Positions 1 through 64,000 of a stretch of DNA of 64,000 nucleotides are shown piece by piece (the first letter of the stretch is position 1; each line of letters starts with the position of its first letter). The position numbers were made by a program, and so were the translations under genes. The notes below the pieces were generated by a model, which was not told the origin of the DNA, searched no databases, and worked only from the letters and a program-made list of their open reading frames with translations. The stretch lies in NCBI RefSeq assembly GCF_007860125.1, contig NZ_SJPW01000006.1:125525-189524 (forward strand). Direction: 5' to 3'. The DNA is from Rubripirellula tenax. Lineage in GTDB: Bacteria; Planctomycetota; Planctomycetia; Pirellulales; Pirellulaceae.

Positions 1-1194
1 CTTAACCACTGGGAAGTTCCACGCACACGTCGGCGGATGGCCGAATTGGTCGGGCAAGCGCCGTTGCTGGCGCGGCTTCATTCACAGGGTTTAGCCGATC
101 ATGCGTTTCAAGCGGAGTTGGAAACGCTTTATCGTCGCCTCGCCGATGAAGACGCAAGGCTAGGGCGGATTTGGCCGCTGTTGTTCTTCGCCATTTCGGC
201 TGCGGTGGCGGTGTTGGTGCTTGGCTTGGGCGTGAATCTGTTTGGCGTTGACAGTGGTTTGAGTCTGCCAGCTGCGTTGGTAATCGGTTTGTCGCTTGCC
301 GGTGCGATCGCTGCGGCGGGTCGATTGATCAGCCTGGCAGCTCAATTGAGTGAGTTCGGGCATGCCAGCGATGCGGTTTATCATTACTTAAAACGCAGTA
401 GCGAAGTATCGCCGAGCGAGCAGCGCGTCGGTTTGGCGGGGCTGCGCGATGGAGTCGAAATTCATGATGTGACCATCGGTGATTCAAGCGGCAATCCGAT
501 CCTCAGTCACCTCAGCCTACGGCTTGTGCCCGGCACGTTCGTTGCCTTGCTCGGCACCGAATCCGTATCGACGAGAGCTCTGACAGAGCTTCTGATGGGC
601 TTTGGAATGCCCAGCGAAGGTCGCGTCGCCATCGACGGTGTCCAATTGCGAGACGTGCACCCGCAAGCACTAGCCCGCAATGTGATGTGGATCGAACCGG
701 AAGGCCCCGTTTGGGAAGGAACGATTAGCGAGAATCTTCGCGGCGATGACGAGTCGATCAACAACCGGGATGTGGTCGATGCGCTCGAGCAAGTGGACGT
801 ATACGAGCGTCTGCAGCGTTTGCCCGACGCACTGGGAACGATCATCACGCCCGGCGATTCGATGCTCGGATCCGAGACGACCTATGCGATCGGTGTGGCA
901 CGAGCGCTGTTGCACAATCCGCCAATCGTATTGGCAAGCGAGCCACCACCGCCGGCCGAGCACTTGGCCAACGACCCCTGCTTAGCCGCCCTTCGCATGC
1001 TTAGCGAAAAGGGATCCTTAGTCGTGATTCTGCCGAAGCGTTTGCAAACGTTGCGGTCCGCCGATCGAGTGGTGCTGCTAAATGGTCCTCGCTTGGTGGG
1101 CGAAGGAAAGCATGCCGAACTGCTAGCCGACAGTGATCTTTATCGTCACTTGAATTATCTGTTGTTCAATCCCTATCGTCATCACAAGGCCTAG
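1..1194 (+). CDS. Degenerate ABC-transporter-like protein, 3' part of gene
   Basis: The frame is open from the first base of the window, so the gene starts upstream; the first internal ATG is at 37. Numbering from that ATG, two hydrophobic segments (about 46-70 and 78-102) resemble the end of an ABC exporter membrane domain, followed by a nucleotide-binding-like domain (about 140-375). The domain keeps the overall ABC order, but its catalytic motifs are eroded. The Walker A site reads LLGTESVSTR (about 171-180) with no GKS/T, the signature site reads LGSET (277-281) instead of LSGGQ, the Walker B site ends VLASE instead of LLDE, and no H-loop histidine is evident. It ends with D-loop/H-loop-like text and a typical exporter C-terminus. 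It is probably a non-hydrolysing partner of an active ABC subunit encoded upstream (inference). A convergent ammonium transporter gene follows beyond a strong hairpin. Confidence 0.7.
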   Translation, partial: LNHWEVPRTRRRMAELVGQAPLLARLHSQGLADHAFQAELETLYRRLADEDARLGRIWPLLFFAISAAVAVLVLGLGVNLFGVDSGLSLPAALVIGLSLAGAIAAAGRLISLAAQLSEFGHASDAVYHYLKRSSEVSPSEQRVGLAGLRDGVEIHDVTIGDSSGNPILSHLSLRLVPGTFVALLGTESVSTRALTELLMGFGMPSEGRVAIDGVQLRDVHPQALARNVMWIEPEGPVWEGTISENLRGDDESINNRDVVDALEQVDVYERLQRLPDALGTIITPGDSMLGSETTYAIGVARALLHNPPIVLASEPPPPAEHLANDPCLAALRMLSEKGSLVVILPKRLQTLRSADRVVLLNGPRLVGEGKHAELLADSDLYRHLNYLLFNPYRHHKA

Positions 1195-1232
1195 CAACCT
1201 GTTTCAACAGGCTGAAAGGGCACCCAAGCGAT

Positions 1233-1262
1233 CGTGCGTCAGCCTCGATGGGCTGACGCACG
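1233..1262. terminator. Strong hairpin between convergent genes
   Basis: A perfect 12-bp stem (1233-1244 paired with 1251-1262, CGTGCGTCAGCC/GGCTGACGCACG) with a 6-base loop lies in the 104-bp gap between the ABC-like gene (plus) and amt (minus). A smaller 6-bp stem (CCTGTT/AACAGG, near 1198-1211) precedes it. There is no long T-run, so it may be a factor-assisted or bidirectional terminator. Confidence 0.6.
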
Positions 1263-1298
1263 TTGCCATGTTCACAGTTTGCAGCTCGTCATGGGCGA

Positions 1299-2762
1299 CT
1301 AGCTGAACATGTAGCCTTCTTCGCCGTGGTCCGTGACGTCCAGGCCGCGTTGTTCGCTTTCGGCAGGTACTCGCAATCCGATGACCATGTCGATCACTTT
1401 CAGCAGCACCAGACTTCCAAGGCCCGCGAACAAGAACGTCACTGCGACGGCAACGATCTGGCCGATCAACAGCGCCGGGTTGCCGCCCGATTCGATCAGC
1501 CCGATTGGGGTTCCTTCACTCACGTCCCAGCAAGCTCGCGAAGCGAATACGCCGGTAAGCACCGCACCCAAGGTTCCGCCAACGCCGTGAACGCCAAACG
1601 CATCCAGCGCGTCGTCGTACTTCAGCATGAACTTCAATTTCGAGCACGCCCAATAGCAGACGATCCCGGCGGCAACGCCCATCATGATCGCCGGCATCGG
1701 TTGAACGAATCCGGCGGCGGGCGTGATGCAGACCAAGCCAGCGACCGCACCCGAGCTGGCGCCAAGTACCGTCGGCTTGCCCAGGACGACCCACTCGGTC
1801 ATCGCCCAGGCCACCGCACCTGCGGCAGCAGAAAAGTGAGTGACGGCGAATGCGCTGCTGGTCAGACCGTCCGATAACAGTTCGCTGCCGGCGTTGAATC
1901 CGAACCATCCCACCCACAACATCGCCGCGCCCAAAGCCGTGTACGTCAAGTTGTGCGGCTGGATGGGTTCCTTCAAAAACCCCATTCGCGGTCCGATCAG
2001 GATGGCGGCCACCAGTGCCGAGACGCCGCTGCTAATGTGAACAACCGTACCGCCGGCAAAATCAAGTGCTCCGCCGGCAATGCTGGTATCCGAATACGAA
2101 AGGGGCCCGCCGTCCCAAACCCAGTGGCAAAGAGGGCAGTAAATCAGCGATCCCCAAACGATCGAATAAACAACCATTGCGCTGAACTTCATCCGTTCGG
2201 CAAACGCACCGCAGATCAGAGCCGGCGTGATGATGAAGAACATCCCTTGGAACAGCATGTGGGTCAACCGAGTCATATCGCCTTCCATCGGCGTGACCGG
2301 TTCGCCCAGCGTTTCGCTGTAAACGCGTTGAACGCCGTTCATGAACAAATAGTCGGTATTGCCGATCCATCCGCCGCTGCCGCCGAACGCTAACGAATAT
2401 CCGTAAATCGCCCAAATGACGGTCATCAATCCCATCAAGAAAATGCACTGCATCATGACGCTGAGGACGTTCTTGCGACGGACCAAACCGCCGTAGAACA
2501 TCGCCAATCCGGGGGCTGTCATGAACAAGACCAATGCACAACAAACCAGCATCCACGCGTTGTGTGCCGCCGCGGGACCGTTTGCGATTTCGTCATCGGT
2601 CAAAGCCCCCTCAGGGACATCCGAAAAAGTGGCTGCGCCAACCTCGCCTCCCACCGTCGAGGCGGTTTCGGAAGCGTCCTGTGCAGGCAAAGAAGTCGCA
2701 AAAAGGGCCAGAAATAGGAATAACCCAGCCATTGGCAACCGTCGTTCGGTATCAAACACCAT
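1299..2762 (-). CDS. amt: Ammonium transporter (Amt family)
   Basis: Channel for ammonium/ammonia uptake in the inner membrane. The product of 487 aa starts with a signal peptide (MVFDTERRLPMAGLFLFL... ending SLPAQD), as is usual for Amt proteins, followed by about eleven membrane segments. Family marks are visible: AMFYGGLVRRKNVLSV near the first helices, HISSGVSALVAAIL containing the first pore histidine, and DDALDAFGVHGVGGTLGAV, the Amt signature with the second pore histidine. I chose the ATG at 2762 over the longer open frame (to 2969) because it has a good ribosome site, AAGGTGAG, just upstream, and the signal peptide begins there; the extra 69 codons look non-coding. No PII (glnB/glnK) gene is adjacent in this window, which is unusual but not unknown. 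Confidence 0.95.
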   Translation of the reverse strand: MVFDTERRLPMAGLFLFLALFATSLPAQDASETASTVGGEVGAATFSDVPEGALTDDEIANGPAAAHNAWMLVCCALVLFMTAPGLAMFYGGLVRRKNVLSVMMQCIFLMGLMTVIWAIYGYSLAFGGSGGWIGNTDYLFMNGVQRVYSETLGEPVTPMEGDMTRLTHMLFQGMFFIITPALICGAFAERMKFSAMVVYSIVWGSLIYCPLCHWVWDGGPLSYSDTSIAGGALDFAGGTVVHISSGVSALVAAILIGPRMGFLKEPIQPHNLTYTALGAAMLWVGWFGFNAGSELLSDGLTSSAFAVTHFSAAAGAVAWAMTEWVVLGKPTVLGASSGAVAGLVCITPAAGFVQPMPAIMMGVAAGIVCYWACSKLKFMLKYDDALDAFGVHGVGGTLGAVLTGVFASRACWDVSEGTPIGLIESGGNPALLIGQIVAVAVTFLFAGLGSLVLLKVIDMVIGLRVPAESEQRGLDVTDHGEEGYMFS

Positions 2763-3092
2763 GCTCACCTTAATATTGTGGAGGATCGCCTTCACGAACG
2801 CATTGCTCCGCAAAGGGAGCCTCCGCGAGTACGATTCGCGTTTGACATTCGTGCGCAATTGGCCGCCTCTCGCATTGAATTGAAAATTCAAGCGATTTGC
2901 CCAATCAAGGGCACCAATCGAACTCAAAGAAAGCTTTTGAAAATACGCGTCGCCGATCGTCGGCGACATTGGGGAAAAGATAAGTCTTTGCCGTTCTTAT
3001 CGCAACGCGTCGGCACCGGTCGCGCACCGTTCTGGCGACAGAAACCGGCCGTGTGCCCTCTTGCTCAAAGGCCGGGCCGGAACCGCCGGTAC
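2763..3092. other. Intergenic region upstream of amt
   Basis: 330 bases without a convincing gene. It must carry the amt promoter unless transcription reads through from the TPR gene. I searched for a sigma-54 (TGGCAC-N5-TTGC) site on the minus strand by eye and did not find one. A 7-bp dyad TTGAATT-gaa-AATTCAA lies at 2875-2891 and could be a regulator site, but nothing supports a specific protein. Confidence 0.5.
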
Positions 3093-5825
3093 TTACCGAT
3101 CCAAGGAATCCGCCGGCTCGAACGCGTCGATCGGACTATCGCTTGCCAACGCTTCAAAAAAGGCCCGATCGCAAGAAACAAATGTCTGGTTGTCGCTGTG
3201 GATCGCGACCGTCGCGAATTCACCGACCAACACTTCGGCGTACTTGGCCAGCCGCTGCGATGCTTCGCAAGGGATTGACACCGTATCGGCTTGTTCGGTG
3301 TCCTGGGGCCATTGGAAGATGTCGATGGCAAGCCAAGCCGAATGATCGCCGATCCGTTGCGAAATCTCGCCTTCGGTTCCCGACTCTTCCGCCAGCAGTT
3401 TCGCGTCGAAAAGGTATGGTTTGCTGCCCCAATGAATGAAGTACTTGCAGTTCTGAGTCGCAGCGATGACGGCGTGTGCGTTGCATTGAAAGACGTAATC
3501 GTCCTCATCCGGCGTCATCTGATTTCGCTCGATTTGAAAAACCGCTTCGCCAATCGACCGTGACGCCTTGCTGACGATGCTGGCATCGAACGGGCGAGGT
3601 TCCTTCAACAAGAACACGACGCGCCGGACTTCGTTCCACGGCGAAAACTCACTCGCAACTTCGTCCGCCGCCGGCACTGGCGGATCGGTAAGCCACTCCT
3701 TGGGGACTTCGTCCGCGTTGACGAAGTCGTCGTGTGCGTACGTTGCAGATCGGGTCAAGCACCTTTGGTAAGCCGAGTCGAAATTGTACCGGTCGCCCTT
3801 TGCCGCATAGACCAGCGCTCGCAGAAAATCGCTGGAGCCTTCAAACGCCCGACGGGCCGATAGGATTGCGTCGTCGTAACGCTTCAGCCCAATCAGGAAG
3901 CGTGTCCGATAAGCATCGATCACGTCTTCCTGCCAACGGTTCTCGTCTGTCGGAACAAACTTCTCGTACGCCACAGCCAATCGATCGAGCCCCGATTGAT
4001 AATGGCCATTCCTCAGCAGCATCGGTAAATCGGCCAACAGAAATCGAAACAGATCGGGTTGGTCCGCTCGCAACATGGCTCGTACGGTTTCTAGGTCCGG
4101 ACCTTCGGGTAACTCGTTTTCCAGCGCATCGACCACTAGGTCTTTGGGTTCCAGTTCGGTGTACGAATCCACCGCACGATCCAATCGGGCATAGCAGTGA
4201 ACGCAACGGCTGATCGCCAGATAGCGATCGTCGTCGTCGTTGGCCAGGTTGATCGCCTTGGCAAAATACTCGCGAGCCACTTCGTATTCTTCGCCCTCGG
4301 CATGCCAATTGCCGACAAGATAAGTCGCTTCAAAACTGTTCTCTTGGTCTTGCAAGTACTTCGCAAGCAAGCTTTTGACATCGTCAATCGTCGGCTGGGT
4401 TTCGGTGCCGTCGATCGATTGTTCGACGAACTTTTCTGGCAGAACCGCTAACTCGTTGATGGCTTGCGTTTTGTCGTCACAGATCGCGTACGCTTGATGG
4501 ATCCGGCCGCACGAAACAGCCGACTCGCACAACGCTGGTTCGTACCATTCCCGGGCATCGTCATCGCTGTCGGTTTTGGCAATCAAGTCCGCCAAAATAT
4601 CAAAGCTGGCAACATGATCGCCGCGCATTCTTCGAAGGTTCGCACGATAGTAAGCCAAGTGCCGTGTTTCGGGATCCCGCTCGATGGTGACTTGGTTCAG
4701 TGTTTCTAAGGCCGCGTCGTCGTCTTCGACGATGAACGTGTCGCCGAGCTCTTCAAACGACTCGGCGAAGTTCGGCAAGGCTTGAAAGTAGCTCGCGAAC
4801 TCAGACTTGCGATCGTCGGGCAACGCCAATGCCAACGCACCGACGTTGATGACCGATTCGGGCGTATCCGCCAACGCCGACTTGTAAGCCTGGATCGCTT
4901 CGTCGGTGCGGTCAAGCTGTTCCAAAACGTGGCCGATCGAGTAATACGCATCGGCATCATGACCAAAACGGTTGAGGTAACCTTGGAAGTATTCCAGCGC
5001 GACGTCGTATCGCCCCAAGTCCGTATAGGCTTGGCCCAGCAAATAATCTTCCAGCGGAGCCGACGCCCCAAAGGCATCCGCCTTGTCGACCGATTCGATC
5101 ACCACGTGCGAATCGATCAACTCATGTACCGCGGCCGACAATTGCCATCGCAGCCCTTGGATCGTTTCAGCGACGGGGTGGCCCATGATCGCATCGATGT
5201 GTTCGGCGGCAAGGTAGACGTCACCCTGGGAACACGCCACCGCACATTGCATGACCTGCTTTGAGCCGAAAACCAGTTCCGCTGTTACGCTGCTCTTGAC
5301 CGATTCACGCAGGCCCATGGCTGCCATGGCAACCGTCGATATTCCGAACGACAGATCGGAGAAATCGGTGATGAACCAATCGTCACCCAATTTTTTAACG
5401 GTGTACCGTTCGCGCGCCGTCCCCGCTTCGTCGGACCAACTTCGCACATAGACATCGGCGACCGAATCGTTTTCGAAAAAATCAATCTGCATGATGCGAT
5501 GCCGCGTCCAAACGACCTCCAGCAACTCGATCTGTTGCGCGAACGCCACGTTCAAGGCGGCGACCAATTGCTGTTGTTGGCCGTTGGGTAACGTGACACC
5601 GGATTCCGCGACGACGTCGTTGGCCATTTCCGTCAGGTCATAGCAAGCATTGAGGTCGTCGGCGGATTCGGAGGCCGTTGCTGCCTGATACCGATCAAAG
5701 AACTGATGGATCTCTTTTTCGGCCACTGACCGAGAACGATCGGAGTCATCGTTGTTCGGGGCGTCCTGCGCGAATAAGGAACTGACAGCGAAAAAAACAC
5801 CGATAAAAAGAAACCGGATCATCAC
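3093..5825 (-). CDS. Secreted TPR-repeat protein
   Basis: 910 aa with an N-terminal signal peptide (MMIRFLFIGVFFAVSSLFAQ, cleavage likely after FAQ), so exported to the periplasm. An N-terminal part (about 25-190) has the alternation of a small alpha/beta domain (includes VKKLGDDWFITDFSDLSFG). Tetratricopeptide-like helix pairs follow: clear units at about 260-330 (LLGQAYTDLGRYDVALEYFQ, then AYYSIGHVLEQLDRTDEAIQ) and near 495-550 (AREYFAKAINLA). TPRs are protein-protein interaction scaffolds. The C-terminal 200 residues are not recognised. It is 149 bp downstream of the ECF sigma gene on the same strand and might be in its regulon or operon (inference). No enzymatic motif was seen. Confidence 0.75.
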   Translation of the reverse strand: MMIRFLFIGVFFAVSSLFAQDAPNNDDSDRSRSVAEKEIHQFFDRYQAATASESADDLNACYDLTEMANDVVAESGVTLPNGQQQQLVAALNVAFAQQIELLEVVWTRHRIMQIDFFENDSVADVYVRSWSDEAGTARERYTVKKLGDDWFITDFSDLSFGISTVAMAAMGLRESVKSSVTAELVFGSKQVMQCAVACSQGDVYLAAEHIDAIMGHPVAETIQGLRWQLSAAVHELIDSHVVIESVDKADAFGASAPLEDYLLGQAYTDLGRYDVALEYFQGYLNRFGHDADAYYSIGHVLEQLDRTDEAIQAYKSALADTPESVINVGALALALPDDRKSEFASYFQALPNFAESFEELGDTFIVEDDDAALETLNQVTIERDPETRHLAYYRANLRRMRGDHVASFDILADLIAKTDSDDDAREWYEPALCESAVSCGRIHQAYAICDDKTQAINELAVLPEKFVEQSIDGTETQPTIDDVKSLLAKYLQDQENSFEATYLVGNWHAEGEEYEVAREYFAKAINLANDDDDRYLAISRCVHCYARLDRAVDSYTELEPKDLVVDALENELPEGPDLETVRAMLRADQPDLFRFLLADLPMLLRNGHYQSGLDRLAVAYEKFVPTDENRWQEDVIDAYRTRFLIGLKRYDDAILSARRAFEGSSDFLRALVYAAKGDRYNFDSAYQRCLTRSATYAHDDFVNADEVPKEWLTDPPVPAADEVASEFSPWNEVRRVVFLLKEPRPFDASIVSKASRSIGEAVFQIERNQMTPDEDDYVFQCNAHAVIAATQNCKYFIHWGSKPYLFDAKLLAEESGTEGEISQRIGDHSAWLAIDIFQWPQDTEQADTVSIPCEASQRLAKYAEVLVGEFATVAIHSDNQTFVSCDRAFFEALASDSPIDAFEPADSLDR

Positions 5826-5974
5826 GATAAACCTGAAAGCAGACCAAAGGAACGAGAACGAGATGTTCGCGAAACACGCAAATAATAGCGGAATTTGCGG
5901 CTGCCGATGTGATCACGGCCAGCATTGTGCGGTTACCTTTAGCGTGGTTGACGATTTTCAATCGACCCGCAGTG

Positions 5975-6571
5975 CTAGGCAACGTTTGACCAACGGCGCC
6001 GGATCATGCCCAGCTTACGCTCGATGGTTCGGATGGTGACTTCGTAACGCGTGGCGAGTTCTTCGTTGCTGTAGCCCTCCATTTTTGCAACCGCGATTTC
6101 GCTCAGCATCGGGTCGCCAAGTTTCATCAGCATCCTTTGCAGTTGTTCGTCCATCTCGGCCAACGTTTGCGGCGAGGGTGAAATATCGGCGATTAAATCG
6201 AAGCCTGCGTCGCTGGAACCATCGAATACGGAATCGCCTCGGACCTTGCCGCCACCACGTTTTGCTCGGGCGTCGTTGCGGCCTTGGTCGATGCAATCGT
6301 TCTTCGTCCACGACATCAACATTCGCCACAAGTCATCGCGACTGTCGATGCTGGGCAGAGCTCCACGATCGGCTGCATTGCAGAGCGTCGTCAACACGCC
6401 CGCGGCAATGTCCTCCTCGTCACTGACGCGCCGGTTGGACAATTGTGAGCGAGCGACTTCGGCGAGGCGTTGAAACAGGCGATCCCACAGCTTTGCGGCC
6501 GCCGCGGGATCACCTTGGCGGAGTTGATCGAACCATACCGTGATCGAATCGTGGTTTTTCGAAAGGGTCAT
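5975..6571 (-). CDS. ECF-type RNA polymerase sigma factor, planctomycete type
   Basis: 198 aa. Region 2 appears near residues 15-90 (VWFDQLRQGDPAAAAKLWDR, then DDLWRMLMSWTKNDCID) and region 4 near 140-195 with a helix-turn-helix (YSNEELATRYEVTIRTIERK). The layout matches the Sigma70_ECF family (PF07638-like) abundant in planctomycetes and often linked to Ser/Thr kinases. The ATG at 6571 is chosen because it overlaps the kinase stop as ATGA (ATG 6571-6569, TGA 6570-6568), which implies translational coupling; the 21 extra codons of the longer frame lie inside the kinase gene. No anti-sigma gene is adjacent, so control by the upstream kinase through phosphorylation is the natural guess (inference). 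Confidence 0.88.
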   Translation of the reverse strand: MTLSKNHDSITVWFDQLRQGDPAAAAKLWDRLFQRLAEVARSQLSNRRVSDEEDIAAGVLTTLCNAADRGALPSIDSRDDLWRMLMSWTKNDCIDQGRNDARAKRGGGKVRGDSVFDGSSDAGFDLIADISPSPQTLAEMDEQLQRMLMKLGDPMLSEIAVAKMEGYSNEELATRYEVTIRTIERKLGMIRRRWSNVA

Positions 6572-9500
6572 TCTGTTTCCCAAATCTCGATCGGGAACTC
6601 GTTGTCGTCCATAGCACCAATCCAGAATCCCCAATCGCGAGCTGCTTGGCTGATCTTAAGCAACATTCTATGTGATCCGGCTATCAGATCGACATCGAAT
6701 GTTTTGCGGTTCGCACTTAAGTGTCGGTTTGACGCGTTTTCGAGGACCAATTTACTGTCAATCCAAACCTTTGCACCATCATCACTCGCCATTGTGAAGC
6801 GAATTTTCTGGGCCGTTTCTAAGTGGATCGTGGTGGCGGCATAGGCGATTTGGTTTTCGGACTCGCTGAGTCTTTCTTTGAAGTCGATATAACGTCCCGC
6901 CAAATCGTTCGACGAAAGATCGGGCTCGGGAAACGCTTCCAAACTTGGGTCGAGCAATGCTTTCTCGATTTCGGTCGACATATCCAGTTGCTCTCGAACG
7001 GACATCTCCGGCGACGTTGCGATGGGGCCGTAGATCAAGAACGATTGTGTCTCGATGACCCCGTTCACATAGGTTTGTTTTTGAGCATCTGTCCAACCGT
7101 CGACGCTGTCCGCGTACTTCTGGGCTGCTTGGCTCAGCCAATCGGTTTGATTGTTTTCTACTTCGAGTCGGCCTCGGTTGGCGTAGCGAAGGAAGAACTG
7201 GATTTTGTTTCGGGTCTCTCTGTCTCCCGGTCTATCTTCGTCCAAATGGAAACGATGGGCGAAGGCGATCAGTTGGTCCACTCGATCGGCTTGCCCGAGC
7301 AGTTTGATGTAGCCATTGCGAATTTTTAGATCGTTTTCGAAGTCCTCAACGAGCCACGTCCGAGTCATTTCGTTCATCGCATCGACTGAAACGTCGTATC
7401 GCGCAGAACGATTCCCGAGATTCACCAAGGTTTCCAACAGTTGATTTTTGATTTCTGCGATGCCCTTATCTGGCACGATGGTGTACTCGTCCGCCGAATG
7501 AGTGCCCGCCTCTTCAATGGCCGTCGCGGCAAGTTTCAGGTGTTCAACGCCAGCATCGAAATCACCGATTTGGCCGAGGATGGAACCGTAGGTTGCATGA
7601 GCGCGGGTGAGTAGGATCCAGTCGTCTCGCAGGTTTTCGCTTTTCGCGATTCGAGACTTCGCTTTTTTGATTGCCGCGATTCGTCCCGCGATCACTGGCG
7701 GAGGAATCTTCATCCACGTCGTGGACATGAACCCACCAAACAGCCCGATTGCAACGATCGTTGAAAGGCCTTGGATGAACAAAGGTGACTTTCGATGCAC
7801 GGCCATCAGCGCCACTGCCGACGCAGCGAGAAAAAACGCAGGGATGAGCCAATGAATGATGTAGCCCGAACCGATCGAAATCCAAGTCGCAAAGTTTGAT
7901 CCTAGCAGAAACAAAACGCAAACGAGAACGATCGTGAAGCACATGTAGCTGATCCGACTGCGCCACGGCGTTTCGTTTCGTATCAAGCGGCCGGCCACCC
8001 AAGTCTGTGTTACTCCCAAAATCGTGAAGATGATCAGGCTGACACAGGTTCCCAGGACGGTGCCCGTCATGATCGCGGCTTCGGTGTCTCCGTCGGCTTT
8101 CATGTACAGCAACGTCGGCAACTCCGACGTCGGAACACCACGTAGCGTGGGATACTTTTCTTGAAGGAACTGGCGGACCTTGCGTTCGGTGTTGCCTTCG
8201 GGAACGGCAAGCCCCGTGATCACGCCAAAGTCTTCGCGAGGTCCGGCCGTCATGCCTCGTACAAATGCGGGACCAAAGCCAGAGACAAACGCCAACAAGC
8301 CTGCCAACAACCCGACGCCCAACCCGGCACTGACGTCCGCAAGGCGGTTCTTCGTTTTTACCAAACGTGCGGTCGCCCAGCCAATCGTTGTTGTCAGCAA
8401 CAACATCAGCGGAATCGAAATGGGACGCAGAAACGAATAGTCCTTGGCAAGCCATGGGCGGTCGCCCGGCGCGAACTTGTCGTACGTGTCTAGTCTCGAC
8501 GCATAATCACTGCCGATGGTTCCCGCCCAGATCAGGCCGCCGAACAACACGCCGACTACGGTTGCGATCACCGGGATCCAAATCACGTTGCCAAAATTCT
8601 TACTCAGCCAAGATCGCATCATTTCAATCACCGACGGTGGCCGAACCATCAGTGGTTGACCGGCCTCGAAGGCTCTCAAGTCGGTCGCTAAATCGGCCGC
8701 GTTCTCGTATCGATGCCTGGGATCTTTCGCAAGACAGTGCAAGCAAATCAGTTCAAGATCGGCGTGAACGTCGGCATTGAAGCCTCGCGGGGGTGGTGGC
8801 GTTTCGTCCACAACGCTGCGAAGTGTTTCAAGCACAGAGTCTTTCTGATGCGGCGGTCGACCGCACAGCAATTGATACAGAATCGCACCAAGCGAATAGA
8901 CATCTGTCGCCGTGGTGACGCCGCCACCGGTGGCTTGTTCGGGTGACATGAACCCTGGTGTGCCCATCACCGCGCCGGTTTGTGTGATGCCGTGATCGTG
9001 TTCGGTGCTGCGCGCGAGTCCGAAATCGGTCACTACCGGATCACCGTCCGCATCAATCAGAACGTTAGCCGGCTTGAGGTCACGATGCAGAATGCCTCGT
9101 TGGTGAGCGTGATGGACGGCCGATGCGGTCTTGGCGACCACGTCGACGATGCGCGTCAGATCTTGGCCGATCTTAGCACCGACTTCACTGAGCGACTCAC
9201 CTTCGATCAACTTCATCGAGAAATAGTGCTGGCCATCGAAGTTACCGATGTCGTAAATGGGCACGATGCCCGGGTGGTCTAAGCCCGCGGCCGATTCCGC
9301 TTCGATTTGGAAGCGACGAATTTGATCCTCGCCCGCGATGTTCCCGCTTAGAATCATCTTCAGCGCGATCTCACGGTTGAGGCTGATTTGACGCGCCCGG
9401 TAGACAACCCCCATGCCGCCGCGAGCGATCTCGCTGATGATTTCGTAGTCGCCGAAGTAGCGAATTCGTTCTCCTTGCTTGGGCATTGAACGGTTCGCAT

Positions 9501-9834
9501 CAGGGTGCGCCGAATCAAGCGTCGCCATCTCAGCCTGCGTGGCCTGCGGTTCGTTCGGATCCAGATCGAGCGGTTGCAGTTGACGGCCGTAGTCATCTTC
9601 ATCGAGTTCGCAGTGGTGTGTTCGGCGATAGTCGCGATCGATTTGAATCAGTTCTCGGGCAAGCCCTGCCCGCTGCGTTTCGCTAACCATTCCAACAAAA
9701 TCGGCAAGACTTGGCGGTTGGCTAGGCGATTGTTTCCAGGCCTGCTCGAACCGGTCACATAGGCGGTCCAATGCCAATTCGCCGTCCCATTCCTGGTCAG
9801 TTTCCTTGTCCCATGAGGTGTCGTCGTGATTCAT
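6568..9834 (-). CDS. Membrane Ser/Thr protein kinase with PA14-like C-terminus
   Basis: 1088 aa from the ATG at 9834 (MNHDDTSWDK); the frame runs 88 codons further up, but that part lacks coding character. Residues 1-120 form a planctomycete kinase N-terminal region. A complete Hanks-type kinase domain spans about 125-400: glycine loop ARGGMGVV (137-144), K159, HRDLKPAN (250-257), DFG (270-272), SPE in place of APE (297-299). Several membrane helices follow (about 415-700). A soluble region then has TPR-like helices, and the last about 90 residues resemble a PA14-type beta-sandwich (FTMASDDGAKVWIDSKLVL ... DWGFWIG). A sensor that binds a ligand outside and phosphorylates inside is plausible. 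It overlaps the downstream ECF sigma gene by four bases. Confidence 0.92.
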   Translation of the reverse strand: MNHDDTSWDKETDQEWDGELALDRLCDRFEQAWKQSPSQPPSLADFVGMVSETQRAGLARELIQIDRDYRRTHHCELDEDDYGRQLQPLDLDPNEPQATQAEMATLDSAHPDANRSMPKQGERIRYFGDYEIISEIARGGMGVVYRARQISLNREIALKMILSGNIAGEDQIRRFQIEAESAAGLDHPGIVPIYDIGNFDGQHYFSMKLIEGESLSEVGAKIGQDLTRIVDVVAKTASAVHHAHQRGILHRDLKPANVLIDADGDPVVTDFGLARSTEHDHGITQTGAVMGTPGFMSPEQATGGGVTTATDVYSLGAILYQLLCGRPPHQKDSVLETLRSVVDETPPPPRGFNADVHADLELICLHCLAKDPRHRYENAADLATDLRAFEAGQPLMVRPPSVIEMMRSWLSKNFGNVIWIPVIATVVGVLFGGLIWAGTIGSDYASRLDTYDKFAPGDRPWLAKDYSFLRPISIPLMLLLTTTIGWATARLVKTKNRLADVSAGLGVGLLAGLLAFVSGFGPAFVRGMTAGPREDFGVITGLAVPEGNTERKVRQFLQEKYPTLRGVPTSELPTLLYMKADGDTEAAIMTGTVLGTCVSLIIFTILGVTQTWVAGRLIRNETPWRSRISYMCFTIVLVCVLFLLGSNFATWISIGSGYIIHWLIPAFFLAASAVALMAVHRKSPLFIQGLSTIVAIGLFGGFMSTTWMKIPPPVIAGRIAAIKKAKSRIAKSENLRDDWILLTRAHATYGSILGQIGDFDAGVEHLKLAATAIEEAGTHSADEYTIVPDKGIAEIKNQLLETLVNLGNRSARYDVSVDAMNEMTRTWLVEDFENDLKIRNGYIKLLGQADRVDQLIAFAHRFHLDEDRPGDRETRNKIQFFLRYANRGRLEVENNQTDWLSQAAQKYADSVDGWTDAQKQTYVNGVIETQSFLIYGPIATSPEMSVREQLDMSTEIEKALLDPSLEAFPEPDLSSNDLAGRYIDFKERLSESENQIAYAATTIHLETAQKIRFTMASDDGAKVWIDSKLVLENASNRHLSANRKTFDVDLIAGSHRMLLKISQAARDWGFWIGAMDDNEFPIEIWETE

Positions 9835-10403
9835 CAGGCAAATCTTCGCAGTAACCGTGAGTCGGAAAAAAGAAGCAGGCAACTCTTTTAGAAGCGATAA
9901 ATGCTGCGGATGCCCGACATCGAACTCTGAAGAACGCAACGGTTCAAGAGTAGTCGCAGTGCATTGCGTCCACACCCTTTCCGTGCCTTTGGCTGTCCGG
10001 TACGAAATCGCGGGAATTGTGATGCGAGAATCGGAGCACCGAGGGATCACTGCCGACGCCGCGACCGAAACGCCAGCGAACCGGGCCCAAGAATACAAGC
10101 GACGCCGGGCTTATCGGCGTCGCTCCAAATAGAGTGACTTGCCCCTTTGGTTTCTCCAAGAGCCACAGGGTAACCCCAAGCTGATGACGGTTCCCCGCAA
10201 TCCAGACCGAAACTGTTACGCGACATCAGCTTCCGATTATGCCCGCAGCATTCGGAATTCGCCCATTCGATTCGTCCTCGCGGAAATCGAGTCTTTCGGA
10301 CTCGAAACTACCCCGTCCGCTTTGGTCGCGTCCCATTTGGTCGATCCGTCCGCTCTGGTCGCTCGTCGAATCCGCACAGCGGCAGTTGTTTGGTGGGGTG
10401 GAA
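9835..10403. other. Intergenic region upstream of the kinase gene
   Basis: 569 bases with no supported gene; it should contain the promoter of the kinase-sigma operon. It carries the hairpin at 10099-10123 and a patch at about 10311-10365 where a TTTGGTCG/CTCTGGTCG-like motif recurs three times. Frames across it are short or read through both strands without coding character. Confidence 0.5.
10099..10123. terminator. Hairpin, possible terminator behind the DUF2513 gene
   Basis: Perfect 8-bp GC-rich stem GCGACGCC (10099-10106) / GGCGTCGC (10116-10123) with a 9-base loop. It sits between the DUF2513 gene and the kinase gene on the minus strand. There is no T-run, so the terminator role is tentative. 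Confidence 0.35.
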
Positions 10404-10796
10404 TCAAGGCTCCATTGCTGGCGATGCGGCGGTACTGCAAAGCTTGGTGAGTCTGGCGATGATGACTTGTGACCAAATTTCGAAAGATGCTGATTGCAGA
10501 CCTGCATCCTCGAGTGTTTTTTTCGCACTCGCCCAGACGTCATCACTGAGTAGGTTGTCGGCTAACTCTTGTCCGGACCAGGACAGGGCCAAGCTTGAAA
10601 TGCCGTAGCGATCTTTTCGCGTCCCTGTCTCAACGCCCGTCACCATCGCACTCTGCGTCAACAGCACGATGTGATAGGCGAACACCTCGTTCTCGTTGTA
10701 GCTAATCAGCGTTTGCACTTCGCTGGCCGATGGTTTCGCCTCATGCTCGCGAATCGCCAGCACGATGGCGCGGATCAGATCCATGTTGCGTATCAT
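10404..10796 (-). CDS. DUF2513-family protein
   Basis: 130 aa. The opening MIRNMDLIRAIVLAIREHE and the middle YHIVLLTQSAMVTG ... LSWSGQELADNLLSDDVWAS match the layout I know for DUF2513 (MxRDMDLIRxILxxIE ... YHLxLLxxAGLI ... LTWxGHExLDxIRDDxxW), a small winged-helix-like family common on prophages and in accessory DNA. The function of the family is unknown; a DNA-binding role is only suggested by the fold-like pattern. The last residues (STAASPAMEP) go past the usual end. It sits next to mobile-element scars, in keeping with an accessory origin. Confidence 0.7.
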   Translation of the reverse strand: MIRNMDLIRAIVLAIREHEAKPSASEVQTLISYNENEVFAYHIVLLTQSAMVTGVETGTRKDRYGISSLALSWSGQELADNLLSDDVWASAKKTLEDAGLQSASFEIWSQVIIARLTKLCSTAASPAMEP

Positions 10797-11192
10797 TTTC
10801 GTTGCTCGCTCAATTGTGTCTTTTGGGCTTCACTGAGTTTTGTCAGACCTTAACACGAGCTACCGTTGATGTAGACCTGTTTCACGTTCAGCGTTTTGCT
10901 ATGCAGCACGATATCGGACAAAACAAAAGGCTCAGGCCTCTCTGTTGGTTCATCAAAATCATCCCGTTTCTGAAGCAACAGCGATGATGTCCGAATCAGC
11001 GACCCGCGAATCGTGGTCAAATCAAAGGTGTCAGGTCAAAACAGAGGTGTCAAGACTCTTTGATTTCAGAGCTGTCGTCTAACGGCTTCTTTCTTGGGCG
11101 TCCTCCTGGCCAGTGAGTTGATTCAAGGTCTAGCAGCGTGTTGATTTTCGCAGGGATCGCGCCACCTTGATTGTTCCACTTTGTGAAGGATA
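10797..11192. other. Intergenic region with a RAYT-like repeat scar
   Basis: About 400 bases without a supported gene. Around 11028-11066 a doubled motif is visible (AAAGGTGTCAGG, then AGAGGTGTCAAG followed by ACTCTTTGA). Motifs of the GGTGTCAGG...CTCTTTG kind often border IS200-like/RAYT transposases; no partner copy was found in this window, so this is probably a solitary relic. Confidence 0.35.
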
Positions 11193-11240
11193 GCTATGGC
11201 ACTCGGGACCTATGGCACTTCGGACCTATGGCACTCGGGA
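11193..11240 (+). repeat. Three tandem 16-bp units
   Basis: Units at 11193-11208, 11209-11224 and 11225-11240, consensus CCTATGGCACTCGGGA; unit 1 differs at its first base and unit 2 by one substitution plus a shift within ACTTCGGA. The third unit supplies the ATG of the transposase remnant. Confidence 0.75.
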
Positions 11241-11410
11241 AACGACGGCGGTCACATCAGGACACGTTCTGGGTGACCGCTGACAAGCTGGTCAATGGAC
11301 CGAGGAACGCCTTTTACGATCGACTCAATCAATTGCTTGCCGAGATCGATTTCGACAGCAAGCTTGAGAAGGTCGCCGAACCGTTCTATCAAAAGAACGG
11401 ATGCAAGGGC
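11228..11410 (+). pseudogene. N-terminal remnant of an IS transposase
   Basis: About 61 codons read MALGKRRRSHQDTFWVTADK, then NAFYDRLNQLLAEIDFDSKL and a segment ending NGCKG. This resembles the N-terminus of IS1182/DUF772-type transposases, where a 'PFYxRLNxLLxEAxFD' stretch precedes a 'GRPSxPP' segment. The similarity stops at about 11410, exactly where the GCAAAAAGG-rich left end of the neighbouring RAYT element begins, so the rest of the gene has been lost or replaced. Confidence 0.5.
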
Positions 11411-11460
11411 CTCGCAAAAAGGCACGCAAAAAGGGACAGGTAACGCGCAAAAAGGAAACG

Positions 11461-11476
11461 CAAAAAGGGACAGGCA
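11461..11476 (+). repeat. Left inverted repeat of RAYT element 1
   Basis: CAAAAAGGGACAGGCA; its exact reverse complement is at 12802-12817. An additional direct copy lacking the last bases lies at 11427-11440. Confidence 0.8.
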
Positions 11477-11557
11477 TAAACTAGCCTTGTTCTCATCGCG
11501 GTTTGCCGCTAGGTTTCGCCTGTTCAGTACAGTCGCACTCTTGCGGAAGGTCGTTTT

Positions 11558-12631
11558 ATGCCCAGGCTTGCTCGTGGCGAGGTTCTTGATCCTGCCGAGA
11601 TTCAAATCGTTCACTGCGTCCAACGCTGTGTCCGGCGGGCTTTCCTGTGCGGAGATGATCCGGTCTCTGGGCAATCCTTTGAGCATCGACGTCAGTGGAT
11701 TAGGCAACGACTGGAGTTCTTGGCCAGCGTTTTTGCCGTTGACTGCCTGACCTACACCGTGATGCACAACCACATTCATTTAGTCTTGAGGAGTCGGCCG
11801 GATGTGCTGGCGACGTGGAGCGATGAAGATGTGGCCCGGCGCTGGTTGCGGTTGTTTCCCCATCGACGAAACAAAGACGGATCTCCCGCCGAACCGACGC
11901 AACCGGAGGTCAACATGATCGTCAACGATCCCGATCGACTCGCCGAGCGGCGGGCCAGATTGAGTGATCTGAGTTGGTGGATGCGCTGCACGGCGGAGAA
12001 TATTGCTCGCCGCAGCAACGCTGAGGACCGGGTAACGGGTCACTTCTGGGAAGGCCGATACAAGGCGGTCGTGCTATTGGATGAAGCCTCGCTGCTGGCT
12101 TGTTCGGCTTATGTTGACTTGAATCCGATCCGCGCGGCGATCGCCGAGACTCCCGAAGCAAGCAGCTACACCGGCGCGAAGGACCGCATCGATGACTTGA
12201 CCCACCGTGAAGACCGCACGCGGATGAGCACTCACGACTGGGAACGCAGTCGGCGGCGTCAGAAGAGTGGCTGGATGAGTCCGATTGAGATCAGTGAACG
12301 CGAGGATGCGATCGGTGCAGACGTCGATGGCAGCGGACGCCGGGCGAGCAAGAAGGGATTTCTTTCGATTTCGATGCTGAGATATCTGGAGCTGCTGGAC
12401 TGGACCGGTCGCAAACTTCAACAAGACAAAGCAGGTTCGATCCCTTCGCATCTGGCGCCGATTTTGGCACGCTTGGGCTTGGACTCAGACGGCTGGTGCG
12501 ACTTGGTGAAGAAATTCGGTCGGACGTTCAAACGGGCGGCGGGCACGGTGGAGAGCCTGGCCAATGAAGCGACCCGCCGCAACCGGCAGTGGCTATGCAG
12601 TCCGGGCAATCCGCTCCAGTCGGCCCGTTAA
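11558..12631 (+). CDS. REP-associated tyrosine (IS200-like) transposase
   Basis: 357 aa, single-strand HUH-type transposase of the Y1_Tnp/RAYT group. The HUH pair is H72-I73-H74 in VMHNHIHLVLR. The likely nucleophile tyrosine is in AYVDLNPIRAA, near residue 186. The order ends with GHFWEGRYK and the 'Y-x-D/H-LNP-x-RA' block typical of the family. The protein is longer than minimal RAYTs, with a C-terminal extension (about 230-357) of unknown role. Such enzymes act on short palindromic repeats; here CAAAAAGGGACAGG repeats flank the gene. It appears intact and could be active. Confidence 0.85.
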   Translation: MPRLARGEVLDPAEIQIVHCVQRCVRRAFLCGDDPVSGQSFEHRRQWIRQRLEFLASVFAVDCLTYTVMHNHIHLVLRSRPDVLATWSDEDVARRWLRLFPHRRNKDGSPAEPTQPEVNMIVNDPDRLAERRARLSDLSWWMRCTAENIARRSNAEDRVTGHFWEGRYKAVVLLDEASLLACSAYVDLNPIRAAIAETPEASSYTGAKDRIDDLTHREDRTRMSTHDWERSRRRQKSGWMSPIEISEREDAIGADVDGSGRRASKKGFLSISMLRYLELLDWTGRKLQQDKAGSIPSHLAPILARLGLDSDGWCDLVKKFGRTFKRAAGTVESLANEATRRNRQWLCSPGNPLQSAR

Positions 12632-12801
12632 ATCTTAGCCAACGCCTACTGCGTTGTCGATCAAACAAGCGATCAGGCTTCACGCTGCGCCCATCGAAGG
12701 TTCGGGCCTGATTCTCGGCTATCTCGCTGCGCTCTCGTCGCTCGCCGCTTCAGACGGAGCCAATTCCATCACCAGAGTTGGCAAACCTCGCCTCCAGCTT
12801 T

Positions 12802-12817
12802 TGCCTGTCCCTTTTTG
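12802..12817 (-). repeat. Right inverted repeat of RAYT element 1
   Basis: TGCCTGTCCCTTTTTG, exact reverse complement of 11461-11476. It falls inside the longest open frame of the hybrid histidine kinase (which opens at 12778), evidence that the element's end created the present 5' end of that frame. Confidence 0.8.
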
Positions 12818-12834
12818 GTCTTTTTGGTCTTGCG

Positions 12835-15603
12835 ATGAATCCGGGCGGAACCGCCATCGGATTCCTGCTGTGCGGCGTTTCGCTTTGGTTGTCGCTACCG
12901 CCCCGCCGCAGACCCGTCACGGCGACACCGGCAAAGCTCTATCCGCACAATCGAATCGCCGCATTGGTGATGGCGATCTTGGTCGTGCTGATGGCCGTGA
13001 TTCGGATCCTTGGATACCGGTGGGACTCGGAAGTCGTGATCGACCGCTGGTTGTTCACCGAAAAACTCGAGGCTTATGACGTCCCCAATCGAATGGCGCC
13101 GAACACGGCGCTGACGTTTTTGTTTTGCGGACTGGCGCTCGTCCTTCTCGACTTCAAGAGTCGCTGGCGAGTTCGTCCGAGCGAAGTCTTTGCGATTGCC
13201 GGCGCATTGATTTCGTTATTGGCGATCATTGGATACGCCTACAGTGCGGTCAACCTGATCGGGATCGATGCCTTCATTCCGATGGCTTTCAATACGGCGG
13301 CGGCCTTCTTGGTGGTTAGCGTCGGAATCCTCTGCGCGCGACCGACGCTCGGCGTGATGTCCGTCGTCAGCGATAGCGGAGCCGGCGGGTCGATGACACG
13401 GCGACTGTTGCCCGCCGCCGTGCTGATTCCCACGTTGCTCGGTTGGATGCGTTGGTGGGGCCAACAAATGGGTTGGTTTGATCAAGTGATGGGTCTGTCA
13501 CTTTTCGTGCTGTCGAACATCGTCGTCTTCAGTTGCTTGATTTGGTGGATCGGATCGTCGCTCAATCGCAAAGGTGCCGAGTTGCAACGGGCACAACTCG
13601 ATGCCGATGCCGCCAATCGTGCCAAAAGCGAATTCCTCGCCAACATGAGTCACGAAATTCGTACGCCCATGAACGGCATCGTGGGGATGGCGGATTTGTT
13701 GAGCGATACCGATCTGTCGGATGAACAACGCGAGTTCCTGAAGATGGTTCAACAGTCAGCGGATTCATTGTTGCGATTGCTCAACGACATTCTGGATTTC
13801 TCGAAGATCGAAGCCGGGCGTCTGGAACTCGAGCTCATCGAATTCGATGTGCGAGACTGCGTCGGTAAAGCCATCAAATTGTTCACCATCAAGGCCGCGG
13901 AAAAGGAACTGGAACTGGCAGCCCGCATCGATCCCGCGGTCCCGCTTCGTTTGATCGGCGATCCGGGTCGGCTGCGCCAGATCATCGTCAACTTTGTCGG
14001 CAATGCGATCAAATTCACCGAACAGGGCGAGGTTGTCGTGGATGTCAATCCGGTCCACATCAGCCACGATTCCGCCGAATTGCATGTTTCCGTGCGTGAC
14101 ACCGGCATCGGCATCCCGATCGAAAAGCAAGACAAGGTGTTTGAGGCGTTCACGCAAGTGGATACTTCGACGACACGGCGATTCGGCGGCACCGGACTGG
14201 GACTAACGATTTCGACTCGGCTGGTTGAAATGATGGGCGGACGGGTTTGGCTGGAGAGCGAACCGGGCGTCGGAACAACCTTTCACTTCGTCGTGAATTT
14301 ACGTGTCGCCGCAGACCAGTCTCCTCGCCGACGCGCCGAAATTTCTCAACTGCGGGGAACTCGGGTGTTGGTTGTCGACGATAATCCGACCAACCGGCGC
14401 ATTTTGAAAGAACTGTTGACGAACTGGAACCTGCGGGTCGATTTGGCGATCGATGGCGACGAAGCGTTCGAGATTTTATCGGGATTGCAGTCGTCCGATG
14501 ATCCCGTCCAACTGATCCTCTTGGACTACCACATGCCGAAGTTGGACGGGTTGCAATTCGCGAAACGGCTGAGCTCTCAATCGCCCGCATCGCCGTGCAA
14601 AGTTGTCATGCTTTCGTCGTCGTTCGGTGGGCCGGGTCCGGTCGAGCTACGGGAACTCGGCATCGATCGCTTCATGACCAAGCCCGTGATCGGTTCCGAT
14701 TTGCTCGATACGATCCTGGATGTGATGGGCATCACCGACTCGGATCATGCGAGCGATCAAGCGGGCTCAGGAGATCGGGAGATGCGCGCGAGAAAGATCT
14801 TGCTTGCCGAGGACGGCGTCGTCAACCAGCGCGTCGCACTCGGCTTTCTCGAGAAATGGGGGCATCGCGTCGTCTTGGCGGTTGATGGACTCGAAGCGGT
14901 GGCGGCGGTCGAGCGAGAGCCGTTCGATTTGATCCTGATGGACATTCAAATGCCGAACATGAACGGCGTCGAAGCTACCAAAGCAATCCGTGATGGTGAA
15001 TCGAGAACGGACCAGCATCGAATGATTGTGGCGATGACCGCCAATGCGATGAAGGGCGACCGCGAGCGTCTACTCGGCGAAGGCATGGACGACTATATCT
15101 CCAAGCCATTCGACCCCAACGATCTTCGGCGAGTCATCGAAAAGTCACCGGTGGGCGCGTTGACGCCACGCGCCGCCGTATCCGAAACCGTAGCAGCCGC
15201 ACCGAAACGTGCCGACGTTTCGAAGCCCCGGAGTGGTAGCCCATCGGTTGCCGAAACGACGACGTCTCAACTCGACTGGGCGAGACTCGTTCAACGAACG
15301 GCCGGCAAAGAATCGCTGGCGCGTGAGTTGGCGGGCGTGTATCTGGAAGAGTCTCAAACGTTGATCGAACAAATGCGGACCGCGATCGAATCCGGCGATA
15401 CCAAACTGCTCTCACGTGCCGCGCATACGCTCAAGGGAGCATCGAGCTACTTCGGTGTCCCCGACATCATCGCGGCATCACAGAAACTGGAACTCCAGGC
15501 CCGTGAAGGTGACCTCCAAGACGCAGCCAAACTCGTGGAACCATTGATCGCCGATGTGGAGAGTCTCACCAAAGAGATCCGACGCAAGATGACGCCTACT
15601 TGA
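12835..15603 (+). CDS. Hybrid sensor histidine kinase, probably 5'-truncated
   Basis: 922 aa from the ATG at 12835; the frame is open from 12778, but those 19 codons lie over the RAYT repeat. The N-terminal sensor has several membrane helices and two copies of a planctomycete motif ([18 protein letters not shown], then [19 protein letters not shown]). Then come the dimerisation domain with H273 in [12 protein letters not shown], an ATPase domain (N-box [29 protein letters not shown]), receiver 1 with D564 ([11 protein letters not shown]), receiver 2 with D703 ([11 protein letters not shown]), and an HPt domain with H864 (AAHTLKG). It is a full phosphorelay in one protein. The first motif copy normally follows an earlier helix, which is missing, so the gene seems to have lost its start to the RAYT element. 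No DNA-binding partner is adjacent. Confidence 0.88.
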
Positions 15604-15763
15604 TGCCCCTCGCCGTCCGCGCCCGACCGTGTTGATGCAGCATCCGACTCTTTGCCGGACCTTCTGCGTCCGGCTTGAACTCGAGTGTCGCGTCCACATG
15701 CTTTGGTGCAATCTCGTCAAACGTTAAAACGTGTTGATCAAGTGAGCCGTGACGCGTGAGCGG

Positions 15764-15785
15764 CCGGGCAACGCACACTGCCCGG
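15764..15785. terminator. Hairpin between convergent genes
   Basis: Perfect 7-bp stem CCGGGCA (15764-15770) / TGCCCGG (15779-15785), 8-base loop, in the 200-bp gap where the histidine kinase (plus) and giant A (minus) converge. No T-run; tentative bidirectional terminator. Confidence 0.4.
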
Positions 15786-15803
15786 TGCAATAAGGCCCCC
15801 GTC

Positions 15804-18800
15804 TCACAAGAAATCTTGCCCAAAACCCGAACCTCTCTCATCGAACGACGAACGGATGTCGTTCCACTGTTGCCGAACGTCACCGGCAATTTCGTCAACG
15901 GTCACTTCGATCTCGGCGACGGATGTGGTGACCTTCGTTGCCGACAAACCGTCGCCGATGGACACGACGCGAGGGCAGTCCGGCATTTGATCGATGAAGG
16001 CTTGCGTGACCTCCTCTCGATTCAGTGCATCGGTTCGCGTGGGCGGATTGGCCATTGCGAGCGAACGGGGCTGGAAGGTGAATTCGCTCTCGAACAACCC
16101 TTCACCACTTTCCAGATTGGCTCGGATCCGACCGAGTTGATTGATGACGCGCAGGGCGTCGAGTGCCGTCACGCTGCCGTCGACGTTGACATCGTAATAG
16201 GGCGGTGCGAATCCGTCGGGCGGGAGAGCGACCAGTACGCCCCGGGCGTCGCTGACTCGGCGGCGTCCGAGTTCGTTGATGATGACCAGCGCGTCGACGG
16301 CCGTGACACCATTGAGGTCATCGACGTCGTAGATATCACGAGGGTTCGTCCATGGCCCAAGCGTCACCAGCGTCGTTGCGGGCGTGGCTTGCGGCTGAGC
16401 CTGTCGGTTGCCGACTTGGTCGACCGCAAAACTCTGGAATGCATACGTCGATCCGACCTGCCCGACGAACGCGCGTGATCCGGCCGCTGCTGCCGTATGC
16501 CAAAGTTCAAAATCGCCGTCATTGGTCGAAACAGAAATCTCAAACGATGCGATCCCCGAACCGCCGGCGTCATCGCCCGACCAGGTGACGTCAAACACGG
16601 CCAGCGACGTCGCCGGCAAATCGGCAACGAGACTGGTCGGCGGGGTGATGTCGATCGTGTTGAGAGTCGAGTTGGTGATGAGCGGTTCGTTGACATCGAA
16701 CACGATCTCGGCGGCGCCGCTGATCTGAGTGCCGGACGCGAGGCCGCTCTTGGCCGAAACGGTGTAGCTGACGTTGCCTTCGCCACGGCCGGTATCATCG
16801 TTGGGTGGTAAGAAGCCGGCATCAAAGAGTTCGGTTAATACACCGGTATTCGGATCAAGCGACGTGAACGTCCACGTGACGGTGCGGGTGACGAAATCAA
16901 GCTCTGCGTCAATCTGCAAATCGAGTTCGATTTCGCCCACGGTGATTCGTTCTGTCGTCGACCAAGCCGAACGTCTTTCGGGGACGTCAATGAATCGACC
17001 GCCGACGATGATGTCACCCAGTTCAAATGTTGTCAGGTCAAGATCATCGTCGAGGACTTCGGTAATAAAAACTTCTTGTGCGGGCAGCGTCGCCTGTTCG
17101 GGATCGTTCTCAAAGTAGATTGTGAATGGCATGGGCACGCCTTCACGGATGAATCCAGCAGCACCGAATCCCAGTGGCCCAACTTTCTCGTTGGGGTCAA
17201 ACGAACGACCACGTTCGCCCCGGAGCCTAGTATCCGGCGAGATGTTTAACGTCTGTTCCTCCTCGACCTGTTCGATCGTACCGCCTTGAGACGTTTTGGC
17301 ATCCGGATTGGTGATCTTGAGTTCTCCGCCGCGCGCATCTAATTCGGGAAGCGACGCGGAACCTAAACCTTTTCCGAAACTTGCATCTCTAGCCGCTTCA
17401 ATTTTCTCGAACTTCGCAAATTCAATTAGTTCCTCAGGCGTCAATAACTGTGGCGTGGTAGCCAGGTTCTGAAATCTCGGATTGGGCAACTCGATCGCGT
17501 TCGTTTCCTTGTTGACAACACGTCTGAAGTCCATTCCATTGACCGCACCACTTTGGTCGTAGTCCGGTATTTTGGTGTCGAATTCACCATCAAAATCTGT
17601 ATCGAACAGTATAAAGTCGTTCTTTCCGTCGCCGTCAGCATCGAGTTTCATTTCCGCCAAAACGAGCCCTGCGAAATAGTCTTTGTATTTGTTGATTAAC
17701 GCTTGTGGTTCCAAAGTTCTTTTAACCGTCCCAGATCGAACTGCCAGAAGTGCATTATTTACATTTTCTTGAGTCCTTGGGTTGGCATTGGAGTTTTTGA
17801 ATCCCGTTTCGATCAATGTTTTTGCGGCAATTCCGACAGCCGCATGAATGTCTTGCGAAGGATCTTTTAACAACAGAGGAACTAGGTTCTGCGTCAGCGA
17901 GTTATCGTTTAGAATCGAGAAATTCGCATCGGCAGCGGCAATCGAAGTTACGTTGAGAGCTTTGATCTCGGACGTAATTGCACCGGCATGACATGAGTCA
18001 ATCACGACCACGGTTCGCGTCGAACCGGCTACAGCCGCTTGCAATTCGCTGCCCGTCAATTCACGGTCTTTAAAGGCTAGGTTTCCACCAACCACCGCTC
18101 CTTCGTCATTCGTCCGACAAAACCCGTGCCCTGCGTAAGTGACAAATATCAAGTCATCCTCGTCGGCACGTGACCTGACCGAATTTATATTGCCGAGATA
18201 GTCGTCGGCATTCGCCGAGCCATCCGTATCGACAATAATTGGGCTTGGAGCACCCTCCTCCGATCCGATATTGAGGGTTTTCGTAAAGAAGTTCGCCCAG
18301 GTGTTGCCGTCGACATCCGCTCCCCCAGTGAGTGTTCCGTCTGGATTACCAACAACGACCGCATAAATATCTTGACGTCCGTCCGCAGCCCTCGTGGTCG
18401 TTTCTCCTTCCGGACTTCTGGACATTAATGTCGAATCGGAAACGACAGCCAAAGGTGCGAATTCATCGGACGAAATGCCACGCGAGACAGACGGCCCGGG
18501 CGGAATCGTTGGAAGATCGAAGAACCACTGGCCGTTCACGAATACGAGGTTGCGAAAGCCATCGCGGCTGAGTTCTTCGACTTGATCGGCTAGGAACTCG
18601 TACAGTTCCGCGAACGTTTCACCGTAGCGAGCGCGTTGTACGTCGATGTATTCATTCCACGATGTTTCGTCCGATCCGGCTGGTCGCAAATTCGCCGAAA
18701 TCAAATCCCAGTCAAACGTCGTTGCGCCGAAGTCCGGTTCGTCCACTGTATTGCCCCACGCGCTCACGGAAAAATCGCCTTCGTCCAGTGGCGCGTCGTA

Positions 18801-21800
18801 GTAGACCTGAACCGTCCCCGATGCACCTGGCGGAATGACGGAGGAACCCTTGGCAACCGGTGGCGGGAATAGAAACAATTCGTCGCTGCGGATCGTACTG
18901 TCGTATCTCGCCCGAAGCGTTCCGCCGCCTTCGACGTTGACCGTGATGAATGGCAACTTCATGTCAACGTTCGACGGATTGCTATAGCGGATCGTGTACG
19001 TGATTGTGCGACCGGATCGAACGCGTGTGCTGCCCGTCAAGTCGATTTGAATTTCGGCTTGGCGAGTTTCTTCAACGCGAATTCCCGCCGTCAGCGTCGA
19101 TACATCACCCATGCCATCACTCGCGACGACGTCATAATCGCCGATCGCAAGACCATCGAGATCGAACTTGGCTACGACTCGCGTGTCATCGATTCGCTCG
19201 ACGGTGATGGCTGGTCGATTCACACCACCGGCGCCAACGATCCGGTATTGCAGGTCCGCGTCCAACCGAGCGCCAGCGATGGTGAGGGTTGCCTGACCGG
19301 TGTTGCCGATACGCCCGGGTGACACGCTTTCGATCGACGGCGGAAGCACCACAGCGGAAATGTTGAACGACGCATTCGCCGAGTCAAACGAAGCCGGAAA
19401 CGCGGTGATGTACCAAGTGGAATCCGTCGCCAAACCGTTAATGATCGTAGTGACATTGGCTTGTCCGGCCTTCGTTTGTCGGCCATCGAAGTTGACTCGC
19501 GTGGGAATGTAGTTGCGGGCAACGTAGAGTTCGTTGATCGAGTTTCCACTTCCGAGCATTTGCAGATCGACACCAACGACCTCGCCAGCCGGAACCGTCA
19601 CCTTGTACCACTGCGGTTGACGCTGGTCCAAGAACTGACCCACCAAAACGGTGCCGTCATTGGGGAGTTCCCGAAAATCGACATCCACCGTCTCGAACGC
19701 TTCCGAATCGTTGTTTTGACGACCTTCCGCTTCGAGCACATTGCCGCGGCGGTTCGTTTCGACGACCCAGCGATAGACGCCCGGGAGCGCAGCAACGACA
19801 AGGATCTCCATCGAAAATGTTTTGGATTCAAATGGCGCGAGCGTCATACCGGCATTCACGTTGAAACCGCCGACCACGATATCGTTGGCGAATGTGATTG
19901 GATCTCCTGCGGCGTCAGTCTCGACTGGCGGCCGAAGTCGAATCTCGTCGTACCAGGGGCCGACGGCTTCGTTTTCGCCGAGGTTCGTCACCGTCCACTC
20001 AATCGTGACTCGGTCGCCGACCAGCGCGGTTGCCGGACCAGACACTTCACTGACAACCAAATCGATCGACGGTGCCCGATCGGCGAACGCGAAGACCGCA
20101 TTGTCTTCGACGATCGTTTCAAATCCACCGGCGAAGACTTGATCGAAAGTACCAGTTCGCGAGTTGAAGCCAATCATTTGATAGGCATCCATGCTTTGCG
20201 AATCGAATCGCTTGGTCGTCACGATGTCCAGCGTTCCGCCCAACGTGGCCGCTCCGGTCGCCGTGATATTGCTGAAGTCGCCGGTGACGGGTCGACCGCC
20301 AACCGAAAGAGTTAGATAGCCGGTGGACGCGAAATCACCGTCGACAATCAAGTCGACGTCGGACGCCAGTTTAAGGTGGCCAAACGTCCCCGATGCGACC
20401 GGGCTGAAACGGAACAGATTGCCGACTTCGGTGCTGACCCAGGTTTCGCCGGTGGTGTCGTTGTAGGAAACGTCGGATAGCGAAAACGGGTCCGCGCCGG
20501 TGTAACGAAGATCGATGTCCGATACGAAGCTGCCGGTTGCCGTCAGCACGCGAACACGGCTGTCGGTTCCGACGACCAACAGCTGACCCGTTGCGCCGAC
20601 CACATCGATACCGCCCTGATTGAACGGTATGGCGCTGACGCCAGCGGGATTCGCTGAAAACATTCGCAGCACCGCGCCGGTCGCCGGATTGATCTCGTGA
20701 ATCATCGCGTCGAGACCGAGCAGGTAAACGGTACCGCGCGTCGGATGCTCGGCCACACCGGCTCGATCGATGCCGACACCTTCGACGGTGACGGTCGCCA
20801 ACACTTCACCGCTGTCGGGATTGATCGCGTACAGGGTTGCCGGCGTCGCATTGGCGTGAACGAACAGCATCGATCCGGCCGGGACCGTCGTTCCGCCGAC
20901 GTTCATCGGACCAGAGAGGATGTCGATGCCCGACACGTTCACCGAGCCACCTGGCTGGACGATCGGATCGGAGGTCTCCAAAAAGTTCGCGCCGAATCGT
21001 CGGAATACGGGTTCACCGCCGATGCGTTCGTTTCGCGAGTGGGTCACCACATCGCCCGACACGGGATCGACCGCGATCCCGACGGTGCGAATCGTATGGG
21101 TGTAGCCAATTTGCTCGAGCCGAACCGAACTTCGGGTGACTCCGTTGGTGAAGTTCCCGACCGTCGAAAACGCTTGGCCGTTGTCAAGCAAAAGTTGTCC
21201 ACCATTGACCGCAAGACTTGCCAGCGATGGGAACGCGGCTCCCGCACCCACGAGTCGCACGGCGGCGTAGTTGGTTTGAATGGGTTCGTCTTCACCGTCA
21301 TCATCGAGGAAACGCAGCGTCGAAGCCTCGCCGACTTGCCAACTTCCGCCGTGAAGGGTTTGTGAACTCCGGTCAAACTGCTTCACATCACGAGCGGGCA
21401 ACGTCAGCGTCCCATCGTCGACTCGCACCAAGCCGGGGTTGCTAAAGAAAGGGGTGACACCGCCACTGATCGTGATCGCGGTAGTGCCGCCACCGGTCTT
21501 GACGAACGATCCGAAGTTGTTGAAATCGGCGAACAGTCCATCGAATTGTTGCAGTTCGATGTTCGCATCACCTTGCACGATCCAATCGCCATGATTGATC
21601 GTGCTGGATGAGTTTCGTAGCAACACATCCGTGCCGCTGGCTTGGATCAGCGTGCCGTTGTTGATGAATGTCGCGCCCGTGTTGATTGCTTCGTCCGAGT
21701 TCCGGAGCGTGATGAAGCCATCGTTCGTGATGAACCCGGTGTGAGAAGACGCACCAGACCCGGTCAGCTCGAAAAAGCCCTCCGGAAAGTCCAACGTAAA

Positions 21801-23810
21801 ATCACGACCGTCACCGTCAAGGCGCGCGCTCAACTTGACGAGGCCGCCGCCGTCGCCGGTGTAACGTCCGGTGGATGTCAGTCGACCGACCATTTCAATC
21901 GTCGAGCCGGCCGCGACATCGAAGTGCGCGCCCGTCGCAACGAAGTTGCTGGAGTGATTTGCGACTAAGTCACCACCGACAACTTCGACGATTCCGCCGA
22001 GATGGACCAATGCCACGTTCACGTCGACGATCCTCGCGGTGCCCGCGCCCGTCTTGCGGACAGTCCCCGAATTTCGCAGTGTCGCCGTGCTCAGATTCAC
22101 GCCCGCGATGTTGGCATCGCCTTGCAACTCATAGGCCGCGCCCGCGGCGTTGATAAAGCCGGCGGAACTGGACGTCACCGTGGTGCCAGCCGTTTGGATG
22201 ATGGTTCCGGTGTTGGTGAACGCGTTGAGAAGTTGCTTCGCGCCGGTTCCCTCGATCGTCACTTGACCGGTGCTGGTAATGTCACGAAAGAACGTTCCGC
22301 CGATCCATCGAAACAGACCATCGGCAAAGTCGATGACTGCATCCGAGCCCACCGATTCGATGCGGCCACCGGTAAACTCGATCCGTCCATCGCCTGTTCC
22401 CGTCAATGTCGTGCCGGCGAGCAGATCAATTTCCGAGTTACCGGCGGTGCCATTGAATTCGACAACACCGCCCGCATCCACATCGATCGTGCTGGACGCG
22501 AATTGGCCGCCACGTTCGAGCAAGAATCGTCCACCGCTCGCCGCCAGTGTGCTGCCTTCACCGGCGACCAGCAGCGAATCCCAAACGATATTGCCCGAAC
22601 GGTTTTTGATGATCGAGTTGTTGAAAGTACGCCCACCGATGATCGCGCTGGTGCCGACGTTTTCGATGATGCCACCGGCATCGTTGTGCAGCCACGTTCC
22701 CTGACCGGTGGAGCTGAATAGACTGTTGCCGCTGGCCGTGATCAGGATCTCGCCTTCGTTGTGGAACTCCTGCCCCCAAAGCGTTCGTTCGCCAGAGCCG
22801 GACCATGACATGTGTCCGGCATTGACCAGCGTGTCGCCGCCATCGTTGTCGGTGAAAATGGTACCGCCGGTCCAGTGAAACAAACCGTCGGCGAAGTCGA
22901 ACACGGTTCCACTCGTTCCGGTCGCGCCACGCGTGTCGATACGACCTTGCGAGTGTTCGATGCGCCCGGCGCCAGTACCCGTGTAGGTGCCGACGTAGTA
23001 CGACGTGCCCGAAGTGATATCCAAGCTTGCGCCGGCGGCCACGTCGAAATGGGCTCCTGTCGAAGGTTGCGCGCTCGTGCCCGAGATCGGCAGGAACAGG
23101 GTGCCACCGAGCACTTCGATACGACTGCCGGTGACGTGGGTCACGCGATCCGAGCTGCCGTAGAACGAAGTGCTTTCGGAACCCGTTTTTCGGAGCGTCC
23201 CCTCGTTCGTGAACGTGATGCTGAAACTGCCCGCGAAATTGAAGTCGCGATGCAGACTCCAAACACCTTCGGCTTCGTTCAGGATTGTCGATCCGCTCGA
23301 TGGCGACGCGAACGGTTGCTGCTGGTCGACGATGCCGGAGTTGGTCCAGTCACCTGAGAAACGTTTGTTGGCTTCGGTTTCGACAATCAGCTTTGCGTCG
23401 TCTTCCGTCGTCAGGGTGCCCGTCCGCAGCCAACCGGCCTGCCAACGAAACTCACCGCCAGATAGCACGGCGTCGTCGTTGATTCGGAAATCGGCTTGCA
23501 TCACGATCGACTCGGTCGACATCAGGGCGTCGATCTGAACAGGCGATGCGATGGTAATGGTCGGGTTCGCAGCGCCACGATCGATCGTCACTGTGTCACC
23601 GGTACCTGGAACGCCGACGCCACCCGACCAATTGGCGGGATCGCTCCAGAGTCCGTCGGAATCCGTATTCCAAATGAAGGCGGCGAGCAACTGCCGTTGT
23701 TCCAAGGCTTCGATGCCGCGTAGCGATGCACGGGTTCGCCGCGATCGACCGACCCTGTCGCTTTCTAACGGGTTGAACGAGCGATATACGAAGTTCAAGC
23801 GTCTTGTCAC
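15804..23810 (-). CDS. Giant surface protein A with caspase-like domain and dockerin-like repeats
   Basis: 2668 aa, GTG start. A basic N-terminus leads to ALEQRQLLAA (35-44), the planctomycete LEPR-XLL export motif. Visible parts, with estimated positions: beta-helix-like repeats of the 'FTNEGTLRKTGS' type (50-900); a propeller-like stretch (about 905-1140); a CARDB-like domain (about 1247-1350); a PPC-like domain from about 1380; an IPT/TIG-like domain (about 1500); a caspase-like (C14) block (about 1820-2000) with H1895 in TYAGHGF and C1940 in DSCHAG; a DUF7619-like beta domain; and two dockerin-like units near 2490-2570 (DVNVDGSVTALDALRVINQL). The His-Cys dyad is 45 residues apart, as in caspase-like peptidases. 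The caspase block is poorer in G+C than its flanks. Function unknown; surface adhesion plus proteolysis is plausible. Confidence 0.88.
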   Translation of the reverse strand: MTRRLNFVYRSFNPLESDRVGRSRRTRASLRGIEALEQRQLLAAFIWNTDSDGLWSDPANWSGGVGVPGTGDTVTIDRGAANPTITIASPVQIDALMSTESIVMQADFRINDDAVLSGGEFRWQAGWLRTGTLTTEDDAKLIVETEANKRFSGDWTNSGIVDQQQPFASPSSGSTILNEAEGVWSLHRDFNFAGSFSITFTNEGTLRKTGSESTSFYGSSDRVTHVTGSRIEVLGGTLFLPISGTSAQPSTGAHFDVAAGASLDITSGTSYYVGTYTGTGAGRIEHSQGRIDTRGATGTSGTVFDFADGLFHWTGGTIFTDNDGGDTLVNAGHMSWSGSGERTLWGQEFHNEGEILITASGNSLFSSTGQGTWLHNDAGGIIENVGTSAIIGGRTFNNSIIKNRSGNIVWDSLLVAGEGSTLAASGGRFLLERGGQFASSTIDVDAGGVVEFNGTAGNSEIDLLAGTTLTGTGDGRIEFTGGRIESVGSDAVIDFADGLFRWIGGTFFRDITSTGQVTIEGTGAKQLLNAFTNTGTIIQTAGTTVTSSSAGFINAAGAAYELQGDANIAGVNLSTATLRNSGTVRKTGAGTARIVDVNVALVHLGGIVEVVGGDLVANHSSNFVATGAHFDVAAGSTIEMVGRLTSTGRYTGDGGGLVKLSARLDGDGRDFTLDFPEGFFELTGSGASSHTGFITNDGFITLRNSDEAINTGATFINNGTLIQASGTDVLLRNSSSTINHGDWIVQGDANIELQQFDGLFADFNNFGSFVKTGGGTTAITISGGVTPFFSNPGLVRVDDGTLTLPARDVKQFDRSSQTLHGGSWQVGEASTLRFLDDDGEDEPIQTNYAAVRLVGAGAAFPSLASLAVNGGQLLLDNGQAFSTVGNFTNGVTRSSVRLEQIGYTHTIRTVGIAVDPVSGDVVTHSRNERIGGEPVFRRFGANFLETSDPIVQPGGSVNVSGIDILSGPMNVGGTTVPAGSMLFVHANATPATLYAINPDSGEVLATVTVEGVGIDRAGVAEHPTRGTVYLLGLDAMIHEINPATGAVLRMFSANPAGVSAIPFNQGGIDVVGATGQLLVVGTDSRVRVLTATGSFVSDIDLRYTGADPFSLSDVSYNDTTGETWVSTEVGNLFRFSPVASGTFGHLKLASDVDLIVDGDFASTGYLTLSVGGRPVTGDFSNITATGAATLGGTLDIVTTKRFDSQSMDAYQMIGFNSRTGTFDQVFAGGFETIVEDNAVFAFADRAPSIDLVVSEVSGPATALVGDRVTIEWTVTNLGENEAVGPWYDEIRLRPPVETDAAGDPITFANDIVVGGFNVNAGMTLAPFESKTFSMEILVVAALPGVYRWVVETNRRGNVLEAEGRQNNDSEAFETVDVDFRELPNDGTVLVGQFLDQRQPQWYKVTVPAGEVVGVDLQMLGSGNSINELYVARNYIPTRVNFDGRQTKAGQANVTTIINGLATDSTWYITAFPASFDSANASFNISAVVLPPSIESVSPGRIGNTGQATLTIAGARLDADLQYRIVGAGGVNRPAITVERIDDTRVVAKFDLDGLAIGDYDVVASDGMGDVSTLTAGIRVEETRQAEIQIDLTGSTRVRSGRTITYTIRYSNPSNVDMKLPFITVNVEGGGTLRARYDSTIRSDELFLFPPPVAKGSSVIPPGASGTVQVYYDAPLDEGDFSVSAWGNTVDEPDFGATTFDWDLISANLRPAGSDETSWNEYIDVQRARYGETFAELYEFLADQVEELSRDGFRNLVFVNGQWFFDLPTIPPGPSVSRGISSDEFAPLAVVSDSTLMSRSPEGETTTRAADGRQDIYAVVVGNPDGTLTGGADVDGNTWANFFTKTLNIGSEEGAPSPIIVDTDGSANADDYLGNINSVRSRADEDDLIFVTYAGHGFCRTNDEGAVVGGNLAFKDRELTGSELQAAVAGSTRTVVVIDSCHAGAITSEIKALNVTSIAAADANFSILNDNSLTQNLVPLLLKDPSQDIHAAVGIAAKTLIETGFKNSNANPRTQENVNNALLAVRSGTVKRTLEPQALINKYKDYFAGLVLAEMKLDADGDGKNDFILFDTDFDGEFDTKIPDYDQSGAVNGMDFRRVVNKETNAIELPNPRFQNLATTPQLLTPEELIEFAKFEKIEAARDASFGKGLGSASLPELDARGGELKITNPDAKTSQGGTIEQVEEEQTLNISPDTRLRGERGRSFDPNEKVGPLGFGAAGFIREGVPMPFTIYFENDPEQATLPAQEVFITEVLDDDLDLTTFELGDIIVGGRFIDVPERRSAWSTTERITVGEIELDLQIDAELDFVTRTVTWTFTSLDPNTGVLTELFDAGFLPPNDDTGRGEGNVSYTVSAKSGLASGTQISGAAEIVFDVNEPLITNSTLNTIDITPPTSLVADLPATSLAVFDVTWSGDDAGGSGIASFEISVSTNDGDFELWHTAAAAGSRAFVGQVGSTYAFQSFAVDQVGNRQAQPQATPATTLVTLGPWTNPRDIYDVDDLNGVTAVDALVIINELGRRRVSDARGVLVALPPDGFAPPYYDVNVDGSVTALDALRVINQLGRIRANLESGEGLFESEFTFQPRSLAMANPPTRTDALNREEVTQAFIDQMPDCPRVVSIGDGLSATKVTTSVAEIEVTVDEIAGDVRQQWNDIRSSFDERGSGFGQDFL
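17701..18420 (-). other. Caspase-like (peptidase C14) block inside giant A
   Basis: The segment opens with DIYAVVVGNPDGTLTGG, continues through DDLIFVTYAGHGF (His codon 18126-18128) and TRTVVVIDSCHAGAITSEI (Cys codon 17991-17993), then a helical continuation. The order (first strand, then GHG, then DSCHAG after a further strand) is that of caspase-like proteases of bacteria. A hand count gives 26 G+C in 60 bases at 17701-17760 but 39 in 60 at 20701-20760 of the same gene. Confidence 0.8.
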
Positions 23811-23989
23811 GGGTCGTATCCGGGCGAGAGCGGGTGAGCGACTGGCCCATTTGGGTCAGTCGAGCACGCCATCTTAGTCTCAGCGGGTGTCGTCTCGCCA
23901 GGGCGCGAGTTTACGCGGCCGATTGATGGTTCGTGGTAGCTTTGGGTGCATAAGGTCTTATCGACGCCTCATTAGCCTTCAAGACCGGG

Positions 23990-24027
23990 GAACGCTTCGC
24001 GGGGGTCAGGCTAGGTTTTCGGTTTTC
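23990..24027 (+). repeat. Left 38-bp inverted repeat of RAYT element 2
   Basis: Pairs with 25051-25088; 37 of 38 positions complement (the mismatch is at base 24 from the outer end, A here and T in the partner). It overlaps the last codons and stop of the transposase. Confidence 0.85.
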
Positions 24028-24995
24028 AGCTCTAGATTGTACTCGATTTCTTCGATTGCTTGGAGATAATAGTTCGATTCATCCATTCGCTTTTTGGCGC
24101 GTCGAATGAGATTGGAGGAGCTATCGGGGTGCGACAAACCGAACCGCTGGGATATCCGGCTCAGCGGCTCACCGGTCCACCTTCGGCAAAGGTAGGCTGC
24201 GATCTCGCGACCGGCCGCTGTACTTCGGAATCCAACATATTCATCTTCCTCGACGTCATAATAGGCTGCCGTTTCCGTCATCACCTCATCCATCGAAATC
24301 GCTTTCATCCGTCGCGCCGTTCGGTGTCGCTTCTGGCTTTCTTCGCCACTGGCAAGCACGATCGCTCGCTTCAAGAATGATTCGCTGCCAAGCACCCAGC
24401 CTCGAAGGGCGCCCGAAAGCGGGTTCTCATTGACCTCCATCCCAGCTTTGACGTACTGCCGGTAGGCCAAGCCTGGATCCTTTCCGCCATTGGCAGCTTG
24501 CCAGTAGTTATGCAGGTCATCGTACGCGATCCAGTCCACGCGACTGGTCTTCCGCGCGTAGCCGGGGTAGCTACTGTGCTTCCATCGATCGGCGGTCGCA
24601 CAGAGGGGCCGCAGCCCGCTGCACGGGTTCAGATGAATGTACCGGCTGAGCGACCAGAAGTAGCCGGCATCTTCGACCAAGAAGGACTTGTATCGACCTT
24701 GAAACAAATGGCCAACGCGCCGATTTCGTTTGGCGTACCAGTTAGCAAAACCTGACAGCCAGTGCTGCATGCCTCTGGCTAAGTTGGGCTCCGGTGTTTG
24801 CAGAAGCAAATGGATGTGATTCGGCATCCAGCAATAAGAAAGCACTTTCCAGCCAGACCGAGTAACTTCTTCCTTCAGTCCACGCGTCAGGCGCTCATAG
24901 TGGCCATCATCATGAAAAAGCACTCGTCGTCCATCGCCACGGGTGACAATGTGGTAGATCGCATCAGGAAATTGAACACGAGGCTGTCTGGCCAC
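24006..24995 (-). CDS. REP-associated tyrosine (RAYT) transposase with C-terminal HTH
   Basis: 329 aa HUH-type transposase. H60-I61-H62 lies in CWMPNHIHLLLQTP, and the likely nucleophile Y119 in SRYIHLNPCSGLR, both in family context (RGxxxxxVF-like RGDGRRVLF at the start, GHLFQGRYKS before the tyrosine). The C-terminal part (about 215-320) contains a DnaA-like helix-turn-helix (EPLSRISQRFGLSHPDSSSN) as in longer RAYTs. Its stop codon is inside the element's left inverted repeat. Intact, so possibly active. The neighbouring repeats are unrelated in sequence to those of RAYT element 1, so the two systems recognise different ends. Confidence 0.9.
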   Translation of the reverse strand: MARQPRVQFPDAIYHIVTRGDGRRVLFHDDGHYERLTRGLKEEVTRSGWKVLSYCWMPNHIHLLLQTPEPNLARGMQHWLSGFANWYAKRNRRVGHLFQGRYKSFLVEDAGYFWSLSRYIHLNPCSGLRPLCATADRWKHSSYPGYARKTSRVDWIAYDDLHNYWQAANGGKDPGLAYRQYVKAGMEVNENPLSGALRGWVLGSESFLKRAIVLASGEESQKRHRTARRMKAISMDEVMTETAAYYDVEEDEYVGFRSTAAGREIAAYLCRRWTGEPLSRISQRFGLSHPDSSSNLIRRAKKRMDESNYYLQAIEEIEYNLELKTENLA

Positions 24996-25050
24996 GGCGA
25001 TTCTCGCGCGATAGGAAGAGCGGACAACACTCTCAAGAGGTTACCACATC

Positions 25051-25088
25051 GAAAACCGAAAACCAAGCCTGACCCCCGCGAAGCGTTC
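25051..25088 (-). repeat. Right 38-bp inverted repeat of RAYT element 2
   Basis: Reverse complement of 23990-24027 with one mismatch; begins 55 bp upstream of the transposase start codon. Confidence 0.85.
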
Positions 25089-25108
25089 TGGCTGGATGCC
25101 AGCCAGAA
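25086..25108. repeat. Palindrome abutting RAYT element 2
   Basis: TTCTGGCTGG (25086-25095), loop ATG, CCAGCCAGAA (25099-25108): a perfect 10-bp stem overlapping the last three bases of the 38-bp repeat. REP-like in design; could be part of the element end or the pre-existing target palindrome. Confidence 0.7.
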
Positions 25109-25366
25109 ATGGGCAGGGAGTTTGGGATAAGCCGGGTTGGAATAGCCATTGAGAGTCGTTTGCGAAGTGCGAAAAGGGTTTCTCGAACGACCTATGTCAC
25201 CGCCAGTTTTTCGATGAAGGTAACAGCATCGTGCTCAGTCTCCGGTCCAATGGAAACGTACACCGGCGAACGAACTCCCCCGTCGTCATTGGGCCTGTCG
25301 ATATTGAATTCAGGTGGTGGTTTACCAAGTCCGCCATTCCGTGCGCGTCAGTGAGATCTTCGATCA
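25109..25366. other. Gap between RAYT element 2 and the LuxR-type gene
   Basis: This is the rest of a 371-bp gene-free stretch starting at 24996. On the minus strand a 48-codon open stretch ending with TAG at 25192-25194 reads NGGLGKPPPEFNIDRPNDDG and ends TFIEKLAVT; codon use looks coding, yet there is no upstream start because an in-frame TGA lies just before. It may be the 3' end of a gene whose 5' part was lost. No family recognised. Confidence 0.3.
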
Positions 25367-26176
25367 TCAGATTGGTCGGTCCGAACGCTCATCCCGACCG
25401 TTCCCAGTTTGAAATTTGCAGACTAGAGCCAGCTGGTCGGTCACGTCAAAGTGACGCAGAATCGCGCGGGTGTGATCTTTCGCGGTAGTTTCCGCAATCC
25501 CCAGCATTTGAGCAATTTCCGAGCGTCGTTTTCCATCGAGTAGATGCACCAATACGATGCGTTGGGTCGGCGTCAGCTTGGGTATCGATTGCTGTTCAAT
25601 GCCTGGTAAACCCGCTGAGTGAATCCATTCGACGTTCGATAGAATGATGTGGGCGAGTCGGCGGTCGCGAGGCGAAAAGCGATCGCGGCCAACGTGGCGG
25701 AAAAGTCCAATCGCGCTACAGCTTGTATTGCTGCCGAGCGGATAGAGACTGTAAAGAAAGTCGTCGATTCCGCGTTCGATTCGGTACTTCTGAATCGTTG
25801 GGTTGCTGTACCAATCGGCGTCCGAAACGAGTTGGTCTCGAGTCCGTGTGGTGTGTTCCCCCTTGATCAGCTCTTGTGTCAGCGGGGCATCTTCAGGAGG
25901 CGGCGGGGAGGCAACTTGGCTCGCTTCGACCCAACCACCGAATTGCTCCTCGGTCAGTCCCTCGTGGATCACGCCGACTGAAATGGGCTGATTCCTGCTA
26001 TGGTCGGAATAGGTGATCGACCATAACCAGCCATCCGCTCCGGTCAGCTCGCCAAGTCGCCGCATCAGCAAACGCTTGCGACTCGGAGTATCCGCGTCCA
26101 ATCCAGCGACTTCACCGAGCAGCTTGGCGATCGCGATGGCATCCGTAGTCGGAATCATTTCGGACGATGGGCTCAT
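25367..26176 (-). CDS. LuxR-family transcriptional regulator
   Basis: 269 aa. The C-terminal about 60 residues form a LuxR/FixJ-type helix-turn-helix (LTPTQRIVLVHLLDGKRRSE, then IAQMLGIAETTAKDHTRAIL). The N-terminal 190 residues look like a GAF/PAS-like sensor (LTGADGWLWSITYSDHSRNQ; later NVEWIHSAG) with no receiver aspartate pattern, so this is not a phosphorylation-type response regulator. No cognate kinase or autoinducer synthase is nearby. It is divergent from giant B, with a shared 356-bp region, and may control it (inference). The ribosome site is weak (AGAAGAA). Confidence 0.82.
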   Translation of the reverse strand: MSPSSEMIPTTDAIAIAKLLGEVAGLDADTPSRKRLLMRRLGELTGADGWLWSITYSDHSRNQPISVGVIHEGLTEEQFGGWVEASQVASPPPPEDAPLTQELIKGEHTTRTRDQLVSDADWYSNPTIQKYRIERGIDDFLYSLYPLGSNTSCSAIGLFRHVGRDRFSPRDRRLAHIILSNVEWIHSAGLPGIEQQSIPKLTPTQRIVLVHLLDGKRRSEIAQMLGIAETTAKDHTRAILRHFDVTDQLALVCKFQTGNGRDERSDRPI

Positions 26177-26532
26177 TGGAACAGGTTCTTCTCAGGCACT
26201 CGAGTTGGCGACGCTCGCGGGCTCTCGCATCGGCAGAGGCTAGAACATCCGGGGGGGCAACGCTACGGGTGTCCTGCAACCACCTGGATCCATTGTTTAA
26301 GTGCCAGATCCATCGGAAATCCACCCTCCCTAGGGATGATGTCGGACCCGTCTGACGAGGATACAATAATCGGCTTTCGACGCCTCGAAATATCCAAGCG
26401 GAGCTGATCGCATCCCCAGGTCGCAAACGTTTCAGTCATCGCAAATCGCTCTGCCAGCACCGGTTTCGCTAGGCATTTGGGTCGATCTACAAGCGACAAA
26501 TCACCGTGGTTTACATCCTGAAAGTTACAAAA
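26177..26532. other. Divergent intergenic region between luxR-like gene and giant B
   Basis: 356 bases with no supported gene; it must hold promoters for both divergent genes. A perfect 10-bp palindrome TCCCTAGGGA is at 26327-26336, about 150 bp from the regulator start and 200 bp from the giant B start. The frames across the region have no coding character. Confidence 0.45.
26327..26336. promoter_or_regulatory. Palindrome, candidate operator
   Basis: TCCCTAGGGA, in the middle of the region shared by the LuxR-type gene and giant B. A binding site of the LuxR-type regulator is possible, but no second copy supports it. Confidence 0.2.
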
Positions 26533-29500
26533 ATGTCAGCGTTTGATCGTTTGAAGGCAGTTCTGCGCAAAATTCCCTCGCCAGCTTCCAGCACAAGCCT
26601 AACCGTAAGCGGGTCACGTGGAGCTTACCGGACCGCTCGCGGCCAAAGCACGCGGCGACATCGCCCCCAAATGGAGACGCTCGAACGCCGGAATCTATTG
26701 GCGGCTGCAATCTGGGATGGCGGAGGTGGTACCGATCTGAAGTGGAGCACTCCGGCCAACTGGGTCGGCGACATCACCCCCGCCACCGGCGACGACGTCA
26801 CGATCAACGACCCCCGCGATATTGAGGTTCTTTACGACCTGACCGATCCGCTGACGATTACCTCATTGAATGCTAGTGAAAGCCTCAAGCTTACGACGGG
26901 CGAACTGACTGTCAGTGGGGCGATGGTGATGGCCCCCAATGCAAGGCTCACTGCCCAAGCAGCAGAGTTCCAGGCAGATGGTGCAACGACGGTTGACAAC
27001 GCGCATCTCTACGCAATTGCTGGTGGTCAAATTAAGTTGGCCGGTGTGATCAGCTACACCAGTACCACGACCAGCAACTTCGATCGCTACCTACGAGCCG
27101 ATGGCGTTGGCAGTGTGTTGTCGCTGCCGAACTTGGCTTCGCTGACGGGTGCCCGAAACGGCAATGATGAGGTCCGGGTCAACGCTCTCAATGGCGGCGT
27201 TGTCGAACTCGGAACGCAAGTCGATTCAATGGTCGTTCCCAGCGGCGCTGTTCAGTTCCTGGCCGATGGAGGTGAAGACGACCTCGCTAGCCTGATCGAC
27301 ATGCCCAACTTGACCAGCTTTCAAGGGTACTTCGACTACTATTTCGCCACGACAGAATCGGGATTCTTCGCAAAAAATGGGGGAGCGATCCACTCGCCGA
27401 AACTGACCTCCATTTCTCATGCCGACATCACGCTCGATGGCAGCGGCACCATGGATACGAGGCAGATCGTTTCATACAACGGCGGCTACTATGGCGACCT
27501 GACACTCAGCAATGTTGTTCCTGACTTCAGTAGCATGGAATCGCTCACATGGGCGAACGTCCGGGTCGACGGATTGTCCGTTCCGTTTCCCCTGTTGACC
27601 AACATCGACACATCCTCTTGGTACTTGACCAACGCTGCCACCGTGACGCTCGATGGTGTGACCAGCTACACCAACTCAAACACCAACGATGGTGATCGCT
27701 ACCTACGAGCCGATGGCGTTGGCAGTGTGTTGTCGCTGCCGAACTTGGCTTCGCTGACGGGTGCCCGAAACGGCAATGATGAGGTCCGGGTCAACGCTCT
27801 CAATGGCGGCGTTGTCGAACTCGGAACGCAAGTCGATTCAATGGTCGTTCCCAGCGGCGCTGTTCAGTTCCTGGCCGATGGAGGTGAAGACGACCTCGCT
27901 AGCCTGATCGACATGCCCAACTTGACCAGCTTTCAAGGGTACTTCGACTACTATTTCGCCACGACAGAATCGGGGTTTTTTGCCAAGAATGTGGGAACAC
28001 TGAAGGTTGGAAGTGAGGTTTCGCACAGCGCTGTTAAGTCTGCATTTATTGACATAGGATCCAACGGGACCTTGCAGACAACTAGCCTGACCGCGGTATC
28101 TGGTGTGTCGTTTCGCGGTGGCGGAGCAATCACTGGTGACTATGAAAATGGCTCACAGATCAGTCCCGGTCCAGGCGATAGTAGTTTGACTTTGCAGGGC
28201 AATTTTCGGCAATCAAACTCTGGTCAAACACGGATTGAAATCGGCGGAAACAACGCCGGAATGGATTTTGACCAACTTGCCGTCGGAATCGAAGCGACTC
28301 TTGGTGGCACTCTCGAGATCGTTCGGACCAACGGGTTCTTACCAACTCTGCGACAAGAGTTTCATGTGCTTGTTGCAGGAAGTGTCTCCGGGTCGTTTTC
28401 CAATGTCGTGGGTGCTGCAATCGGTGATGGCATCAAGCTGCAACCGGAGATCCGTAGTGATGGGGTCTATCTGGTGGCGGTCGCGGACCTGGGGCCGAAG
28501 TTGATTGGGACGATTCCGAAAATCGAGACTCGACACTCGCTGAACTTTGTCGATGTGGTGTTTGATGAACCGATCGCAGCGGATTCGATCGATGTCAGCG
28601 ATATGGTGCTCAGTGGGCCCGGTGGCGTGATCACGATCGATGCGGTTTCGCAACCGACGGCTTCTTCCGTGAGGTTCGAGTTCGCCGATCAAACGGCGCC
28701 CGGTACCTACACGTACTCAGTTGGATCGCAGATCACCGATGCGGCTGGAAACTTGATGGATCAGGATGGCAATGGAACCGGTGGCGAAGCGGGTGACGTG
28801 TTCACCTCATCCATCGAGTTGGTCGTCCCCAATGAGCCGGTCGTATTCACCCAAACGCCCAGTGGACTGGTCACGACTTCGTCGACCACGATCGACCTGG
28901 GATTCTCAGTGCCGCTTGATGTTGCATCGGCGACCGATGCAAATAGCTTCGTGCTGACGCATTTGGGTGCGGACCAGCGTGTTGGCGGCGGGGATGACCA
29001 AGCGTTTGCCATAACGCCGACGTACACCGCAGCGAGCCTGGATGTGTCGCTCGCCGCCGATGATTTCGCGACTGGCTTACCCGATGGGCACTATCAACTC
29101 CGCGTGCTCTCCGGTGCAACCGGAATTAGAAACGTGGTGGGGGGTCAGCTCGATGGCAACGACGATGGAACGCCCGGCGACGACTACGTGGGACAGTTTC
29201 AAGTCAGCACCTCGGCGGCGACCGCCGAGCTCCGTTTGGCGGCTATTAGTGATTCAGGCGTTTCGTCCTCCGACGGCATCACCAACATCGCTGACATAAC
29301 GTTTGAAGTGACCGTCAATCAAATCGGACGGATCGAATTTGATGCGGACGGCAATGGGGCTGCCAATGAAACGATGTTTGCCAGCCAGCCGGGCACGTAT
29401 TCCTTCACCACCACGTTCACGCAAGACGGCAACCATCAACCCAAGATCGTTTTTCAACCGGCGTACGGTAGCCGACTGAACCGGTCTGCGTCGGTCACAC

Positions 29501-32500
29501 TCGATCGCACGGCGCCCACGTTTGTTCTAGGCGAGACGACTCAGCAGGCACCGGTGCTTTCACGTGTCGTACAGTTTAGCGAAACCGTCACCAATACCGA
29601 CGGAAGTGCGGCTGCTGGAACGCTGATGGCAACTCTGACCGGCCCCGCCAACCAGCCGATCAATCTGCGTGGACTCAGCGGTGATACTGACACCTACGTG
29701 TTGACGTTTGATCCGCTCTTCGTCCCCGGTGACTACGAACTGGCGGCAACGACTCAAATTTTTGACGTCGCTGGCAACAAAATCGCTGCCGCTCCAGTGG
29801 ACCCGTTCGTCGTGCTAGCCGATGTGACGAAGCCCTTTGTGACTGAGTTTTCACCTCTCGGAGAAACTAATCAGGACACAGATCGATTCGTTGTCACGTT
29901 CAGCGAACCGATGGATGCGGCAACCTTGACACCGTCAGTAATCACCGTGCAGACGCCGGCTGGTATCCCAGCGATCACTGCCGCATCGGTTGCCGCGGTT
30001 GCAGGCAGCGATACCCAATACGAGATCACGTTGGCGGCTCCGATCTCAGTGGCGGGCGAGTACTTGATCACGATCGCTGCTTCGGTCGCCGATCTGTCTG
30101 GCAATACGCTCGGAACTGCCTATGCGGCAGCGATCACGATTGACAGGACGGGATCACGTATCACAACTGCCACACCCGCAGGTACTTTGAACCGAGTGGT
30201 TAGCTTCGTTGATGTCACTTTCGATTCACCCATCCAGTTGGCTTCCTTCCGAAACAATGATGTGACGTTGACGGGACCTGCCGGCGCGGTGTCGATCGGC
30301 CAGCCCACGCGATTGTCGGGCAACGCGTATCGAATTCCCTTCACGCCCCAGCGGGCCAATGGCGATTATCAACTGACCGTCGGCCCCAACGTGCTGGACA
30401 TCGCGGGCAATCCGATGGATCAGGACAGTGACGGGACGACTGGCGAAGCGACCGAAGACGTGTTCACACATGCATTTGCAATCTCGCTCCCCGATTTGAA
30501 CATTGTCGATTCGGTCGGCCTGACGGATCTTGGTGGCGCGGCGATCACGGAGATGCCGTTTGGAAGCTCTTTGCAAATCGCTTGGACGACGACGAATTCG
30601 GGAACCCTTGCTACCATCGGCGCGAATCGTGATCAAGTCTGGTTGTCAAGCGACGCCACCCTGTCCGCAGGCGATGTCCTGCTTGGGGCATTCGAATTAT
30701 CCGGAGCAAATACACTGGCTACCGGAGCTGAGTACAGCGGACTGCTGTCGACCAGTATTCCGCTGACCAATGGTAGCGTCGCGGGCGACTACTTCATTCT
30801 GGTGCAAACCGATTCAACGGGCGGTATCGTTGAAGCGAACGAGCAAAACAATGTCCGTGCTGTTCCGCTGAGCCTGACTTTTCCGCCCCTACCCGATTTA
30901 GTCGCCACGGAGATCACGCCGCCATCGGAGATTGTGCCTGGAACGACGACGACACTGGGTTGGCAGATCGACAATATCGGTGATGAAATCGCAGTCGGGC
31001 CTTGGATTGAACGCGTTTTCCTGGCCAATGACGCCGGAGGAGACAATCGGCAATTGGTTGCATCCTTCAATCGCGTTGGTAGCTTAACAGCCGCAGACGC
31101 TGCACGGATACGCACCGAGCAGATTTCATTGCCCCAGCAGACGCTTAATGGCGATGTCTACTTCCTCATCGAAGTCGACTCGGGCGAGGCGGTCTTTGAA
31201 TCCGACGAACAAAACCTGTTCGCCAGTGCGACGACCCTGAATATCCCCGCCAGCTTGACGATGGCACTCGGTGGTAACCAGGTGACCGAAGGCGGCAACG
31301 GCGTTCGCGCGACGCTGACTCGCAATGGTGACGTTTCGCTGCCGTTGGTGGTTTCCCTGTCAGCCAGCGCTTCCGACCAGTTGTCTCTGCCCGAAACCGT
31401 CACCATTCCTGCTGGCCAGTACTCGCGTCGCTTCACGATTTCGGCGATCGACGAAGCGGTTATCGATGACGATGTGACGGTGCTAGTGTCGGCGAACGCC
31501 GATGACTATCCGGCTGCCTCGGGGCTGATCACCGTCGTCAATAACGATCAGCCGACATTGACCCTCAGTTTACCAGCGACAGAAATCGTCGAAGGTGGCA
31601 GCCTTACCGCGACGATCACTCGAGGGTCGGCCGCGAGCACAGACATTATCATCTCCGTATTAAACGCCGATGCAAGTCAGCTCGACGTTGTTTCAAGCGT
31701 AACCCTGCCCGCCGGTCAGACTAGCGTCACGTTCGGCATTACGGCAATTGATGACCTTTTGATCGAACGAGCCACCCAGCACAGTATTGCAGTCTCTGCG
31801 GTAGGGCATCTGGCCAGTGCCGGCGACTTGACGATTCTTCAAAGCGACGTCCCGGCCATCACATTGCAGATGCCCCAAACACTTGCGGAAGGTTCCTCGG
31901 GCCCGACGCTGCTTGGCCGAGTCACACGGGATGCGGTCAGCAATGTGGCTGTCCAAGTCGAACTGGTTTCCGCTGATCCGACGCAAGTTGTCTTACCGGC
32001 GACCGTCACCATTCCCGCCGGTCAAAGCTTTGGACAGTTCCAGTTTCAGATTGGAAATGATGACTTGGTGACCGGCGATCGGTCGGTGGATGTTTCGGCT
32101 GGAGTGCTGCCCAGCGATGGTGGCGCTGCGTTTACAGAAAGCCTGACAAACACGTCGGTGCAGATTCTGGAAGACGACGGACAGTCACTCAGCGTTACCT
32201 TTGCCAGCGACACAGTCGCCGAAGGCCGTGGCATTCAGGCGACGATCGCACGCAACACCACTGATCTTTCTCAAGCCGTCACGGTCACGTTCACATCGGA
32301 TGACGTGGGTGAGCTGATCGTACCGACACCGGTGACCATTCCGGCCGGCGAATCGTCTGCTACTGTGACTTTGTCAGGCGTCCGCGATGGCGAAGTTGAT
32401 GGTGACCAAGTCGTGACGGTCTTGGCAACGGCCGACGGTTTTTTGACGGGAACGGGCACGATTGTGGTCGCCGATAGTACTCTGCCCGATTTGATCGTCA

Positions 32501-35500
32501 CATCATTGCAACCCTCCAGCGTGACGGCCAGCACCGATGCGTCGATCGATGTTTCTTGGACGATCGCCAACGCTGGCTTCGCACCGGCCACGGGCACTTG
32601 GACCCAGCGAGTGTTCTTGTCCGACGATGCGGTCATCGGCAACGACGTGTTGGCGGGCCAGTACACGTTCAGCGGACCGTTGGGCAAAGGTCAATCCTAT
32701 GATCGCACGGCCCCAGTTCGGTTGCCCAGCCAATCGGGTGACTACTGGATTGTTGTCCAAACCGATATCGCCGATGTCGTTGGTGAAGGCTTGGAGACCA
32801 ACAATGCGACCATCACCGCATCCCCGATCAGCGTCGAAGCCGCCTACACCGCAACGGTATCGACCGATGTCGAGATGGCACCGGCCGATACATCGGTGCT
32901 GCTGACCGGCACGGCGACCAACACTGACACCACGCCTGCCGCGTTTAAGCAGGTCAGCGTCCACGTCTCAGTCCGTGGCACCAATCGAATCTTCCCCGCG
33001 ATCACGGACGCGGCTGGCAATTTCCAACTGACCTTCAACCCACTCCCCGGCGAAGGCGGCAGCTACACCGTCGGTGCAGCACACCCAGGTGAAGCAACGG
33101 CCCAAGCACAAGACACGTTCAAGCTAGTCGGCATGCGGGCCGAACCACCGCAAGATTCCCTCCGCATCAAAGAAGGCGATCCGGCCACCAGCGGCTCAAT
33201 CACCATCCGCAACCTCGCCGATGTTCCGCTGACGGGCTTAGCCGTCGAGATCATCGACGCTGCGAGCAATCTGCAAGTCACCTCCGCAGTTGAAGGCGAA
33301 GCCACCACGCTGAACGAGCTTGCGACGCTGGATGTCAACTACAGCGTCGCGGCCCTGGACGCGACGAATCGTGATGCCAGTTTCGCGATCCGCATCACCA
33401 GCAACGAAGCACCAGCGATCACCGTCCCGATCGACGTGACGGTCATTCCACTGGTTTCGCAATTGATTGCCAGTACCGAACGACTGGACAAGGGCATGTT
33501 GGTTGGCGACCAGACGTCCGTCGAGTTCACGATCACCAACGATGGCGGCAGGGAAACCGGCGAGTTGCAAGTGCTGCTGCCCGGCGGTGCCGATTGGCTA
33601 ACGTTGGCAACTGACTCGACACTCCCATCGCTCGAACCCGGTGAATCGGCCCCGGTCACGTTGCTGCTGACCCCACCAAGTGATTTACCTTTAACGGCGT
33701 ACAACGGGAACCTCATCGTTCGAGGCAGCGATTCCGAACTATCGATGCCATTCAGCTTCCGCGCGGTGTCTGAAGCGACCGGCGATCTGCAAGTCACGGT
33801 GACGGACGAGTACTTCTACTTCACCGACGAAAAGCCGTTTGTCAAAGACGCGACAGTGCGATTGCTTGACGCAATTACAGGAGAACTGGTCGCCACCAGC
33901 GAGGCCGCAGCCGCTCAACCAGCAGCGGGCTTTGCGTCGCTAGCCGAAGGCGAAGCCACGGTCACGGTCGACAGCGAAGGTCGCGTCACATTCCTAGGTG
34001 TTCCAGAAGGTCCTTACACGCTCGAAGTTCGCTCAGAAGACCACGAGTCCTACCGCAACAACCTGCGAGTCGAATCAGGCAATCTCAACGAGCGACAAGT
34101 CTTCGTCTCGCGTAACCTCGTCGAGTACACCTGGACCGTGGAAGAAATCGAGATCGAGGATCGGACGCGAATCACGATCGACGCCGAATTTGAAACCAAT
34201 GTTCCCGCACCCGTGGTCACAATCGATGGCCATATCGACCTTGCAGACCTAGTCGTAGTCGGCCAGACGCAGCAATTCGATTTCAAGATCACGAATCATG
34301 GATTCATTGCGGCGGAAAACGTAGCACTCGAATTCGGCGAGCACCCGTACTACGAAATCGTCCCACTAATCGATGTCATCGGTATCTTACCCGCAAAGAG
34401 TGAGATAACGGTTCCAGTCATTGTCAGAAGAATCGGTCCTGCAGCGATCGCATCTAACGAGCTGCTCATGAGAAATGCCCTCAGGCCAGAGGGTGAATCC
34501 GTGGACGTCCCGTGTGTCATTGCTGCAGTGCTTGTGTGGACTTACGAATGTGAGGGTACAGTCGCAAAAGCTACCCCTATCGTGATCATTAACGTCAGTG
34601 GAACTTGTAGTGGAGCTGGGGGGGGTGGAGTGTACAGGCCTAGCGGCGTCGGTATCGGCGGGCCGGGATCCGTCACTCCGATCTCGATACAAAGCGAGCC
34701 AGATTGCGCCGATTGCGTAGAGGATTCATGGAAACTGACATTAAAGGAGAACGGATTCGTCAATCAAATCGTGCAGGCAGCAGCCGACTTAATAACAAAA
34801 GCACCAGTTGTCGACGAGATAAACTTTGGTCTTGAGGGAGAGGCGTCCTGGACCACATGCTGCGAAGACAATGTGGAGGTCGGGTCGAAATTAGTGGCAG
34901 AGGGAAGTGGTGGTGGCGACCTTGGTTTTAGCGTCCCAATCGTGGGAGGCGAATTAGACCTTGGCGAGAATGTCAGCTTGCCGTTTCCGTTGCCTGGAGA
35001 TGCGGTCCTAGATTTCGAGCTTAAAGCGGGCCTGTTTTTCGAAGGACTCGTTGGCCTTCGGGCGTTCGGTAAAATTGAAACTGATTGCGAAGACTGGACA
35101 GACTTCACGGGTGCTGCCGGGGTGAAAGGACAGGGACAGATTGAGTTAAAGGTTGCCGCAGGACTTGAAATCGACATCGAATTGCCAAGCGACGACGATT
35201 TCCTTCAAATCGAAGCAGTCGTCGAAGGCGGGATACGGGGTTCTGCCAGCGGTGAAGCAAGCTTCGACACCAATGGAGATTTTAATTGGGAGGTCACTGT
35301 CGGAAAGGTTGAACTTTATGGTTTAGCAAGGTTCACCGTTGGACAGGAAGCGGCAGAACTATTTGGAATCGAGAAGGGTATTGAGCTCAGTTTTGAAATC
35401 AGTACCCCAATCTATGAGGGCTGCACTTGGAGCAAGAGTAATCCAGAACCAGTATGTGGAAGTCCGGGTACCGAGACCCAACGGACAGCGACCCAACGAG

Positions 35501-38500
35501 CAGCGAGTAGCCTCGAGAGTGCTGACTCGATGGATGACGGAATTCTGCGTAACCCAGTCACGGGCCAAGCTATTGAAAGAACGATCGGGAACTTAATCGA
35601 CTTAGATGCATTCGCCGGTGATATCGACTACGCAAACGAGTCAGAGTTGGCGAATGCATTGGGCGAGTCCTCCATCGACTTAGCAACGATTGAGCAAAGC
35701 GAGTGGACTCAACTTTCACGAGACATCTTAAAGACAATCGAACCACAGGAATCGATCGGTGGCACCTGTGCAACGGTCCGTATGCAAATCACGCAAGATG
35801 CTGTTCAGGAACGTCAGGCATTTGAGGCTGGATTAGTGATTGATAACGGACAGAGCGACTCACTGACCGGCATCGAATTCAATATCACCATTACAAACGC
35901 AGCCGGAGAAGATCAAACAGATCTATTCTTGGTTTCCACCCCAACTCTGACATCAATCGATGACATTGACGGCTTCGGTGTGATCCTAGGGAATGAGAGC
36001 GGATCCGCAGTTTGGCAAATCGTTCCCAGTGCTGAAGCCGCGATAGGCACCCAAGAGTACTTTGTAGGTGGTGAATTTTCCTACCTTGATGGAGTCACTA
36101 AAGTCTCAACTCGGCTGGCACCAACATCCATTCTCGTGCTTCCGCAAGCCGAACTCACCTTAGACTACTTCCTCCAGCGTGACGTGCTCAGCGATGATCC
36201 TCACACTGCCGACGTCGAGCCAGCACAGCCGTTCACACTTGCTGTTCAGGTTCGTAACGATGGAGCGGGCGCGGCTCAAAATCTGCGGATTGAATCCGCT
36301 CAGCCAAAGATTATTGAGAACGAGAAGGGGCTGTTGATCGACTTTGAGATCACCGGGACTCGGGTCAATGGAGAAGAGAAGAACCGTTCGTTAACAGCCC
36401 AGTTTGGGGATGTTGGCCCGGGTGAGCTGGCGATTGCTGAGTGGGAAATGGAGTCGACGTTGCAAGGATTGTTCGTCGAGTACAACGCGACCTTTGAACA
36501 TATCTCGGGACTGGGTGATGAACGGTTCAGTCTGATCAAGGATGTTCAAATTCATGAATTAATTCACGTCGCCAATGCTTCGCAGGTCGATGGGGATGAT
36601 GGGCTTCCCGATTTCTTGGTCAATGATCTGCCCGATCCGCAAGACTTGCCTGACACGCTTTACTTGTCCGACGGCAGCGTCGTGGAAGTTGGTTTGGGTT
36701 CAGGAGCGACGATCGATACGGCTCCGGTGATCAGTGATTTGCGAATCGACGTGACGGCAACGATGGAGGAGGGTTGGTCATACTTGACGATGGATGATCC
36801 GAGTCTGGGTGACTTTGTTTTGTTGACGGTCGAGCGTAGTGACGGCACGACGCTGCCGCCCGAAAACTTCTGGCAAACCGATCGCACGTTTGTCGGTGGC
36901 GGGCTGCGGCCAGTCCTGGAAGACAAGATTCATCTGCTCGACTTCAACAGCACCGGCAGCTACACGTTTGTATTCTCTAACGGCGATTTGGTCGGTCCCG
37001 AAGTGGTTTCGTTCGCGGGTGTGACTCCTAACCCGACGACCGAGACGATTGACGTGGTCGATGTGACCTTTGATGAATTGCTCAACAACAGCACGTTTGA
37101 CGCCGCCGACATCTCGCTAACCAAGAATAGTGTCCCTGTTAGCACCAGCGGGTTGTCAGCTGCCGCCGCCGGTGGCACGACCTACCGAATCAGCGGCTTG
37201 GCGGCGTTCACGTCCGATGATGCGGTTTACGAAGTGACGATCGATGCCTCGCAGTTGACCGACCAAGTCGGCAACCCCGGCGTAGGGCTCGCGTCTTATC
37301 GCTGGGTCAAGGGCGAGGCTGCTCCGGCGATCCTGGATCTACTCGGTGCCCCGTCGCACCTGACGACAACCTCCACCAACTCGATCAATGTTGTGTTCTC
37401 CAAGCCGATCGTGCCCGGCAGCTTCGGACTCGATGATGTTTCACTGACACGCGATGGAATCGAAGTGATCGACGCGGAAGTCACCATCGCCCAAGTCGCA
37501 CCGACGACTTATCGCGTCGGGAATCTCAGCCGGTTGATCAGTAGCGATGCCGACTATCGGCTCGTTGTCGATGCCACCGGCGTCCAAGACGATGCTGATT
37601 TGGCTGGTGTCGGTGACGCGACCGCAACGTGGACGCTTGATTCCACCGCACCGGTCGTCGTCGATGTGGTCGATCCGCCCACCAATCCGCGTAACATCGT
37701 GGTCCAGCGAATCGACATCGACTTTAGCGAGCCGATCGACCTGACCACGCTGGACGTCGGCGACCTGACGCTGACTCGCGACGGCGGCACAGAGAACCTG
37801 TTGGCTGGCGACGCTCGCGTAACGTTCGAGGATCGTGGCGACAACCGCTATCGCATCGGCGGGATCAATTGGGTGCAAGCCTTCCTTGCTGATCCGCAAA
37901 TCGCCAGCTTCACGTTGACCATCGACGGGGCCGGTATCACGGACCTAGCCGGCAATCCGTCATCGGGACTGTCGTCGACGACTTGGACGATCGATCTGGA
38001 TAACCCCGTCGCTCCCGCCGACTTGACCCTTTCAACGTTCACCGGCGAAGTCACGGACGCTCAGGTCAATTCCCGTTTCGCCAGCGTCGCGGGAACACTG
38101 GCCGAAACGGGACTGACGGTTTCTGTTCGAGACATGACCACCAACACGGAATTGATACGAGAAACGATTGCTGGAACATCATTCGATTTACCGATTGAGT
38201 TTCCTTCGGCCGGCCAGCATCGCTTGCGAGTTCGAGTAGTTGACCCGGCGGGCAACGTAACGGACGCCTTCATCGAAGACCTGTTCGTCAACGAAACCGC
38301 TCCGTTGGTCGAGTCGGTCGCCGGAATCCCATCGGGTTTCACCAATCAACCACTTGGTGATGTCACGCTGCTGTTTGTGGAGCCCATCAACCCGGCCACG
38401 TTGACTGCGTCAGCGATGACCTTGACGCGTGATGGGGGTGTGAACCTGATTGATGCCGGTGTGACAATCACAGCCGAAGCGGGCGGCCGCAGTTTTGTCA

Positions 38501-39963
38501 TTGGCGGGCTAGCCAGCGTAACGGCCGGCGAAGGCATGTACGATCTTTCAATTGAACTATCCAGCGTGACCAGCCAGTCCGGGCAACCGGCAACGGGGCA
38601 ACTGCAGTTCACCTGGACGACTGATACGGGTGCGCCGACCAGCCAAGTCAGTTCGTTGCCTACCAGCCAGGATCTGCCCAACTTCGTGATCGGCATCTCC
38701 GGCAGTGACCCCGCGATCACTTCGTCGATCGATGGTTCAGCGATCGTGGCCTATGACTTATTCGTGTCCGAAAACGATGGTGACTACACGCTGCACGAAA
38801 GCTTGCCGGCAGACGCCGCCTCAACCACTTTTATCGGGCAAGAGAATTCTTCATACCAGTTTTACAGCGTTGCTCGGGATGCGGCCGGAAACGCTGAGGC
38901 GGCACCTGAGATCGCGGATGCGGAAACAACCGTGGCCCGACTTGGTCCCGGAGTCGATGCGACGGGAATCCAGGGCGTGATCACGTCACGGTCTTACGTC
39001 GACCGAATTGAGATCGAATTTGCCGGGCGCACCAACCTAGACGATTTGATTGCTGATTCGTTGATCACAGGCGCCTTCAAACTGACTCATTTGGGGGTCA
39101 ACGCGAACACCGATACGCCGGCTGAGATCGCGACCAGCACTGATCAGTTCCAATACAGCTTCGATCCAGACTCCAATACAGGATTGCTGACTTGGTCGTT
39201 GGACAGTTTTGCCGATACCCGGGCCTCGCTCGCCGACGGTATTTACGTAGTCGAACTGGACTCGTCGCTGGTAACGGATGTTGCCGGATTCGCGCTGGAC
39301 GGCGATGGAGATGGCTTTGGCGGTGGGACTTATCGTTTCGAGTTTCACCGTCTCGCCGGTGACGCTGACGGTAATGGCGCGGTCGGGCCGACTGACATGG
39401 GAATCGTGCTGGATTCAATCGGTGCGACGCCTGGTTCGGACCGTTGGAATGAGAATATTGATTTGGATCGCGATGGCCGAATCACGGTTCGGGATCGAGT
39501 GCTGATCGCGAGAGCACTGAATAACAAAATCGTTCCAGCGACGCCCGGCGTCGCACCCGTGGACACACTGGCCAGATTTGACACCAGCATTGATGGTGAA
39601 GTCACGGCACTTGACGCATTGTTGGTTATTAACCGAATCGCAGTAAACAACTCGTCCGCAATGGGGGAGGCTGCCGGGCAAGCTGATTCAGAACCCCACC
39701 GTCATCTGGATGTCAGTGGCGACGGACTCGTCAGTGCGCTCGATGCGTTACAGATCATCAATCAACTGAGTCGGTCGCTGTCGACAGTGTCGGTGGCAGA
39801 AGCAGGCAGAAATCTGGCGGGAAGCTTAGCGGACAGCGCCATGGCCGAGACGATTGATTACGCTAGCGTAATTCAGTGGATGGGTGAAGAAGACGATGAT
39901 AAGCAGCACTCGGACACACTGGATGTCCTTGCCTATGACTTAGCTACACGTTCACTTAGTTAG
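26533..39963 (+). CDS. Giant multidomain surface protein B with dockerin-like repeats
   Basis: 4476 aa from ATG 26533; a GTG at 26506 is also in frame and neither start has a clear ribosome site. The LEPR-XLL-type motif METLERRNLLAA is at about 47-58. In order, with estimated positions: a repeat region with a perfect internal duplication (180-480); Ig-like (Big_5/SbsA-type) domains (about 655-1250); CARDB domains starting near 1319, 1453 and 1985; four or five Calx-beta-like repeats (about 1573-1985); carboxypeptidase-regulatory-like domains (about 2117 and 2424); an unrecognised cysteine-bearing, G+C-poorer block (about 2640-3080); more Ig-like repeats (3490-4060); and C-terminal dockerin-like units (about 4275-4420, for example DVSGDGLVSALDALQIINQL). 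Calx-beta and dockerin loops suggest calcium-stabilised extracellular rods. No catalytic site was seen. A PEP-CTERM gene follows after 28 bp. Confidence 0.9.
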   Translation: MSAFDRLKAVLRKIPSPASSTSLTVSGSRGAYRTARGQSTRRHRPQMETLERRNLLAAAIWDGGGGTDLKWSTPANWVGDITPATGDDVTINDPRDIEVLYDLTDPLTITSLNASESLKLTTGELTVSGAMVMAPNARLTAQAAEFQADGATTVDNAHLYAIAGGQIKLAGVISYTSTTTSNFDRYLRADGVGSVLSLPNLASLTGARNGNDEVRVNALNGGVVELGTQVDSMVVPSGAVQFLADGGEDDLASLIDMPNLTSFQGYFDYYFATTESGFFAKNGGAIHSPKLTSISHADITLDGSGTMDTRQIVSYNGGYYGDLTLSNVVPDFSSMESLTWANVRVDGLSVPFPLLTNIDTSSWYLTNAATVTLDGVTSYTNSNTNDGDRYLRADGVGSVLSLPNLASLTGARNGNDEVRVNALNGGVVELGTQVDSMVVPSGAVQFLADGGEDDLASLIDMPNLTSFQGYFDYYFATTESGFFAKNVGTLKVGSEVSHSAVKSAFIDIGSNGTLQTTSLTAVSGVSFRGGGAITGDYENGSQISPGPGDSSLTLQGNFRQSNSGQTRIEIGGNNAGMDFDQLAVGIEATLGGTLEIVRTNGFLPTLRQEFHVLVAGSVSGSFSNVVGAAIGDGIKLQPEIRSDGVYLVAVADLGPKLIGTIPKIETRHSLNFVDVVFDEPIAADSIDVSDMVLSGPGGVITIDAVSQPTASSVRFEFADQTAPGTYTYSVGSQITDAAGNLMDQDGNGTGGEAGDVFTSSIELVVPNEPVVFTQTPSGLVTTSSTTIDLGFSVPLDVASATDANSFVLTHLGADQRVGGGDDQAFAITPTYTAASLDVSLAADDFATGLPDGHYQLRVLSGATGIRNVVGGQLDGNDDGTPGDDYVGQFQVSTSAATAELRLAAISDSGVSSSDGITNIADITFEVTVNQIGRIEFDADGNGAANETMFASQPGTYSFTTTFTQDGNHQPKIVFQPAYGSRLNRSASVTLDRTAPTFVLGETTQQAPVLSRVVQFSETVTNTDGSAAAGTLMATLTGPANQPINLRGLSGDTDTYVLTFDPLFVPGDYELAATTQIFDVAGNKIAAAPVDPFVVLADVTKPFVTEFSPLGETNQDTDRFVVTFSEPMDAATLTPSVITVQTPAGIPAITAASVAAVAGSDTQYEITLAAPISVAGEYLITIAASVADLSGNTLGTAYAAAITIDRTGSRITTATPAGTLNRVVSFVDVTFDSPIQLASFRNNDVTLTGPAGAVSIGQPTRLSGNAYRIPFTPQRANGDYQLTVGPNVLDIAGNPMDQDSDGTTGEATEDVFTHAFAISLPDLNIVDSVGLTDLGGAAITEMPFGSSLQIAWTTTNSGTLATIGANRDQVWLSSDATLSAGDVLLGAFELSGANTLATGAEYSGLLSTSIPLTNGSVAGDYFILVQTDSTGGIVEANEQNNVRAVPLSLTFPPLPDLVATEITPPSEIVPGTTTTLGWQIDNIGDEIAVGPWIERVFLANDAGGDNRQLVASFNRVGSLTAADAARIRTEQISLPQQTLNGDVYFLIEVDSGEAVFESDEQNLFASATTLNIPASLTMALGGNQVTEGGNGVRATLTRNGDVSLPLVVSLSASASDQLSLPETVTIPAGQYSRRFTISAIDEAVIDDDVTVLVSANADDYPAASGLITVVNNDQPTLTLSLPATEIVEGGSLTATITRGSAASTDIIISVLNADASQLDVVSSVTLPAGQTSVTFGITAIDDLLIERATQHSIAVSAVGHLASAGDLTILQSDVPAITLQMPQTLAEGSSGPTLLGRVTRDAVSNVAVQVELVSADPTQVVLPATVTIPAGQSFGQFQFQIGNDDLVTGDRSVDVSAGVLPSDGGAAFTESLTNTSVQILEDDGQSLSVTFASDTVAEGRGIQATIARNTTDLSQAVTVTFTSDDVGELIVPTPVTIPAGESSATVTLSGVRDGEVDGDQVVTVLATADGFLTGTGTIVVADSTLPDLIVTSLQPSSVTASTDASIDVSWTIANAGFAPATGTWTQRVFLSDDAVIGNDVLAGQYTFSGPLGKGQSYDRTAPVRLPSQSGDYWIVVQTDIADVVGEGLETNNATITASPISVEAAYTATVSTDVEMAPADTSVLLTGTATNTDTTPAAFKQVSVHVSVRGTNRIFPAITDAAGNFQLTFNPLPGEGGSYTVGAAHPGEATAQAQDTFKLVGMRAEPPQDSLRIKEGDPATSGSITIRNLADVPLTGLAVEIIDAASNLQVTSAVEGEATTLNELATLDVNYSVAALDATNRDASFAIRITSNEAPAITVPIDVTVIPLVSQLIASTERLDKGMLVGDQTSVEFTITNDGGRETGELQVLLPGGADWLTLATDSTLPSLEPGESAPVTLLLTPPSDLPLTAYNGNLIVRGSDSELSMPFSFRAVSEATGDLQVTVTDEYFYFTDEKPFVKDATVRLLDAITGELVATSEAAAAQPAAGFASLAEGEATVTVDSEGRVTFLGVPEGPYTLEVRSEDHESYRNNLRVESGNLNERQVFVSRNLVEYTWTVEEIEIEDRTRITIDAEFETNVPAPVVTIDGHIDLADLVVVGQTQQFDFKITNHGFIAAENVALEFGEHPYYEIVPLIDVIGILPAKSEITVPVIVRRIGPAAIASNELLMRNALRPEGESVDVPCVIAAVLVWTYECEGTVAKATPIVIINVSGTCSGAGGGGVYRPSGVGIGGPGSVTPISIQSEPDCADCVEDSWKLTLKENGFVNQIVQAAADLITKAPVVDEINFGLEGEASWTTCCEDNVEVGSKLVAEGSGGGDLGFSVPIVGGELDLGENVSLPFPLPGDAVLDFELKAGLFFEGLVGLRAFGKIETDCEDWTDFTGAAGVKGQGQIELKVAAGLEIDIELPSDDDFLQIEAVVEGGIRGSASGEASFDTNGDFNWEVTVGKVELYGLARFTVGQEAAELFGIEKGIELSFEISTPIYEGCTWSKSNPEPVCGSPGTETQRTATQRAASSLESADSMDDGILRNPVTGQAIERTIGNLIDLDAFAGDIDYANESELANALGESSIDLATIEQSEWTQLSRDILKTIEPQESIGGTCATVRMQITQDAVQERQAFEAGLVIDNGQSDSLTGIEFNITITNAAGEDQTDLFLVSTPTLTSIDDIDGFGVILGNESGSAVWQIVPSAEAAIGTQEYFVGGEFSYLDGVTKVSTRLAPTSILVLPQAELTLDYFLQRDVLSDDPHTADVEPAQPFTLAVQVRNDGAGAAQNLRIESAQPKIIENEKGLLIDFEITGTRVNGEEKNRSLTAQFGDVGPGELAIAEWEMESTLQGLFVEYNATFEHISGLGDERFSLIKDVQIHELIHVANASQVDGDDGLPDFLVNDLPDPQDLPDTLYLSDGSVVEVGLGSGATIDTAPVISDLRIDVTATMEEGWSYLTMDDPSLGDFVLLTVERSDGTTLPPENFWQTDRTFVGGGLRPVLEDKIHLLDFNSTGSYTFVFSNGDLVGPEVVSFAGVTPNPTTETIDVVDVTFDELLNNSTFDAADISLTKNSVPVSTSGLSAAAAGGTTYRISGLAAFTSDDAVYEVTIDASQLTDQVGNPGVGLASYRWVKGEAAPAILDLLGAPSHLTTTSTNSINVVFSKPIVPGSFGLDDVSLTRDGIEVIDAEVTIAQVAPTTYRVGNLSRLISSDADYRLVVDATGVQDDADLAGVGDATATWTLDSTAPVVVDVVDPPTNPRNIVVQRIDIDFSEPIDLTTLDVGDLTLTRDGGTENLLAGDARVTFEDRGDNRYRIGGINWVQAFLADPQIASFTLTIDGAGITDLAGNPSSGLSSTTWTIDLDNPVAPADLTLSTFTGEVTDAQVNSRFASVAGTLAETGLTVSVRDMTTNTELIRETIAGTSFDLPIEFPSAGQHRLRVRVVDPAGNVTDAFIEDLFVNETAPLVESVAGIPSGFTNQPLGDVTLLFVEPINPATLTASAMTLTRDGGVNLIDAGVTITAEAGGRSFVIGGLASVTAGEGMYDLSIELSSVTSQSGQPATGQLQFTWTTDTGAPTSQVSSLPTSQDLPNFVIGISGSDPAITSSIDGSAIVAYDLFVSENDGDYTLHESLPADAASTTFIGQENSSYQFYSVARDAAGNAEAAPEIADAETTVARLGPGVDATGIQGVITSRSYVDRIEIEFAGRTNLDDLIADSLITGAFKLTHLGVNANTDTPAEIATSTDQFQYSFDPDSNTGLLTWSLDSFADTRASLADGIYVVELDSSLVTDVAGFALDGDGDGFGGGTYRFEFHRLAGDADGNGAVGPTDMGIVLDSIGATPGSDRWNENIDLDRDGRITVRDRVLIARALNNKIVPATPGVAPVDTLARFDTSIDGEVTALDALLVINRIAVNNSSAMGEAAGQADSEPHRHLDVSGDGLVSALDALQIINQLSRSLSTVSVAEAGRNLAGSLADSAMAETIDYASVIQWMGEEDDDKQHSDTLDVLAYDLATRSLS
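27082..27362 (+). repeat. 281-bp direct repeat, copy 1
   Basis: Base-for-base identical to 27694-27974; offset 612 bp, that is 204 codons, so the duplication is in frame. It encodes a segment from DRYLRADGVGSVLSLPN to TESGF. The flanking codons are similar but diverged (GVISYTSTTTSNF against GVTSYTNSNTNDG). Confidence 0.95.
27694..27974 (+). repeat. 281-bp direct repeat, copy 2
   Basis: Identical to 27082-27362. The repeat ends where GGATTC in copy 1 becomes GGGTTT in copy 2. Confidence 0.95.
34430..35770 (+). other. G+C-poor, cysteine-bearing block inside giant B
   Basis: Segment with no recognised domain. It has cysteines in pairs or singly (TYECEG, GTCSG, DCADC, TTCCED, TDCEDW, EGCTW, PVCGS), while the rest of the protein is almost free of cysteine. 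The middle is Gly-rich with alternating hydrophobic residues (LKAGLFFEGLVGLRAFGKIE). A hand count gives 25 G+C in 60 at 34741-34800 against 41 in 60 at 37741-37800. Confidence 0.6.
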
Positions 39964-39991
39964 AGAAACCTACAACCAGAGACAAATAGAA

Positions 39992-40645
39992 ATGAAATGT
40001 TTTATAGCAACTGTGTTCACGCTATTTGTGAGTTTGTCGCTACCCGCAAGCAGTTTGGCGGCAGGCGTTCGAATCATTGACGCCCCTGCGACTTATCAGC
40101 CTGGGCAGTCATTCACTTTTGATGTGATCGTTCCTTCGATGACCAGTTTGTCTTCCTACAACATCGACGTCTTGATCACGGGCAGCACTGGCGTGGTGCT
40201 CAGTGACTTCCAGGTCGAATCGGTAGTCCCTGCAGTTCCGGCCTCCGGATACGTTTTTTCGTCGAACAATGACTTCTTTGCAGCGACGTTCCAAACTTCC
40301 GCTGCTACCCAAACAGTTAACCTGAGCGACTTCGACTTGACGGGGGTTAATACCGTCATTGGCGTGAATGACCGTATTGCGACAGTTAGCGTCTCGACGT
40401 TGGCGAGCTTTCAGGGTGACTTGCAGCTTTCCATCGATCTAAACGCACTTATTTTGGACGGCCCAGAAAGCTCCCCCACTCCGGTTCCTGAATTTGCAAC
40501 GATTCTAAGCGACACAACGAATCAACCACTCGCAATCGTGTCCGCGGCGGCAGTTCCAGAGCCTGGAACTTGCCTGCTGTTAGCGACATCGTCGCTTTTG
40601 TTGTTTATCCACCGACGACGGATGGTTCGCAATAAAGGCCAGTGA
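39992..40645 (+). CDS. PEP-CTERM sorted protein with cohesin-like domain
   Basis: 217 aa. Signal peptide about 1-23 (ending SLAAG). The mature part (24-160) opens AGVRIIDAPATYQPGQSFTF and has the strand order of a cohesin-type beta-sandwich ('VxI...G..F.v.V.......l.gynidvl'); this resemblance is my reading and needs a profile search. It ends with VPEPGTCLLLATSSLL (about 188-203), a hydrophobic helix, and RRRMVR: the PEP-CTERM tripartite sorting tail recognised by exosortase in other bacteria. It starts 28 bp after giant B, so the two are probably co-transcribed. It could be the surface receptor of the dockerin-like tails of the giants (hypothesis). No exosortase gene is in the window. Confidence 0.75.
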   Translation: MKCFIATVFTLFVSLSLPASSLAAGVRIIDAPATYQPGQSFTFDVIVPSMTSLSSYNIDVLITGSTGVVLSDFQVESVVPAVPASGYVFSSNNDFFAATFQTSAATQTVNLSDFDLTGVNTVIGVNDRIATVSVSTLASFQGDLQLSIDLNALILDGPESSPTPVPEFATILSDTTNQPLAIVSAAAVPEPGTCLLLATSSLLLFIHRRRMVRNKGQ

Positions 40646-40830
40646 CCCAAACCGAATATCATTTAGGTTGTGTGCGTTCAATTCCGGTGACCCCCATCAA
40701 GAGTGTATCGCCGAACCATCAGTTTACTTTGTCAGTCATTTGAATCAAAGTCGGCGATATCCGAATCGACGAGCCACGAGCGGCTAGGTGCGAGACTCAC
40801 GTAGGTTGCATGACACCGATTTGAAGATTG

Positions 40831-42624
40831 CTATTCGCCGTCGCTCAGTACGGCCATGAAGGCCTTTTGACTGATTTCGACGTTGCCGACGGCTTTCATT
40901 CGCTTCTTGCCTTCTTTTTGCTTTTGCAAGAGTTTGCGTTTTCGGCTGATGTCACCGCCGTAACATTTGGCGGTCACGTTCTTCCGCATCGCCGATACGG
41001 TTTCGCGAGCTATGACGCGGCTGCCGATGGCGGCTTGGACGGCGACTTCGAACATGTGACGTTCGATTTCGGCTTTCAGTTTTTTCACCACTGCCCTGCC
41101 CCGTCGATCGGCGTCGGCTTTGTTGCACACGATGCTGAGCGCATCGACGCGGACGCCGTTGACCATGATGTCCATCCGGCAAAGGTCGGCGGCTTCATAG
41201 CCGACCATTTCGTAGTCCAGTGTTCCGTAGCCGCGGGTACAGCTTTTGATCTTGTCGTGAAGATCGTAGACGACTTCTGCCAGCGGGATGTCGTAAGTCA
41301 ACATCGCACGATTGGCGCCGAGGTATTCTTGGTTTTTTTGAATGCCGCGACGTTCCTGGCACAACTTCATCACCGCGCCGATGAATTCGCCGGGAATGAT
41401 CACGTTGCAACGCACGATCGGTTGACGGAATTCGTCGATGTCGCCCGGATCGGGTACGTCTTGTGGCTTGTGAATGATGATCGTTTCGCCGCGTTTGTTC
41501 ACGACTTCGTAAGTCACGTTGGGCGCGGTTTGCACCAGGTCGATATTCGATTCGCTCTCCAACCGCTGCTGGATGATTTCCATGTGCAGCAGACCGAGGA
41601 ACCCGCAACGAAAACCGAATCCCAGCGCGTCGCTGGTTTCCGGTTCGAATTCGAAACTCGGGTCATTGACCGCCAAACGCTCGAGCGCATCTCGTAGGTC
41701 CGAAAACTCTTGTCCGTCGCTGGGGAACAAGCCGCAGTAAACCATCCGCTTGGGTCGTGCGTATCCGGGCAGCGCCGGTGCGCCTTTATCGCCCACGATC
41801 GTTACGGTGTCACCGATGTGAACGTCGCCGAGGCTCTTGATGTTGCAAATCAAGTAGCCGACTTGGCCGGCGGACAACGTATCGCAGGGATGACGTTGAG
41901 GCACGAATTGGCCAATCTCGACAACTTCGTGAACGCTGCCGGCGCGGACGAACTGGATCTTTTGTCCCTTTTTGACGGTGCCTTCCATGACACGAACGTA
42001 GGTGATCGCGCCACGGTAATCATCGTAGTTGGAATCGAACACCATCGCCTGGAGTGTTGCGTTGGGATTGCCCGTCGGTGGTGGAACTTTTGCGATGATG
42101 GTGTCAATCAATGCGTCGACACCAATGCCGGTTTTGGCGCTGACGCGGATGCAGTCCTCGGGGTCGGTGCCGAGTGAGTTCATCATCTCTTCGGCAACTT
42201 CTTCTGGCCTTGCCATCGCCAGGTCAATTTTGTTGATGACCGGCACGATGAACAGGTTGTGCTCCATCGCCGCGAAAGCGTTGGCGACGGTTTGAGCTTC
42301 GACGCCTTGGAACGCGTCGACCAGCAACAGTGCGCCTTCGCAACACGCCAGCGAACGCGAAACTTCGTATTGGAAATCGACGTGGCCGGGCGTGTCGATC
42401 AGATTCAGTTCGTACTCGACACCGCCTCGCTTGAGACGCATTTTCACGGCCCGCGCTTTGATCGTGATTCCGCGTTGGCGTTCCAGATCAAGGTCGTCCA
42501 GCATCTGCTCTTTCTTGTCCCGGTTCATCACCGTGCCAGTATGCTCGAGCAAGCGGTCCGCCAGCGTGCTCTTGCCGTGGTCGATGTGGGCGATGATGCA
42601 GAAGTTGCGAATGTGGGTTGTCAT
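40831..42624 (-). CDS. lepA: Elongation factor 4 (LepA)
   Basis: 597 aa, the usual LepA length (about 600). GTPase motifs: AHIDHGKST (G1), DTPGH (G3), NKID (G4). The C-terminal LepA-specific part is present (GYGTLDYEMVGYEAADLCRM; KCYGGDISRKRKLLQKQKEG at the end, which binds near the ribosomal A site in the family). It is a ribosome-associated GTPase that acts on stalled or misplaced translation complexes. It follows the ROK kinase gene by 32 bp on the same strand, probably as an operon. No clear Shine-Dalgarno sequence before the ATG. Confidence 0.97.
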   Translation of the reverse strand: MTTHIRNFCIIAHIDHGKSTLADRLLEHTGTVMNRDKKEQMLDDLDLERQRGITIKARAVKMRLKRGGVEYELNLIDTPGHVDFQYEVSRSLACCEGALLLVDAFQGVEAQTVANAFAAMEHNLFIVPVINKIDLAMARPEEVAEEMMNSLGTDPEDCIRVSAKTGIGVDALIDTIIAKVPPPTGNPNATLQAMVFDSNYDDYRGAITYVRVMEGTVKKGQKIQFVRAGSVHEVVEIGQFVPQRHPCDTLSAGQVGYLICNIKSLGDVHIGDTVTIVGDKGAPALPGYARPKRMVYCGLFPSDGQEFSDLRDALERLAVNDPSFEFEPETSDALGFGFRCGFLGLLHMEIIQQRLESESNIDLVQTAPNVTYEVVNKRGETIIIHKPQDVPDPGDIDEFRQPIVRCNVIIPGEFIGAVMKLCQERRGIQKNQEYLGANRAMLTYDIPLAEVVYDLHDKIKSCTRGYGTLDYEMVGYEAADLCRMDIMVNGVRVDALSIVCNKADADRRGRAVVKKLKAEIERHMFEVAVQAAIGSRVIARETVSAMRKNVTAKCYGGDISRKRKLLQKQKEGKKRMKAVGNVEISQKAFMAVLSDGE

Positions 42625-42656
42625 AGTGTTTGTGCGAGGAGAACTTTCGTTGACTC

Positions 42657-43691
42657 TTACTTGCTTTGGCTTTCTTTACGGGCGTATCCGGCGACACCAA
42701 GGTAGCCCGCATCGGCGCCCAGTGACGCGAAATGGATCGTGGTTCCGGCAAAGACATTCTCAAAGGTCCGACGTTGGAACTCGTCCGAAATGCCTTTTAA
42801 GAATCGTTGTCCGATCGGCGAGTCCTTGCCGCCGAAGTTCATCGCGCCGCCAAGAACGACCGATCCAGGATCGATCGTGTGGACGATCGACGTGATACCG
42901 ATTCCAAGCCATCGTGCAGTTTCATGAATGATTTCGAGTGCAAGTTCGTCGCCTTCAACGGCGGCTTCGTAAACTCGCTTCGCCGTCAGTTCGCTGTCGT
43001 GACCGTGAAGGTGGCCACTAAGGAGGCTCTGTCGACCTTCGGTCAACTTTGCGCGGGTGCGATGTACGACGGCGCTGGCCGAAGCGTAGGCTTCCAATTG
43101 TCCTCGGCCGCCGCCCCAAACACAAAGCTGTGCGGTTGGCGATGGGTCGACCAAGATGTGTCCGCACTCACTGCCGAAACTGTTGACGCCATTGACCAGC
43201 TCGTCTTCCAGAATGATGCCGCCGCCGACGCCGGTTCCCAGGGTCAGTAGCAGCATCGAACGGTCGGTTTTGCCGGTGCCGAGCCAAAACTCGCCATACG
43301 CCGCAGCGTTCGCATCGTTTAGGAACGTGACTGGGCGACCAAGTAGTTTTGAAACGGTGTCGCGAATCGGAAAATCCCACCAAGACGGCAATTGGGGTGG
43401 AGCAACCAGATAACCGCGTTTCAAATCCATCGGCCCGGGGGATCCCAAGCCGATTCGACGGACTTGGCCGGACACGCCCAGTTGTTCCTCGACATCCTTA
43501 ACGACTGCTGCGACTCGCTGCATCGCGGCGGTTGCGCCCTCGCTTTCGCGAGTTGGTAGAGTCTCGAAAGACAGCGTTTGGCCGATATCGTCGACTAAAC
43601 CGATCTTGATGCCGGTGCCGCCGATGTCGATTCCCCAAAAATAGGGTGGCTTCGATTCGGAAACGCTCGTGATGGTAGGATTTTGGGCCAT
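42657..43691 (-). CDS. ROK-family sugar kinase (glucokinase-like)
   Basis: 344 aa. The ATP-binding start is DIGGTGIKI (22-30); the catalytic Asp region is FLNDANAAAYGE (123-134, D126), followed by TLGTGVGGGII and the ECGHI stretch (175-179). The usual ROK zinc motif CxCGxxGC is replaced by CVWGGGRGQLE (190-200): only one of the cysteines remains. The family phosphorylates glucose or similar hexoses with ATP; the exact substrate cannot be read from the sequence. It precedes lepA. Confidence 0.88.
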   Translation of the reverse strand: MAQNPTITSVSESKPPYFWGIDIGGTGIKIGLVDDIGQTLSFETLPTRESEGATAAMQRVAAVVKDVEEQLGVSGQVRRIGLGSPGPMDLKRGYLVAPPQLPSWWDFPIRDTVSKLLGRPVTFLNDANAAAYGEFWLGTGKTDRSMLLLTLGTGVGGGIILEDELVNGVNSFGSECGHILVDPSPTAQLCVWGGGRGQLEAYASASAVVHRTRAKLTEGRQSLLSGHLHGHDSELTAKRVYEAAVEGDELALEIIHETARWLGIGITSIVHTIDPGSVVLGGAMNFGGKDSPIGQRFLKGISDEFQRRTFENVFAGTTIHFASLGADAGYLGVAGYARKESQSK

Positions 43692-43875
43692 GGGCCGGTT
43701 TACGGTGCAGCTAGAGTAGAATCGCGAGCGAGAAAATCAACGCGGAGTATAGGAACGGTCCCGAATTGTCACAACGAGCATTCTTTTACTGGTTGCCAAG
43801 TGTCCGCAATCTGCGACGAAGGGGCGAGGGGGTGGCTTGCCACCTTGATGTCCGTCGGGTGATCGGGGGCTGTCG

Positions 43876-45162
43876 ATGAAAGCGGTGTTTTTGACGGCCG
43901 GAGCCGCCGGAATGTACTGTGGCAGCTGCATGCACGACAACGCGATGGCGCGAGCGATGATCGCCAACGGCGTTGATTGCTTGCTACAACCGGTCTACAC
44001 GCCGATTCGCACCGACGAGGAAAGTGTAGCGTCGAAGCGGGTTTTCTTTGGTGGGATCCACATCTACCTGATGCAGCAGTTTCCATGGCTGCGATGGGTT
44101 CCCGATCCGATCCGTCGAACACTGGATTGGACGCCGCTATTGAATCTGGCGACGCGAAAGACACACACCACGGACGCAGCCATGTTGGGTCGGCTGACGA
44201 TTTCGATGTTAAAGGGGCGCGATGGTCAACAAGCGGGCGAGGTTCGGCGGCTGACACGGTGGCTGTCCGACGAGATTCGCCCGGATGCGGTGCTGTTGAG
44301 CAATTTGTTGATCGGCGGTTCGCTGCCAGCGATTCGCGAGTCGATGCCCGACACACGGTTAGCCGTATTGTTGCAAGGCGATGACATCTTCTTCGACTAT
44401 CTGCCTTCGAAATACCGTGAAGAAGTGATCAAGTTGTGCCGTCATCTGGTCAAGTCGGTCGATCGCTTCATCGTCCACAGCCGATTCTATGGCGACAAAA
44501 TGGGTGCGTTGTTGCAGATTCCCGACGAAAAGATTTTTGTCACCCCGCTGTCGATCGACGTGGGCCCTTTCAAGTCGGCGGCGAAGCCGATCCGAACGGA
44601 TCGTCAATTTCGGCTTGGCTACATGGCGCGGATCGCGCCAGAGAAAGGGCTGCATCACCTTGTCAACGCGTTTATCGAACTCGCGAAACACCCATCCCAC
44701 GACGACCTGTGCTTGGAAGTTGCGGGGTGGTTGGGCGACAACAACCAGCGATACTTCGACGACCTTGGGTCACGGATCGGCGAAGCCGGGCTGACGGAGC
44801 GTTTCATCTATCACGGCAGTCCTTCGCTGACCGAAAAGGTTGCATTTCTGCAATCGCTCGATCTGTTGTGCGTGCCGACGGAATACGAAGACCCCAAGGG
44901 GCTGTTCGTATTGGAGGCCTTGGCCGCGGGTGTCCCCGTGCTTCAGCCCGACCACGGCGCGTTCGGAGAACTGATCGCTGCGACGGGCGGCGGCCAAACG
45001 TTTCGGCCCAGAGATGCCGACGACTTGATTCGCTTAGTCGAGCAGATCAAACACGACCCAGAAGGTCGGCGACGTTTTTCCGAAGTCGGATCAGCGGCAG
45101 TTCACGCGAACCACTCGACCGAGCACGCTGCAAAGCGACTATCGGAAATCTTGTTCCAATGA
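43876..45162 (+). CDS. Glycosyltransferase, GT4-type
   Basis: 428 aa. An N-terminal Rossmann-like domain (GAAGMYCGSCMHDNAMARA) and a C-terminal GT-B domain with the GT4 donor site EDPKGLFVLEALAAGVPVL (E-x7-E type, about 328-346). RIAPEKGLHHLVNAF, at about 250-265, is the GT4 link between domains. It would transfer a sugar from a nucleotide-sugar, probably in polysaccharide or lipid glycosylation; substrate unknown. Divergent from the ROK gene; no clear operon partner. Confidence 0.85.
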   Translation: MKAVFLTAGAAGMYCGSCMHDNAMARAMIANGVDCLLQPVYTPIRTDEESVASKRVFFGGIHIYLMQQFPWLRWVPDPIRRTLDWTPLLNLATRKTHTTDAAMLGRLTISMLKGRDGQQAGEVRRLTRWLSDEIRPDAVLLSNLLIGGSLPAIRESMPDTRLAVLLQGDDIFFDYLPSKYREEVIKLCRHLVKSVDRFIVHSRFYGDKMGALLQIPDEKIFVTPLSIDVGPFKSAAKPIRTDRQFRLGYMARIAPEKGLHHLVNAFIELAKHPSHDDLCLEVAGWLGDNNQRYFDDLGSRIGEAGLTERFIYHGSPSLTEKVAFLQSLDLLCVPTEYEDPKGLFVLEALAAGVPVLQPDHGAFGELIAATGGGQTFRPRDADDLIRLVEQIKHDPEGRRRFSEVGSAAVHANHSTEHAAKRLSEILFQ

Positions 45163-45215
45163 TGCGTGCCGATTCGAGTTCGATTTGACGGGGCCTGACA
45201 AACGCCGAACTTGTT

Positions 45216-46292
45216 TCAGTCATCTTGAAAGAGATGATGAAATCCGTGGTCATCGTCAAACTTTTCAAAATCACGAACTGGGTAACCGAAGTCGTGCAGC
45301 GTTTCGGCTGACCACGTCGGCCACGGCGACCATTTGCTTCGCGATGACGCCAACGCGTTGACCGGCAGCCAAACCTGGCTGATGCCGATGGTTCCCGTGA
45401 TCAAGATCAACATCGCAAATTTGGGACGATGTCCGGGACTTCGTTGCATGTGTGCCGCCACCGTCACCAGTTGTTCGCTCCGCCGAACGAGCGCACTTTT
45501 CGATCGGCCGAACGACAGCACACAAGTCGGCGATCCGTTGCCCCGTTCGGCAATTTTGGCCAACGTTCGCAAGTACGATGAAACCTTGCCACCCGCAACG
45601 GCGGCGTACTCATCGCACAAAAATTCGCGAACCAACTCTGCCCGCCGACTGGCCATCCAAATCAACGGGTGAAACCAAAAGAGCGAACCGCAGATGCCTT
45701 GCAGAAAGTGTTGCAGCGGATGATTGGTTTGCAAATGCTCTCGCTCATGCAGCAAGATGTGGCGTTGTTCCGCCGCGGTATCTGAAAGCATCGAATGCGG
45801 GATCACGATCGTTGGATGATGGAACTGCCAACAAAACGGACTGTTCGTCGATTCGCAAATCAGCAACCGAACGGAATCGTCGAACTCCCCCGGTTCGATC
45901 GGCAGCGCGGCACGTTCCGTTTCGGTAATGGGCCGGCAATCTCGATTCAAAAATCGATTCAAACGCAGAAACGCGATTCCACGCCGCAAGATCATCCATG
46001 CAAAGCCCGTCATCCAGATCGTGCAAAGCACGCGAACGATCGTTGGTTGGCGAAGCACAATGTCTGCTAAAAATGAGTCTCGTCCAATTTCGGGCATGCC
46101 GAAAAAGCGAAAGTGGGGCAGCGTCAACCCGACGATTGTCAGCATCAAAACGCTGACAAAGCACGCAGTCCACAAGCGACATGTCGCGCGAGAATCGGCC
46201 ATCCATCGATCGAGACCGAACGTGATCGCGATGATCGTCGACGTTTGAAAAATCAAACCAGTGGCGACTTCGCTCAACAGCATCTCATTCAT
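45216..46292 (-). CDS. M56-family (BlaR1-like) membrane metallopeptidase
   Basis: 358 aa from the ATG at 46292, which overlaps the stop of the upstream BlaI/MecI gene (ATGA). Membrane helices near 10-30, 40-60, 85-105 and 195-215. Zinc motif HEREH (182-186) with REFLCDEYA (222-230) carrying the third ligand. It lacks the penicillin-binding sensor domain of true BlaR1; the C-terminus has one more membrane segment and a short tail. The family cleaves the partner repressor upon a signal; here the signal is unknown. Confidence 0.88.
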   Translation of the reverse strand: MNEMLLSEVATGLIFQTSTIIAITFGLDRWMADSRATCRLWTACFVSVLMLTIVGLTLPHFRFFGMPEIGRDSFLADIVLRQPTIVRVLCTIWMTGFAWMILRRGIAFLRLNRFLNRDCRPITETERAALPIEPGEFDDSVRLLICESTNSPFCWQFHHPTIVIPHSMLSDTAAEQRHILLHEREHLQTNHPLQHFLQGICGSLFWFHPLIWMASRRAELVREFLCDEYAAVAGGKVSSYLRTLAKIAERGNGSPTCVLSFGRSKSALVRRSEQLVTVAAHMQRSPGHRPKFAMLILITGTIGISQVWLPVNALASSRSKWSPWPTWSAETLHDFGYPVRDFEKFDDDHGFHHLFQDD

Positions 46293-46663
46293 TCGGATGA
46301 TTCCAGTTTCTTTGCCGCCTCGCGGAGTGCTTCGATATCGTCCTTGGAAACATGGTCGGACTGCATCAGACTTAGTACCAGTGATCGGACGGATCCGCCG
46401 AACAACAGGTCCGTCAATTCGGCCAGCATGCCGACTTGAACTTGCTCGCGCGTCACCGATGGCAGGTACGTGTACGCGCGGCCGATCTTTTCGCCACGAT
46501 GAACGATGCCTTTTTCTTCCAGAATTTTCATCGTCGTCATGACCGTCGTGTAGGCCAGATCGCGATCGATGGCTTCGACGACGTCGCCCACCGTCACTCG
46601 TCCTTGCGTCCAAACGGCATCCATAACTTCGGCTTCGCACTTCGTGATTTGAATTCGATTCAT
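46289..46663 (-). CDS. BlaI/MecI/CopY-family repressor
   Basis: 124 aa winged-helix repressor. The N-terminal part MNRIQITKCEAEVMDAVWTQ, then VTVGDVVEAID and YTTVMTTMKILEEKGIVH, is diagnostic; it includes the helix-turn-helix and the region cut by BlaR1-type proteases. It overlaps the M56 gene by four bases, forming the typical repressor/protease pair. A dyad 31 bp upstream of the start may be its operator. The target genes outside the pair are unknown. Confidence 0.92.
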   Translation of the reverse strand: MNRIQITKCEAEVMDAVWTQGRVTVGDVVEAIDRDLAYTTVMTTMKILEEKGIVHRGEKIGRAYTYLPSVTREQVQVGMLAELTDLLFGGSVRSLVLSLMQSDHVSKDDIEALREAAKKLESSE

Positions 46664-46694
46664 TGGAGCGTTTCTTAAAGTTCAGTCGTTGAAT

Positions 46695-46708
46695 TTGTTG
46701 CGTAACAA
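46695..46708. promoter_or_regulatory. Dyad upstream of the BlaI-like repressor
   Basis: TTGTT-gcgt-AACAA, a perfect 5-bp half-site dyad about 31 bp before the repressor start codon. Autoregulation through such dyads is the rule in the family; the sequence does not match a TACAnnTGTA operator exactly. Confidence 0.3.
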
Positions 46709-46719
46709 TCGATGCCAGG

Positions 46720-47667
46720 CTATTGCATTCTCAAACGTGCCAATTGGTGGTACTCGTGTAGGTCAATGTTCTCGGTAATGAAGCTGACGTGGCCGTCGGC
46801 CCAAAGGAAGTTTGCGCCGCCGGGATGGCGACTAGAAAATTCGCACTCGTCCGCCACGGGGCTGTTGATGCCTTCCAGTGTCGATCCGACCAACCGCGCG
46901 GCTGCGTCCTCGCCATTCAGGTCCACACCCAACCAAGTCGAAGGAACGAACGCCATCGTTCGCTCGCCGACCGCAAGCGTCTCGCTCAGTCCTCGTTCGA
47001 AGTCCCGAAACCGAACGCGGCGGTTTTCTAAGAAGGCCCCGTCACCGATCGGTGCCGGAATCCCATCGTCGGGTTCGATCGTGCCGAATACGCCGACGTA
47101 GTTCGCAGTCGGCAGTTGGATCAACGGCATCGCAGTAAACGGCAAAATGGTCCGGTAGCCGGACAGGTCGTTTTCATCTTCATCATCGTCGTCTTCGTCC
47201 TCGCTAAAAAGCGTGAAGACAGGTTCGGTCAAATCAGATGGGCAAAGCAGCGTGGCGATCGGCGTGCGTCTGGCTGTTTCGTGGCGCGGATGATGGATGG
47301 AGAGGGTTACATCGATCGTTTCCATCAACGCCGGTTCGCCCAAATACGGCAGCGTCGGCACGACCCATCCGTAGGCCGACTGTTGCGATTGATCGAACTG
47401 CCAACCGACGGGGAGGCTGCCGAGAGTTTGATGGTGGTTGTGCAGCGCGATTCCGATTTCTCGCATGTGATCGACGCAAACGACTCGCCGGGCTGCCTCG
47501 CGAGCCGAACCGATCGCAGGCAAGACGATCGCGACCAGGATGCCAATGATGGCAATCGTGACCAACAGCTCCAGGACGGTTAATCCTGTTCGTTTCTGTG
47601 ATCGCGGGGTCTCAGCAACCGCCGATTCGATCGAATTGGCCGATCGCCAACCGCTGTGGCCATCCAT
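46720..47667 (-). CDS. DUF1559 (pseudopilin-like) secreted protein
   Basis: 315 aa. Prepilin-type N-methylation motif RTGLTVLELLVTIAIIGIL with cleavage after G28 and E33 at position +5, then the DUF1559 opening (AAREAARRVVCVDHMREIGI). Near the C-terminus the family signature GGANFLWADGHVSFI is present. DUF1559 proteins are planctomycete type II/IV-like pseudopilins, usually in many copies per genome; role unknown. The acidic stretch EDEDDDDEDEND near residue 165 is unusual. It lies 56 bp before the BlaI-like gene, on the same strand. Confidence 0.9.
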   Translation of the reverse strand: MDGHSGWRSANSIESAVAETPRSQKRTGLTVLELLVTIAIIGILVAIVLPAIGSAREAARRVVCVDHMREIGIALHNHHQTLGSLPVGWQFDQSQQSAYGWVVPTLPYLGEPALMETIDVTLSIHHPRHETARRTPIATLLCPSDLTEPVFTLFSEDEDDDDEDENDLSGYRTILPFTAMPLIQLPTANYVGVFGTIEPDDGIPAPIGDGAFLENRRVRFRDFERGLSETLAVGERTMAFVPSTWLGVDLNGEDAAARLVGSTLEGINSPVADECEFSSRHPGGANFLWADGHVSFITENIDLHEYHQLARLRMQ

Positions 47668-47784
47668 TCGTGAAGCTCCGTAGTCCGTGCGAGTATTTGT
47701 CGATACTATTAACCTTTTCGTTTTTAAGCAACGGCATCATCGAATGCCGTTTTCGGTTGGGTGCAGGCACGCCCCGTACGGCAT

Positions 47785-48513
47785 TCATTCGAGATTGGGA
47801 TGATTCGGATTCTGTGCGATGGTTACCGCGTCGATTTGTTGGATCAGATCCACGACCTGCTCGTGAACGGCTTCGATGGACGATACGACCAGGACCTGTC
47901 CGACCACGGTGATCGTGCTGGGGCCGCCAAGAAGATCCCAAGTGTCCGGAACAACGGCGCCATGAATCGCTTCGACCAGTTGTTCGGCGTTGCCGATGAT
48001 CGAGTCGGGAATGGGGTACACCCGAGCGATCAAGTCCATCTCGGCCGCCTCGATGGTCGTCACGATCAGAATTTCGTTTTTGATCATGTAGGTCAGTTCA
48101 AGGTCGCGCAACATCAGCGTCAAGAAACTCCGTAGCGAAACCCCCGTCAGGCTCAGGTTGACCGGTTCAGTTGCGGAAAGCCCAATCTCCTCGAGTGATC
48201 GGACGTCAACCAAAATGGGGACGTCGTAGGCTTGGGAAAGTTCGGCGACCGCTTCTCGAAGCGGTTTGTCGACGAACGCTCCCTCGCCAACCAAGGACAG
48301 TTTCTTTCGGATGGATTGTTCGGCTGTTAGACCTTCGGTCGTCTTGCCGGTGACCTTCGTCGTTCGGACAGTTGGTTTTGCTGCCTCCGCACCGCCGCCA
48401 AACGGATCCGAGCCCGGAGCACCACCAAACGGATCTGAGACCTGAGCCAATAGGGTTCCGCAGAAGAACAACGAGCCCACCAAGCTTGTAACCAGTCGAA
48501 TTGCCATGTTCAT
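47785..48513 (-). CDS. Secretin/TonB short N-terminal (STN)-like secreted protein
   Basis: 242 aa with a signal peptide (MNMAIRLVTSLVGSLFFCG ... LLAQ) and a Gly/Pro low-complexity stretch (DPFGGAPGSDPFGG). The remainder matches the small alpha/beta pattern of STN/secretin N-domains (VDKPLREAVAELSQAYDVPI; LSLTGVSLRSFLTLMLRDLE), followed by a second such unit. Planctomycetes have many such lone proteins; the function is unclear. Confidence 0.65.
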   Translation of the reverse strand: MNMAIRLVTSLVGSLFFCGTLLAQVSDPFGGAPGSDPFGGGAEAAKPTVRTTKVTGKTTEGLTAEQSIRKKLSLVGEGAFVDKPLREAVAELSQAYDVPILVDVRSLEEIGLSATEPVNLSLTGVSLRSFLTLMLRDLELTYMIKNEILIVTTIEAAEMDLIARVYPIPDSIIGNAEQLVEAIHGAVVPDTWDLLGGPSTITVVGQVLVVSSIEAVHEQVVDLIQQIDAVTIAQNPNHPNLE

Positions 48514-48710
48514 CGCCGTCGAAAAGAGGTTGAGAAGAGAGTTCAGTCGTGAGCTTCGAGCGATGGGTTGCGTTCAACCGTCGCCGAAACGGACGCTTTG
48601 CTAACATCCCATTGTCGCGGATCCTCATGCGCGGTGCAATCGAATCTGTGCCGCTTAAACGGATCCATCACCTGACGCCGACTTCGTTCATCCGGTAATT
48701 TGGGCGATGA

Positions 48711-50195
48711 ATGTTTTTCCGTTACCGCGAGCCGGTCATGTTTGTCCAAAAGCCAGTTTCCAGCGACGACGATCGACCCAATATCGTCTTCATCATCACC
48801 GACCAGCAGCGCTACGACACGATTGCCGCATTGGGTTTTCCGCACGTCGAAACGCCGAATCTGGATCGGCTGGTTCGCGAGGGTGTTTCGTTCGACCAGT
48901 GTCACGTGACCGCCGCCAGTTGTGCAGCCGCACGCGCCAGTTTGTTCAAAGGCTACTACCCGCATACGACGGGGATCTTGAAGAACGCCGATGCATGGCG
49001 ACGTAGCTGGGTCGAGCGGCTGAACGAGGCCGGGTACTTTTGTACCAACGTTGGCAAGATGCACTCTTGGCCGTTCCAAACGGAACTTGGATTTCACGAA
49101 CGCTACGTCGTCGAGAACAAGGACCGCTATCTCGAGGGCCGATACTTCTTTGACGAATGGGACAAGGCACTGCGTTATCGTGGGTTGGTCAAACAACAGC
49201 GCGAGTTTTACCGCCGGCGGGAGGACTACGCGTCGTGCCTGGGCGCGTTCGATTGGGAACTTCCCGACGACACGCACCCGGACATGTTTGTCGGCGACAT
49301 GGCGACTTGGTGGATCGAATCGAAACCCATGACGCGGCCGCTGTTTTTGCAAATCGGCTTCCCCGGGCCGCACCCGCCGTACGATCCGATTCCTCGGTAC
49401 GCAAAACCTTATCTCGAAAAGGCGTTGCCAATGTTGGGGGTCACGCGTGACGAGCTCGATTCCCAGCCGGCGGCGTTGAAAGAGCTTCGTCAACACAACC
49501 AAGTTGTCGATCACGATTCGATCATCATGGATTTGAATCCGACGGACGACCAACGCCATCGCCAGCGCGCCTACTATTTGGCCAACGTCACAATGATCGA
49601 CGAGAAAGTCGGCCAGATCATGTCGGCACTCGAATCGAAAGGCTATCTCGAAAACACGATCGTGATCTTTACCAGCGATCACGGCGACTGCTTGACGGAT
49701 CACGGGCACAGTCAAAAATGGACGATGTACGATCAAATCACGCGAGTGCCGATGATCGTTTGGTCCCCGTCACGATTCGGCGCCGGCCGTCGCATCGGTC
49801 CGCTGGTTCAACAAATGGATATCGGGCCGACGATTTTGCAGTGGGCGGGGGTCGAAGTTCCAGCCGATTGGGAAGCCCAGTCGCTAGCGGCGGCATTCGA
49901 TCCCGCAGCGGACTTTGCCGGTCGACCGTTCGTTTACTGTGAACAAGCCGGCGACGCGGTGTTGACCGGTGCGACGTTCATGTCCATGGTTCGCGATCGA
50001 ACCCACAAGCTGGTGCATTTTTTGGATCAACCCGATGGTCAATTATTCGACCTCGTGTCGGATCCGGATGAAGTGGTCAACATGTGGGACGACTCGGCGG
50101 CCGGGGCCGACAAAGAGCGATTACTGGCGGAACTGCTGCAGTGGCGAATTCGCAGCGGTGTGCATACAAAAGATTGGTGCCAGGATTGGCGCTAG
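48711..50195 (+). CDS. Sulfatase (type I), no signal peptide
   Basis: 494 aa. The N-terminal metal site is NIVFIITDQQR (24-34), followed by the modification motif CAAAR (71-75), where C71 is the candidate formylglycine cysteine (C-x-A-x-R variant of CxPxR). FTSDHGDCLTDHG carries further metal ligands. The beginning (MFFRYREPVMFVQKP) shows no signal peptide, so the enzyme should be cytosolic, unlike most planctomycete sulfatases; ATG 48738 is an alternative start. Hydrolysis of a sulfate ester or phosphonate monoester is expected; substrate unknown. The downstream M13 peptidase starts 43 bp later on the same strand. Confidence 0.85.
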   Translation: MFFRYREPVMFVQKPVSSDDDRPNIVFIITDQQRYDTIAALGFPHVETPNLDRLVREGVSFDQCHVTAASCAAARASLFKGYYPHTTGILKNADAWRRSWVERLNEAGYFCTNVGKMHSWPFQTELGFHERYVVENKDRYLEGRYFFDEWDKALRYRGLVKQQREFYRRREDYASCLGAFDWELPDDTHPDMFVGDMATWWIESKPMTRPLFLQIGFPGPHPPYDPIPRYAKPYLEKALPMLGVTRDELDSQPAALKELRQHNQVVDHDSIIMDLNPTDDQRHRQRAYYLANVTMIDEKVGQIMSALESKGYLENTIVIFTSDHGDCLTDHGHSQKWTMYDQITRVPMIVWSPSRFGAGRRIGPLVQQMDIGPTILQWAGVEVPADWEAQSLAAAFDPAADFAGRPFVYCEQAGDAVLTGATFMSMVRDRTHKLVHFLDQPDGQLFDLVSDPDEVVNMWDDSAAGADKERLLAELLQWRIRSGVHTKDWCQDWR

Positions 50196-50238
50196 AACAA
50201 TCATCCGAAACGACTCAGAAACATCCCAAGGAACCGAG

Positions 50239-52320
50239 ATGAAATCGATTTATATTCTAACTGCCCTTTGGGTGGCTACGACCGTCGTCGCCCAGGATGC
50301 GACGTCACCATCCCCTGCGAACAAAGTTGCAGTGACCGATGTTGCAGTGGTCGATGTTGCCGCAGGCGAAAAAGTGTCCGGGATCGACCAGTCGCTGCTG
50401 AGCGATTCGGTGCCTGCGGGCGAGAACTTTTACCTGTACGCCAATCAAGTTTGGCTCGACAACACCGAGATTCCGGGTGACAAGTCGAACTACGGAATCT
50501 TTACTGTGCTTGACGACCAGACGCGTGAACAAGTGCGAACGTTGATCGAAAAAGCCGCCGAAGCGAAGAGCAAGGCTGGGACGGCGGCGCAAAAGGTCGG
50601 CGATCTGTATCGCAGCGTTCTCGACATCGACGCACGCAATCAGGCAGGCGTTGGGCCGATCAAACCGATGCTCAAGTTGATCGATGCGGCGACGACCAAA
50701 GCCGAGTTGGCTTCCGTGATGGGCCAACTGAACCGAATGGGGATCTACGGTCCGTTCGCTCCCTATGTCGATGTGGATGCACGCGACAGTGATGCGTACA
50801 CGGTCTATGTCACGCAAACGGGGCTGACGCTTCCCGACCGCGATTATTACCTGGAAGACGAGGAACGCTATGTCGAACTGCGCGAAAAGCTAAAGGCTTA
50901 CATCGCCGACATGCTCAGCTTCCTCGATCCTGTCGACAATTCGAAGAATGCAGAAGCAATTTTTAACGTCGAAAAGGCAATCGCGACGCATCACTGGACC
51001 AAAGTCGACAATCGCGATCCCATCGCGACGTACAACAAAAAGACAAGCGAAGAAATTCAGGCGATGTTGGGGGCCTTTGATTGGTCCGCGTATGCGAAGT
51101 CGCTAGGCATCGACAAGGCAAGCGAGTTTGTCGTTCGCCAGCCGAGTTACTTGGAATCGTTTGGGCAGATGTTCGACGATACGTCGCTGGGCGACCTGAA
51201 GGATTATTTGCGTTTGCGAGTGGTTGATTCGTACGGCGATAACCTGAGCGCGACGATCGAGAAACGGCATTTCGATTTTCACGAGACGGACGTCAGCGGT
51301 GTTACCGAGCAAGAACCGATGTGGAAACGGGGTGTCAACATCACCGGCAGCGTTTTGGGTGAGTTGGTGGGGCAGCTTTACGTCGAAAAGCACTTTCGAC
51401 CCGAAGCCAAGAGCCGCATGAACGAGTTGGTCGAAAATTTGAAGATAGCATTCGCCGCTCGGATCGAAACGCGCGATTGGATGGGCGAAGGAACTAAGAA
51501 ACAGGCTCTCGAAAAACTGTCGATGTTCACGACCAAAATCGGTTACCCCGATGAGTGGAAAGACTATTCAGGTCTGCAAATCAGTTCGCCGATACTGGCC
51601 GTCAATCTGATTGCGGCATCGGAGTTTGAAACGATCCGAGAACTGGACAAGCTTGGTGCACCGATTGATCGAAACGAGTGGCACATGACACCGCAAACGA
51701 TCAACGCGTATTACAACCCGACGATGAACGAGATCGTATTTCCGGCGGCTATTTTGCAACCGCCGTTCTTCAACTTGGCGGCTGACGATGCCGTCAACTA
51801 TGGCGGTATCGGCGCCGTGATTGGACACGAGCTGTCGCACGGTTTCGACGATAAGGGAAGCGAATACGACGGCAAAGGCAATTTGCGGAAGTGGTGGACC
51901 GATTCAGATCGCGAAGAATTCGAACGACGTACCGCGGGACTGGTCGATCAATACAATGCATTTGAACCGATCGAGGGAAACACGGTAAACGGCGAATTGA
52001 CGCTTGGCGAAAACATCGGCGACCTGGGTGGTTTGAGTGTCGCCTATCACGCTTACCAACTCTCGCTCGACGGTAAGCCGGCCCCTTTTATCGATGGTTT
52101 GACCGGCGACCAACGTTTCTTTCTTGGTTGGGGCCAAGTTTGGCGACGTTTGTACCGAGAGCCTGAATTGTTGAAACGGTTGATCACCGACCCGCACAGT
52201 CCCAGTGAGTATCGGGTCAATGGAATCGTCCGCAACATGGACGCGTGGTACGCGGCATTCGGGATCAAGCCCGATGATGTCTTGTATCTGAAACCGGAAG
52301 ATCGCGTTCGCATCTGGTAA
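50239..52320 (+). CDS. M13-family metallopeptidase (neprilysin-like)
   Basis: 693 aa. ATG 50239 is preceded by AAGGAACCGAG and opens a signal peptide (MKSIYILTALWVATTVVAQ), so the longer frame (from 49969) is rejected. Zinc site HELSH (530-534) and the second motif ENIGD (591-595, E591 is the zinc ligand) are both present, as is the substrate motif NAYYNPTMNEIVFPA. The family cuts short peptides outside the cytoplasm. Length is usual for M13 (about 700). Confidence 0.95.
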   Translation: MKSIYILTALWVATTVVAQDATSPSPANKVAVTDVAVVDVAAGEKVSGIDQSLLSDSVPAGENFYLYANQVWLDNTEIPGDKSNYGIFTVLDDQTREQVRTLIEKAAEAKSKAGTAAQKVGDLYRSVLDIDARNQAGVGPIKPMLKLIDAATTKAELASVMGQLNRMGIYGPFAPYVDVDARDSDAYTVYVTQTGLTLPDRDYYLEDEERYVELREKLKAYIADMLSFLDPVDNSKNAEAIFNVEKAIATHHWTKVDNRDPIATYNKKTSEEIQAMLGAFDWSAYAKSLGIDKASEFVVRQPSYLESFGQMFDDTSLGDLKDYLRLRVVDSYGDNLSATIEKRHFDFHETDVSGVTEQEPMWKRGVNITGSVLGELVGQLYVEKHFRPEAKSRMNELVENLKIAFAARIETRDWMGEGTKKQALEKLSMFTTKIGYPDEWKDYSGLQISSPILAVNLIAASEFETIRELDKLGAPIDRNEWHMTPQTINAYYNPTMNEIVFPAAILQPPFFNLAADDAVNYGGIGAVIGHELSHGFDDKGSEYDGKGNLRKWWTDSDREEFERRTAGLVDQYNAFEPIEGNTVNGELTLGENIGDLGGLSVAYHAYQLSLDGKPAPFIDGLTGDQRFFLGWGQVWRRLYREPELLKRLITDPHSPSEYRVNGIVRNMDAWYAAFGIKPDDVLYLKPEDRVRIW

Positions 52321-52358
52321 CGGCTAGCTCTCTTCCTCTCACCGACGAAACGCTCTTT

Positions 52359-53732
52359 ATGACGACTGCCGAAACTGAGATCAACGAACGACCCTGGGAA
52401 GAGCTCGCAAGATCGATCGAGACGGGTGATGCGGCGATCGTGAAGGCGTATTTAGATACGCTGCCAGCGACCGACCAGTCGCTGGCGTTGGACCGGTTGA
52501 GTGACGAGAACAAGCAGGCCGTCCTTGCGATTCTTGACCCCGAGGACGCGGCGGATCTGGTTTCGCTGCTGCCGGACGTCCAGGCAATCGAATTGATGGA
52601 AGACTTGCTGCCCGAAACGGCCGCATTGATCATTGATGAACTTCCTAGCAACCTGAAGGCCGACTTGATCGGCGAGATGGAGCAGGAAGACGCGACGGCG
52701 ATTCTGAACGAGATGGAACCGCAGGCTGCGGCGGACTGTCTGCGGTTGTCCAAGTACGAGGACGACGAAGCTGGCGGGTTGATGGTGACCGAGTTGTTGA
52801 AGTATCCGGTCGTATGGACCGGTGCCCAGGTCATCTCGGATCTAGGAGATCACGCCGACGAGTATCGCGACTACGACGTCCAGTACGCGTATCTTGTCGA
52901 CGATGACGATCGGCTGGTTGGCGTTCTGCGGATGCGAGACTTGTTGTTGTCGAAGCGGGGCACACCGCTGGCTGAGAACATGATTTCGAACCCGTTGTCC
53001 GTTTTCGATACGACGTCGATCGAAGACTTGATCGATCTTTTTGATCGTCATCATTTCTTCGGCGTTCCCGTCGTGACGCAGGAACATCGCTTGATTGGCG
53101 TCGTTCACCGGGCGTCCGTCGAAGAGGCGCGTGCCGAGCAACATGACTCGGACTTTTTGAAGACTCAGGGCATCGTCGGCGGTGAAGAGATTCGGTCGAT
53201 GCCGTTGTTGGTTCGGTCACGCCGCCGATTGGCGTGGCTGAGTGTGAATATCGTTCTGAACATGGTCGCCGCCAGTGTGATCGCGGTTTACCAAGACACG
53301 CTTTCGTCAGTCATTGCGTTGGCGGTATTCTTGCCGATCATTTCGGACATGAGCGGGTGTAGTGGCAACCAAGCCGTCGCGGTCAGTTTGCGAGAGTTGT
53401 CGTTGGGATTGGTTCGCGAAACCGAATGGAGGCGAGTTTGGTTAAAAGAAGTTTCCGTCGGCATCATCAACGGCATCGCGCTGGGTTTGTTGATCGCATT
53501 GGTCAGCTACGTCTGGAAAGGCAACGCATACCTGGGTTTCGTAGTCGGCTTGGCACTTTGCCTCAACACGATGGTCGCCGTATCCATCGGCGGGTTGGTA
53601 CCGTTGGTTTTGAAGCGATTCAAGGTTGATCCGGCGATCGCCGCCGGCCCGATTCTGACAACGGTGACCGACATGTGCGGCTTCTTTTTAGTGCTCAGCA
53701 TCGCCAGCGCATTGCTGGACAAGTTGCAGTAG
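52359..53732 (+). CDS. mgtE: Magnesium transporter MgtE
   Basis: 457 aa: N domain of helical MgtE_N type (about 20-130, including LLPETAALIIDELPSNLKAD), a CBS pair (about 135-265), and five membrane helices with the pore signature (NMVAASVIAVYQDTLSSVIA; SDMSGCSGNQAVAVSLREL). Magnesium channel/transporter of the inner membrane, gated by Mg through the N and CBS domains. It follows the peptidase by 38 bp and may be in the same operon. Length is usual (about 450). Confidence 0.95.
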   Translation: MTTAETEINERPWEELARSIETGDAAIVKAYLDTLPATDQSLALDRLSDENKQAVLAILDPEDAADLVSLLPDVQAIELMEDLLPETAALIIDELPSNLKADLIGEMEQEDATAILNEMEPQAAADCLRLSKYEDDEAGGLMVTELLKYPVVWTGAQVISDLGDHADEYRDYDVQYAYLVDDDDRLVGVLRMRDLLLSKRGTPLAENMISNPLSVFDTTSIEDLIDLFDRHHFFGVPVVTQEHRLIGVVHRASVEEARAEQHDSDFLKTQGIVGGEEIRSMPLLVRSRRRLAWLSVNIVLNMVAASVIAVYQDTLSSVIALAVFLPIISDMSGCSGNQAVAVSLRELSLGLVRETEWRRVWLKEVSVGIINGIALGLLIALVSYVWKGNAYLGFVVGLALCLNTMVAVSIGGLVPLVLKRFKVDPAIAAGPILTTVTDMCGFFLVLSIASALLDKLQ

Positions 53733-53768
53733 TCGTCGTCGCATTGGTGAAGGCGCCGAACGCTTCGC

Positions 53769-56750
53769 TTAGGTATAGTCTTCCATCGGTGGGCACGAGC
53801 ACACCAGGTTGCGATCGCCGTAGGCATTGTCGATTCGTCCGACCGTGGGCCAGAATTTGTTGTCACGTAACCACGCTTTGGGCCACGCCGCTTGCTCGCG
53901 TGAGTAAGCGTGTGACCAATCGTCCGACGTCACGACACCGAGCGTATGCGGTGCATGTTTCAGCGGGTTGTCTTCGCGGTCGGCGGTCCCATTTTCTATG
54001 GCGGCGATTTCCCCGCGGATGGCGATCATCGCATCACAGAAGCGATCCAATTCATCTTTGGATTCACTCTCGGTAGGTTCGATCATCAACGTACCGGGCA
54101 CCGGCCATGACATCGTTGGACCGTGGAAACCGTAGTCCATCAATCGCTTGGCGATGTCTTCGATCTTTAGGTTCGCGGATTTTTCAAAGTCGCGGCAATC
54201 AATGATGAATTCGTGGGCAACGCGTCCATCAACGTCGGTGTAAAGCACGTCGAAGTGTTTCGACAAACGCTGGGCCATGTAGTTGGCGTTCAAAATTGCG
54301 ACTTGAGTTGCCTTTTTCAATCCGGCCGATCCCATCATTGCAATGTAAACGTAGCTGATCGTCAAAATGCTGGGGCTTCCATAGGGTGCCGCCGAAACGG
54401 GACCGATCGCGAATTCACCCGCGGTGTCGGGGCGTTGAACCGGGTGACCGGGCAGAAACGGTACCAACTGCTCCGCGACACCGATTGGACCCATCCCGGG
54501 GCCGCCACCGCCGTGGGGAATGCAGAACGTTTTGTGCAGATTCAAGTGACAGACGTCGGCGCCGCACTTGCCGGGACTGGTCAGTCCGACCTGTGCGTTC
54601 ATGTTGGCGCCGTCCATATAAACTTGACCGCCGTTGTCATGGATAATGTCGCACACTTGTTTGATGGTGGCTTCGAAAACGCCGTGCGTCGACGGGTACG
54701 TCACCATCAGCGCCGAAAGATTGTCGCGATGCGATTCTGCTTTCGTACGCAAATCGTCGACATCGATGTCGCCTCGTTCGTCGCATTTGATGGCGACCAC
54801 CTTCATGCCAGCCATCACTGCCGAAGCCGGGTTGGTTCCGTGTGCCGATGTGGGGATCAAACAGATGTCGCGAACGTTCTGGCGTCCTTCCTTGGCGGCA
54901 ACGTGTTCGTGATACGCGCGGATCACCAACAGCCCCGCGTATTCCCCTTGCGCGCCGGCATTGGGCTGCAACGACACCGCCGCAAAACCCGTGACTTCGC
55001 AAAGCCAACGTTCAAGTTCGCGAAACATTTGCGTGTAACCGCGCCACTGCGTATCGGGCGCGAACGGGTGAATCCCGCCGAACTCGGGCCATGTGACGGG
55101 GATCATTTCGCTGGTCGCGTTCAGCTTCATTGTGCACGATCCGAGCGCGATCATCGAATGAGCAAGCGACAGATCGCGTCCCATCAATTGGAAGATGTAA
55201 CGCAACATTTGCGTTTCGCTGCGATGGCTGTGAAAGACCGGGTGCGTCATGAACTCGCTCGTCCGGGCGAGTGATCCGAAGTCCATCATGCCTTCGTCGG
55301 CTGCTTCGGCAACGAGCGCGTCTACGTCGAATCCGGTGTAGTGTCCGAAATTGAATGCGGCCAACAGATCCGCGACCAAACCGCGATCGGCGGTCTCGTC
55401 CAGCGTCACACCCAGCGTGCCGTCGTCGTATTCTCGCAAATTGATGTGGCGTTCGCGGGCCGCGTCCGCAACTTGTCGTGCTGCATGGGTGCGGCCCTTC
55501 CCAAGCGTGATTCGGATCGTGTCGAAGATCGGTCCGTCACCGATGATCGTATGACCGAGTCGGCTCAAGCCTTTGGCAAGGGCGCACGTGTAGGCCTGGG
55601 TCCGGCGTGCGATTTGTGTCAAGCCGTCGGGACCATGGTAGACGCCATAGAACGAGCTGATGATCGCAAGTAGCGCCTGAGCGGTGCAGATATTGCTGGT
55701 CGCCTTGTCGCGCCGAATGTGTTGCTCGCGAGTCTGGATGGCCATTCGCAAAGCACGATTGCCGTTGGCGTCTTTTGATACTCCGATCAAGCGACCGGGC
55801 AACTTACGAGCGTGTTTATCGTGCGTCGAAATGAATGCGGCATGAGGCCCGCCCAAGCCCATCGGCACGCCGAACCGTTGTGCGCTGCCGACACAGACAT
55901 CGGCACCCCATTGGCCCGGCGGCTCAAGGATCGTCAGCGCCAACAAGTCGGCTGCTGCGACGACTAGGCAACCGTGATCAGCAGCGCGGGCCGTCAGTTC
56001 ACGGTAGTCAACGATGCGACCATCGGTCGTCGGGTACTGAATCAACAGTCCGCATAAACCACCAGCATGATCAAAGTCGATATCCTCGATCGGTCCGATC
56101 TTCAAATCGACACCCAACCCGCGTGCTCGCGTTTCCAACAGTGCAAGCGTTTGAGGATGGCACTGGTCGCTCGCGTAAAAGCCGACTTTCTTGTGATTGT
56201 GAATGGCCACGCACATGCCCATCGCTTCGGCGGCCGCGGTGGCTTCATCCAACAGGCTGGCGCCGGCGAGGGGCAATCCCGTCAAGTCGGCGATCATGGT
56301 TTGGAAGTTCAGCAGTGCTTCCAATCGTCCTTGCGAGATCTCAGCTTGATAAGGGGTGTATTGGGTGTACCAACCGGGGTTTTCCAAAACGTTACGAAGG
56401 ATCACTGGCGGCGTAACGGTACCGGTATAGCCCATGCCGATACAGCTTCGATAAACCTTGTTCTTACTCGCGATCGACTTGAGTGCGTTAAGAAATTCAG
56501 CTTCGCCACGTGGCGCTGGGATATCGAGTTCGCGGTCCAAGCGAATCTCGGCCGGCACGGTTGCCGTGGTCATTTCATCAAGCGTTTTGAAGCCCAGGCT
56601 GGACAGCATTTCCGACAATTCTGCATCCGAGGGGCCGATGTGGCGGCGGATGAATCCGTCGGCAAAATCCAGCAAACTTTGCGGATCGGCGTCACCTAGA
56701 TGGACGGTGTGGAGGTCGCGAGCGGTTGAGACGGTGCTCATCGGGGGCAT
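53769..56750 (-). CDS. gcvP: Glycine dehydrogenase (decarboxylating), single-chain GcvP
   Basis: 993 aa, the long homodimeric form with N- and C-terminal halves fused. The start of the family, [13 protein letters not shown], is near residue 35. The catalytic lysine is K740 in [18 protein letters not shown], and PLP- and glycine-binding stretches are conserved. P-protein of the glycine cleavage system: decarboxylates glycine and loads aminomethyl on lipoyl-H protein. The gcvH and gcvT genes are not in this window. The CelD-like gene upstream is 75 bp away on the same strand. Confidence 0.97.
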
Positions 56751-56825
56751 TCCAAGACTGTGCCGAAAGGATATTGGGTTTCTGAACGGATATCCTAGAG
56801 GCGTCGCCCACGATTTGTCACTGGG

Positions 56826-57974
56826 CTAATTCGTCACAGCGATCACTGGCACAGTCATCGCGGTCGGATCTAACACCACAATGACTGGGCGGCCACTACG
56901 GCGTCGGGCCCACTGTTTCAGCTCGAAACCCGTGCACCAAGCCGCATGGCGCAGCCGTGGCAGCAACGTCGGTGCAACGGCTCGGACGCGGAACAGACGA
57001 TGCGACTCGGTCGCAAAACGAGACTTGTACATTTCGTCGCCCCGCATGAAGTCCAGGCCCTTCAGCCCGCGAGCGTACAGTTCCATAATGCCGTCGATGC
57101 ACATCAATCGTCCGGGTTCCATGTCGGCGTATTCGATGTCGTATCCAGCGCTATAGCTATAAAGCACTCCATTGTTGCCGATCATTTTCAGTTCACCGGC
57201 GATCGGGACGCCTTCGTGTTTGATGACGGCCAGGTAGAGTTGTCCGCGGCTTAGAAAGTCTTTTGCCGACCCGAAGATGAATTTGCAGAAGTCTTCGTTC
57301 GCAAAGCTGCCGCATTCACCAGCCGCAACCCAACGGCGTTGGTGCATGTCCATCACGAATCCCAGCAGTTCGTCCACCTGGGCGTCCGTCTGGGCAACGA
57401 CCTTCTCAAGTGTTTGCAGTTTTTCAGACCAACGTCGCATTTGGCGTCGTTGCGTCTTGCCGTGACGTTTCAAGTGGTCGTCCCAATTCGCGTCGGCCGG
57501 GCGATACCAAACGCTCATCCGGCTTTGCGCGTGCAACGTGGCACCACCTTCTTTCAATCCCGATGCGAATGCCGCCATTGGTTCGTCGCCTTCGAGGACC
57601 CCGTCAATATCCAGGACTTCCCAACCGTGATCCGACGATGCGGCTTCCTTCGCCAAATGCAGCCCCATTGCGCGAGCGACTTCGACGGCGTCGGCTTCGC
57701 TTGCCAGCACCGAAACATGGTCCGTACAAGCTTCGCCGTCGCCGATCATTGACAGCACACCGCCGCCGACGTGGTACAGCGGCAGCAACCCGCGAAGGTT
57801 TCCGGCTTCGTCACGTGCCACGACGACGTGCGCCGTTTTGCCTTCGCCCAGTGATTCCCACCATGGCCCAAGCCACGAAGTTTCGCGAAACGGAACGCCC
57901 CGTGACAACCGGTTCCAGGCGTCCTTGTCGTTGAGCAAGCTGGCGATATCGTGGGTAGTGTCAATCGTGAACAT
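56826..57974 (-). CDS. CelD/BcsL-type GNAT acetyltransferase
   Basis: 382 aa. Two GNAT-like halves, with the core QRRQMRRWSEKLQTLE and a middle motif VPIAGELKMIGNNGVLYSYS (about 255-275), as in CelD/FemAB-type acyltransferases (Pfam Acetyltransf_6). Such proteins act in polysaccharide or cell-surface modification; the substrate is not evident. No signal peptide or membrane segment. It precedes gcvP by 75 bp. Confidence 0.75.
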   Translation of the reverse strand: MFTIDTTHDIASLLNDKDAWNRLSRGVPFRETSWLGPWWESLGEGKTAHVVVARDEAGNLRGLLPLYHVGGGVLSMIGDGEACTDHVSVLASEADAVEVARAMGLHLAKEAASSDHGWEVLDIDGVLEGDEPMAAFASGLKEGGATLHAQSRMSVWYRPADANWDDHLKRHGKTQRRQMRRWSEKLQTLEKVVAQTDAQVDELLGFVMDMHQRRWVAAGECGSFANEDFCKFIFGSAKDFLSRGQLYLAVIKHEGVPIAGELKMIGNNGVLYSYSAGYDIEYADMEPGRLMCIDGIMELYARGLKGLDFMRGDEMYKSRFATESHRLFRVRAVAPTLLPRLRHAAWCTGFELKQWARRRSGRPVIVVLDPTAMTVPVIAVTN

Positions 57975-58186
57975 AGGAAACGCCGTGGCGCCGGTTGAAT
58001 TTTGGGGCGGACCGAGGGATTGGTTGTCGGATGAAAAAACCTAGGCCGTGGTCGAACGATGTATCGATGGGAAGTCGGCATTCCTATTACAATGCCAGCG
58101 GTCCCGAAGCCGCCGTCGCTGCTCAATCGGTGCAATCGGCACGACCCGCACGAACTTTCTGACCCTTTGATTCGAGATTCGCTGGC

Positions 58187-59524
58187 ATGGCATCCTTCAC
58201 AAGAAACCGATTCGCGTCCTCCCTTTTGATCGTCGCCACAACGGTCGCCGCGTCGGTCGGCGTCGCCGATTCACCGGTCGCTTCAGAAACACCGGTCGCT
58301 TCAGAAACACCGGTTGCTGCCGCCCCTTGGGCGCGTTTCCATGGCGTCGACGGACTGGGGCAAGTGGCCGACGGAACCTTGCCGGCCGTTTGGACGAACG
58401 ATGACTACACGTGGACTCGTAAATTGGGATCTCGCGATGTTTCGTCGCCGATCGTTTTCGAGGATCACGTTTTCCTGTTGGTATCGAAGCCTGGTGAACA
58501 GAAAATTGCCGTCGAGTCGGTCGATCTTGGGACCGGTAAGTTGCGATGGTCGAAGTCGTTTGATCAAGCACCTCACCATCTGCACGCGCGAAATACGCTT
58601 GCGGCCAGCACTCCCGCGGCGGATAGCGAATTCGTTTTCGTTGCTTGGTCCGATCCGACGCACACGATGTTGAAGTGTTTCGACCACAACGGCAACGAAG
58701 TCTGGTCACGCGACTTTGGCGCGTGGCAGTCCCAACACGGTTTTGGTACTTCGCCCGTCATCATTGGTGACATGGTCGTGCTTCACAATTCGCAACAAGC
58801 CGACCAGTTGCAGCCCGGCGAAACCGCGGGCGAGTCGCGCGTGATCGCAGTGGATCGTCGCAGCGGACAATCGATTTGGGAAACGCCATTGGTTGCGACG
58901 CGATCGTGTTACGGCGTGCCGGCAGTTTACGGGCCCAGCGGTCAAGTCCAGCAGATCATCGCGACCGATACGGGCAGCGGGATCTTTGCGGTCGACCCAA
59001 AAGACGGTCGGATGTTGTGGTCGATTCCTGTTTTCAAAGAACGGTCGTGCAGCACGCCGCTGGTGATCGATGACATTGCTATTGGAACCAGCGGCAGCGG
59101 TGGCGGAGGCAACAACCAATTGGTTGCCGTGCGCATTCCCACGGACGGAAAGAGTAAGCCGGAAGAACTGTATCGGATCAAACGCAACGCACCTTACGTT
59201 CCGACGCCGGTGGTCAAAGACGGACTCTTATTCATGATCGACGACCGCGGCATCGCGCAGTGCGTCGAGGCAAAAACGGGGGAAGTGAAATGGTTTAAAC
59301 GGATCGGCGGAAACTTTGGTGCATCGCCGATCATCGTTGGCGACGTCATGTTGGTTGTCAGCCTTGACGGTAAGGCGACGATGATTCATGCCAGCGACGA
59401 ATTCAAAAAGCTAGGCGACGTCGACTTGGGTGGTCCCGTGGGCGCGACGCCCGCTTATGCGGAAGGGAATCTTTTGTTGCGGGTCGACGACGAACTGCGA
59501 TGCTTGGGCGGAACAAGGCTGTAG
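58187..59524 (+). CDS. PQQ-like beta-propeller secreted protein
   Basis: 445 aa with a signal peptide (about 1-28). Repeats of the quinoprotein/outer membrane 'DxxTGxxxW' type (SVDLGTGKLRWSKSFD, AVDPKDGRMLWSIPVF, CVEAKTGEVKWFKRIG) indicate a WD-like beta-propeller. There are no PQQ-enzyme active-site residues that I could identify, so a structural or binding role is likely. Just after the signal peptide, SPVASETPVASETPVAAA is encoded by a tandem 18-bp repeat (58272-58289 and 58290-58307). Confidence 0.85.
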   Translation: MASFTRNRFASSLLIVATTVAASVGVADSPVASETPVASETPVAAAPWARFHGVDGLGQVADGTLPAVWTNDDYTWTRKLGSRDVSSPIVFEDHVFLLVSKPGEQKIAVESVDLGTGKLRWSKSFDQAPHHLHARNTLAASTPAADSEFVFVAWSDPTHTMLKCFDHNGNEVWSRDFGAWQSQHGFGTSPVIIGDMVVLHNSQQADQLQPGETAGESRVIAVDRRSGQSIWETPLVATRSCYGVPAVYGPSGQVQQIIATDTGSGIFAVDPKDGRMLWSIPVFKERSCSTPLVIDDIAIGTSGSGGGGNNQLVAVRIPTDGKSKPEELYRIKRNAPYVPTPVVKDGLLFMIDDRGIAQCVEAKTGEVKWFKRIGGNFGASPIIVGDVMLVVSLDGKATMIHASDEFKKLGDVDLGGPVGATPAYAEGNLLLRVDDELRCLGGTRL

Positions 59525-59560
59525 TGGAACCGGAAGCAGTTGTTCTTGTCTTCTTCGTGT

Positions 59561-59839
59561 TCAACCGTTTTTTAGCAGCTCGATCGCGTCTTGCAAGTTG
59601 GCGGGTGCGTCGTGGATCTCGAATACTTTTCGCCGGTTTGTATGGCCGCTAGTCAGTTCGATTTGCGAAGCGGTGATGCCCAGCGTCTTCGCAAGCAGTT
59701 TCGTGATCGCTTGGTTGGCTTTGCCCTTATCGGCAACGGCAGTCACCGAAACTCGCAGCGATCCGTCGTGGCAGCCGCCGACATGATTTCGTCTGGCCGA
59801 CGCGGTGGCGTGGACCACGATGCGAAGTTTGGCGCTCAA
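59561..59839 (-). CDS. yggU: DUF167/YggU-family protein
   Basis: 92 aa, the family's usual size, with LRIVVHATASARRNHVGG and AVADKGKANQAITKLLAKTL as in YggU (DUF167). The function is unknown in bacteria; it is very often next to yggS, as here (5 bp after it). Confidence 0.85.
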   Translation of the reverse strand: MSAKLRIVVHATASARRNHVGGCHDGSLRVSVTAVADKGKANQAITKLLAKTLGITASQIELTSGHTNRRKVFEIHDAPANLQDAIELLKNG

Positions 59840-59844
59840 GTCGT

Positions 59845-60558
59845 TCAGTGTCCAATTTTAATGACGCCTTCGTACAACCTTGAACCGATTCGCACCATGG
59901 TGGCGCCCTCGGCGATGGCTTCGACAAAGTCGCCACTCATGCCCATCGACAAGTGTGGCAGCGGCAAACCGAATTGAGTCGAAAGCTGGTCACGGAAATG
60001 GCGAGTCGCCGCGAATTGGCGTTGGGCCGCGTCTGAATCGGTGCCCCATCCGGCCATCGCCATGATACCGACGACGCGAACGCCGGATTGCGGGATCGTT
60101 TCGAGCAACGAACGGATTTCGTCGGGTGACATGCCGGTCTTCGCTTCTTCGTCGCTGGCGTTGACTTCCAATAGCACGTCGGTAACGAAGTCTTCGGCAG
60201 CCGATTCCTCGGCGATCGTCGCCAGCAATCGCGGACTGTCGACCGAATGAATGATCGGCCGGTGACGCAGCGTGCGGCGAGCCTTGTTTCGTTGAAGGTG
60301 ACCGATCACGTGCCAGCGTACGTCATCGTCGAACGCGAGTGATTCGGCTTTTTGCCAAAGCACTTGCGGACGATTCTCGCCCAGGTGTTTGCAGCCGGCA
60401 TCGACAAGCATCGCCGTGACGGACGCATCGACGTATTTGGTCACGCCGATCACCGTGATGTCGTCGGCGTCTCTGCCCGCCTTGGCCGCTGCGTCCCGAA
60501 CCTCGCCGGCGACGGTGTTCCAATTCTCGGCGAGACGGTCGACGGCGTTCGAATCCAT
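59845..60558 (-). CDS. yggS: PLP homeostasis protein YggS (PLPBP family)
   Basis: 237 aa TIM-barrel fold like alanine racemase N-terminal domain. The PLP-binding lysine is in TVIGVTKYVDASV (about residue 42), followed by HLGENRPQVLWQKAES and WHVIGHLQRNKARRT, family landmarks. It binds PLP and influences vitamin B6 and amino acid balance. An AAAGAGG ribosome site precedes the ATG. It forms an operon with yggU and the upstream 651-aa gene (28 bp away). Confidence 0.95.
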   Translation of the reverse strand: MDSNAVDRLAENWNTVAGEVRDAAAKAGRDADDITVIGVTKYVDASVTAMLVDAGCKHLGENRPQVLWQKAESLAFDDDVRWHVIGHLQRNKARRTLRHRPIIHSVDSPRLLATIAEESAAEDFVTDVLLEVNASDEEAKTGMSPDEIRSLLETIPQSGVRVVGIMAMAGWGTDSDAAQRQFAATRHFRDQLSTQFGLPLPHLSMGMSGDFVEAIAEGATMVRIGSRLYEGVIKIGH

Positions 60559-60586
60559 TTCGTTATAAACCTCTTTGTGATGACCG

Positions 60587-62542
60587 TTATTCGCTTGAAC
60601 CGGGCTCGCTATCGTCGACGGTTACCAACGCATCGTGATCGCCGTATGTCAGGTCAAATCGCGAAGCGAAGAAGTCGGCGATCAAGTGCTTACCCAGCAC
60701 GCTTCGCGTTCGGGGTTGCCCCAGTGTTCGGTAAACCATCCATTGTTCGGAACCGACTTGGATGCGATATCCGACGGCTTCGTCATTTCGACACAGTCGC
60801 AGTTCATCCACAACGGTCAGTTGACGCCAAGTGCGTTTGCGTTTGAAGCGACGCTGAGAGCAATCGATCCAAAGTGGGCTGTAGAGGCGGCCCTTGCCTT
60901 CCGATGTGAAGACCAAGTGGCCATCTTCCGACGATTTCAAGGTCGCCGCCGTCGGTCCGACTCGCCATTCACACGCAGAAATCGGCAGTACCATCGCTGC
61001 GCGTCGACCGTCGGATAAAAATACTTCGCGTGTTTCCGGTTCTGGATCTGCGGCAATGGATTCGGCCATCGGCAATCGTGACATGTAACGAATCACTTGC
61101 GACGACGGTGCGCCCGATGCCTCTCGGATCGCCTGATCGGTGGGCACGACTGCATCGGCTGCCAAGATGCAGCGGTCTTCGCGAACAAGCATGATTTGTC
61201 GCTGCAGCAGGAGTCCGCCCGTCCATGGCTGTTCCATCTCGATGTAGTGGACATCGTCATCGCTGTATTCACAAATCTCGGTCCAAGGCCCCGTCGGCTG
61301 TTGTTCGTCGCCATCCAATTCGATCATCGTCTGCCATTGGCCGTCGATGACCTTGGTGCGTCCAGAGAAAATTTCGATGGCCACGTTTTCGCCGGAATAG
61401 TCCAAGCAGACGCGACTCTTTTGAACATCCCATTCCGGCAACATGACCGCCAGTTTGGCGTCCGGTTCGTGCCACATCGATTCGGGCAAAGAAACTTCCC
61501 AAGCCAAGCGTCCGCCCGTTTGGCTTTCGCCCAAGACGGCGGCGATCGCCGGTTCCAGTGTATCGGAGTCGTAGGTGACCGCACGATCGAAGAGTCCGCC
61601 GTCGATCAGATCGTCCATCGCATCTTTGCGAGTCGCCGAACTGAATACGGATCCGCCTTTGCGAACGGTCAAGGCGGCGACCCAGGTCGCCAATACGTCG
61701 GCGGCGCGAATGTGGACTTTCTTGAACTTCTGTTTCGCGGTCACTTGCATCAATGATTCGCAGCGAACGACGGAAGCCAAAACGGCTCGCGCATGAACCG
61801 CACCTGCCACCGCATCCGCGACGGAATTTTCGGACTGTTCGCACCACGCCGTCATCGCGGCGACCGCGGGCTTCCGCAAAAGTAGGCATGATGGAACATC
61901 GGCAAGTCGCCACGCCAAAGTCAGGCCAAGTTCGCCCGCCAAAATCAAGTGGGCGGCGGACGTGACGTTGGCACGAGCGACCACCGCTTCATGTAACTGA
62001 CGAAGCGAAGTTACCAATCGCCAGCTTAGTTCGGGTGCCAGTTCGCGACAGAGTTCCGGAAGTGCTGCTGCCCAAGTGACCACCTGCGTAGCCGTCAGCA
62101 CATCGAAGACGTTCGTCGATTCCATCGAATCGATGAACGTCTGAGTCTCGGCGACCAAGTCGAACTCGGGTGACTTCTTGATTTTCGCCAGCAACCCGCC
62201 GCACGCCAGTCGGCTGATCGTCTGGGTCACCGGGTCGCATGGGCCGCTCTTAGCAACTGCGATTCCCCAACGGTAAACCGAACCCGATTTAGCTGCTTTG
62301 CCGAAAACCGTCTCGGCCGATGCCGGCCCGCCGCGGCGCATTGTTTTTTGTCGCAGGGACTCCCACTGCTCCAGCGAACCGCCATCCGATCCGTTCAAGC
62401 TGGACAATCCTGGCACCGAATTTCGCAGCGCCGGCGTCAGTGTCTTTGTTTTTGAACGCTTCGTTCTGGCCGCCCCGGCATCGCCAGGTGTAGGAGAAAG
62501 TCCGAGAGACTTGGGAGATTCGGTCGACATAGTCCATACCAT
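60587..62542 (-). CDS. Unrecognised large protein, planctomycete-like
   Basis: 651 aa, no signal peptide, no membrane segment. The N-terminal 80 residues are basic/Ser-Thr-rich and likely disordered; about 85-320 is helical and Ala/Leu-rich (alpha/alpha-like); about 330-640 is beta-rich (VCLDYSGENVAIEIFSGRTK, QPWTGGLLLQRQIMLVREDR). A helical domain followed by a beta-sandwich is reminiscent of heparinase II/III-like or alginate-lyase-like layouts, but no catalytic motif is evident, so I do not assign it. First gene of the apparent operon with yggS and yggU. Confidence 0.6.
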   Translation of the reverse strand: MVWTMSTESPKSLGLSPTPGDAGAARTKRSKTKTLTPALRNSVPGLSSLNGSDGGSLEQWESLRQKTMRRGGPASAETVFGKAAKSGSVYRWGIAVAKSGPCDPVTQTISRLACGGLLAKIKKSPEFDLVAETQTFIDSMESTNVFDVLTATQVVTWAAALPELCRELAPELSWRLVTSLRQLHEAVVARANVTSAAHLILAGELGLTLAWRLADVPSCLLLRKPAVAAMTAWCEQSENSVADAVAGAVHARAVLASVVRCESLMQVTAKQKFKKVHIRAADVLATWVAALTVRKGGSVFSSATRKDAMDDLIDGGLFDRAVTYDSDTLEPAIAAVLGESQTGGRLAWEVSLPESMWHEPDAKLAVMLPEWDVQKSRVCLDYSGENVAIEIFSGRTKVIDGQWQTMIELDGDEQQPTGPWTEICEYSDDDVHYIEMEQPWTGGLLLQRQIMLVREDRCILAADAVVPTDQAIREASGAPSSQVIRYMSRLPMAESIAADPEPETREVFLSDGRRAAMVLPISACEWRVGPTAATLKSSEDGHLVFTSEGKGRLYSPLWIDCSQRRFKRKRTWRQLTVVDELRLCRNDEAVGYRIQVGSEQWMVYRTLGQPRTRSVLGKHLIADFFASRFDLTYGDHDALVTVDDSEPGSSE

Positions 62543-62686
62543 CAGGGCAAAAACACAGGGAATGCGACGATACCATAGCTGTTAATTTGGGCAATGCCAC
62601 CCGGTTTTGGAGGGCGTATCCGGCGGACCGGCTTTCGCGGATAATCGGGGTTCGCTTTTCGTTTTGACACCGTTAGGGATAGAGTC

Positions 62687-63643
62687 GTGAAAGTCCAGTC
62701 CGCCGCCTGTTTCGGCACTGCAGTATTGATGTTTGGCATCCTCAGCGTTTCTGGTCGCTCCTTGTTCGCTCAAGACGAATCTGCGACGGAGGTCGCCCAA
62801 GGCGAAACTTCGACTGGTGGCGACAGTCCCTCGTCGGATCAGTCCGTCGAACCGGCGATGGAGCGAACTTTGCCGGCGATTGGCGATCCGTTGACGGAGG
62901 AAGAGCGGGAGCTCATCGTTTCGGACGACTACGTTTCGCCGTCCGACATCGCCGCCAAAGCGTTCGCGCCGCCACCGGGTGCCAAGCCGATCAGCAAGCG
63001 GAACTTGTGGATCGATGCCAAGAACCAACGCGTTTTCGTCGACGGTTACGTCGCCATGAATGACGGACCGCTTGAAATGTTCGCGTGCCCGGCGGGTACT
63101 AAAGAACACGAATCGATCGTTGCCACGATCGCTAAGTCATCGGAAGTTCACGCGGCGTTGTTGGCAGTCGGTGCCCAGACAGGCACAACGGTTCGCTTTC
63201 TGCCCCGGTATGTACCGGCGACCGGACAACGAATTCGCGTCTGGATTTGCTACCAGAACGATGCCGGGAATTTCAAAGTCGTCGACGGGCGGCAATGGGT
63301 CCAGGTCGCCGAGACCGAAAAAACAATGGATGTCGATTGGGTGTTTGCCGGCAGCGGCTTTTGGAAGGATCCCACCGACAACCACGAATACTATCGCGCC
63401 GACTCGGGCGACATGATCTGTGTTTCAAACTTCAGTACGGCGATGATGGACGTGCCGGTCGCCAGCAGCGCAGACGCGAGCGAATTAGAATACTCGCCCA
63501 TGACGGCGAACATTCCCAAGCGTGGCACGCCGGTGCGAATGGTGCTGATGCCGATCCCGTTAGCGACGGACGCAAATCAAGGCAACGCACCGGAGATTCA
63601 AAAGCCAACCGAAGAAGTGCTGCCCCTGAACAAGCAGCAATGA
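62687..63643 (+). CDS. YdjY-domain secreted protein
   Basis: 318 aa, GTG start preceded by TTAGGGATAGAG. Signal peptide about 1-28 (ends SLFAQD). An acidic low-complexity segment is followed by the YdjY domain (about 105-215): WIDAKNQRVFVDGYVAMNDG, PLEMFACPAGTKEHESIVA, EVHAALLAVGAQTGTTVRF. The C-terminal beta part (about 215-300) is typical of the planctomycete version. The function is not established. Convergent with the SpoVG gene; only 16 bp separate their ends. Confidence 0.85.
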   Translation: MKVQSAACFGTAVLMFGILSVSGRSLFAQDESATEVAQGETSTGGDSPSSDQSVEPAMERTLPAIGDPLTEEERELIVSDDYVSPSDIAAKAFAPPPGAKPISKRNLWIDAKNQRVFVDGYVAMNDGPLEMFACPAGTKEHESIVATIAKSSEVHAALLAVGAQTGTTVRFLPRYVPATGQRIRVWICYQNDAGNFKVVDGRQWVQVAETEKTMDVDWVFAGSGFWKDPTDNHEYYRADSGDMICVSNFSTAMMDVPVASSADASELEYSPMTANIPKRGTPVRMVLMPIPLATDANQGNAPEIQKPTEEVLPLNKQQ

Positions 63644-63659
63644 TCGCGTTAACCCGTCT

Positions 63660-64000
63660 CTAAAAGATGCCTTCCCCGAATGCATCTTTGTCGTCTTTTT
63701 CAACACCCGCCGATTCACGAGACTTCTGCGGATCGTCGATGAAGTGTGGGCGTGGCGGTCCGGATTCGGCGCGAGTCTTCGGCGAATCGACGATTGCCTG
63801 TGGATAGTCGACGTCGGCGTCGTCAAAGTCGTCGTCATAGCGAGACCGGTAACCCGGTTGCTGACAACGGCTGAGTTCGGATTCAAATTCTGTGATGACG
63901 GCATTCTGAATCAGTTCGCGACATTCACTGTTGATCGGGTGGGCAACGTCCGCGTACAGCTTTTGCGGCGAGTCGTAATTGTCAGCGTTTTCGGATTGCA
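63660..64000 (-). CDS. spoVG: SpoVG-family protein, 3' part
   Basis: The frame runs off the window end, so only the C-terminal 112 residues are seen. QKLYADVAHPINSECRELIQ, then NAVITEFESEL, is the conserved C-terminal half of SpoVG, an RNA/DNA-binding regulator. A long tail (RYDDDFDDADVDYPQ ... DAFGEGIF, about 70 residues) is acidic and probably disordered. Stop TAG at 63660-63662. Too short for certainty about the N-terminus. Confidence 0.8.
   Translation of the reverse strand, partial: QSENADNYDSPQKLYADVAHPINSECRELIQNAVITEFESELSRCQQPGYRSRYDDDFDDADVDYPQAIVDSPKTRAESGPPRPHFIDDPQKSRESAGVEKDDKDAFGEGIF

What the first reader, a model, noticed from the sequence alone, without database searches (positions are those of the whole stretch)
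17701..18420. Caspase-like protease domain inside a giant secreted protein
H1895 in TYAGHGF and C1940 in DSCHAG are 45 residues apart, as in C14 caspase-like enzymes. Bacterial caspase homologues are mostly cytosolic; here the domain is in a LEPR-XLL-type exported protein with beta-helix, CARDB, PPC and dockerin-like parts. A surface-displayed caspase-like activity is uncommon.
Basis: partly seen in the sequence, partly recalled or inferred. Interest (0 to 1): 0.75.

Follow-up and report, generated by a model that had tools for sequence, protein, structure and literature searches.

The report
Caspase-like domain in giant protein
A planctomycete bacterium carries a caspase-like protease domain inside a giant, probably exported protein, in a position where related proteins carry quite different domains, which suggests an interchangeable payload on a shared surface scaffold.

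Summary
Window ORF 15804-23810(-), 2668 codons, has H1895 and C1940 45 residues apart. The excised domain passes Pfam's Peptidase_C14 cut-off (23.7-24.7 bits against 21.4); the full-length scan misses it. A profile of the domain and three homologues matches 12 other Pirellulaceae caspases at hhalign probability 99.3, though 10 of those 12 were fetched by similarity to it. The dyad is kept in 4 of 4. No fold was obtained (single-sequence pLDDT 32).

The wider result is the setting. The domain fills a slot between a CARDB/PPC/IPT-like flank and a DUF7619-dockerin end. In 30 DUF7619 loci read from Pirellulaceae, the stretch before DUF7619 holds caspase or legumain-like domains in 6 (one broken), RHS/YD repeats in 11, other sequence in 13. 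Two same-genus proteins, G129 and G149, are 67-85% identical before the slot and 70-90% after it, with no significant match inside. I read it as an exchangeable payload, probably an active peptidase with metacaspase-like basic specificity. Catalysis, export and specificity are inferred. Extracellular caspase homologues and caspase domains in large surface proteins are already described (PMC3501461, PMC3482391), so rarity is only partly supported.

The parts
15804..23810 (-). 2668-aa giant ORF carrying the caspase domain
23682..23705 (-). LEPR-XLL-like motif LEQRQLLA, residues 36-43
   Evidence: similar motif in G013, G075, G129 and G586; not recognised by NCBIfam
20091..23681 (-). N-terminal repeat region, residues 44-1240 (beta-helix-like by reading)
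   Evidence: sequence reading; the corresponding region is Calx-beta and CARDB repeats in G129 and begins with a legume-lectin domain in G149
19404..20075 (-). CARDB/DUF11-like and PPC-like domains, residues 1246-1469
   Evidence: sub-threshold Pfam matches; co-linear with G129 and G137
18405..19325 (-). Conserved N-flank of the slot, residues 1496-1802 (IPT-like and CARDB-like by reading, then the RYGETF helix)
   Evidence: HMM of W, G013, G075 and G129 found in the up to about 500 residues before DUF7619 in 13 of 17 loci of the phylum search that have a complete DUF7619 start, W and G129 set aside
17775..18377 (-). Caspase-like (C14) domain, residues 1812-2012
18126..18128 (-). Putative catalytic His 1895
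   Evidence: invariant in the 4 rows of alignment A3
17991..17993 (-). Putative catalytic Cys 1940
   Evidence: invariant in the 4 rows of alignment A3
18309..18311 (-). Asp 1834, likely counterpart of metacaspase S1 Asp95
   Evidence: invariant in the three-protein alignment A1; not Asp in G129; S1 residues from PMC4357240 passages
17997..17999 (-). Asp 1938, likely counterpart of metacaspase S1 Asp211
   Evidence: invariant in A1; Gly in G129
17526..17642 (-). Three putative calcium-binding loops, residues 2057-2095
   Evidence: DxDGDGxxD-type loops at the same place in G013 and G075; calcium binding inferred
17202..17222 (-). RGERGRS, residues 2197-2203, candidate processing site just before DUF7619
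   Evidence: identical in W, G013, G075 and the broken G011 copy; RS before xDPN also occurs in at least five chassis without a caspase
16347..17201 (-). DUF7619-containing module, residues 2204-2488
   Evidence: PF24595 57.8 bits, cut-off 27
16134..16331 (-). Dockerin type I, residues 2494-2559
   Evidence: PF00404 32.4 bits, cut-off 22.9

Best explanation
The finding is a C14 (orthocaspase/metacaspase-type) cysteine peptidase domain carried as an internal, exchangeable payload of a giant exported chassis: CARDB/PPC/IPT-like stalk, payload, calcium loops, DUF7619, dockerin. Inferred mechanism: after export the chassis displays the domain; His1895 activates Cys1940; an acidic S1 pocket (Asp1834, Asp1938) favours Arg or Lys at P1; the adjoining calcium loops may gate it; it cleaves proteins met at the cell surface or the chassis' own linkers. 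Shown here: family membership at profile level, conserved dyad, position in the slot, variable slot content. Inferred: export, catalysis, specificity, calcium control.
For: Domain over the Pfam C14 cut-off in this protein when excised and in full-length G075 (33.5 bits); all 3 members of A1 match PF00656 at E up to 0.1, best 8.9e-10. A1 aligns weakly to 4 solved sequences, E 0.0068 to 0.34, three of them metacaspases, with the His and Cys motifs in register in the alignments shown. hhalign 99.3% against 12 caspases of the family. His and Cys invariant in 4 of 4 rows. Both S1 aspartates kept in W, G013 and G075, 3 of 3; their role is taken from PMC4357240 (passages). A further C14 domain (45.3 bits) sits in the same slot in G137, whose ORF, open at the contig end, also carries CARDB, DUF7619 and dockerin. 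Slot variation: G129 against G149; same-genus G586 has RHS/YD repeats, by reading, between flanks homologous to W; 30 Pirellulaceae loci read. The lowest-GC3 396-codon window starts close to the start of the domain in W, G013 and G075.
Against: No usable fold model. The full-length scan misses C14. Ten of the 12 caspases in the hhalign test were fetched by similarity to this domain, so that test is not independent. G129's copy matches legumain family C13 (30.5 bits, cut-off 22.8), not C14, and lacks both S1 aspartates. The tree does not resolve whether the slot's clan-CD domains share one origin. A slightly lower GC3 window (0.487 against 0.495) occurs in the neighbouring 4485-aa gene, and G129 and G586 show no dip confined to the slot, so the composition argument is weak. 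G129 and G149 share no flanking gene in the short stretches fetched, so they may be different loci rather than one gene with a swapped part. No strongly hydrophobic stretch was seen in the first 70 residues on a simple scale.
Confidence: 0.6

Rival explanations
1. Embedded autoprotease: the domain mainly cuts its own chain (for example at RGERGRS before DUF7619) to release the N-terminal stalk, as clan-CD domains do in MARTX-type proteins.
For: RGERGRS is identical in W, G013, G075 and broken G011, next to a linker of which only 10 of 105 residues are invariant among W, G013 and G075; the corresponding stretch in G137, GQAGRSRDPN, also holds GRS; PMC3482391 section 11 proposes autoprocessing for internal caspase-like domains.
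Against: RS directly before xDPN occurs in at least five chassis without a caspase (L027, L107, L114, L116, L119), so the site is not specific to caspase payloads; in G129 no R or K lies in the 10 residues before DUF7619.
Confidence: 0.22
2. Antagonistic effector: the caspase is a toxin-like payload used against competing cells, as in polymorphic toxins.
For: Variable payload and RHS/YD repeats in the same slot; caspase-like toxin domains are described in PMC3482391.
Against: The payload is internal, not C-terminal; only 200 bases separate the end of the gene from the end of a convergent histidine kinase gene, which leaves little room for an immunity gene there; genes elsewhere were not tested for immunity, and no delivery system was looked for by search.
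Confidence: 0.1
3. Non-catalytic structural or binding module with a caspase fold.
For: PMC3501461 gives dyad conservation of 64% for planctomycete metacaspases (passages), so inactive ones are common.
Against: The dyad and both S1 aspartates are kept in W, G013 and G075, which are about 37-45% identical over the domain.
Confidence: 0.08

Closest known systems
Orthocaspases / prokaryotic metacaspases (Pfam PF00656, MEROPS C14B)
   Same: His-Cys dyad, GHG and DSC motifs, S1 aspartates, profile match over cut-off
   Different: Embedded in a 2668-aa chassis; weak score; DSCHAG where the metacaspase aligned has DSCHSG; the Pfam match stops at profile position 137-139 of 233
Legumain family C13 (PF01650)
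   Same: Sub-threshold match here (15.1-15.7 bits); over cut-off in the co-linear homologue G129
   Different: This protein scores higher with C14 and has a GHG/DSC signature
MARTX cysteine protease domain (C80)
   Same: Clan-CD peptidase inside a giant secreted multi-domain protein (PMC4357240, passages)
   Different: No C80 family was among the Pfam matches listed; predicted P1 basic rather than leucine; an inositol-phosphate site was not looked for
Caspase-like domains of large surface proteins and polymorphic toxins (PMC3482391)
   Same: Internal clan-CD domain, modular payloads, RHS repeats in related proteins
   Different: Payload is followed by DUF7619 and dockerin rather than a C-terminal toxin; no immunity gene seen beside the 3' end
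Extracellular prokaryotic metacaspases (PMC3501461)
   Same: Predicted extracellular caspase homologues
   Different: The passages seen do not mention this chassis or slot; the whole paper was not read

Membership tests
Peptidase family C14 (PF00656) | Profile score over the curated cut-off | tested here: met
   23.7-24.7 bits against 21.4 for the excised domain; not reported for the full-length protein
Peptidase family C14 (PF00656) | His and Cys in GHG and DSC contexts | tested here: met
   H1895 and C1940; invariant in 4 of 4 rows
Peptidase family C14 (PF00656) | Caspase/haemoglobinase fold | tested here: inconclusive
   Single-sequence AlphaFold model, pLDDT 32.3
Metacaspase/orthocaspase subgroup | Acidic S1 residues (Asp95 and Asp211 of TbMCA2) | tested here: met
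   Asp1834 and Asp1938 invariant in W, G013 and G075; alignment-based only; absent in G129
Metacaspase/orthocaspase subgroup | Cleavage after Arg or Lys, calcium dependence | not testable with these tools
   needs purified protein
Legumain family C13 (PF01650) | Profile score over the curated cut-off | tested here: not met
   15.1-15.7 bits against 22.8; met by the G129 homologue (30.5)
Caspase, EACC1-associated type (NF047832) | Score over the NCBIfam cut-off | tested here: not met
   24.7 bits against 140
LEPR-XLL / Planc_extracel exported proteins | Model match at the N-terminus | tested here: not met
   No NCBIfam match for the N-terminal 70 aa and no PF07595 in the full-length Pfam scan; motif present by eye; PF07595 sub-threshold in G075
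Polymorphic toxin | C-terminal toxin domain with adjacent immunity gene | tested here: not met
   The domain is internal; only 200 bases lie between the gene and the convergent kinase gene

The most novel reading that the evidence does not exclude
DUF7619-dockerin giant proteins of Pirellulaceae form a polymorphic display system: one exported chassis with an internal payload slot between a CARDB/IPT-like flank and DUF7619, loaded by recombination with caspases, legumain-like peptidases, papain-like or hydrolase-like enzymes, or RHS/YD repeats with a variable tip. The caspase here is one such payload.
Probability: 0.4. Interest if true: 0.72.

Novelty: new variant of a known kind. Interest (0 to 1): 0.52.

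Why it matters
If right, giant planctomycete proteins, which are poorly characterised, have a readable logic: a constant chassis and a variable, often enzymatic part. That would let function be predicted from the slot and would give an extracellular, possibly calcium-gated caspase relative to study outside cell death. It also links clan-CD peptidases and RHS repeats through one shared insertion place.

Tried and rejected
Structure: the window sequence alone (residues 1805-2020) gave pLDDT 32.3, so no fold search was run. Named relatives: two genome-contig scans (47 and 67 pattern stretches) and one viral-contig scan (48 stretches) confirmed no relative; tblastn against plasmids and phages found none at E up to 1e-5. 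Hence no organism names for the homologues.

Autocleavage at RGERGRS was first thought specific to caspase payloads; rejected as specific because RS before xDPN also occurs in L027, L107, L114, L116 and L119. Shared gene neighbourhood of the orthologues: no pair of flanking genes matched in the stretches fetched, apart from weak matches of the giant genes and one 26%-identical ORF pair at unrelated places. Single origin of the slot's clan-CD domains: neither shown nor rejected (p-AU 0.486 with G129, 0.401 with G129 and G137; G137 joins W, G013 and G075 at 47/79 support). Chance motif: rejected. A first reading of the minus-strand loci was on the wrong strand and was redone. One script stopped with an error and was run again corrected.

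Full report
Observation. The minus-strand ORF 15804-23810 encodes 2668 aa. H1895 and C1940 lie in TYAGHGF and DSCHAG, 45 residues apart. Shuffling the protein 2000 times gave the joint pattern 0 times. It is the only match to the 336-aa query in its own genome at E up to 0.01; with the Pfam C14 family the same genome shows two other proteins, both on contig C4, in open frames of 694 and 1189 aa, and not this one.

What the domain is. The full-length scan lists no C14, but the excised domain passes the C14 cut-off (23.7-24.7 against 21.4 bits) with sub-threshold Raptor_N and C13. The orthologue in G075 passes C14 even at full length (33.5 bits); full-length G013 does not list it. All 3 members of A1 match C14 when excised. 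A search of PDB sequences with A1 gave 4 sequences at E up to 1: three metacaspases and one uncharacterised protein, best 0.0068, with the His and Cys motifs in register in the three alignments shown. Profile-profile comparison of A3 (W, G013, G075, G129) with 12 other caspases of the family gave probability 99.3, E 4e-20 over 168 columns; 10 of the 12 had been fetched by similarity to this domain (1, 9) and 2 by the Pfam family, so this is no independent control. His and Cys are invariant in 4 of 4 rows. The fold itself is untested: pLDDT 32.3.

Specificity. PMC4357240 (passages) names Cys92, Asp95, Ser156 and Asp211 as S1 residues of a metacaspase. By alignment Asp95 and Asp211 correspond to Asp1834 and Asp1938, both kept in W, G013 and G075. 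G129 lacks both and matches C13 instead (30.5 bits, cut-off 22.8). So basic P1 preference is inferred for W, G013 and G075 only. Three DxDxDG-type loops follow the domain in these three; calcium binding is inferred.

Distribution. With the A1 profile, 15 of 199 Pirellulaceae genomes matched at E up to 0.001: three intact giant proteins (G000, G013, G075), one broken copy (G011), G129 (3681-aa frame), and ten proteins in frames of 330-1393 aa. All ten carry caspase-type His and Cys motifs on reading; the four of them scanned pass C14. In a phylum sample 1 of 392 genomes matched at E up to 1e-8, the window's own. In the genus 2 of 22 genomes matched at E up to 1e-5, the second through a 1266-aa frame in G142; in the genus of G075 2 of 2, one of them the broken copy; in that of G129 1 of 9. 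These counts are lower bounds: G137's slot caspase was not among the matches and was found only through DUF7619. The G011 copy is in pieces: fragments matching W 22-522 and 1909-2561 on one strand and 1000-1289 on the other (whose numbering runs 15 higher), with the Cys motif but no His motif.

The slot. G129's 3681-aa protein is co-linear with W over W 1246-2045 (4e-40) and over DUF7619 (2e-49), but begins with Calx-beta and CARDB repeats. The phylum search matched 19 of 392 genomes and returned 30 loci; 17 of them, W and G129 set aside, had a complete DUF7619 start, some from the same genome. An HMM of the N-flank was found upstream in 13 of these 17. All 17 were scanned with Pfam over the 500 residues upstream: RHS repeats in L023 and L035; carboxypeptidase-regulatory-like domains over cut-off in L017, L019, L027 and L034; a hydrolase-like stretch in L038 below its cut-off (22.8, cut-off 26.3); a TIG match at cut-off in L022; the others gave only sub-threshold matches or none. 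In the family search 57 of 199 genomes had DUF7619 at E up to 1e-15; I read the 30 loci returned, the best-scoring ones, from 30 of the 57 genomes. Content of the stretch before DUF7619: clan-CD peptidases in 6 (W, G013, G075, broken G011, G129, G137), RHS/YD repeats in 11 by motif count (one of the 11, L107, scanned with Pfam and confirmed), other in 13. Of the 10 loci scanned, L113 (G137) gave C14 at 45.3 bits. L116 (G149) looks papain-like by reading only; Pfam named no peptidase there. G137's ORF, 1423 aa and open at the contig end, carries CARDB, C14 (42.6 bits), DUF7619 and dockerin, and matches W over 1247-1954 and 2172-2571.

Exchange. G129 and G149 belong to one genus and have one DUF7619 match each at that threshold. 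Identity per 60 residues is 67-85% from G129 residue 1261 to 2400, about 25-37% of positions from 2401 to 2640, lower and gappy up to about 3000, and 70-90% from 3061 to 3600. The two slots, 470 and 274 aa, gave no blastp match better than E 2.0. The exchanged stretch therefore seems to include the N-flank. In the window's own genus G586 has a 3055-aa protein that matches W 1221-1766 at 25% and W 2205-2561 at 46%, with RHS/YD repeats by reading between. GC3 of the W payload is 0.505-0.517 against 0.62-0.70 elsewhere in the gene, and the lowest 396-codon window starts at 1781, 1616 and 1831 in W, G013 and G075, whose payloads start near 1805, 1617 and 1832; but the neighbouring 4485-aa gene has a slightly lower window (0.487), the C-terminus of G013 is as low as its payload, and G129 and G586 show no dip confined to the slot.

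Literature. PMC3501461 (passages): 30 of 671 prokaryotic metacaspases placed extracellular; dyad conservation 64% in Planctomycetes. PMC3482391 (section 11 read; passages): caspase-like domains in certain large surface proteins and in polymorphic toxins, as processing peptidases or toxins. PMC12617251 (passages): DUF7619 is predicted to form intramolecular isopeptide bonds. PMC11573180 (passages): Planctomycetota are rich in huge proteins and contribute most to their dockerin domains. PMC6426788 (passages): acidic pocket in orthocaspases. The papers listed by searches (title and start of abstract, capped lists) showed none on this chassis or slot; this covers only part of one open library.

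Judgement. The domain is a real C14 relative by sequence and likely an enzyme. Its most interesting feature is the slot, supported by one clear same-genus pair and a survey, but not yet by trees.

Noticed in passing
window 24006-24995 (-) and 11558-12631 (+): IS200/Y1-type transposase matches lie on both sides of the giant gene (48.2 bits over the cut-off of 23, and 20.9 below it), which could bear on its mobility.
   Followed up: no
window 26506-39963 (+): A second giant ORF of 4485 aa with Big_5, CARDB, Big_13 and dockerin domains; its lowest-GC3 396-codon window starts at codon 2796.
   Followed up: partly
G000:C3 around 616890-617705: A 12,015-aa open frame in the same genome with a remote match to the DUF7619 module.
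   Followed up: no
L063 2712-13754 (-): The N-terminus of the G129 protein holds long, nearly identical tandem Calx-beta units, suggesting recent duplication (reading).
   Followed up: no
L011 6041-10902: The G011 copy is rearranged, with a middle piece on the opposite strand.
   Followed up: partly
L129 1298-9997 (+): The G149 chassis begins with a legume-lectin domain where G129 has Calx-beta repeats, so the N-terminal head varies as well as the slot.
   Followed up: no
L012 8931-13109 (+): A kinase-TPR-caspase fusion in a 1393-aa frame in G109.
   Followed up: no
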